Source of the DNA: a virus
Length of the DNA stretch: 34,686 nucleotides
Strand: one strand, 5' to 3'
Virus record (IMG/VR): IMGVR_UViG_3300010370_000117
Coordinates: 1-34,686 of that record
The position numbers and the translations under genes were made by a program. The notes below the pieces were generated by a model, which was given only the letters and a program-made list of their open reading frames with translations, had not been told where the DNA came from and did no database searches. Shown here one piece after another: positions 1 to 34,686 of this stretch. Every line of letters begins with the position of its first letter. The stretch's first letter is position 1.

Positions 1-1
1 C

Positions 2-244
2 AACTGCTCCGATGTGTTTCTGCACGGCAATCTGATTGCTCGCATCGGTGAAACTTGGATTGAATTGTTTGATGGTGGTTGGCAGACTGTCACCACGAAA
101 TCACGTCTCAACGCTATTCTTGAAGCAAACGGATGTGGCGGTGAGCGTGTATTTCAAAAGCAAGGCAAGTGGTTTGTCACTATCAACAACGGTCGCGATA
201 ATTTCGCCACTGTGCCCTTCTTCTCTGGTATGCGCCTTAACTGA
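2..244 (+). CDS. Hypothetical cyanophage-type protein, 5' end cut
   Basis: The frame is open from the first complete codon of the window (Asn-Cys-Ser-Asp-Val) to a TGA at 242-244, so the true start is probably upstream. A GTG at 14 is the first in-window candidate, but no ribosome binding site precedes it. The visible 80 residues are soluble and mixed alpha/beta, with a TTKSRLNAIL segment followed by QKQGKWFVT and a final FFSGMRLN. That combination recalls small uncharacterised proteins common in T4-like cyanophages; this is recognition from memory, not a search. Function unknown. It is the first of a run of very short + strand genes. Confidence 0.6.
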   Translation, partial: NCSDVFLHGNLIARIGETWIELFDGGWQTVTTKSRLNAILEANGCGGERVFQKQGKWFVTINNGRDNFATVPFFSGMRLN

Positions 245-283
245 ATCTCTACACTCTCAGTTCACACTTACCTAACCAAACAA

Positions 284-415
284 ATGCGCACCTGCATCCG
301 TTACTTCGCTCCCTATTCTCAACAATGGCGTGAGCAATGGTTTCCTACCATCACTGAAGCAGAATCGATGGTAGAGTTCTACAAATCCTGTGGGTCTCCT
401 GCTTATATTCTCTGA
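284..415 (+). CDS. Micro-protein, 43 residues, unknown function
   Basis: ATG at 284 opens a 43-codon frame (begins MRTCIRYFAPYSQQW, ends SCGSPAYIL) closed by TGA at 413-415. The support is context: the stop shares bases with the ATG of the next micro-gene (TGATG at 413-417), and the gap to the previous stop is only 39 bases. The product is aromatic-rich with two cysteines and no membrane segment. No family recognised. Such overlapping micro-genes are typical of accessory regions in cyanomyoviruses. Confidence 0.45.
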   Translation: MRTCIRYFAPYSQQWREQWFPTITEAESMVEFYKSCGSPAYIL

Positions 416-567
416 TGGCAAAACGTCTCACATTCAAATCACCAAATCCCATGAATCTCTTCACTCTCCTGCTCATCTTGCTCTGCATCATTTCCCCTCA
501 GGCACGTTATACTGTCGGCAGTGCATTTATCTTCGTTGGTAACACTCTTCAAGGTGAAATCAAATGA
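415..567 (+). CDS. Small single-span membrane protein
   Basis: This 50-codon frame starts at an ATG overlapping the previous stop and ends at TGA 565-567. Residues 13-26 (MNLFTLLLILLCII) form a hydrophobic segment long enough to span a membrane, followed by SPQARYTVGSAFIFVG. An internal ATG at 451 (residue 13) would give a 38-residue product starting directly at the hydrophobic segment and could be the real start; neither start has a clear ribosome binding site. Small membrane peptides of this layout are frequent in T4-like cyanophages, with unknown roles. The next frame begins inside the stop (ATGA at 564-567). Confidence 0.5.
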   Translation: MAKRLTFKSPNPMNLFTLLLILLCIISPQARYTVGSAFIFVGNTLQGEIK

Positions 568-668
568 GTCGCCAACAACGCACTCTCAACATCATCCGCA
601 CTCAAAATACTCCAATCCGTGTTATACTATTCAACAACAAACCCACTAACAAAAATCACTCTAAATAA
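564..668 (+). CDS. Micro-protein, 34 residues, basic
   Basis: ATG at 564 overlaps the preceding TGA as ATGA, the classic arrangement for translational coupling. The 34-residue product (starts MSRQQRTLNIIRTQN, ends TNKNHSK) is basic and Asn-rich and matches no family I know. It ends at TAA 666-668, inside a CTAAATA motif that may be the late promoter of the next gene. Because it is so short it could be spurious; the overlap is the main argument for it. Confidence 0.35.
   Translation: MSRQQRTLNIIRTQNTPIRVILFNNKPTNKNHSK
661..667 (+). promoter_or_regulatory. CTAAATA late-promoter-like motif
   Basis: CTAAATA resembles the T4-type late -10 element TATAAATA. It ends 20 bases before the ATG at 688 and overlaps the stop codon of the gene before it. 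The same motif precedes four other genes in this window. Inference only. Confidence 0.45.
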
Positions 669-687
669 CCCATCTACAGTATAACCA

Positions 688-1314
688 ATGCCTGACCTTT
701 CTGATTCCCTCACTGATAAGATTCAACAAGAGACTTACGGTCTTTTCCCTATTCCTGTCACCAAAGTCTCACTCCCTAATCACGAACAATACAAGCAACA
801 AATCCTCACCTGGATGGCATCACAAAACATCCTAGAGAAACACGGTAGAGAGGCAATTTGCTTTAACGTATCACAAATCGGTGAAACTAATTCACTACTC
901 AATGACATCCCAGATCTCGGTCAACAACTTCTCAATGCTGCAGTCACTCATAACAACAATTCCCACAAATATAACACCAATCTCGCTATCTCTGAATCAT
1001 ACCTAGAATTACATCACGAAGGTGCAATCTACGCCCCTCACGAGCACTCTAACTGCCTCTTCAGTCTTACCTACCTCATTAACTACAATCCAGAGCAACA
1101 TGCCTTCCTTAAGTTTAGACGTAACGTAGCATCAAATCATTATCCTATCATTCAAATCGACAGCACAGAGTTATCACCTTTCAACATGACCGAAGCAACA
1201 TTCAATCAGTCCGAAGGTGATGTTATCATCTATCCTGCTAACATGACTCACGGTTATGATAACAACCCCTCTAACGAAAGAATCACCCTAACTGCTAACA
1301 TTGTCCCCAATTAA
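688..1314 (+). CDS. 2-oxoglutarate/Fe(II)-dependent oxygenase-like protein
   Basis: A 208-residue protein whose second half matches the putative 2OG-Fe(II) oxygenase family widespread in cyanophages (PF13759-like). Visible motifs: H118-E119-H120 in APHEHSNCLFSLTYLI on the first core strand, then GDVIIYPANMTHGYDNNPSNE with distal H188, and R198 placed to bind the 2-oxoglutarate carboxylate. The family's usual metal motif is HxD/E or HxH, then a distal His and Arg; this order and spacing are kept. The enzyme would use Fe(II), O2 and 2-oxoglutarate to hydroxylate a substrate that cannot be read from sequence. It is bounded downstream by a terminator-like hairpin (1322-1356) and upstream by CTAAATA, so it may be a single-gene transcript. 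Codon usage is C-rich like the surrounding micro-genes. Confidence 0.75.
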   Translation: MPDLSDSLTDKIQQETYGLFPIPVTKVSLPNHEQYKQQILTWMASQNILEKHGREAICFNVSQIGETNSLLNDIPDLGQQLLNAAVTHNNNSHKYNTNLAISESYLELHHEGAIYAPHEHSNCLFSLTYLINYNPEQHAFLKFRRNVASNHYPIIQIDSTELSPFNMTEATFNQSEGDVIIYPANMTHGYDNNPSNERITLTANIVPN

Positions 1315-1321
1315 TGATACT

Positions 1322-1356
1322 TTTTCCACAATTTCCGCAACCTGTGGAAAACTTTT
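1322..1356 (+). terminator. Rho-independent-type terminator
   Basis: A perfect 9-bp stem, TTTTCCACA (1322-1330) with TGTGGAAAA (1343-1351), and a 12-base loop, followed by C and TTTT. It begins 8 bases after the stop of the oxygenase-like gene. The U-run is short and the stem AT-rich, so strength is uncertain. Confidence 0.6.
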
Positions 1357-1365
1357 AAATGTTAA

Positions 1366-1373
1366 AATAAATA
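1366..1373 (+). promoter_or_regulatory. AATAAATA late-promoter-like motif
   Basis: AATAAATA fits the NATAAATA form of the T4-like late promoter. It lies just after the terminator-like hairpin and about 150 bases before the micro-gene at 1523. Region 1315-1522 holds no convincing gene, only this motif, the hairpin and the sigma70 promoter. Confidence 0.35.
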
Positions 1374-1468
1374 TAACTCAGTGAGATATGTGTGAGACTA
1401 ATCTTGATACAATCTCGATTCTTATTGCCACCTCGGACTGTAACACATCAGCACAGAGATTGCAAGAC

Positions 1469-1498
1469 TTGACAGATGCTCACTGTTGCCCCTATAAT
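1469..1498 (+). promoter_or_regulatory. Consensus sigma70 promoter (TTGACA - 18 - TATAAT)
   Basis: TTGACA at 1469-1474 and TATAAT at 1493-1498, both exact consensus hexamers with an 18-base spacer. Transcription would begin near 1505 and read into the four-gene run that starts at 1523. A host-type promoter suggests early expression by the cyanobacterial RNA polymerase before late phage factors are made. Confidence 0.8.
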
Positions 1499-1522
1499 CA
1501 CTAAGCAAACACTCACAAATCA

Positions 1523-1714
1523 ATGGGAAGGACTTACAAACGCAACGACCTGCATAACTCTCGACGCCCGAAAAGTATCAGGGAAAAGCGTCAGTTTAAT
1601 GGCAGCAAACGCCAGACCAATTATGACTACGATGCCCAAGACTTTTCCACAGGTAAGTATAACCCACCTACCCGACAGTTTGATAACCTTGCCCAGGAGG
1701 ATTACGACGCATGA
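1523..1714 (+). CDS. Small basic hypothetical protein, first gene of a coupled run
   Basis: A 63-residue protein beginning MGRTYKRNDLHNSRRPKS. It is strongly basic in the N-terminal 35 residues (many Arg/Lys) and acidic/aromatic towards the end (QFDNLAQEDYDA). It sits about 18 bases after the predicted start point of the consensus promoter. Its TGA overlaps the next ATG (1711). The MxRTYKRND opening recalls a small conserved cyanophage family of unknown function. The basic N-terminus would suit nucleic-acid binding, but that is a guess. A longer frame at 1476-1718 in another phase is rejected because it begins inside the promoter and breaks the overlap chain. Confidence 0.6.
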   Translation: MGRTYKRNDLHNSRRPKSIREKRQFNGSKRQTNYDYDAQDFSTGKYNPPTRQFDNLAQEDYDA

Positions 1715-1860
1715 ATGACACCTTTGCCCACTTTGCCAGTGACATCGAAGGCGATTGGATTGAAGACTTTCTAGCAGAACAATCCGAAGACGATTCGGAC
1801 CTCTACGATGATGCCACCATGCCCGAATTCGCTCACGATGTTAGAGGAGACTGGTCATGA
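1711..1860 (+). CDS. Acidic micro-protein, 49 residues
   Basis: ATG at 1711 overlaps the previous TGA (ATGA) and the frame ends at TGA 1858-1860, which overlaps the next ATG. The product is very acidic: segments DIEGDWIEDFLAEQSEDDSD and LYDDATMPEF, then AHDVRGDWS at the C-terminus. The motif GDW occurs twice (IEGDWIED and RGDWS). Acidic early phage micro-proteins are sometimes DNA mimics or inhibitors of host enzymes; nothing in the sequence proves this. Function unknown. Confidence 0.5.
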   Translation: MNDTFAHFASDIEGDWIEDFLAEQSEDDSDLYDDATMPEFAHDVRGDWS

Positions 1861-2024
1861 GTAAGACTATCCAACTGCAAACAAATCCCCCAGTCAATAT
1901 CAAACTATGGGAGAAGAGTAAGCGTTACTTCTGGGCATACGATTACGACGGTTGTCCTAAGAATGGTCCATTCAGTTCTTCTCAACAAGCACTCACAGAC
2001 GCTAACATCTACAGCACCAAATGA
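1857..2024 (+). CDS. Micro-protein, 55 residues
   Basis: Third gene of the coupled run: ATGA overlaps at both ends (1857-1860 and 2021-2024). The 55-residue product is basic in the middle (KLWEKSKRYFWAYDYDGCPK) and ends SSQQALTDANIYSTK. The WEKSKRYFWAYDYDG part with a final alpha-helical tail resembles a small beta-hairpin plus helix, but no family is recognised. The precise overlaps are the best evidence that it is translated. Confidence 0.5.
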   Translation: MSKTIQLQTNPPVNIKLWEKSKRYFWAYDYDGCPKNGPFSSSQQALTDANIYSTK

Positions 2025-2218
2025 CTCACATTCCTATATCATTGGAAGCACTCTTAGACTTATACGATGAGGGTCAACTTCCACCTGATGAGCAAGTCCA
2101 ACTAGCACAACAGTTGATAGACTTAGACCTCGATGATTCACTCACACAGTATCAACAATTCTGTGACTATTGCATTGCTGAGGGTATGTGCTATGATGTG
2201 CATGTAGGGAGCAGTTGA
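2021..2218 (+). CDS. Small acidic hypothetical protein, last of the coupled run
   Basis: A 65-residue protein starting MTHIPISLEALLDLYDEGQL and ending CYDVHVGSS. Residues 8-45 are predicted helical, Leu- and Asp-rich (LEALLDLYDEGQLPPDEQVQ). Two cysteines lie in FCDYCIAEG. It starts inside the previous stop codon and is followed after 7 bases by a perfect GGGGACA/TGTCCCC hairpin that may end the run. Function unknown. Confidence 0.55.
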   Translation: MTHIPISLEALLDLYDEGQLPPDEQVQLAQQLIDLDLDDSLTQYQQFCDYCIAEGMCYDVHVGSS

Positions 2219-2225
2219 TGACACT

Positions 2226-2246
2226 GGGGACAGTGTATTTGTCCCC
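2226..2246. other. Perfect hairpin GGGGACA/TGTCCCC
   Basis: A 7-bp perfect stem (2226-2232 with 2240-2246) and a 7-base loop, starting 8 bases after the stop at 2218. An alternative pairing exists: ACACT 2221-2225 with AGTGT 2232-2236. No strong U-run follows, so it may be an RNA-processing or attenuation structure rather than a terminator. Confidence 0.5.
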
Positions 2247-2253
2247 TATTTGT

Positions 2254-2273
2254 TATACCCTGGGTCGGGTATA
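2254..2273. other. Perfect hairpin TATACCC/GGGTATA
   Basis: A 7-bp perfect inverted repeat (2254-2260 with 2267-2273) around TGGGTC, eight bases after the preceding hairpin and followed by TATAAAAAAC. It could equally be a protein-binding palindrome. The two hairpins together form a compact structured element. Confidence 0.45.
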
Positions 2274-2564
2274 TAAAAAACTTCCCTATCGTTAACCTAC
2301 AACAGTATCCCAACGCCCTCGACTTATATCGAAATGAAACTGCGGGTCCCCCCTTCTGAAAAAAATTTTCCAGGATACAAAAACCCTCCCAGGGTCCACA
2401 CAACATTATCAGAGCAATTTGAATACATTGCCATAACACTCTCAGAGACGCTCAGAATCGCCTGTAAGGCAGGTCTAGAGAGGTTGATGAGAGTAACTAG
2501 GCGTAAACATGGAATTACCAAAATCTCAAAGATTATAGATAATGTTAAACTGAATAGCACAGAC

Positions 2565-2729
2565 ATGAAGAGATATGTTTTAGATGTCCAAGAGGATGAG
2601 CACACAGGCGATTGTTACATCACTTTGCCTGAAGAGTTGCTGGAAGAGACTGGATGGGTTGAGGGGACCAACTTAGAATGGTCTGAGGAAATCGATGGGT
2701 CGATTATTCTCAAAAAGGTTGAAGAGTAA
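2565..2729 (+). CDS. Small AbrB/MazE-fold-like protein
   Basis: From ATG 2565 the product is 54 residues: MKRYVLDVQEDEHTGDCYIT, then LPEELLEETGWVEGTNLEW and a C-terminal DGSIILKKVEE. The order 'beta strand - Asp/Glu turn - LPEELLEExGWxEGxxLEW - hydrophobic strand' matches the swapped-hairpin AbrB/SpoVT/MazE fold found in many small phage proteins. In that family it can bind DNA as a dimer or serve as an antitoxin; here the role is unknown. An in-phase ATG at 2334 would give 131 residues, but the added part shows no family signal, and the short form has the size usual for these proteins. No clear ribosome binding site at either start. Confidence 0.6.
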   Translation: MKRYVLDVQEDEHTGDCYITLPEELLEETGWVEGTNLEWSEEIDGSIILKKVEE

Positions 2730-2753
2730 AAAAATCGTAAAAACCGCGTTAAC

Positions 2754-3014
2754 ATGAATAACAATTATGACAGGGATGAGTCTTCGGAAACTCCCAAATT
2801 CAAAACACCAGAGGAATATACTTCATGGTGTGTAGGTAAACTTGCTGAGGCGATTACGAATCTTGCGAATCGAATTAGTAACCTTGAAGCGATTGTGCAA
2901 AAACTTCCTCCTCCTGGTGCTGACATGATTCAGTATAAGATTCCAGGGAATGAAGACTACAGTAATATCAAAGAGTTATTCGATGACATTTACTCTAGAT
3001 TAGAGTCTAAATAA
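2754..3014 (+). CDS. Small acidic, probably coiled-coil protein
   Basis: An 86-residue product, hydrophilic N-terminus (MNNNYDRDESSETPKFKTPE) then a helical stretch at about residues 22-52 with heptad-like hydrophobics (KLAEAITNLANRISNLEAIV), a Pro-rich break (KLPPPG) and a second acidic helix (IKELFDDIYSRLESK). This suggests a short coiled coil that could oligomerise. Small proteins of this style precede baseplate genes in cyanomyoviruses, but I cannot name the family. The last 40 bases of the gene form one arm of an inverted repeat that extends past the stop. Confidence 0.6.
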   Translation: MNNNYDRDESSETPKFKTPEEYTSWCVGKLAEAITNLANRISNLEAIVQKLPPPGADMIQYKIPGNEDYSNIKELFDDIYSRLESK

Positions 3015-3031
3015 TTCATCGAATAACTTTT
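2971..3031 (+). terminator. Long inverted repeat with nested hairpin and T-run
   Basis: AGTTATTCGATGA (2974-2986) is perfectly complementary to TCATCGAATAACT (3016-3028), followed by TTT; adding a G-U and two A-U pairs extends the stem to 16. The enclosed bases contain a second perfect hairpin, ACTCTA-GAT-TAGAGT (2992-3006). The structure overlaps the end of the gene at 2754 and encloses a CTAAATA motif. It could end transcription of the upstream run. Confidence 0.5.
3007..3013 (+). promoter_or_regulatory. CTAAATA late-promoter-like motif
   Basis: Located across the stop codon of the 2754 gene and 26 bases before the ATG at 3039, in the loop of the long inverted repeat. Would drive the 1212-residue structural gene and the PAAR gene. 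Confidence 0.5.
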
Positions 3032-3038
3032 CTGTATA

Positions 3039-6000
3039 ATGCCCGCGTATTTGTTAGAGACTGGTAGGAGTTATCCGAATCCGATTGATGGTCAAGGATA
3101 TAAGACTACATTCAAGCGTCCAGCATCGGGTAAGTATAGGTCTCACTCATCACAACCTGGGTTAGGCACAGGTACAGATTATCAAATTACATTTCAGGGA
3201 GCAGGTCCTGGGTCTATGCCATTAGGTGTAGACTCAATTCACTATATCGGTGACCAAGAGCCAACCTGTGTTGCGAATTGTGGTAATACTCGCAAGGCAG
3301 TTTATCGTTGGTATCGTGGGTCAAAGAGAGACCACAAATATACATCGGAGCCTGAAATCCGCAAAGTGGATATGGGTTGCGAAAATGAGGATTGGAAAAA
3401 AGCGGCATCTGGATACAATAAAGAACCTCGCAGTGGAAAGGGTGTCTTTTATGTGATGGACCGCCAGGTATCTGGGTCTGTGCCATTAAAGGTATGGTTT
3501 TCTTATTGGCCAGATAATACAGTTTTGACTGTAGGGAATGCAACCCCACCTTCTGTTGGTTGTGGAAGAAATCAATATTTGGCAGTTGAGACACTTGGAT
3601 ATGTATTTACTTCATCTGCTGCAGCACAACAGTATGGGACAACTGTAACTCCTTTATATCATTATCGCTATGGCAGTTATAGTGCTAGTAGTGGTGTTGG
3701 TATTGATGACTTCTATACAGTAGACCCATCAAAGGAAGTAAATCTGTCTGGTGGTCCGATTGCCCCTAAAAAGAGAATGAAGGGGGAATACGTCTATCAA
3801 GGTATTCTGTGTTATCTGTTTAAAAACGATGCCCCTGACGCCCCTCGTAGAAGGGTCATAGACGTTGGTAAGATTGGTCCTACTGGTCAATGCATCGATA
3901 AGTCTGGTTGGTATCAATTCAAACCTACAGGTCCATTCTCATACTTCTCCTATAGGATTAGTAGTCAGACTCCTGGTGTGATTGGATTTGGTAATCCAGA
4001 TAATGCCGCTATCATTAATGAGGCAGCAAACTTTGAATGGTTGTATGGACTGAATGGTAGCATTAAAGGTGCAGTGCCACGTTACTTGGGATTTGAGGAT
4101 TCTTATGATTCTCAGTTTCTCTATTATCTGTATGATACTTCATATCCTTGGAATGGTCCTATCTTTGGTATTCAATACAAACTGAATGATATTCCCTGTT
4201 GTCCGAATGCTACATGTCCCAATCCTTCTGGGTCTGGAGCAGCTGTGCCATGTTGTATTCCCAACTATGCCCACTATTCTCACTTCTATCAGATTCGTCA
4301 AGACTCTTGGGAGACCACTAGGACCAGGATAACGATGAGTGATGTGTCTACTCAGGGTGTGAATGAGTCGTTTGTGACCATTGACACTGATAGTCCACGC
4401 ATTCTGTTTAGGTATCTCACCCGCAATGGAGACTTTAACAAGGGAGAAACCATCAATGGATGGGATATTGCCAAGGTTCTCTACTATGGTGATGAGTTAA
4501 AGTGCGGCACAATGGACCTCACAGGCACTGGTGGGGAGTTTACTTACCTGCAACAGTTTACTTCTACGGATGGTGGCACCATTGAAGTGCTGGCAGGATA
4601 CGGAATTGGCGATAAAGCAGCGTTTGCTGGTGTGTATGAGTTTCCAAAGAAGATTTCATACTACAAAGTTGAGATTGATCCACAGCATTTAATCCCATCT
4701 CGCACACTAGACACCGCAAAAGCAGAGGCAGTGGTCAATAGCAACGGTGCAATTGTGCATGTCAACGTGATTAATGGTGGTCGTGGGTATAAAAATCCCA
4801 AAGTTACTGCAATTTCTCCCCGTGTTATTGATAGTTGGTCTGCAACTGACCTTGCAAAAACGCAAGAAGGTGCATTGAGTGGTGCAAAAGACGCTTTTAA
4901 TGCACTTCCTACCCCAGAAGTTGATGGTTCAATGGAGCATTCTATCCGTGATGCCGTAAAAGTGCAGGGTATTCACGATAAGAGAATCAAATTTCCTAAG
5001 GATAAAGACGGAGACCAGTTTGAAATCCGCCCAGCAAAGCTAGAAGTTGCTGAATTGAATGAAGAAGGCGTGATTATGTCCATTCGTGTTGTCGATGGGG
5101 GCGCAGGTTATCGCCAAGATGAGATGCCAACTGTGTTTATTACAGACCCAGACAACTTTGAATACAAAGGAGAGGACCCTGGTGACATGTCACAGCAGTC
5201 ATCTAACCTCCAAGGTATGTTTAAAAATATTGAAGGTAGTGCTGCCAACAGTATGAAGAATATTGTGCAGCAAGCATTTGATGTGATTCAGGGTAATATT
5301 GGAGGTCAGGTCTCTGTGCCAGACAGTTATATCCGCATGGCAGACATTGGTGATGACAAAACTAGATTCTGTCAGAATCTTCCATCGACATGTATCAACA
5401 TTGATGGGTATACTGGTGGAGTTATTTCGTCATTACCAGACCAAGAGAACTTCAAGTATCTCTTTACAAATAGTGGATTTGCAGAATTCAACCGAAAGGT
5501 AATGGGTGAAGTGTATGATGGTGTGATTAAACACGATGAATACTCTGAAACTTCAACTAAAGGACTGTATGGACCTTGGGGTGGTGATAAATGTTTTGAT
5601 ATGGCACAACCTAGACTGTATAATGTCCAACGTTGGTTTGATGTGCCATGTGCATATCTTGATATTGGTTCCGATGGTAAGCAAAAAGCATTTGGATTCA
5701 TGCCTTTCAAGTATTGTGCATCGAAAGAAATGGAAGCATCCTTTACAGTTTCTTTAGAATTTGAAGGAAGCACTACTGGCACCCAGGGTGCAGCATTCAT
5801 GAATTATCTCGACACCTTCACCAAACCTAAATTAACCGAAAAGAGAAAGGTTAGTGGTGGTTATAGGACATGGAGTTGTGTCCAGGGTAGTATTAAGGGG
5901 AGATGCTATAGAGACCCAGGCGATAGGAATGATATTATATTCGTGCCAGTTGGTCTTGATGAGAATACTTACGACTACAATCGCAATGGATTTACCGAAT

Positions 6001-6677
6001 ACGAGCAGTTTAAACTCTGGTTGGGTAATAATCTGACTGGAGGTGGACTAACATCTTCGACACTTAGTTGGCAAACAAGCTCCACAACGACTACTAACCC
6101 ACAGACGGGTCAAACTACTACTACTACAACGTCGGATTCCTCCACATACACTAAATTTACTGTGGATTGCACTCCAAATCCAGGAAGCACAAATGTGCCT
6201 AATCATAATTGTTGGGATAAGTATGTAAGAGGGTCTGGAAATGCGGGTGGATGCCTCGATGTTTACTGTGGATGGGATGCTCAGGGGAATGGAATACCAG
6301 GATTGCGCTTCTGGGAGATTACAGGTCCAGGTCCAACTGGGACAGTCAATCCATTTTGCTCACAGTGTGCAGGTGGTGGAGGTTTATTTATTTTCATATC
6401 ACCCGCAGTAACACCACCAAATGTTGGTCTAGATAATGTAAATGATGCATCTATTGCGATTGACCCGCAGAGAGTGTATACAGACGCCAAATGGGCAGGT
6501 AGGAAGGTAATGATGATGGGTCCATATGACGGCACAATGACAGTTAGAAACTTCTTATCTGGAAGTATTACACAATTATCCAGAATGTTGCGTAATTTTG
6601 GCAACCCATATTTTGATGAATGCAGCGATACAGACAATCCATTTATCCAAGGAAACGAAATTGAGGATTTAGCGTAA
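3039..6677 (+). CDS. Large cysteine-rich virion structural protein (1212 aa)
   Basis: Not assignable to a T4 protein by eye. Near the N-terminus, two segments resemble the DUF5648-type beta repeat (LYRxYN...DHFYT...GYxYEGIxxYxF): AVYRWYRGSKRDHKYTSEPE at residue 87, and LYHYRYGS at 206 with DDFYTVDP and YVYQGILCYLF after it. Two GxGY motifs occur at residues 580-584 (GGRGY) and 687-691 (GGAGY), like those in the giant protein downstream. Residue 979 starts an EF-hand-like loop (DYNRNGFTEYEQ). About 26 cysteines were counted by eye, including PCCPNATC and VPCCIP, many for a phage protein. A Thr/Ser-rich linker lies near residues 1005-1045. Position directly before the PAAR protein and gp25/gp6 points to a tail-spike or baseplate component. 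No lysozyme signature is visible, so a gp5 role is not supported. Confidence 0.75.
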   Translation: MPAYLLETGRSYPNPIDGQGYKTTFKRPASGKYRSHSSQPGLGTGTDYQITFQGAGPGSMPLGVDSIHYIGDQEPTCVANCGNTRKAVYRWYRGSKRDHKYTSEPEIRKVDMGCENEDWKKAASGYNKEPRSGKGVFYVMDRQVSGSVPLKVWFSYWPDNTVLTVGNATPPSVGCGRNQYLAVETLGYVFTSSAAAQQYGTTVTPLYHYRYGSYSASSGVGIDDFYTVDPSKEVNLSGGPIAPKKRMKGEYVYQGILCYLFKNDAPDAPRRRVIDVGKIGPTGQCIDKSGWYQFKPTGPFSYFSYRISSQTPGVIGFGNPDNAAIINEAANFEWLYGLNGSIKGAVPRYLGFEDSYDSQFLYYLYDTSYPWNGPIFGIQYKLNDIPCCPNATCPNPSGSGAAVPCCIPNYAHYSHFYQIRQDSWETTRTRITMSDVSTQGVNESFVTIDTDSPRILFRYLTRNGDFNKGETINGWDIAKVLYYGDELKCGTMDLTGTGGEFTYLQQFTSTDGGTIEVLAGYGIGDKAAFAGVYEFPKKISYYKVEIDPQHLIPSRTLDTAKAEAVVNSNGAIVHVNVINGGRGYKNPKVTAISPRVIDSWSATDLAKTQEGALSGAKDAFNALPTPEVDGSMEHSIRDAVKVQGIHDKRIKFPKDKDGDQFEIRPAKLEVAELNEEGVIMSIRVVDGGAGYRQDEMPTVFITDPDNFEYKGEDPGDMSQQSSNLQGMFKNIEGSAANSMKNIVQQAFDVIQGNIGGQVSVPDSYIRMADIGDDKTRFCQNLPSTCINIDGYTGGVISSLPDQENFKYLFTNSGFAEFNRKVMGEVYDGVIKHDEYSETSTKGLYGPWGGDKCFDMAQPRLYNVQRWFDVPCAYLDIGSDGKQKAFGFMPFKYCASKEMEASFTVSLEFEGSTTGTQGAAFMNYLDTFTKPKLTEKRKVSGGYRTWSCVQGSIKGRCYRDPGDRNDIIFVPVGLDENTYDYNRNGFTEYEQFKLWLGNNLTGGGLTSSTLSWQTSSTTTTNPQTGQTTTTTTSDSSTYTKFTVDCTPNPGSTNVPNHNCWDKYVRGSGNAGGCLDVYCGWDAQGNGIPGLRFWEITGPGPTGTVNPFCSQCAGGGGLFIFISPAVTPPNVGLDNVNDASIAIDPQRVYTDAKWAGRKVMMMGPYDGTMTVRNFLSGSITQLSRMLRNFGNPYFDECSDTDNPFIQGNEIEDLA

Positions 6678-7210
6678 TGGCATACGGTCTTTTAAAACCT
6701 GTTGCATCCCTAAATGGACTTCCATGCTCGGGTCATGGTCTCTGTTTGCCATCTACAGTGCACTCAGTGCAGTGGTGTGGCACTCCACCAGTGCCATATA
6801 CCATCTGGATTAAGAATTTTACATGCTGGTGGCCACCTTTTCCTCTAATTCCCATCTTTCCTGTGACGCCAGAGCGTGCAACAGTGCTGGTAAACTTCAT
6901 TCCCATCATGCTTTTGGGAGATGCGTTTGTTTTTCACATCTCAACTTGCACGAATTTAATTATTTACATCTGCCCATGTGGTCCAAACTTGTGTGCATAC
7001 CCCACTCCAATCCCATGTAGCGTACTAACTATCGAAGATAACGGTGGCGTTGGTCACATTAGGGTTGTGCAAACCACAACCTTGACTGTTTTTGCGCTGA
7101 AGAGACCAATTGCTCGCATCTTAGACCCACTCGGAGTAGGGTTTCCTGGGTTTTCTTATCCTTGCTCATCAGTTGTTGCGTGGGGTCACCCAACAGTGCT
7201 TGCGTCCTGA
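6677..7210 (+). CDS. PAAR-repeat tail spike tip protein
   Basis: A 177-residue protein with the full layout of the PAAR spike-tip family (T4 gp5.4 is the T4 counterpart). An N-terminal GLPCSGHG (H20), a central GDAFVFHISTC (H87), the signature PAAR as PIAR at 144-147 in KRPIARILDPLG, and the closing SSVVAWGHPTVLAS (H171, with C163 nearby). Family members fold into a sharp cone with one metal ion at the tip held by His/Cys; H20, H87, H171 and a Cys are the candidate ligands. It would cap the central spike that pierces the cell envelope. The segment between residues 40 and 80 is rich in Trp, Pro and Phe and makes the protein longer than the roughly 100-residue minimal form. The start codon overlaps the previous stop (TAATG), implying coupled translation. 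Confidence 0.85.
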   Translation: MAYGLLKPVASLNGLPCSGHGLCLPSTVHSVQWCGTPPVPYTIWIKNFTCWWPPFPLIPIFPVTPERATVLVNFIPIMLLGDAFVFHISTCTNLIIYICPCGPNLCAYPTPIPCSVLTIEDNGGVGHIRVVQTTTLTVFALKRPIARILDPLGVGFPGFSYPCSSVVAWGHPTVLAS

Positions 7211-7227
7211 CCTAGATATGCTATACT
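7200..7227 (+). promoter_or_regulatory. Probable sigma70-type promoter
   Basis: TTGCGT (7200-7205) and TATACT (7222-7227) separated by 16 bases, 22 bases before the ATG at 7250. The -10 is close to consensus, the -35 weaker. It would give the small genes at 7250 and 7362 their own start within the structural cluster. Confidence 0.4.
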
Positions 7228-7249
7228 ACATGAGGTTTCTGAGGAAATT

Positions 7250-7396
7250 ATGGCAGTAAAAGCAAAAATCGGTCTCGTTAAGTCTGGTTATACCCCAGGC
7301 AAACCCAAAAAGACCCGCCAAGGTCGCTCACAAAATACCCACCTTGGTGCAAGCTCCCGCAATGGACGCAAAAAGAGGTATCGTGGTCAAGGTTGA
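7250..7396 (+). CDS. Small very basic conserved-looking protein (48 aa)
   Basis: ATG 7250 follows GAGGAA (7241-7246) at a good distance, the clearest ribosome binding site in the area. The product begins MAVKAKIGLVKSGYTPGKPK and continues KTRQGRSQNTHLGASSRNGR to a final KKRYRGQG. It is extremely basic (Lys/Arg/Gly-rich) with no acidic residue that I can see. The pattern 'KPKKTRQGRSQNT...SSRNG.KKRYRGQG' recalls a small protein that accompanies baseplate genes in many T4-like cyanophages, of unknown function. Such charge suggests binding to nucleic acid or to an acidic partner. It overlaps the next gene by 35 bases in a different frame. Confidence 0.75.
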   Translation: MAVKAKIGLVKSGYTPGKPKKTRQGRSQNTHLGASSRNGRKKRYRGQG

Positions 7397-7580
7397 GACA
7401 ACTCCAGAGCTTGTAGATGAGGCAACTTGGGCACTTTTTCGTGCCACAATGAATTTGCCTCATGCTGCAGCACATTGTGGAATGACAAAACGTGAAATGA
7501 AGATGACATTTAGAGAATTTCTCAAGTCTCACCCCACAGATTATGACTTGGGAGCAAAACAGTTGACTATGAATCTCTAA
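7362..7580 (+). CDS. Small hypothetical protein, helical (72 aa)
   Basis: The ATG at 7362 gives 72 residues (MDAKRGIVVKVETTPELVDE...); a GTG at 7344 would add six. The gene overlaps the previous one out of frame. The second half, NLPHAAAHCGMTKREMKMTF followed by REFLKSHP, looks like a helix-turn-helix-like pair of helices with a basic turn, and recalls a short conserved cyanophage protein of unknown role. It ends in MNL and TAA at 7578-7580, overlapping a CTAAATA motif. Weak similarity to a DNA-binding helix pair is my inference only. Confidence 0.65.
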   Translation: MDAKRGIVVKVETTPELVDEATWALFRATMNLPHAAAHCGMTKREMKMTFREFLKSHPTDYDLGAKQLTMNL

Positions 7581-7583
7581 ATA
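7577..7583 (+). promoter_or_regulatory. CTAAATA late-promoter-like motif
   Basis: Lies 55 bases before the ATG at 7638 and at the stop codon of the gene before. It would start a transcript for the 61-residue gene, gp25, gp6 and the giant gene, which follow with gaps of 0, 1 and 17 bases. Confidence 0.5.
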
Positions 7584-7637
7584 ATACAGAGATAGCAACC
7601 TCTCAAAAAGTTCTGTTGACCCTATACGGAGAGACAG

Positions 7638-7823
7638 ATGGCAAATTCACCAGTAGACCAAGGTTATGAATTTGTGCAGTCGGGAATGACCCTTATTACC
7701 GACCCCAGAAGTGATAAATATCTCAAAATGGCGCGAAAGCGTCGTAGCGATCCACCCAGTGATCGCTCTTCTAAATGGTGTGGTGGTAAAAATGGGTTTG
7801 ACGACTATGTAGAGTGGATGTAA
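7638..7823 (+). CDS. Small hypothetical protein upstream of gp25 (61 aa)
   Basis: ATG 7638 is preceded by GGAGAGA (7628-7634 region), a good ribosome binding site. The product starts MANSPVDQGYEFVQSGMTLI, has a basic centre (KYLKMARKRRSDPPSDRSSK) and ends WCGGKNGFDDYVEWM. The stop is directly followed by the ATG of gp25 with no spacer, so it probably belongs to the same transcript. No family named; likely a small virion or assembly protein by position. Confidence 0.65.
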   Translation: MANSPVDQGYEFVQSGMTLITDPRSDKYLKMARKRRSDPPSDRSSKWCGGKNGFDDYVEWM

Positions 7824-8237
7824 ATGGCATCTTACAGATTCAGATCTGAAAAATACGTCAGTAGAGGATTCAAGGATTTAGCGGTTTCGTTTAATCCCAA
7901 TCCCTCTACTGGCGATTTTGGCGTAGTTAAGAATGAAAATGCTATAAAGCAGTCTGTAAGGAATCTTGTCCTCACCATGTTTGGTGAAAGACCCTTTCAA
8001 GAGAATGTTGGGTCCAAAGTAAAATGGCTTTTATTTGAGCAGTGGGACGTTTTTACTAAAGACTCTCTTGAAAGTGAAATTAGAAATACTATCTCACGAT
8101 TAGAACCACGAATCATCGTCGATTCGGTGGATGTGCAAGACGATTCTGACATAAACGGTATCCAAGTTTCCATAGATTATACAATCGTCGGTCAAACACT
8201 TGTCCAAACAGTCGCATTCTTGCTAGAGAAGACCTAA
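7824..8237 (+). CDS. 25: Baseplate wedge subunit gp25
   Basis: At 137 residues it matches the size of T4 gp25 (132) and the GPW/gp25 family. The family core is clear: a disordered N-terminus, then ENAIKQSVRNLVLTMFGERP with the conserved GERPF (54-58), FQENVGSKVKWLLFE, a helix (DSLESEIRNTISRLEPRI) and two closing strands (DINGIQVSIDYTIVG). In T4 the protein sits at the inner baseplate, joining wedge to hub and nucleating sheath polymerisation; the EPR-like motif is part of its lysozyme-unrelated fold. It is followed after one base by gp6, the same order as in other cyanomyoviruses. Confidence 0.93.
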   Translation: MASYRFRSEKYVSRGFKDLAVSFNPNPSTGDFGVVKNENAIKQSVRNLVLTMFGERPFQENVGSKVKWLLFEQWDVFTKDSLESEIRNTISRLEPRIIVDSVDVQDDSDINGIQVSIDYTIVGQTLVQTVAFLLEKT

Positions 8238-8238
8238 A

Positions 8239-10323
8239 ATGTCAGCAATTCCTTCACAATTAACATCTCTAGACTTCTTTGAGATTAAGGAGTCTATCAG
8301 ATCATACCTCAGAACTCGTAAAGAATTCACAGATTACGATTTTGATGGTAGTAGTGCTTCATATCTGCTTGATATCCTAGCATACAATACCTATTACACA
8401 GCGTTTAATGCAAACATGGCGTTAAACGAGTCATTTTTGGAAACTGCTACAGTTAGAGACAACATCGTAAAGGTAGCAAAGCAGTTAAACTATACTCCAA
8501 GGTCAATTAAAGCAGCAGTTGCGTGTGTTTCTCTGACTGCACAGACCACAATTGGTCTTGACAACGTTTCATATCCTGAATATGCAACTCTTAAGAAGGG
8601 TGATATCTTTATTGCAGAGAATGCAAACGATAATTATACATTCTGCCTAACCAGAGACGTGCAAGTTCCCGTTGATAAATCAACTGGTTTAGCATCTTTT
8701 GAAAAAATCTTGATTTATCAAGGAAATCTGCTGAATTACAACTATACAGTTGATTATACTCGGAAACAAGATTTCATCATTCCTCAGGAAAACGTAGATA
8801 CTCAACTAATTTATGTTGACATCTCGCCAAATGCACAATCAACTGAAGTTGACACATATAACCTTAACAAAAACGTAACCGAATTAAATTCTACATCTAG
8901 AGTTTACTTTTTAGAGGAAACTGATGACCTGAGATACAGATTGATTTTTGGTGATGGCATCATTGGTCGTAAATTGATTGATGGGGAGTATATCAACATC
9001 AGTTATGTGACGACATATGGTGCTGAAGCAAATGGTTCTTCCAACTTTGCCTATATCGGTAACATTATCGATAGTGATGGTCGCGTAGTTCCCCCTGCTG
9101 GCATCAATTTGCTGACAATCGATCCAGCCCAACAAGGCGAGGATAGAGAAACTGGATTGTCAATCAAGTTTAGAGCACCAAGGGCATATGCAACTCAGAA
9201 TAGAGCAGTTACTGAAGCAGATTACGAGCACATTGTTAGTGAAATCTATCCACAAGCGGCGTCTGTGACCGCCTATGGGGGCGAGAAACTGGTCCCTCCA
9301 GTATACGGCAAGGTCTACATCGCAATTCGCCCCAAAACAGGCACAAAACTTAATGCCACCACAAAGGTCAAAATCAAAAATGACCTGAAGCGTTATACCG
9401 TGGCATCTATTGAGCCTGTAATTATTGACCCAATGACATATTATGTCATTCCCAAGTCATATGTGTATTACAACGGCAACCAGACTGCTTTAAGTGGGTC
9501 CCAATTGGGCACTAAGTTACTTCAGAATATTGATCAATATAATAAGACAAATTCTTCAGATAAATTTGGTGGAAGAATTGATGGGTCCAAATTTGCTGCA
9601 ATGTTAGACAATAGTGATACCTCAATTAGTGGTAGCGTTACTCAACTGACTCTTGGTCAAAATCTTGACCAATTTACCTTTGGAAATGTATTCACTCAAT
9701 GTTTAGATTTTGGCAACCCATTTTACAATCCATCAGATTTTGCTGGATCTGGCACTGGTAATGGAGACCCATGTGCTCCAAATTTTTCCGTTGTTAAGTC
9801 TGGCACATTTTATGCTACAGGATATTCTGAGGAAGTAGTAAATCTGCAACTACAAGACGGCACAACTGCTGGACAAATTACTACTCAAGTATTTTCAACA
9901 AATCAATCCAATCAAGCCTTGGTGCCAGTAACTATTAGAGATGATGGCAGAGGAAATCTTTTGCTTGTGACAAAGAGAAACGAGAAGGAGTTAATTCTTA
10001 ATCCTTCTGTCGGTAGTGTTGATTACAATACTGGTCAAGTCTGTGTTGGTCCTTTGGCAATTGAAGGCACCCCAGACGACTCCGAAAGACTGCCAATTCA
10101 GGTTGTTCCATATGGCGGATCTATTAACATCCCACCTGGGGTTGACCCAACAATTTTCAATCCAAGTGTTAATCCGATTGATTACACAATCAATGACATC
10201 CCAATCCCCACCTTCGATCCAAACAACTTTGGTGGATGGAATTTTGGTAACGTGTCGGGTATAAATATCATTGACTACCCAACGGATACCTTCACATATC
10301 CCGTTTCAACGTCCTGTTTCTGA
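8239..10323 (+). CDS. 6: Baseplate wedge subunit gp6
   Basis: A 694-residue protein, close to T4 gp6 (660). The N-terminus is the conserved part: TSLDFFEIKESIRSYLRTRK, then YDFDGSSASYLLDILAYNTY and FNANMALNESFLETATVRDN, ending KQLNYTPRSIKAA. This is the signature of gp6 and the related baseplate J-like family. A central GDGIIGRKL and RAPRAYATQNRAVTEADYEH segment is also typical. gp6 forms the continuous ring in the T4 baseplate together with gp7 and gp53. The C-terminus is Pro/Asn-rich and ends VSTSCF, perhaps a phage-specific extension. A CTAAATA motif upstream at 7577 may serve gp25, gp6 and the giant gene. Confidence 0.93.
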   Translation: MSAIPSQLTSLDFFEIKESIRSYLRTRKEFTDYDFDGSSASYLLDILAYNTYYTAFNANMALNESFLETATVRDNIVKVAKQLNYTPRSIKAAVACVSLTAQTTIGLDNVSYPEYATLKKGDIFIAENANDNYTFCLTRDVQVPVDKSTGLASFEKILIYQGNLLNYNYTVDYTRKQDFIIPQENVDTQLIYVDISPNAQSTEVDTYNLNKNVTELNSTSRVYFLEETDDLRYRLIFGDGIIGRKLIDGEYINISYVTTYGAEANGSSNFAYIGNIIDSDGRVVPPAGINLLTIDPAQQGEDRETGLSIKFRAPRAYATQNRAVTEADYEHIVSEIYPQAASVTAYGGEKLVPPVYGKVYIAIRPKTGTKLNATTKVKIKNDLKRYTVASIEPVIIDPMTYYVIPKSYVYYNGNQTALSGSQLGTKLLQNIDQYNKTNSSDKFGGRIDGSKFAAMLDNSDTSISGSVTQLTLGQNLDQFTFGNVFTQCLDFGNPFYNPSDFAGSGTGNGDPCAPNFSVVKSGTFYATGYSEEVVNLQLQDGTTAGQITTQVFSTNQSNQALVPVTIRDDGRGNLLLVTKRNEKELILNPSVGSVDYNTGQVCVGPLAIEGTPDDSERLPIQVVPYGGSINIPPGVDPTIFNPSVNPIDYTINDIPIPTFDPNNFGGWNFGNVSGINIIDYPTDTFTYPVSTSCF

Positions 10324-10340
10324 TAATACAGATAAGATAG

Positions 10341-13300
10341 ATGCAAAAGAATATCGCAGTCTCGGACAGAGTTGAATTTCAACTCCCAGAATTCATTCGT
10401 GAGGAAGACAGACAGTTTGTCAATTTTCTTTTTGAGTACTACAAGTCTCAAGAGAAAACTGGCAGACCTTATGATATTCTAAACAACCTTCTGAATTATC
10501 TGGACCTTGACAACTATGATTCGGATAGTCTGTCAAAGGATACCCAACTGTTGACAGACATTGGTGTTTATGACACCAAGATTGAGATTGAAAGTATTGA
10601 TGGATTCCAACCATCAGATGGTTCCATCATGATCGATAATGAAGTCATTTACTACGAGTCAGTTACTCGTGGTCCTGACGCAATTATCACTCCTGGCGTA
10701 TCTTTCTCTCAGTTTAATAAGAAAAAGCAACTTCTGGAAAATCCATTTCCACTGTTCGATGGTGTAAGAAATAAGTTTCCACTTGCATTCCTTGGCACTC
10801 CAGTAGCACCCCCATCACCTGAGCACCTTATCGTTATTACATATAACGAAATGAAGATTCCAGGTGTTGATTATTTCCTGGAAGGTGATGAGATCAGATT
10901 CGCAATTCCACCAAGAGCACGCACAGGTGCTGATGACTCAGAGTTTACTCAAATCATCTATCTGATTGGTTATGCTGATCAAGAAATTATCACAACGGAT
11001 TCGATTCCCTGGCAAGAATGGCAGGGCACTAAGTCATATCCACTTAGACTAAACACTGCACAATATACGCCAACTTCAGAGATTGGTCTAGTTATCAACA
11101 AGAATGGCAGACTTCAAGTGCCATATGAAGACTATACTGTTTATAACCAAGAAGTAGTCTTTAGATACCCAATTGGGTCTGCGGATAATATTCACATTCG
11201 CTCTGTAGAGTATATTGCACCTGCATATGGTAGTGGTGCAACTGCTGTTGTTGCAGTAAGTCCAAATGGACAAGTAAATAAGGTTATCGCTAAAGATGGT
11301 GGAAGCAACTATCGTTTAGATTTTGCTCCAAAAATTGCAATTCAAAGCAAAGAGAGTGGTAAAGGTGCTACTGCTAGATCTTTGGTCGGAGGTATCAAAA
11401 ATATTAATCTGATCGATGGTGGGCAAGGTTATACCTCATACAATCCTCCAATTCCAACAATTCTTGCTCCATCCAATCCCAATGGCACTCCAGCAAGACT
11501 GTCATTAACTGTTAATGACACAACTGGTCAGGTTGACACTATCACAATTGATAATTCTGGTAGTGGTTATGATTTCATCCCAGCAATTACCTTTGTCAAC
11601 CCAGGTGGTGCAAGAATTAGTAACCCAACTATCGATAGTGAGGGTAGAATTAACAATGCATCGATTCAAGTCCTGAGCAGAGGTGGCAACTACACAAATC
11701 CACCAGAAGTTTATATTGATCCTGCACCCGAAGGTGGTATCAATGCTCAAGCAATTTCTAGAGTTGACCAAGATGGTCAGGTGTATGAAATTTCCATTGT
11801 AAACCGTGGTAGAGGATATACTACTCCCCCAAGAGCACGCATCATCGACCCAATCGGTGCACAAGTCCTCGATGTGACTGTTGCATCTGGATCAGTGACA
11901 AATATTGAGATGTTAACTGGTGGTCGTGGTTATACTGATGCACCTTCTGTCTATATTGTTGATGACAGAAAAGACGCATATGGTGAACCAATCGGTGGCA
12001 CAGGTGCAACCGCAGTTGCTACCATTTTTAATGGGGAAATCACAGATATCAATATTACAAACTTTGGTGAGGGTTATTCTGCAGAGTTTCCTCCAAAGAT
12101 TTTTATTGCAGAACCAAAATCTGCCAGAGCATCTGTTGCTGTTGGATTTGGTGAAGTAACTGGTTTTGACATTTTCCAAAATGGTGAGGGTTATTCGCCT
12201 TCAGCATTCCTGAATTGCTCTAGAGGTGTATCTGGTCCAGTTGCATACGACCAATTACACAATGAAATCTATGCGGGCGAGAAATCACTTCGTCAATCGA
12301 ATCACCTCGCTGGCACCACTGTAATTAATCTCGACTCTCTGTTTATTAGAGAGGTATTTGATAAGTTTAGAAGGCAGTATCTACCAACAATCGAGATTGA
12401 CTACTCGGCAGTCAATCCAGTTCAGATTGTAAAAAGTATTAAAGACTTCTACATCTCAAAGGGCACAAAACTCGCTACACAATACCTCTTCAAAATTATG
12501 TTTGGAGAGGAAATTGATGTTTACTACCCCAAGGATGAAATTATCAGTCCATCTGCTGCTAATTGGGTTGTAGACACCATTCTTCGTGCTGAATTGATTT
12601 CTGGTAATCCAGATAACTTGATTGACTCCGAATTAATTCAATATGCAGACAATGTAGACCTTAATGTGAAGGGCGCTTCTGCTCTGATTGAAAACGTAAT
12701 CAGCATCATCCAGGGAACAGATACAATTTACGAATTGGCAATTTCAGAAGAAACCCTTAATGGGTCTTTTGTTATTCCATATAAAACGACTCTCGTTGAG
12801 CCATTAGATACAGACTCTCAGATTATCACCGTTGACTCAACAATCGGATGGCCAGAGAGAAATGGCACTATCTTAATCAATGATGAAGAGGAAGTCCAAT
12901 ATAAGGAGAAATCACTTAACCAATTCATCGAATGCACCAGAAGCAAAAATGGTGTTGTAGAAGATTGGGATCCTGGCACCAAAATCTTCAGTGATATCTT
13001 TGTTTACACCAACAAGGGAACTGATATTGAGTGCAAACTCAGAGTTTTGGGTATTGCCGAAGCGGGCACAACTATTCTGGATAACACTGGGTCATATTAT
13101 CTGCCTGGAGACAAGCTGAAAGTTGCAAACCTTGGTTCAACTGCTGAAGGTGAAGAGAGACTTTCTTCTTGGTTATATAATGTCAAGAAACTCATCAAGA
13201 TTGATACTATTGAGCCTGGTGGTGTTAATAACCAGACTGCTACTGTATATTGTGAAAATCCTCACGGTCTTCTGGTATCTGACCAAGTTACAATTTATGG

Positions 13301-16300
13301 TGCAAACCCAGTTGTATACAACGGCACCTTTATTGTAACTTCTCGTATTGACGATTTTACATTCTCATATCAATTAAATGTGCCTACTAATATTATCCCA
13401 CAGGGTAATATTCTTTTGTCAGTTGACCTCAATAGAGGTAAATCTGATGTGCCATCTATCAATAAAGTAATCAGTGAGTTTACTACCAATATTCAGAATA
13501 CATTCTTTAATAGTGATTATGTCTATATTGCTGCGTCTGGTCTTCCAAACTACAAAATTGGTCCTTTCACTGGTTCAGCTCTGATTCCTGGTAACCAACG
13601 CAAACTATTCAGACTACCAAGAAAAGTCCAAACTATCTCAGAAAGAAAAGATATTGTTCCTGGCACTCCAATTGGCGCATGGATAAATGGTGTTTCGATT
13701 TGGTCTTATAAGTCTCGTGAATTTGTAAGATTTGGTCCAATAACATCAATCGATGTTATTGATGGTGGTATCAAATATGACGCTGGAAACAAACCATCTC
13801 TAGAAATTTCAGGTGGTGGTGGCACTGGGGCATCTGCAGAAGTAGTTATTAATGGTCAACTGGTATCATTTGAAGTTACTAATGAGGGTAGTGGATATAT
13901 TGAGCAACCACTGGTCTCCATTGTCGGCGGTGGTGGTAGTGGTGCTACAGCGCAAGCAATCGTCACTGGCGGTAGAGTAACAAGAATCCTGGTTGAGCAA
14001 CCTGGCACAGGTTATATCTCACAACCCAGCGTTTCAATCACTGGTGGCGGTGGCACTGGTGCTACAGCAACTGCTAATGTTAGGGGTCCTGTAGAATCAG
14101 TATTTCTCACAAGTGCTGGTAATGGGTATACTGAAATTCCAACAATTAAGTTAAATTCTGGTGAAGGTGCCCTTGCACAACCAATTGTAATCAATGGTCG
14201 TATTGTTTCTATTGCTATTATCAACTCAGGTGCTGGGTATACCACACCACCAACGGTTGTAATTAATGGCGATGGTTTTGGTGCAATTGCAAAGGCAAAT
14301 ATTGGCACTGTTGGTGAAGACAAGGGCAGAGTGCTGAGCGTTGAAATTACTAATAGGGGTATTGGATACACTCAAGGCAATACTACAATTAGATTGGAGT
14401 CAATTGGAGAAAACGCAGTATTCCAAGCAAATGTATTTGAATGGAATAAGAACCTGCAAGCAGACCTTTCTACCAAATTTGACTCTGCTAGAGGTTATGT
14501 TTTCACTGGTTATAATAACCAATTTGGTGGTGAGTATGCTCACCTTTCTGACCCTAAAGAGTTGAGATATGTAGTTGGTGATAATGTTTTCCGCAATCCA
14601 GTCACTCAACAGTTCCAAGAATTAACATCAAACTATAAGCACTCCCCAATTTTGGGTTGGGCATTTGATGGCAACCCAATTTACGGTCCATATGGATATG
14701 ATGACCCAACTGACCAGAATAGCGGTATTAGAAGACTGCGTACATCTTTTAAATTAAAGACAAATATTGTATTTGATGAAAATACCAATCCCAATCCAAG
14801 TCGTATTGATGGTCCTTCACTGACAGAGTATCCTGCAGGATCATTTATTGATGACTACTTCTATGATTTCCAGTCTGGCGATTTAGACAATTATAACGGT
14901 CGTTTCTGTAAGACTCCAGAATTCCCAGATGGAGTTTATGCATACTTCATCACAATCGATGCTTCCGATGCTGGTAAGGCAGAATTTCCATACATCATTG
15001 GTCCCAAATATAACTCACTGCCTGATAGTTGGAACTTTACTCAAGGAGCAACTCAGGAAAATATCCCTGCAGATATTGTGAGATTCAGAGACCCATATGT
15101 TGACGTTGATATTGATGTCGATCGTCAACCAAATCAAGAGTCCAATGTCTTAACTACTGAGATTGAAGGTTATCCTATTATCTTTGAGATTCAAGACTCC
15201 AATAATGATGGTTTGATTGATGCTAACGAGCAACAGGAGTTTCTTGAGTTATCCGAAGAACCAACTCTGCAAATCTTTGATTACTTCCCACAAGTATCTT
15301 CTGAGTCTAGAGTTGATATTGAAGTTGAGAGCACAACTCAGTTTGAAGATGCTAAGATTGATGGATTTGTTATTGAAAATCCAGGTGTATCCTATCAGGT
15401 TGGAGATACTGTATTCTTTGATAATGAGGGCACTGGTGGTTTTGGTGCTTCTGCCCTTATTGAGTCGGTTAAAGGACAGAAGATTCTTGGTTATACTAAA
15501 GAAATTATTGCAGATAAACCCTACGGTGTTATTACAACAGAAATTGAGCACGAATTGCGTCAGGATGATGAAATCCTTGTAAATTCAACACCCATCTTAG
15601 ATAATACCAATAAGACCTTTAAAGTAAAGGTCGTAGCAGGTATTGAGCGTATCAATATCATTCAAAGTGGTGTTGGTTACAATCGAGACATTCCACCAAC
15701 CTTCGAACTGATTACATCAGCAGGTCAAGATGGTCAACTTGAGTTGATTCTTGAAAATACTGGTCAAATCAATAAAGTAAAAATTGTCAATTCTGGTAAT
15801 GCATACGACCCCGAAAATCCTCCAGAGATTCGCGTATCACACCCTCAACAATTCAAGAAAACTCGTTATTGGTTAACTGAATATTACGAGGCAACTAGCA
15901 CTGTAAGAATCATTCACTCAGTTACAACATCAGATAGATACACCTACATTTGCGGTAGTATCACTGAGTCTGATGGTGATATGTCTGGTTTTATCGCCAA
16001 GTTTGATGACCTTGGCGCAAGAGTGTGGCAGAGAAATCTGCTTCCACAGAATTCTGGACAAAAGAGAGTTGAATTCATCAAGATGGTCATTGATGAGGAA
16101 TTTGAAAATGATGTCATCTATGTGGTTGGTCAATCCTATAATCCAACTACCTCACAATACAGTCCAGATGTATTCCTAGCGCAGTATGAGTCTGGATTTA
16201 ACAATGCAAACGCTCCAGATGGCATTCTGAGGTGGCAAAGATCTATTGCTGGTATTTCTGGCACTACTAGAAGAGATTATGTGACTTCTCTTGCATTAGA

Positions 16301-19300
16301 CCAAGAGAAGAAGATTTATATTGGTGGTTACACTGATACCAACTCACCAGACCCAGATGATATGTGGGTAATTCAGTGTGATTTTGATGGTGACATTAAA
16401 GAGAAGCGTAAGATTGCATCGGCAGATGGTTCTGAGAGACTTTACCAGATTCATCTGATTTCTGATGATAATTTCTTCTTTGTTGGTGTAAATGAAGATA
16501 CGGATGACCTCATCTTTGGTCAATTCTTCTTTGATGGTGCAAATATTGAAATTGATTGGATTCGTCAGATTGCTGTTATTGGTGGTCAAGTAAGAAATCC
16601 CAAATTTACAGTTGATGATTATGGTGCATGTATTCTTGTTTGGGATGTGTATAACGGCACTACAAGCAAGTTTGAAAAAATCCAAATCAACAAATTCCAG
16701 ATTTCAACTGCCAATGCACAGTGGGAATGGGCAAAGAGCATTACTCTAAATACATCCTTCCTGTCAATTAATCATGCAAACGTTAGCGTTGACGTATTTG
16801 GCAACTACACTATTGTAGCAGACGTTGTTGAGTCGCAAAATGAAAGATATTCAATCATCCATTACTTGAAGTATGATGGTACTATCATTAAAGAAACCAA
16901 AGTTGTAGATGTAAGTAATATTGGTTTTAGTGCTAAGAATCATACTGTTGACAACTCTGGTGACTGCATCATCGCAGCAAACCGTCAACAATCAGACCAA
17001 CTCGCATCCTTTAGATTTAATACTGTAGGTGATATTGAGTTTGATTTTACAAAGCAGAATTTGGCAACTTGGACATATGTTGACCAAGCAAATGTTGTTT
17101 TGGATACAACCATCTATAAGTATGGCACTGGATCTTTGAAGTATGTTGCAGGTGCAAAACCAGCATCTCTGACAGGGTTTGACATTACACCAAACGAGTG
17201 GTCTGCTAGAGCATGGTTCTCGATGAATACAACTGCTTGGTCAACTGCTCATCAACCAACATTCTTTGAGTTTGTACCAGCAACAGGAAACCGAATTCGT
17301 TTTGATATTGATGGTGATTCTGGCAGTGCCAACTACCAAAAGATATTGATTTATGTAAATGGAACTTTAGCAGCATCATCAACAACTGCAACTTCTTGGT
17401 CGGCATTTGCATCTGGTGCATGGGTGCATGTTACCTTCCAAAAACGCCAAGAGTCCCTGGGTCTCTATAAGTATGAGGTATTCATTAATGGCAACCTGCA
17501 ACTGAGTTATCAGACAACAGATGACATTCATCTGGATGATATTGTGATTGGTGGTCCATCCGTATTACCAACTACAACAAATTGCTTTATCGGTAATATT
17601 GACGACTTGGTAATTGATGATATTGCACCATATGAAAATGCATACACAGTCCCAACGTCTGAGATTGCTATTACAACATCAGATTCTGACGTTGTTTTAG
17701 TTAAGTTTGACCGTTTGCATACGAATAGAGGTGGTTACACTCTCCAAGACGTAACCCGTTATGGCGAATTGGAGTTCAGTGATATTGAAACTGCAACTAC
17801 TTGGGTGAATATTAACATTCCAGCATTCCAAGCTTGGGAAGAAGGTCCTGGTGGTTTGCAAATCCTCGACATGTCGCAGGTTATCTCCACATTTAACCCA
17901 ACAACATATACATTATCTACTGCCAAGTATCAGTATGCATCTAAGACCTCCACGGTGCCATCACCTAGAGGTAAGAGATTAATTATCGATTGCGACGTAA
18001 TCAATAAATTCTATCTTAAGGATGCATCTTACCAGAAGATTGATAATGTGTTGGAATTCACACTAAATCAAAGTGCATTCTTAACAAAATACAGCATCAT
18101 TCAGCAATTTAACGCACAGGGTGTTACCACAGCATTTGGTACTATTGTAGGCGTCCCAGAGGGCACTCTTGCAAATCCTGGTATTGGCACCAAATACAAA
18201 GTTGGTAAGATTTATGGCACATTCAATTCTACCGACCGCCTCAGAACAACTGCAGGTGATGTAAATGAAATTATCGGTGAGTATTTCGATACTGAAGAAG
18301 CAGAGCAACCATGGGTAGCAGGTGGCACATACGCTATCGGTGATAGAGTCTACGCAAACAGAAGAATCTATCAATCACAGAGTGCTGGCACCGCAGGTAC
18401 CATTTCACCTCAACATACATCAGGCACTGCATCTGATGGAAGTTTGGATTGGGCATTAGTTGATGATGCTGGTAAGTTTGATATCGATCTTACCGAAAAA
18501 CCATACCCAAGACCCATCTATGCTGGTCTTGACATGCCTGAGTGGGATTCCCAAAAGTTATATGCTGTTGGTCAGAGAGTCTGGTGGAAACTGAATGTTT
18601 ATCAGGTTGCAGTAGGCGGTGGAGGTGTTTCTGGCACCAATCCCCCAGTCCACACAACTGGCAGCCAATCCGATGGTAGTGTTACTTGGGAATTTGTAGA
18701 AACCCTTGAACAAATCTCTCCATATGCAAGATTTATGGAGTATGACCAGGGAAATAACTACAGCGTCCTCATCGAAGAGATTCACCCTGGGTCTAGTTAC
18801 ATTCCAGGAGATGTTGTAAGTCTGAGATCCAATAACATTCAGTTAGACTCTTCAAGAAAGCAGGTAAGAATCGTTGGATTCCCATCTGTTAAGAAAATTC
18901 GCGTGACTGCACGCCTTGAAAAAGATATCATCCCAACCCAGTTTGATAGGACTGACCTTGTATATTGCACATCAACAAGTCCCCACTTCTATAACATCTC
19001 CGATATCATCTACACTGAAGGTTTCCAGGGCGATCAGTTTGATGGTTCATTCTTTGTCCAAGATGTCATTGGTAGCAGAGAATTTACTTTCGCTATTCGC
19101 AATGCTGCCGTTTCAGATCCAGTATTTAATGCTGGAGCAATCAGCAATGTCAACATTTACGCTAAGCACCCAACACTGAGATTCACTAAGAATCACCAGT
19201 ATAACTTTGACCTTAGTGACCCATCAAACTTTGGTTATTATCTGTCATTCTCTCAAGATAACCAGTATAAACTGGAGTATTCATTCAATAATATTGTTAG

Positions 19301-22300
19301 AGAAGGCACTCCAGGTATCCAGGCAGCTGGTGCGGCACCATTCGTAAAATTCCTGGTAATTGGAGATATTACAAATATCTCATATTATTTTGACCCATCA
19401 CGCACAGGTAGCAACTCTCCTGTTGGTGCAAATTCGTTTATTGATGTTTATGCAACCCCATATCAAGGAAGATTTAAGATTGCTCAAGTTGTTAATGATT
19501 TTACATTCAAATTCCCACTCGTAAGAGAGCCAGAAAAGAATTCTGCAGAGATTGGTGTTGACGACCAAGATAAGGAATACTCCTTCTACTCAACAACATC
19601 TACCAGAGCAGTTGGTCCTATTAATAGCATCAAACTGGTATCTCCTGGTGGTTTCTATAAGAAACTCCCAATTATTAAAGAGATTGCATCCTTCCGCCAG
19701 ATTGAAAAAATTGTCATTAATGATGGGGGAACAGAATATTCCCCAGGCGTCTATTATGATGTCCAAATTGCAGGTGATGGTGAAGGTGCACGATGCATTG
19801 TCACTGTGGACTTCGATGATGAAGTTGGGTCTGGCACAATTACCAAGATTCAAGTTACAGACCCAGGTAAAGGTTATACATTTGCATCCCTTGATATTGA
19901 TTCTATTCCTGGCATTCTTGGACCCACACTTGCTGGTTCTGGTGCCTCAGCAACTGTTGTTATTCCAGAAGAAGGTAGTGGTGCCTCAGTATTCCTTACA
20001 GGTAGAAATATCGGTAAGATTAAGAGACTTAAGAATAATGAGTTTGGTTTCGGTTATTCGCACGACTACACTCTGAAACCAGAAATTACATTCCCAGTCA
20101 ACCTGCAACTCTTCAATACTTCTATTCTTTCGGAAATCAAGATTACAGACCCTGGCAGCGGTTACACTTCTGCTCCTGCAGTTGTGATTGAAGGTGGTGG
20201 CGGCGTAGGTGCTGAGGCAGTCGCTGTTGTAAAAAATAATCGTTTAAATGAGATTCAAATCAAAAATCCTGGTGCTGGTTACTCATCCGAGCCTACAGTC
20301 ACCCTGAAGTCTGAGTTTAACTACGTTGTTAACCTTGACCTTAACTATCTGCAGTTTAACTTCCCACATGGCATTACAACAGGTGCTGCCATCCAATTCC
20401 GTGCAGATAATATTGGATCTATTGAAGGTGATCTTCCAAAACCAAGTAGTGCTGGTTTAACAACTCTTGTTGAGGGTCAAATCTATTATGCAATTGCTGG
20501 AGAAATTAACTCCCTTGAGCCAGACCAAATCCGCTTTGCACTTACCCCACAATCCGCTGCAGCAGGTGATTATATCACATTCCTGACTCAGGGTAGTGGT
20601 CGCCAAGTGTTGCTTACCGAAGTCTTTGGCGGTAAAGCAGTTGCAGTGGTGGAAACTTCCAGATTCTTGGAGGGTGAAACTGTATTCCAAGGTAACACCC
20701 TGGAGCAGGCATCTGCCATTGGCAAAGTATCCACAAACACAGGTTGGCAGATTGGTCCTAAGATTCTTAAGATTGTGGACTACAATGGTGACTGGAAAGT
20801 TGGCGAAAAGGTCAATGGTGTCATCTCTAAAGCATCTGGTATCATTGATAACCTTAGTATTGCTCGTGGTGTGCTCAACATTGGTTCACTCACTAAGACC
20901 CCTGGTAAGTTTATCGATGACGTTGGCAAGCCATCTGAGATTGTCCAAAAGATTCAGGACTCCTTCTTCTACCAAAACTTCTCTTATGTGATTAAGTCGG
21001 ATATCCCCATCACTAAGTGGAAGAATCAGATTCTGCAAAACAACCACCCAGCAGGTTTTCTGATGTTTGGTCAGTTACAACTGACTGGTGGTAAAGATAT
21101 TTCTGGTCGCAAAATTGCAACTGAGTTTACTAAAGAAGTAAATATCAATAACTATGCAAACATTAATCAGATTACATCATTTGCTGCAGCACAACCAATC
21201 TACACAGATTACAATAACACCGAAGTCCTCTTCCGTAAGAAGCGCCTGACATCTTCGGAAGAAATCTTGACATCTATTGTTAAGAAACTTGATAATGTTT
21301 CAAATCTTTTCTATGGCATTGAAAAGTCATTCCCAATTACTGTTGAGGGTGAGCAAGTAATCGTTAATAGTAACCAGTTACTGATTACTTTGAATGGTAT
21401 CATTCAAGCACCTGGAGAGTCTTATCAAGTAGTTGGTGGCAACATTGTCTTCTCCGAACCACCAAGACCAGCATCTAGAGTCAACTATAGAACTTTAGGC
21501 ATTACACCTATTCCAATTTACAGAATCAATCTGTATTCTGGCACAGTAGGTATTGCTAACTATGGTATCTTCCCAACTCTGGGTCAACAGGTACAAGGTC
21601 AAAATACCAATACTTTTGGCACAGTAATCGACTCTGGCACAAACCACATTGATGTCATCAACATCACTGGTAGTGGATTCCAGTTGAATGAAGAAATTAC
21701 TAGAGGCACACTCTTCTCTGCTCTGGTGGAGTCGGTGACTCTACTCAACACTGAGACTATCTTCAGATTTGGTGAGTCAATCACAAACCTTGAGGGCGAT
21801 ACTGCAATCATTGAGGAAGTTAACATTGACCCAGAAGGTAATGTAGTTGACAGAGTTGTTGTAAGTAAGACTTCGGGCACTGCTGAGTTTGAAACTGGCA
21901 TCTTTGATATTAGACTAAATGAATTCATCTACTCAGCATCCAGCAAGATTGCTGGTAAGGTAACCTTTATTTCACCTTATATTGACCCAGCAACTGAAGA
22001 TCCTGTGGATGAGTTGATTCTTAACCCAGGGTCCACCTTCTATGGTTTGCTGTTTGAGCGTCTGGTGAGTATCACCAACCCCAACGTCATCCTTGATGAT
22101 ATTTCCAAGTCATCGATTACTGCAACAGAATTGTATGACTCGGGAAATAGAATCAACGCCAACTTCTTAAGTTTTGAAGATGTCAGAAGCACAGAGGTTA
22201 CCTATACTGACCTTACTAATGGCACTCTTATCGATGGCGAGTTGGTTTCAAATAAGAAAGTAACTTATACAAATCCTGTGACAGCATATCATGGTAGTGC

Positions 22301-25300
22301 TGGCAATAGATTCTATGATGCTGCGAATATGATTCGTGATAACAAGCAAGAAATTATTGACTTTGCTGAGGCACAAATTGCTGTTGAGTATCCCGATTTC
22401 TACTTCCCTGGAGATGTCAACACCAATCCAACTAGCAGATATTCAGATTCATACAGAATGATTCAACTGAATAAGGATTTGATTGTTGGTATGTCATACG
22501 ATGACATGATTACCCAGTATCCTCTGGTATCTGTCCCTGATGTCAACAAGTGCAAGAGAGACCTTGGTTATTTCGTAGATGCGCTTTCAATTGATATCTT
22601 CCGTGGTGGTAATGTTTACACTCGTAAGTTTACATCTTACTACTTTGATGATACTGGTGCTCTGGTATATGTAAACGCTCAGGCGGCAGAGACACGTTAT
22701 GCTTATGAGAGAGCATTAGATTGGATGAAGCAGGCGATTACAAACCAACTGGCTGGCACAATCTCTGCAGTTAATTCTGTAGATTCTTGGACTGGATATC
22801 AAGACCTGACTATCACTGCAGACCCATCACCAAACGATCCATATGGCACTGCAGGGAGCAATACCAGCAATACCGACCCACAGTCATGCTCAGACGTTCA
22901 AGACGCTCTGACGACGCTCTGGGAGGTCGTAGACACTGCTCTGGATACTGGCACCTTGGATGAGTTGCCAGATGAAGAGATTGGCGAATACTCTCCAAAT
23001 GAGACTAAGTGCCGTCGCGACATTGGTTACTTTGTGGATGCTATCGCAAATGATGTTTCTAGGGGTGGCAACTATAACATTGTAACCTTTACCAAATTCT
23101 ACTTCAATAATGCTGGTGCACCTATCAGCAATGGTCTGGTTGGAGAAACTGCACAATCGATAACTGCATTTGAGAAAGCAAGAGATCTTTCATACAGAGC
23201 AATCAATAACCTCCTGTATTATAAGGACCTAACTCTTCTCAATGACCCAGATTCTTATGGTGGTAATGCTCCAGGTCATACCTACGATGCAGACTACTCC
23301 ACTGGTAGTAACCAACTCATTACCAACTGTGCTGATGTCCAGTCATACATTGCAACCCTGACCGATATTGCAGTTGATGCAATTACTGCAGGTAACTTGA
23401 ATAATGTAAATGCTCTTGCAACCATCAGCGATGGCACTTTTGTCAATAGCGAAAACATCAGGTCAACAAAGATTGCTTATAAGAATAAGTCAACTGGTCT
23501 GTTTGCCTTTGATGACCAAATCACTGGTGTTACCAGCGGTGCTATCTTCAAGGCGATTGGCGCTAACGCTGGTCTCAAGTGGATTTATGCAGGTCCAATT
23601 ACAGGTGCTATGCAGATTGGCGAATACATCACAAACTCAACTTTGGCAAATCAAGGTGGTGTTACACAGAGTGTAATTGTTAAAAAAGCAGAATTAAGCG
23701 GCACTAAGTCTCTCAACTTCCCTGCTGCAGGGTATCTTGTTGCTGCAGAATCTTACAATTTTGCATTTGGTGCTACCGATGACTTCACAATTGAAGCATG
23801 GATTAGACCATCTGGCATTAGTGGGACTCAGCATCTCTTTGATTTCAGAAGAACCGCAACTGATGGTCTCAGAATTATCATGGATGGTCAGCAACTGAGA
23901 GTTTATAACGGCACTTCTTCACTGATTATCAGTGGAAATGTATTCACTGCTGCTGATACTTGGTATCATGTTTCTGTTGTAAGAAGCGATAATGTGCTTC
24001 AAGCATATGTGAATGGTGTCCAAGTTGGGTCTAACTATGCCGATACTAATGATTATGGATATGCTCCTTGCTATATCGGTGCAGATTTCAATACCACAAA
24101 CCAGTTTACTGGTTACATGGACAATCTGTATGTCAAGAATGGCACTGCAGACCACATCGGCGCATTTACTCCACCAACTCAAGTTGATTATACAGATACT
24201 GAAATTGTGCTTGGACTCAATGGCGAAGGTCCATTCATCCTGTCAACTACAGAAACATACGCCACACTCACAAGCATTAATGTATACAGTGCTACTACTA
24301 AGGTTGTGAATTATGATGACCTTAGTTTTGTTATCAAGGATATTGACCTGGGTAGAAAAGAATACAGAGATTGTGCTGATATTATCAGTCTGAATGCCGC
24401 TTGGATTGCTGAAGAAGCAGTTGGTCGCATGAAGGCTCAATTCCCAGACTTCATTATGCCTGGTGATGACCCAGCAAATAACAGTTATGGTGGCACTAAC
24501 TACTGCCTGCGTGATACTAAGGACTATATCATTGCAGCACTGGTTAAGGACTTAAGAGATGGTGGCAACTATCATACACTCTATACAGCACGCACATACC
24601 TGTCAACATCTGGTAAGTTGAAGCATGTTGGTAATGAAATTCTGCAGACATTATACACTTGGGATGAAGTGAGCAATATCATGATTGATATCATCACAAC
24701 TACAAGCAATGATTTGTCTGGAGAATACACAGAGAAACTGCGTATTCCAAACAACTTTGATTCACCAGCATCTCAGGCAGTCCAAGACGAAATTCGTCAG
24801 TTAACCACTGACATGCTTGAGGTTATTGCACCATCTCCAAATAGATTTAGAGATTCTGGTATCTTAATCTGGAAAAACCGCGACTACATTGCTGATGAAG
24901 TTGTTGGTTATATTCAAGACAAGTATATCAAGACTCTTGCTGGTAACCCTGTGGATTTCCTTGATATCCCAGGTGATGATAACATTTGTAAGCGTGACAT
25001 CAAGGCATATATCATCCCAGCAATTATTGCGGACCTTGCAACTGGTGGCACATATCAAACACAGAATGTAATTGACTTCTATCTGGATTCTCAGAAAAAT
25101 ATTCTTTTTGTTGAGAATGAATTAAATCCAATGCTGGATGCATTCAATAAGACTAAGGAGTTGTGCCAGTTTGCGGTCAACAATCTTCTGTTAGATGCTG
25201 GCACAACTGCATCTGAATATGGATATTCAGCATGGGCACAAGATGATTATTATGAGCCACAGTGGACTTCAAGAAATGCATATAGAGACACAACAATCGA

Positions 25301-28300
25301 AGTCGATGATGAAGGTTACCCACAGGCAACTCGCAACCGCAACGACAGATATATTGATGCAACTAATTTAATCAAGGCGAACAAGGAATTGATTGCTAAA
25401 GAAGCAGTTGCAACAATGAATGACTTGTCCAAGTTTGGTGACTTCCAAATTCCAGGTGGGTCTGTAAATTGCGAAGATGATGTTAAGGATGTTTTAGATG
25501 CTCTCACTCATGACTTGCTGTTTGATTGCAACGACAAGATTTATGAAGCAGCGTCAATGTATATTGAGCCAGAGAATAATTCTCTCAGATATATTGAGAG
25601 TGAGTGGGAAGCATCCGTAACAACATTTAAGATTGTTAGAGACATTACAACTCTGACAATGAGAAATGCTTTTGGCAGAGACTATATTCCTGGCACAAGT
25701 ATTTCAGGTGTCCCTGTAGAGTCCTACGAGCAAAATCCCAAAGAAAATATCTTTAAGTATTGTGGCGATGCTATTGATGGAAACATTCGCTATATTGCTG
25801 AGCAAGCAGTGTATGACGGACAGCAGCAATATCCTGGTCTTGTAATTCCGAATGGTGCAATTAATTGTGTCCATGACGTTGCAGACATTCTCAAAGCACT
25901 GGTATTTAACCTGAAGTATGGTGGTGATAACTGGATGCAGTATGCTACTGAATTCTATGTAAATTACTCTGGCAATCTGCAGCATATCACATCGCAGACT
26001 ACAGAAACTATCTGGATTCTGAATAGAGCCCGCGACCTTGCAATTAAGGCAATTAAGGATGCTCCAATCACAAACAACTCTGGATTTGCAGGGTCGCAAA
26101 GATTCTACGATGCATCTCCAAATCCAACAAACCAACTTAGAAATTCAAACAATACTACTGGTATTAACTTAACAACATTCAACAATATTGTAACAAGGTC
26201 ATTTGCACCTGGCACCATTAATATTCAGAATGCTGACAATAGCAGCATTGGTATGGACAATAGTGATGACTTCACTGCACGCTGCATCACTGTCCTCCCA
26301 TCTGGCACTCCAACAGACTCTGTGCTGTTTGAGGGTGGTGGTAGTGGTTATGGCACCTGGATTGGTTTCCGTGACAGTGGCACTTACCTGAGATTCCGTG
26401 CTGGAAACGGTGGTAATGCATATACTGGCGGTGCTTCATACACTAGCGATACTGGTCTCGCAAAGCTGGATATTCCAGTTGCAAATCTTGTTGCTGCTGG
26501 TTATATGGATGGAAACCAACATGAGTTGGTTTGGGAAGTGAGAATTGGTGGTAATATTGCTACAGGTCCAGGTAGAGTCAGACTCTTTATCGACGGCAAT
26601 CTTGTTGGCACTGCAACTACACCAGGATCTCTGAATACTGGTCTGGCAGCAGGTGGTGGCGCATGGTCTGGTGGTAATGATGGTGGATTTGCAGCAACTG
26701 CTGGTGCAGTGCCTGCAGGTGAGCCAACAACGGCATGGCCATATGCAATCACTGGCAATATGGATTACTATCGTGGTCGCTTGGTAGATTCCTCATACAC
26801 TGGCACCGAAGCAAATTCGGTAATTACTGAAATTAACACCTTGATGTCTAAAGTAACATCAGGGATTCAAAATCCAACCAACGTTGCTACTCGTAGTTAC
26901 ACTCTGCCAACTATTTGGCCAGTTAAGTATACTCCAGAGATTGCTAAGCGTGATTTAACAATTACATATGACACAATTAGTGGTGGGTCTGGGGCAAGCG
27001 GCACTTGGTATAACACATGTGGGGAAGTAGCATCATCCATTGATACCCTCATGGATATTCTCATCAATACAATTGAGGAAGCAGCAAATAATAACGTCAA
27101 CTATCTTACTACCAATGTAACCAGAACATTCAAACCAGTCAATAACACTGAGTATCAACTTGGCACTTGCTATGACGTTGTATCTGCTATTGATACACTG
27201 TTTGGTCTGATGACTGAAACATTAGGTGCTGGTCCAGAGAATACAAAACTGATAGCAAACATGATTCTCTTCAATGAGAATGCAATTGCAACCAGAGCAT
27301 TTAATGAAACTCGTGCATATTATGGCACTACAAATCTGACTATAGACTTTGCACTCAATGTGCTGAAATCGTGCAGATATGACATGATTACTGGTGGTAA
27401 TGCTGGGTCATTCAAACTTCTTCAAGATTGGTTTGATGGCGAAGGTAACTTCATTGCATTCCCAGGAGTAACCAGATCTCATATCCTCTTCTGCCTCACT
27501 AAGGTCAGAGAGTATATTAAGAGTGTAATGTATCTTCTGGATACTGACCCAGATTGGACTCTCTATACCACATATAATCCAGTTGAAAGACTTGAGTGGT
27601 TCCAAGAAGCAGCAGAATTCATTGTTGATTCTTCACTAAATTCAATTGAATATGCGTTGGAAGCATCTAAGTTTCCAACAGAAGCAAAGGTTACATTTAT
27701 TGCATCTACAGATGCTGTGAATCTGTCAAATACCTACAACATGGGTATTGACTACAATACTGACCCCGCTCTCGTTACTCTCTTACCACTTACTGAAGTT
27801 GGTTATGAGCGTGCTGAGTATAGAGTCAGAATCAATCGTCCAAACTCTTTCCGTAGGGGAGATATTCTCCAGTATATCCCAGCGTCAGAAACATCTCTAA
27901 ATGGTCTGGCAGGAACTGATTATGTCTATGTAATTAATGCTGAGGCAACTTGGTTTGAGATTGGTCTCCACTACATCCACGATGGCAGATTTAAGCAATT
28001 TGCTGTGGATACTGCAAATACTGGTGCTCAGATTCTGCAGGTTGTCAGAAGGTCTGGTATTGATATTAAGAATATCGTTTACCCAGTAGATCCATCACAA
28101 ACACCTGTCCTTGGTGGTTTCAACTCTGCAGATGTTATCTATGGAGTTACTTCTCAGGCACATGCAGAAATCGGCGTTGTCCAAGAAAACAAGGCAAAAA
28201 TTTACAAGTCGTTTACTAGATACGACCTCAATAACGTGTCCGAAGTGCTTGGAGTTTATGATAACTTTATTAACGGTGAGCAAGTTGTTGTCCAAGGTGC

Positions 28301-30506
28301 AACTAGCAACACTGGTTACATCTTGCAAACTGCAACAACAAATAATGACGGAGAAACATTTGTAAATCTTATTACAGAGACTGGCACTATTTCAATTGGT
28401 GATGATATTGAAGGCGTTGATTCTGGCACTATTGCTACCGTTACGGGAATTTCTGATAGACTGCTTCTTAATATCAAGTCTGGTAGTTTTGATAGCAACC
28501 AGTGGTTGTTTGAAACTGATACCTCAACTGAGGCATACATTACAGAATACACGAATAAGAGTGGCACTCTGACTGGCAATAGTGGTGGTCGTATTACGAT
28601 TGATGTTGAAACTATCGAGAATTCTTGGAATGCTGGAGATGTAATTTACGGTAGTTTGACCGATTATATCCTTGAAGTTAGAGGAATCAGCGGCACTCAA
28701 ATTCAACTTAATCAGTATATTCATGGCACAAATGTGTATCAACTAGAATTGGGTGCTGCAATCATTGATACTGGTATTGCTGATACATTTAGAGTTGGTG
28801 ATGAGGTATACCTCTTACAAGGCACCACAGTTAAGAATCCTGGTTTCGTGGCAACTGTTACTCAATACATCAATGACACAGACCAAGGAATTCATAGATT
28901 GTTTATTGCAAACCTAGTACCTGTGGGCGCTGGTGCTGATATTAATGAGGTTATCACTAGCACAAATAACATTGGTAAGATTGATATTGGATCTAACTTC
29001 CCAACAATCTATGCAAATGTCCTCTCATACACCGATACCGAATACTCATCTTATGGTAAAGTAGTTGCTATCGAGCAAAGTGGTATTACTGCTAAGATTT
29101 GGGTCCAAGATGCAGTTGGCGAATTTGTCAACAACATGAGCGTCAAATCAGACTTCGGTTGGGGTGCTGCAGTTTCTAAGGCAACTGTCCTTGAAGGTAG
29201 AGTCGATAGATACTTCCGTGGTTTTGATGGTGTCCAAACAACATTTGATATCACCATCAATAATGGTGAAGCATACTACCCAGACCCAGCAGGACACCTG
29301 CTTGTGTTTGTGAATGCCGTGCTGCAACCTCCTGGTGCTGGGAATTCATATATTGCATTCTCAGATAAGATTCAGTTTACTGAGCCACCTGAGATTGGAT
29401 CTGAATTCATTGGTTACTATGTTGGTAAACTCCGTCAACTGGATGATATTAGTTTTGAGTTTGACTCACTGCGCTCATCCTTCAACCTCAAGCGTGATGG
29501 TCTCTTCTACTCACTGACATTGACTGAGGGCGTATCGTCCAATACAATTCTGCCAGAAAACAATATTATCGTTTCTTTGAATGGCATCGTTCAGGAGCCA
29601 GGTGTTGCTTATGAGTTGGTTGGTTCTAGAATCATCTTCTCAGAAGTCCCACGCGCAGGTAGCACTTTTGTTGGATTCTCCTACATTGGTAGTGACGCTG
29701 ACGTGGTTGCAGCAACAGTTGTGCCACCTATTGAAGCTGGCGACCAACTCTTTATTGATGGTGAAGAATTTAACCGCGAAGTTGCTGTTATTGAATCTTC
29801 CAACTCTCTGGTAACATTTGAGTATACTGGATCGATTAAAGGTAGAAATGCAGATGCTCTTGCTGAGGTCACATCTGGTCAATTGACAGGCGCCATTCTT
29901 ACAAACCCTGGCGATGGATATACATCACGTCCAAACGTAGACGTTATCTCATCTACTGGTTTTGATGGAAGAATCAAGGCACTGATGGGTATTACTAGAA
30001 TTGATGTGAGAAATGCTGGAGTTGGTTACAAGAAACCAGTTGTTGCAATCGATAATGAAGTCCCAGATAATTTTGTGACACCAGTTGGAACACCAATTAA
30101 CGGCGGTATTGACATTTACAATGCAGAAGAAAATGAGGGTGGTGGAGGAGTTGTTATTACTCCAGGAACAATCACTATTGTTTCAGACCCAGTTAATGTG
30201 ACAGTTAACCAAGGTCAGACTGCAGTATTCACTGTAACTGCAAGAGTATCTAACAATCAAACTTTGAATTATCAGTGGCAGAAGAAGGAGTATGGCACTA
30301 CGGTTTGGACCAACATTATTGGCGCAAACCAAAGAACATTCAGCACGGGCGCTGCAACACAAAATGATGATGGTGATGAATTTAGAGTTGCAATTACTGC
30401 TGCTGGTGCTACACCAGTTTATTCACTGTCGGCAATTATTACTGTCCAGACAGGTGCTACGGTAATCGCAAACTTCAGTCCAACACAAATCTTTGACGAC
30501 ATCTAA
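10341..30506 (+). CDS. Giant multidomain virion protein, 6721 residues
   Basis: One continuous frame of 20,166 bases, likely a baseplate or fibre protein by position after gp6. Approximate domains: 1-75, baseplate-type N-terminus (LPEFIREEDRQFVNF...), whose second half resumes at 667-730 (LFIREVFDKF, IKDFYISKGTKLATQYLFKI, ending near YYP); 161-290, two NG-x-Q-x-P strand modules; 313-620, eight GxGY repeats; 1134-1368, six more; 1368-1570, YHYH-family core (GWAFDGNPIYGP at 1439-1450) without the YHYH motif; 1619-1630, an EF-hand loop; 1844-2233, probable beta-propeller; 2234-2437, LamG-like; 2655-2785, two chitin-binding-like modules; 3104-3324, GxGY repeats; 3984-5740, seven helical Cys repeats with LamG-like domains near 4457-4630 and 5300-5505; 6320-6450, NG-x-Q-x-P modules; 6514-6590, GxGY repeats; 6608-6710, Ig-like. 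No catalytic site recognised. Start ATG has a weak ribosome binding site. Confidence 0.85.
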   Translation: MQKNIAVSDRVEFQLPEFIREEDRQFVNFLFEYYKSQEKTGRPYDILNNLLNYLDLDNYDSDSLSKDTQLLTDIGVYDTKIEIESIDGFQPSDGSIMIDNEVIYYESVTRGPDAIITPGVSFSQFNKKKQLLENPFPLFDGVRNKFPLAFLGTPVAPPSPEHLIVITYNEMKIPGVDYFLEGDEIRFAIPPRARTGADDSEFTQIIYLIGYADQEIITTDSIPWQEWQGTKSYPLRLNTAQYTPTSEIGLVINKNGRLQVPYEDYTVYNQEVVFRYPIGSADNIHIRSVEYIAPAYGSGATAVVAVSPNGQVNKVIAKDGGSNYRLDFAPKIAIQSKESGKGATARSLVGGIKNINLIDGGQGYTSYNPPIPTILAPSNPNGTPARLSLTVNDTTGQVDTITIDNSGSGYDFIPAITFVNPGGARISNPTIDSEGRINNASIQVLSRGGNYTNPPEVYIDPAPEGGINAQAISRVDQDGQVYEISIVNRGRGYTTPPRARIIDPIGAQVLDVTVASGSVTNIEMLTGGRGYTDAPSVYIVDDRKDAYGEPIGGTGATAVATIFNGEITDINITNFGEGYSAEFPPKIFIAEPKSARASVAVGFGEVTGFDIFQNGEGYSPSAFLNCSRGVSGPVAYDQLHNEIYAGEKSLRQSNHLAGTTVINLDSLFIREVFDKFRRQYLPTIEIDYSAVNPVQIVKSIKDFYISKGTKLATQYLFKIMFGEEIDVYYPKDEIISPSAANWVVDTILRAELISGNPDNLIDSELIQYADNVDLNVKGASALIENVISIIQGTDTIYELAISEETLNGSFVIPYKTTLVEPLDTDSQIITVDSTIGWPERNGTILINDEEEVQYKEKSLNQFIECTRSKNGVVEDWDPGTKIFSDIFVYTNKGTDIECKLRVLGIAEAGTTILDNTGSYYLPGDKLKVANLGSTAEGEERLSSWLYNVKKLIKIDTIEPGGVNNQTATVYCENPHGLLVSDQVTIYGANPVVYNGTFIVTSRIDDFTFSYQLNVPTNIIPQGNILLSVDLNRGKSDVPSINKVISEFTTNIQNTFFNSDYVYIAASGLPNYKIGPFTGSALIPGNQRKLFRLPRKVQTISERKDIVPGTPIGAWINGVSIWSYKSREFVRFGPITSIDVIDGGIKYDAGNKPSLEISGGGGTGASAEVVINGQLVSFEVTNEGSGYIEQPLVSIVGGGGSGATAQAIVTGGRVTRILVEQPGTGYISQPSVSITGGGGTGATATANVRGPVESVFLTSAGNGYTEIPTIKLNSGEGALAQPIVINGRIVSIAIINSGAGYTTPPTVVINGDGFGAIAKANIGTVGEDKGRVLSVEITNRGIGYTQGNTTIRLESIGENAVFQANVFEWNKNLQADLSTKFDSARGYVFTGYNNQFGGEYAHLSDPKELRYVVGDNVFRNPVTQQFQELTSNYKHSPILGWAFDGNPIYGPYGYDDPTDQNSGIRRLRTSFKLKTNIVFDENTNPNPSRIDGPSLTEYPAGSFIDDYFYDFQSGDLDNYNGRFCKTPEFPDGVYAYFITIDASDAGKAEFPYIIGPKYNSLPDSWNFTQGATQENIPADIVRFRDPYVDVDIDVDRQPNQESNVLTTEIEGYPIIFEIQDSNNDGLIDANEQQEFLELSEEPTLQIFDYFPQVSSESRVDIEVESTTQFEDAKIDGFVIENPGVSYQVGDTVFFDNEGTGGFGASALIESVKGQKILGYTKEIIADKPYGVITTEIEHELRQDDEILVNSTPILDNTNKTFKVKVVAGIERINIIQSGVGYNRDIPPTFELITSAGQDGQLELILENTGQINKVKIVNSGNAYDPENPPEIRVSHPQQFKKTRYWLTEYYEATSTVRIIHSVTTSDRYTYICGSITESDGDMSGFIAKFDDLGARVWQRNLLPQNSGQKRVEFIKMVIDEEFENDVIYVVGQSYNPTTSQYSPDVFLAQYESGFNNANAPDGILRWQRSIAGISGTTRRDYVTSLALDQEKKIYIGGYTDTNSPDPDDMWVIQCDFDGDIKEKRKIASADGSERLYQIHLISDDNFFFVGVNEDTDDLIFGQFFFDGANIEIDWIRQIAVIGGQVRNPKFTVDDYGACILVWDVYNGTTSKFEKIQINKFQISTANAQWEWAKSITLNTSFLSINHANVSVDVFGNYTIVADVVESQNERYSIIHYLKYDGTIIKETKVVDVSNIGFSAKNHTVDNSGDCIIAANRQQSDQLASFRFNTVGDIEFDFTKQNLATWTYVDQANVVLDTTIYKYGTGSLKYVAGAKPASLTGFDITPNEWSARAWFSMNTTAWSTAHQPTFFEFVPATGNRIRFDIDGDSGSANYQKILIYVNGTLAASSTTATSWSAFASGAWVHVTFQKRQESLGLYKYEVFINGNLQLSYQTTDDIHLDDIVIGGPSVLPTTTNCFIGNIDDLVIDDIAPYENAYTVPTSEIAITTSDSDVVLVKFDRLHTNRGGYTLQDVTRYGELEFSDIETATTWVNINIPAFQAWEEGPGGLQILDMSQVISTFNPTTYTLSTAKYQYASKTSTVPSPRGKRLIIDCDVINKFYLKDASYQKIDNVLEFTLNQSAFLTKYSIIQQFNAQGVTTAFGTIVGVPEGTLANPGIGTKYKVGKIYGTFNSTDRLRTTAGDVNEIIGEYFDTEEAEQPWVAGGTYAIGDRVYANRRIYQSQSAGTAGTISPQHTSGTASDGSLDWALVDDAGKFDIDLTEKPYPRPIYAGLDMPEWDSQKLYAVGQRVWWKLNVYQVAVGGGGVSGTNPPVHTTGSQSDGSVTWEFVETLEQISPYARFMEYDQGNNYSVLIEEIHPGSSYIPGDVVSLRSNNIQLDSSRKQVRIVGFPSVKKIRVTARLEKDIIPTQFDRTDLVYCTSTSPHFYNISDIIYTEGFQGDQFDGSFFVQDVIGSREFTFAIRNAAVSDPVFNAGAISNVNIYAKHPTLRFTKNHQYNFDLSDPSNFGYYLSFSQDNQYKLEYSFNNIVREGTPGIQAAGAAPFVKFLVIGDITNISYYFDPSRTGSNSPVGANSFIDVYATPYQGRFKIAQVVNDFTFKFPLVREPEKNSAEIGVDDQDKEYSFYSTTSTRAVGPINSIKLVSPGGFYKKLPIIKEIASFRQIEKIVINDGGTEYSPGVYYDVQIAGDGEGARCIVTVDFDDEVGSGTITKIQVTDPGKGYTFASLDIDSIPGILGPTLAGSGASATVVIPEEGSGASVFLTGRNIGKIKRLKNNEFGFGYSHDYTLKPEITFPVNLQLFNTSILSEIKITDPGSGYTSAPAVVIEGGGGVGAEAVAVVKNNRLNEIQIKNPGAGYSSEPTVTLKSEFNYVVNLDLNYLQFNFPHGITTGAAIQFRADNIGSIEGDLPKPSSAGLTTLVEGQIYYAIAGEINSLEPDQIRFALTPQSAAAGDYITFLTQGSGRQVLLTEVFGGKAVAVVETSRFLEGETVFQGNTLEQASAIGKVSTNTGWQIGPKILKIVDYNGDWKVGEKVNGVISKASGIIDNLSIARGVLNIGSLTKTPGKFIDDVGKPSEIVQKIQDSFFYQNFSYVIKSDIPITKWKNQILQNNHPAGFLMFGQLQLTGGKDISGRKIATEFTKEVNINNYANINQITSFAAAQPIYTDYNNTEVLFRKKRLTSSEEILTSIVKKLDNVSNLFYGIEKSFPITVEGEQVIVNSNQLLITLNGIIQAPGESYQVVGGNIVFSEPPRPASRVNYRTLGITPIPIYRINLYSGTVGIANYGIFPTLGQQVQGQNTNTFGTVIDSGTNHIDVINITGSGFQLNEEITRGTLFSALVESVTLLNTETIFRFGESITNLEGDTAIIEEVNIDPEGNVVDRVVVSKTSGTAEFETGIFDIRLNEFIYSASSKIAGKVTFISPYIDPATEDPVDELILNPGSTFYGLLFERLVSITNPNVILDDISKSSITATELYDSGNRINANFLSFEDVRSTEVTYTDLTNGTLIDGELVSNKKVTYTNPVTAYHGSAGNRFYDAANMIRDNKQEIIDFAEAQIAVEYPDFYFPGDVNTNPTSRYSDSYRMIQLNKDLIVGMSYDDMITQYPLVSVPDVNKCKRDLGYFVDALSIDIFRGGNVYTRKFTSYYFDDTGALVYVNAQAAETRYAYERALDWMKQAITNQLAGTISAVNSVDSWTGYQDLTITADPSPNDPYGTAGSNTSNTDPQSCSDVQDALTTLWEVVDTALDTGTLDELPDEEIGEYSPNETKCRRDIGYFVDAIANDVSRGGNYNIVTFTKFYFNNAGAPISNGLVGETAQSITAFEKARDLSYRAINNLLYYKDLTLLNDPDSYGGNAPGHTYDADYSTGSNQLITNCADVQSYIATLTDIAVDAITAGNLNNVNALATISDGTFVNSENIRSTKIAYKNKSTGLFAFDDQITGVTSGAIFKAIGANAGLKWIYAGPITGAMQIGEYITNSTLANQGGVTQSVIVKKAELSGTKSLNFPAAGYLVAAESYNFAFGATDDFTIEAWIRPSGISGTQHLFDFRRTATDGLRIIMDGQQLRVYNGTSSLIISGNVFTAADTWYHVSVVRSDNVLQAYVNGVQVGSNYADTNDYGYAPCYIGADFNTTNQFTGYMDNLYVKNGTADHIGAFTPPTQVDYTDTEIVLGLNGEGPFILSTTETYATLTSINVYSATTKVVNYDDLSFVIKDIDLGRKEYRDCADIISLNAAWIAEEAVGRMKAQFPDFIMPGDDPANNSYGGTNYCLRDTKDYIIAALVKDLRDGGNYHTLYTARTYLSTSGKLKHVGNEILQTLYTWDEVSNIMIDIITTTSNDLSGEYTEKLRIPNNFDSPASQAVQDEIRQLTTDMLEVIAPSPNRFRDSGILIWKNRDYIADEVVGYIQDKYIKTLAGNPVDFLDIPGDDNICKRDIKAYIIPAIIADLATGGTYQTQNVIDFYLDSQKNILFVENELNPMLDAFNKTKELCQFAVNNLLLDAGTTASEYGYSAWAQDDYYEPQWTSRNAYRDTTIEVDDEGYPQATRNRNDRYIDATNLIKANKELIAKEAVATMNDLSKFGDFQIPGGSVNCEDDVKDVLDALTHDLLFDCNDKIYEAASMYIEPENNSLRYIESEWEASVTTFKIVRDITTLTMRNAFGRDYIPGTSISGVPVESYEQNPKENIFKYCGDAIDGNIRYIAEQAVYDGQQQYPGLVIPNGAINCVHDVADILKALVFNLKYGGDNWMQYATEFYVNYSGNLQHITSQTTETIWILNRARDLAIKAIKDAPITNNSGFAGSQRFYDASPNPTNQLRNSNNTTGINLTTFNNIVTRSFAPGTINIQNADNSSIGMDNSDDFTARCITVLPSGTPTDSVLFEGGGSGYGTWIGFRDSGTYLRFRAGNGGNAYTGGASYTSDTGLAKLDIPVANLVAAGYMDGNQHELVWEVRIGGNIATGPGRVRLFIDGNLVGTATTPGSLNTGLAAGGGAWSGGNDGGFAATAGAVPAGEPTTAWPYAITGNMDYYRGRLVDSSYTGTEANSVITEINTLMSKVTSGIQNPTNVATRSYTLPTIWPVKYTPEIAKRDLTITYDTISGGSGASGTWYNTCGEVASSIDTLMDILINTIEEAANNNVNYLTTNVTRTFKPVNNTEYQLGTCYDVVSAIDTLFGLMTETLGAGPENTKLIANMILFNENAIATRAFNETRAYYGTTNLTIDFALNVLKSCRYDMITGGNAGSFKLLQDWFDGEGNFIAFPGVTRSHILFCLTKVREYIKSVMYLLDTDPDWTLYTTYNPVERLEWFQEAAEFIVDSSLNSIEYALEASKFPTEAKVTFIASTDAVNLSNTYNMGIDYNTDPALVTLLPLTEVGYERAEYRVRINRPNSFRRGDILQYIPASETSLNGLAGTDYVYVINAEATWFEIGLHYIHDGRFKQFAVDTANTGAQILQVVRRSGIDIKNIVYPVDPSQTPVLGGFNSADVIYGVTSQAHAEIGVVQENKAKIYKSFTRYDLNNVSEVLGVYDNFINGEQVVVQGATSNTGYILQTATTNNDGETFVNLITETGTISIGDDIEGVDSGTIATVTGISDRLLLNIKSGSFDSNQWLFETDTSTEAYITEYTNKSGTLTGNSGGRITIDVETIENSWNAGDVIYGSLTDYILEVRGISGTQIQLNQYIHGTNVYQLELGAAIIDTGIADTFRVGDEVYLLQGTTVKNPGFVATVTQYINDTDQGIHRLFIANLVPVGAGADINEVITSTNNIGKIDIGSNFPTIYANVLSYTDTEYSSYGKVVAIEQSGITAKIWVQDAVGEFVNNMSVKSDFGWGAAVSKATVLEGRVDRYFRGFDGVQTTFDITINNGEAYYPDPAGHLLVFVNAVLQPPGAGNSYIAFSDKIQFTEPPEIGSEFIGYYVGKLRQLDDISFEFDSLRSSFNLKRDGLFYSLTLTEGVSSNTILPENNIIVSLNGIVQEPGVAYELVGSRIIFSEVPRAGSTFVGFSYIGSDADVVAATVVPPIEAGDQLFIDGEEFNREVAVIESSNSLVTFEYTGSIKGRNADALAEVTSGQLTGAILTNPGDGYTSRPNVDVISSTGFDGRIKALMGITRIDVRNAGVGYKKPVVAIDNEVPDNFVTPVGTPINGGIDIYNAEENEGGGGVVITPGTITIVSDPVNVTVNQGQTAVFTVTARVSNNQTLNYQWQKKEYGTTVWTNIIGANQRTFSTGAATQNDDGDEFRVAITAAGATPVYSLSAIITVQTGATVIANFSPTQIFDDI
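11277..12210 (+). repeat. GxGY beta-repeat array 1 (about 8 copies)
   Basis: In-frame protein repeats in the giant gene. Each has the form '[IV]xxIxIxxxGxGYxxxPxxxI' with glycine pairs at residues near 320, 360, 407, 448, 490, 527, 575 and 615, so the period is about 37-48 residues. Examples: DGGSNY, DGGQGYT, NSGSGY, NRGRGYTTPP, TGGRGYTDAP. It interrupts the N-terminal baseplate-type domain. Confidence 0.85.
13741..14430 (+). repeat. GxGY beta-repeat array 2 (6 copies)
   Basis: Glycine motifs at giant-protein residues 1142, 1182, 1221, 1260, 1297 and 1340, a period of about 39. Typical units: NEGSGYIEQPLVSI, QPGTGYISQPSVSI, NSGAGYTTPPTVVI, alternating with GGGGTGATA linkers. The repeat is visible at DNA level too (GGTGGTGGTGGCACTGG near 13812 and near-copies near 13925 and 14044). 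Confidence 0.9.
15195..15230 (+). other. EF-hand-type calcium-binding loop (giant protein residues 1619-1630)
   Basis: DSNNDGLIDANE has D1, N3, D5, G6, I8, D9 and E12 exactly as in a canonical EF-hand or dockerin loop, followed by QQEFLEL. Only one such loop is seen here, so it may be a structural calcium site between domains. Confidence 0.65.
17040..17650 (+). other. LamG/concanavalin-like lectin domain 1 (residues about 2234-2437)
   Basis: Pattern FDFTKQNLATW, an IDGDSGSANYQKILIYVNG strand, SGAWVHVTFQKRQ, YEVFINGNLQLSYQTTDD and CFIGNIDDLVIDD follows the LamG-like jelly roll ('W.HV...R', 'V.INGN', 'IGNIDDL'). Such domains usually bind glycans or other surface ligands. A second copy of the fold appears near residue 4457 and a third-like one near 5300. 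Confidence 0.7.
18303..18690 (+). repeat. Two tandem chitin-binding-like (CBM5/12-type) modules
   Basis: Giant-protein residues 2655-2785 contain W2658-x-x-GGTYAIGDRVYANRRIYQ and W2735-DSQKLYAVGQRVWWKLNVYQ, 77 residues apart, each followed by a Gly-rich turn, P(Q/V)HT(S/T)G, SDGS and a W(A/E). The Trp/Tyr/Val spacing fits the CBM5/12 carbohydrate-binding fold of chitinases and phage fibres. Ligand unknown. Confidence 0.6.
19617..20310 (+). repeat. GxGY beta-repeat array 3
   Basis: About five copies in giant-protein residues 3104-3324: PGGFYKKLP, NDGGTEYSPGVYY, DPGKGYTFASLDI, DPGSGYTSAPAVVI and NPGAGYSSEPTVTL. The last two are close to array 2 in form. The array is followed by a different beta region. 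Confidence 0.8.
22290..27558 (+). repeat. Seven-copy helical repeat with invariant Cys, interrupted by lectin-like domains
   Basis: Giant-protein residues about 3984-5740. Each unit: a helix pattern (xNxxxIAxEAVxxM), a turn (PxFxIPG), then C[KR]RD-like start with the Cys at 4071, 4224, 4722, 4883, 5044, 5176 and 5678, a helix ending D-x-x-x-GGN, a strand/turn FY(L/F)xxxG and a further helix of about 25 residues. Gaps of 132-161 residues separate neighbours except two gaps of 498 and 502, each filled by a LamG-like domain. The last copy is degenerate (CRYDMITGGN). Confidence 0.8.
29880..30066 (+). repeat. GxGY beta-repeat array 4 (2 copies)
   Basis: Residues 6514-6590 of the giant protein: TNPGDGYTSRPNVDVISS and NAGVGYKKPVVAIDNE. 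This is the shortest array and lies just before the C-terminal Ig-like domain. Confidence 0.75.
30162..30470 (+). other. C-terminal Ig-like domain of the giant protein (residues about 6608-6710)
   Basis: The segment has TITIVSDPVNVTVNQGQTA, a central LNYQWQKKEYGTTVW and a closing SLSAIITVQ, the order of strands found in bacterial Ig-like (I-set/Big-type) domains of phage virions. A related domain occurs in the next protein, sharing 'TVNxGQ' and 'YQW'. Confidence 0.65.
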
Positions 30507-30509
30507 ATA
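30503..30509 (+). promoter_or_regulatory. CTAAATA late-promoter-like motif
   Basis: It overlaps the giant gene's stop codon (30504-30506) and ends 11 bases before the ATG at 30521, too close for a normal leader with ribosome binding site, though AGAAG follows. May serve as a weak or internal start. Confidence 0.4.
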
Positions 30510-30520
30510 GAAGTAAAAAC

Positions 30521-32122
30521 ATGACTGCAACTGCCAGTTACAACGACGCCACCTATGTGCTAACTGTTTCAGCAGATGGACTTCCATCTCCTGTTTCCTA
30601 TGGCACATTTCCGAATCAGTTTAATCCAAATTCGGTAACACAGCAAGATTTCGACCACGATTTCTTGTATCGTGGTGGCACGTTTGGAATTTCCAGGACT
30701 TTTGATGATAACACTTGGACCCAAGTTGGATTCATTAGAAGCATTAGTCTATCATTATCTGATAACGCACTGTTTGGTAACAATTCATCAATCAGACCTG
30801 GCGACAATTTAATGTTTGTATTCAGTGACGGCATTAAGAGAAAGTTTCTCTATACTGGCACTACATTTACATCCGTTGCAAATCAATGTTGGTTAGCAAC
30901 GGATAATAGATTGGATTTGATTATGTCAGTCCAAGAGACATCTACTGGTACATACACATATTATGACCAAAGAAATGGGAGACTAGAAACTCCCCTAGGT
31001 GCTATTGGAATTGCTGCTAATGGCGTAGTGCTATTCAATCCCAGTGCAGGAAATGGAGGAAACCCACCACTAGGATTTAGTTGGAATGCTCACTATGACA
31101 ATTCCCCAGTAAATTTTGGTGGGGATCAATGTGGTGGACACCCAGAGCAAACAGGACAGTATCACTATCACGATGGACACTTCCTTGACTGTTGGCGAGA
31201 AAACGGTGCTATGGGTGGATATAATGATTACTATGGTAGTAGTCAGTATAACGGCGATATCCTTAGGCATCCAGATGGTCACTCCAAAATTATTGGATTT
31301 GCCTTTGATGGATTTCCAGTATACGGTCCATTTGGATATGATGCTGCCTGGGATAATTTAAGTGGCACTAGACCAATAACTTCATCCTATGAAGTTAGGG
31401 ATATTGAAGCGCCTGGTAGACCCGAGTATGGGAATACCAATCAGAATCCCCCTGCTGGGTCTTTGATGGAAGACTGGCAGTATGTTGAGGGACTGGGCGA
31501 CTTGGATGTGCACAATGGCAGATTCTGCATAACTCCAGAATATCAGAATGGCACATATGCATATTTTCTTACTGTAGATCCAGATGATGTTGACCATCCA
31601 ACATTCCCATACATGATTGGCACATCAACTAGAGAAAGTATTGATGTGCCAATCAATAGTGGAGCAAAACCAGTAGATACTGGCACAGGTGGAGGTGGTG
31701 GTGGAGAAGCACCTGTCAGACCTACTTTACAGTTTACATTACAACCACAAAATGCAACCGTAAATGCTGGACAATCAGTTACATTCAGTGCGCAAGCACA
31801 ACTTCTGCCAGAAAACGGTCCAATTGGTTATCAGTGGTATAGGTCAACTGATGGTGGATTTGCATTTGCGGCAATTACTGGTGCTACAGACATCTCATAT
31901 ACAACTACAGCATTGTCGTATATGACTGGGTATCGCTATAGATGTCGTATTATTGGTCCACTTGGAGTTGCTTTAAATGAAAGAGCAACCAATTCACCTT
32001 TAGACTCAAACGTTGCAGTCTTGACTGTTGCTGGTTCTGGCGGTGGTGGAAACCTTGCAAATAGATTTGACTCCACATTATCGAGATATGATTCTACCTC
32101 TCAGAGGTATGATGGCACCTAA
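30521..32122 (+). CDS. YHYH-domain virion protein with C-terminal Ig-like domain
   Basis: A 533-residue protein. The YHYH family (PF14240-like) is recognised by QYHYHDGHFLDC with Y214-H217, then IIGFAFDGFPVYGPFGYD at about 257-274, GDLDVHNGRFCITPE, and YAYFLTVDP with a final FPYMIG. A Gly-rich linker (near residue 390) leads to an Ig-like domain (about 400-505; TVNAGQSVTFSAQAQ, YQWYRSTDGG, VAVLTV). The N-terminal 150 residues are beta-rich, without recognised family. The C-terminal 20 residues are three heptads NRFDSTLSRYDSTSQRYDGT. YHYH proteins in cyanophages are virion-associated, but their function is not settled; the name refers to the Tyr-His motif. The core is a near duplicate of the region at 1439-1570 of the giant protein, suggesting duplication. 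AGAAG upstream is a plausible ribosome binding site. Confidence 0.85.
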   Translation: MTATASYNDATYVLTVSADGLPSPVSYGTFPNQFNPNSVTQQDFDHDFLYRGGTFGISRTFDDNTWTQVGFIRSISLSLSDNALFGNNSSIRPGDNLMFVFSDGIKRKFLYTGTTFTSVANQCWLATDNRLDLIMSVQETSTGTYTYYDQRNGRLETPLGAIGIAANGVVLFNPSAGNGGNPPLGFSWNAHYDNSPVNFGGDQCGGHPEQTGQYHYHDGHFLDCWRENGAMGGYNDYYGSSQYNGDILRHPDGHSKIIGFAFDGFPVYGPFGYDAAWDNLSGTRPITSSYEVRDIEAPGRPEYGNTNQNPPAGSLMEDWQYVEGLGDLDVHNGRFCITPEYQNGTYAYFLTVDPDDVDHPTFPYMIGTSTRESIDVPINSGAKPVDTGTGGGGGGEAPVRPTLQFTLQPQNATVNAGQSVTFSAQAQLLPENGPIGYQWYRSTDGGFAFAAITGATDISYTTTALSYMTGYRYRCRIIGPLGVALNERATNSPLDSNVAVLTVAGSGGGGNLANRFDSTLSRYDSTSQRYDGT

Positions 32123-32125
32123 ATA
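32119..32125 (+). promoter_or_regulatory. CTAAATA late-promoter-like motif
   Basis: Overlaps the stop of the YHYH gene and ends 23 bases before the ATG at 32149. Similar spacing to the motif ahead of 688 and 3039. Confidence 0.45.
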
Positions 32126-32148
32126 ACACTGTAAAAGAGTAACTATCA

Positions 32149-33624
32149 ATGGCTAAGCAAAATCTTAATATTGGCTCGTCAGCAAATGATGGGACTGGAG
32201 ACAGTCTTAGAGATGGTGCTATTAAACTTAATGGTGTAATTAATGAGTTATACACCAACTTGGGAAATGATACCAATCTCCTAATCAATATCAACCAACC
32301 CGCAGCAGGACAAGTCTTGAGGTGGAATGGGTCAGTTTTTGCTGAGAGTCACTTAGATTCACTAAGTGCAGACCTTAATGTTAAGGGATTTAAGATTACG
32401 TCGGAGAGCAATGGCGATGTAGTCATTCAGCCAAATGGCGCTGGTGATATTAAGTTTTGGGCGGGTGGCACTGGTGGTGCATACACATACATTGATGGTG
32501 CCGATGGTAAGTTAAAATACAGTAACTTCTTTACTGCTCTGGGCGATTTGCCAGACGCTTCAACTCACCATGGAATGTTTGCTCATGTGCACAATGAGGG
32601 GCATGGATATGTCGCTCATAGTGGAGCATGGATGCAACTAATTGATGAGGGGTCATCAATTGGTGAATTATCAGATGTCAATATGACTGTTGGTGGAGGT
32701 CCTTCTAATGGTCAAGTATTAAAGTGGAATGCAGCTAACCAATATTGGTATCCAGCAAATGATGCTACTGGGGAAGGTGGTGTTGTATCAACACAAAATC
32801 TGTGGGAATCAATTTTTGCAGATAGTGGTCAAACTACAGCAAGTGCACCAACAGATACTTTAACTATTGCTGGTGGGACAAATATTTCAACATCCATTAC
32901 TGGTGATGTCCTGACAATCAATATGACTGGAGATTTGGGTGCCCCAGACCAAAATATTTTCTCAACAATTGGGTCTGATAGTGGAAGCAAAACTGCAAAT
33001 AGCACTGCAACCACTATCAATATTCTTGGTGGAGTTGGTATATCAACTGCAATTAATGGGAGTAATCTTACCATTACAAATGATGAACCAAATATTGTCC
33101 AAGAAGTATTTAAAACAGTTGCTGGAGATACTGGTAGCACTACCGCACAATTATCAACATCTACCCTCTCAATACTTGGTGGTAATGGAATTGACACAAC
33201 CGCAACAACAAATACTCTGACGGTAACCGCTCAATTCTGGACTAATCAAACTATTTCTGCAAACAAAAACATTATTTTTGATAATAATGGTATGGCAGAA
33301 ATTGTTGCTTCCCCGACATTGGGTTGGACAATTAGTGGAAGTGTGGCTGATGGGTATTCATTTAATGGTCCTGGTGTATTGACAAACCAATTTAATCCAA
33401 CACTCTATGTGTATAGAGGATTTACATATAGATTCCAGGCACCACCATCGCACCCAATAGCACTACGTCAAACTGCAGGTGGGGCGGCAGTGACAACTGG
33501 TGTAAGTGGTGCTCAAGATGGAGTGCAATATTGGACAGTGCCAATGAATCTCTCTGCTGGCACTACATATGTGTATCAGTGCACTCTACATCCAGCAATG
33601 GTCGGAAACCTCGTAGTTGTATAA
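32149..33624 (+). CDS. Tail-fibre-like virion protein with C-terminal cupredoxin-like domain
   Basis: A 491-residue protein. The N-terminus MAKQNLNIGSSANDGTGDSL, continuing RDGAIKLNGVINELYTNLG, is the anchor-type motif seen at the start of several cyanophage fibre-like proteins. Near residues 140-175, FAHVHNEGHGYVAHSGAWMQ is another recurring cyanophage structural motif. Residues 217-368 hold three repeats of about 52 residues (starting at 217, 269, 320): '[FW]xxIxxDSGxTT...TLxIxGGxGIST'. The last about 95 residues are cupredoxin-like: NPTLYVYRGFTYRFQAP, H435 in PSHPIALRQ, then VYQCTLHPAMVGNLVVV with C478, H481 and M484. That His...Cys-x2-His-x2-Met set has the amicyanin spacing and could bind type-1 copper. 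By position and modules this is a baseplate or fibre protein, not an electron carrier proper. Confidence 0.8.
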   Translation: MAKQNLNIGSSANDGTGDSLRDGAIKLNGVINELYTNLGNDTNLLININQPAAGQVLRWNGSVFAESHLDSLSADLNVKGFKITSESNGDVVIQPNGAGDIKFWAGGTGGAYTYIDGADGKLKYSNFFTALGDLPDASTHHGMFAHVHNEGHGYVAHSGAWMQLIDEGSSIGELSDVNMTVGGGPSNGQVLKWNAANQYWYPANDATGEGGVVSTQNLWESIFADSGQTTASAPTDTLTIAGGTNISTSITGDVLTINMTGDLGAPDQNIFSTIGSDSGSKTANSTATTINILGGVGISTAINGSNLTITNDEPNIVQEVFKTVAGDTGSTTAQLSTSTLSILGGNGIDTTATTNTLTVTAQFWTNQTISANKNIIFDNNGMAEIVASPTLGWTISGSVADGYSFNGPGVLTNQFNPTLYVYRGFTYRFQAPPSHPIALRQTAGGAAVTTGVSGAQDGVQYWTVPMNLSAGTTYVYQCTLHPAMVGNLVVV

Positions 33625-33627
33625 TAA

Positions 33628-34686
33628 ATGACAAGAATAGTACCTGGAAGCGGCGCAGAAATCTTCCCAGTATTCAATAGTATTGCTGGTGTTAGAGAAG
33701 TATACGTTGTCAAGAGTGGTAGTGGATATGACCCAAATAATCCACCTAGACTTCGTGTGGAGAATTGTGGCACACCCATTCGTGAAGCGGTATTACGACC
33801 TGTAATTGAGGGTATTCGTGGAGAAATTACTGCTGTAGAGATCCTAGACCCAGGTGAGGGTTACGACCCACTAAGACTGGTAATCCATGATGAGGGGGCG
33901 GCGGTTAAGGCAGACGGACAAATCTATCTAGATGAAGATGGGGGAATTGATTATATCCAAATAACTAAATTTGGAGATGAGTATTTTGATACTACTGCAG
34001 AAATTAAAGGTGGTGGTGGATCTGGTAGTGAATTAATCCCTGTGACTGGTCTTGTTACTGGTCTGGCAATTGAAGAGTTTGGAAGAAACTACACAGAGAA
34101 TGATGTCAACATCGTTATCTCTGGTGGTGGAGGTACAAATGCAACTGGTGTTGCAACCGTAAATAGATTTGGACAAGTAAGTGGTATTACACTTACAAAT
34201 GCTGGTGAATTTTTTGAAACTCCTCCTATCATCCAACTAATTGGTGGAGGTGGAAGTGGCGCTACTGCTGCAGCATATATTGACCTTGGTAGAATTACCC
34301 AAATTGAATTATTATCTGGAGGCGGTGGTTATGTAAACCCACCTCAAGTTATTTTTGCTAGGGATACTGATTTAATCAAAACTGCAAGAAACCGACAATC
34401 GTTAGATGCTGTAGTATATGATTTAACAGGTATTCTCAAAAATGTTGCAGTTGATGATGATGAAATTTTTGTAGAAACGACAAACCAATATGTTGGATCT
34501 GGTAAGATTCTTTTAGGTAAAGAAATTATTCGTTATACTGGCAAGACTGCGAATTCTTTTACTGGATGTGACAGAGGTATAAACTTCCGTTTCGACCAGA
34601 AGGTAATTCTTGACAATTTGCAGGATGACGATGCTACTGGAATTTCAAATTATCAATTCCAGGTTACCGATAGAATCAGACGAGTA
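33628..34686 (+). CDS. GxGY-repeat virion protein, 3' end cut
   Basis: ATG 33628 (three bases after the previous stop) opens a frame that stays open for 353 codons to the window end, so the C-terminus is missing. It contains about six GxGY-type units: KSGSGYDPNNPPRLRV, DPGEGYDPLRLVI, KFGDEYFDTTAEI, FGRNYTENDVNIVISG, NAGEFFETPPIIQLI and SGGGGYVNPPQVIF, with GGGGSGATA linkers. The later segment GSGKILLGKEIIRYTGKTAN, followed by SFTGCDRG, resembles modules at about residues 90 and 840 of the giant protein. The family relation to the giant protein is clear, but no T4 protein name is assignable from the visible part; a gp8-like position is possible but unproven. No strong promoter is seen; ATAATAAATG overlaps the start. 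Confidence 0.75.
   Translation, partial: MTRIVPGSGAEIFPVFNSIAGVREVYVVKSGSGYDPNNPPRLRVENCGTPIREAVLRPVIEGIRGEITAVEILDPGEGYDPLRLVIHDEGAAVKADGQIYLDEDGGIDYIQITKFGDEYFDTTAEIKGGGGSGSELIPVTGLVTGLAIEEFGRNYTENDVNIVISGGGGTNATGVATVNRFGQVSGITLTNAGEFFETPPIIQLIGGGGSGATAAAYIDLGRITQIELLSGGGGYVNPPQVIFARDTDLIKTARNRQSLDAVVYDLTGILKNVAVDDDEIFVETTNQYVGSGKILLGKEIIRYTGKTANSFTGCDRGINFRFDQKVILDNLQDDDATGISNYQFQVTDRIRRV

Follow-up and report, generated by a model that had tools for sequence, protein, structure and literature searches.

The giant open reading frame and its repeats

The question raised by this locus is what kind of domain is repeated, each time with a cysteine at or near the same place, along a single giant viral open reading frame, and what that cysteine is for. 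The window, i.e., the whole stretch of DNA analyzed, is an IMG/VR virus record of 34,686 bases and contains a baseplate gene cluster of a T4-like marine cyanophage. A first-pass annotation, made from the letters only, had described seven repeats within one ORF of 6,721 aa; their residue positions and Cys-to-Cys spacings (153, 498, 161, 161, 132 and 502 residues along the ORF) were found to be correct. The features discussed below are as follows.

7824-8237: gp25-like protein (phrog_261)
8239-10323: gp6 (gp6 Pfam match)
10341..30506, + strand: single ORF for a giant baseplate/virion structural protein in the gp7 position, 6,721 aa, carrying the units
22305..22421, + strand: half-unit, residues 3989-4027, N-terminal to R1 (self-profile 17.8 bits)
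22413..22946, + strand: unit R1, globin domain of the phycobiliprotein type, Cys4071 in KCKRD (AF2 pTM 0.82; VIA-align Z 16.1)
22857..23387, + strand: unit R2, Cys4224 in KCRRDIGY (self-profile 102 bits)
23763..24137 (approximate), + strand: LamG/concanavalin-like domain in the R2-R3 gap (PF13385, E=2.4e-20, 73.6 bits)
24339..24830, + strand: unit R3, Cys4722 in CLRD (VIA-align Z 17.9; PF00502 stretch)
24822..25220, + strand: unit R4, Cys4883 in CKRD (self-profile 137 bits; helix order of R3 in the model)
25317..25679, + strand: unit R5, Cys5044 in CEDD, without Arg (self-profile 137 bits)
25722..26072, + strand: unit R6, Cys5176 in CVHD, without Arg (self-profile 148 bits)
26571..26705, + strand: weak LamG-like segment in the R6-R7 gap (PF13385, E=0.0044, 17.6 bits, below the cut-off of 27.6)
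27213..27548, + strand: unit R7, divergent, no in-register Cys (self-profile 106 bits)

The giant ORF comes after gp25 and gp6 in the window, and beyond it lie genes for a YHYH-domain protein, a gp9/10-like protein (T4_gp9_10_N Pfam) and another tail protein; the gene order around it is that of T4, gp25-gp6-gp7-gp8/9/10. Besides this position between gp6 and the gp9/10-like gene, likeness to T4 gp7 is indicated by the annotation of its homologues, which are named 'baseplate wedge initiator', gp7 (as in P-HM2 and P-SSM4) or 'virion structural protein'. The family phrog_701, 'virion structural protein', covers most of the ORF, and PF23786 (Baseplate_wedge) gives a weak match of 22.2 bits, under its cut-off of 27. 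T4 gp7 is about 1,030 aa long, whereas the cyanophage protein reaches 6,721 aa and contains additional globin, LamG, YHYH and Ig-like modules.

A repeat profile, which the first-pass annotation had proposed as a check, was built from the seven copies and scored every one of them at 102-148 bits. When each copy was left out in turn (E-values computed with Z=100), R1-R6 were regained at E=4e-24 to 9e-16, and R7 weakly at E=0.024; the expected mutual alignment therefore holds strongly for R1-R6, with R7 as a divergent member. The pattern C-x-RD...GGN had been assigned to all seven copies. Its CxRD core is present in R1-R4, but the literal pattern occurs only twice, at residues 4071 and 4224. Nor is the Cys 'invariant': in R7 a Leu stands at the aligned position and C5678 lies out of register, and Cys is lost in all three units detected in P-SSM4. 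Given R7 and the units with CxxD, we regard Cys as a strong yet not invariant feature. LamG-like domains had been placed in both long gaps; the first is certain, and there a lectin-like insertion between helical repeat units is borne out, whereas the second is the sub-threshold segment listed above. Both segments fall between units and never inside one.

Homology of the units to phycobiliproteins

The units had been thought to belong to no named family. Pfam PF00502 (Phycobilisome), with the phycobiliprotein globin fold, was found to be related to them. Two segments of the window scored 26.2 bits (the C-terminal piece) and 24.2 bits against a cut-off of 22.2, and the S-PM2 homologue scored 41 bits (E=2.5e-10). 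Among individual units, 16 of 41 matched at E up to 1, the best at 8e-8, and R3 on its own was below the PF00502 cut-off. Searching PDB sequences with a single unit gave marginal matches (best E=0.077; phycobiliproteins made up seven of the best eight), and profiles were therefore used, which resolved the identity. With a profile of 41 phage-only units searched against 177,635 PDB sequences, the best 60 listed were all phycobiliproteins (best E=2e-6), and the same was true for the best 60 listed with a second profile, of 36 CxRD units. In the profile alignments, the C, R and D of the units and the GG that follows are in register with phycocyanin alpha, where the first three correspond, in its numbering, to Cys84, Arg86 and Asp87. 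R2 in particular reads KCRRDIGY where phycocyanin alpha has KCARDIGY.

Template-free AlphaFold models computed from phage-only alignments agree with this assignment. The R3-R4 model reached pLDDT 76.9 and pTM 0.72, with local pLDDT in R3 mostly 78-96, and the R1-R2 model reached pTM 0.82. Compared by VIA-align with phycobiliprotein beta subunits, R3 superimposed at 2.0 A over 140 residues (Z 17.9) and R1 at 1.9 A over 138 residues (Z 16.1); for both models, all 50 entries listed were phycobiliproteins, including cryptophyte ones, at Z 14-18. Foldseek E-values were modest (best 9e-3 for the R3-R4 model and 0.2 for the R1-R2 model), and the case for the fold is therefore carried by profile and Z-score jointly. 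The 'helical rod' proposed for this region is thus right as to a repeated helical unit, but the units are globular phycobiliprotein-type globin domains. Taking the profile alignments and models together, we consider the units almost certainly homologous to phycobiliproteins.

They differ from their relatives in being only about 12-20% identical to them and in being concatenated within one giant virion protein. Against the NCBIfam equivalogs ApcB, CpcA and CpeA, the units scored 18-20 bits at best, with cut-offs of 225-279 (for ApcB, 18 bits with a cut-off of 228), and are therefore not antenna subunits. A further parallel, by description, is offered by the bilin biosynthesis-associated globins (BBAGs), which are likewise phycobiliprotein relatives outside light harvesting, some of which, with CXRD, load bilin lyase-free (PMC10151467). 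BBAGs differ in being single-domain cellular proteins clustered with bilin reductases; among the annotated neighbours of units that we examined, bilin reductase and heme oxygenase were absent.

Conservation of the bilin site

Conservation was analyzed in 170 non-redundant units, in counts that treat related rows as independent. Asp forms the most conserved column (155/170); Cys is present in 147/170 and the full CxRD in 89/170. Both Cys and Asp occur in 146 units, Cys only in one, Asp only in nine and neither in 14. Arg was found only together with Cys and Asp, and is absent from about 40% of the Cys-bearing units. Both C and D are present in all units of the R5 class (27/27) and of the R6 class (19/19), while Cys occurs in none of the R7 class (0/16). 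If the R7 class is set aside, 147 of 154 units have Cys, and of the seven that do not, five are without Asp too. Across 21 loci, the K, C, R and D of R1 are invariant, as is the R2 motif KCRRDIGY. The CXRD motif binds bilin in phycobiliproteins and also, without lyases, in self-assembling bilin-binding globins (PMC10151467). By their alignment, most units retain this phycobilin-attachment site, i.e., Cys and Asp, often within Lys-Cys-x-Arg-Asp.

By sequence profile and model, then, the giant baseplate protein of T4-like marine cyanophages carries a string of phycobiliprotein-type globin domains, with related domains in tail-fibre-like proteins. A subset, comprising the CxRD units R1-R4 in the window, would most likely gain a covalent linear tetrapyrrole during folding in the infected cell. 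The bilin would be supplied by the host or by the phage enzymes ho1, pebS or pcyA, and its attachment would be spontaneous or aided by CpeT, a T-type lyase encoded by the phage. For R5-R7, which are degenerate, the role would be structural. That these are virion phycobiliprotein modules, most of them able to carry covalent bilin, is the reading that we narrowly favor over its negation; that bilin is in fact attached to at least some units, loaded in the infected cell, is judged from the motifs to be an evenly balanced prospect, and the virus particle itself might be pigmented.

The explanation that survives best beside it is that the phage domesticated a bilin globin of its host and reused the fold of the apo-phycobiliprotein, a sturdy repeat module, as a purely structural or receptor-contacting spacer, with Cys and Asp retained for folding or merely lingering, and no pigment bound. 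We consider this a substantial possibility, if a less probable one. The fold is kept in R5-R6 without Arg and in R7 and the P-SSM4 units without Cys; the presence of LamG and YHYH domains on that chain points to tasks in adhesion and structure; and P-SSM2, S-SM2 and S-SSM7 manage without units altogether. A spacer, however, has no obvious need of this Cys, and Cys and Asp stay fixed while the CxRD units fall to a mean pairwise identity of 30% (Lys precedes the Cys in 76% of these). Moreover, Cys and Asp are mostly lost jointly, as a shared ligand site predicts. These observations argue for the bilin-binding reading of the Cys-bearing units.

Distribution among phages and co-occurrence with CpeT

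Searches by tblastn with single units matched 334 and 399 of 50,697 phage records, and the names of the matched records contain Synechococcus, Prochlorococcus or cyanophage, save for one 'Marine' record. Units of the CxRD type are present in P-HM2 and S-PM2. With half-units included, 13 matches were counted in S-PM2, 16 in S-RSM4 and 19 in S-WAM2, located in fibre-like proteins. No units were found in P-SSP7 or in HTVC008M, a SAR11 phage classified in the cyanophage family Kyanoviridae. A scan of viral contigs by the capsid gene yielded nearly only contigs too short for presence/absence calls.

CpeT, a T-type bilin lyase, was present in each of the 23 T4-like isolates tested that have units, and was not found in six unit-less isolates (P-SSM2, S-SM2, S-SSM7, HTVC008M, P-SSP7 and S-CBWM1). 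S-SKS1, counted separately, has one unit, and CpeT was not found in it; nor was CpeT found in a 190-kb viral contig of uncertain completeness (G001) that has five units. Fourteen of the tested isolates were chosen for having units, and the 16-phage set of PMC3037559 is therefore the only unbiased one: 13 of its phages have both units and CpeT, and three have neither. In a capsid-protein tree, the three T4-like phages with neither, P-SSM2, S-SM2 and S-SSM7, form one clade (support 99/98). They therefore provide a single contrast, and the exact test (p=0.0018) was set aside; the co-occurrence of units and CpeT may represent one event. A table from 2010 gives CpeT as absent from P-SSM2, Syn1, S-SM2 and S-SSM7. 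Direct search nevertheless finds CpeT in Syn1 (E=1.5e-35), which has units, and Syn1 was rejected as a CpeT-less case.

The unit-rich fibre gene has cpeT 0.7-1.5 kb upstream of it in S-PM2, Syn1, S-WAM2, S-RSM4 and S-CAM1. P-SSM4, whose three units are all Cys-less, encodes CpeT as well as a bilin reductase; CpeT must therefore have some other function there. Bilin reductases, present in 4 of 17 genomes, showed no association with units. Phage CpeT is a bilin-handling protein of unit-bearing phages, and its current explanation is that it aids host phycoerythrin, not any phage protein (PMC10452541).

The remaining explanations are far less probable. The domain could be a phycobiliprotein mimic that, once infection is under way, binds to the phycobilisomes or linkers of the host or interferes with them, a proposal in keeping with the match to beta subunits and with the restriction of units to cyanophages, bar one generically named marine virus. 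We regard it as very improbable: proteins with units are annotated as baseplate or fibre parts, which act outside the cell, and P-HM2 carries units even though its host, Prochlorococcus MED4, belongs to a genus without phycobilisomes (PMC2984593). The first-pass annotation had taken the regular Cys positions as a hint of metal binding or cross-linking along a helical rod. Disulfides or bound metal are highly improbable, however, since the domains are globular globins, each unit has a single conserved Cys that no conserved set of metal ligands accompanies, and the position and neighbours of this Cys match the bilin Cys: the conserved Cys, Arg and Asp together form the phycobilin-attachment motif. 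Finally, a likeness that arose when a helical bundle converged on a short motif would fit the local extent of the sequence similarity (some 57 residues, in helices B and E) and the moderate E-values (2e-6), but the top matches of two profiles and the listed VIA-align matches of two models are one family, and Z 16-18 exceeds the VIA-align level for helical look-alikes, which makes this the least credible explanation of all.

Light-dependent adsorption and possible function

P-SSM2, which is without units, reportedly adsorbs in the dark, and in 2010 Jia et al. reportedly placed S-PM2 among the light-dependently adsorbing cyanomyoviruses. Light-dependent adsorption has been described for several marine cyanomyoviruses (cited in PMC2984593), and in the dark P-HM2 fails to adsorb, while P-SSP7 infects (PMC7112961). 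Two old puzzles become directly testable: the failure of some cyanophages to attach in the dark, and the occurrence of bilin reductases and lyases in cyanophages, even in those of phycobilisome-less Prochlorococcus, where the role of pcyA and pebS has been termed a mystery (PMC3037559). A virion protein with bilin sites is one common candidate answer to both: CxRD units occur in P-HM2 and S-PM2, and P-SSP7 is without units.

If bilin units were present in the virion, they could, speculatively, serve as a pigment, either protecting against light or making host attachment responsive to it. A light-sensing role for the units seems to us doubtful. Equally doubtful is its strongest form, in which virions are pigmented and phage-made or phage-attached bilins on tail and baseplate domains constitute a photoreceptor that allows attachment only in the light. 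Were it true, it would explain why S-PM2 and P-HM2 need light to adsorb, and would give phage CpeT and the bilin-synthesis genes a phage substrate. A literature search of incomplete coverage found no earlier report of phycobiliprotein domains in virions, and even pigment-free units would represent a light-harvesting fold reused as a virion part.

Packing of neighbouring units

The models also suggest how successive units may be joined. In each unit, the helix that follows the G helix is modelled as that unit's own helix H; the last helix of R3 is model helix 173-190. In the R1-R2 model, the final helix of R1 (residues 4184-4203) occupies the expected site of R2 helix B. Neighbouring units may therefore share a helix, and the first helix of R2 may double as the last helix of R1. 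In the structural alignment, the N-terminal helix of phycobiliprotein beta chains falls on model helix 46-59 (residues 4003-4016), which belongs to the half-unit N-terminal to R1.

Bilin-related genes and units in related phages

The unit-rich fibre gene, which encodes phycobiliprotein-type globin units, is adjoined by cpeT, the gene for the phage T-type bilin lyase, in phage loci L044, L046, L050, L182 and L183, and in L044, L046 and L050 tRNA genes are located close to cpeT. The positions of cpeT beside the fibre gene are as follows.

L044, 12159-12683: cpeT
L046, 12444-12968: cpeT
L050, 10443-10979: cpeT

In P-SSM4 (L040), the Cys of the putative bilin-attachment site is lost from all three detected units and the Asp from two of the three; despite these Cys-less units, the genome retains both CpeT and a bilin reductase.

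Additional features of the window

Outside the repeat region, the giant ORF, the gene that follows it and the neighborhood of the baseplate genes contain the following features.

688-1314: 2OG-Fe(II) oxygenase-like ORF, adjoining the baseplate genes
6677-7210: PAAR-like ORF, adjoining the baseplate genes
14442-14963: YHYH domain (PF14240), inside the giant ORF (E=2.7e-29)
17166-17615: additional LamG_3 domain, giant ORF (E=5.1e-7)
30995-31582: YHYH domain (PF14240), gene next after the giant ORF (E=2.9e-38)
32149-33624: gp9/10-like protein

The C-terminus of the gp9/10-like protein (33544-33618) gave a weak amicyanin match (NCBIfam E=0.016, far under the cut-off) and contains the pattern C-T-L-H-P-A-M, which resembles the type-1 copper ligands C-x-x-H-x-x-M. 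This baseplate protein could possess a blue-copper-like tip.
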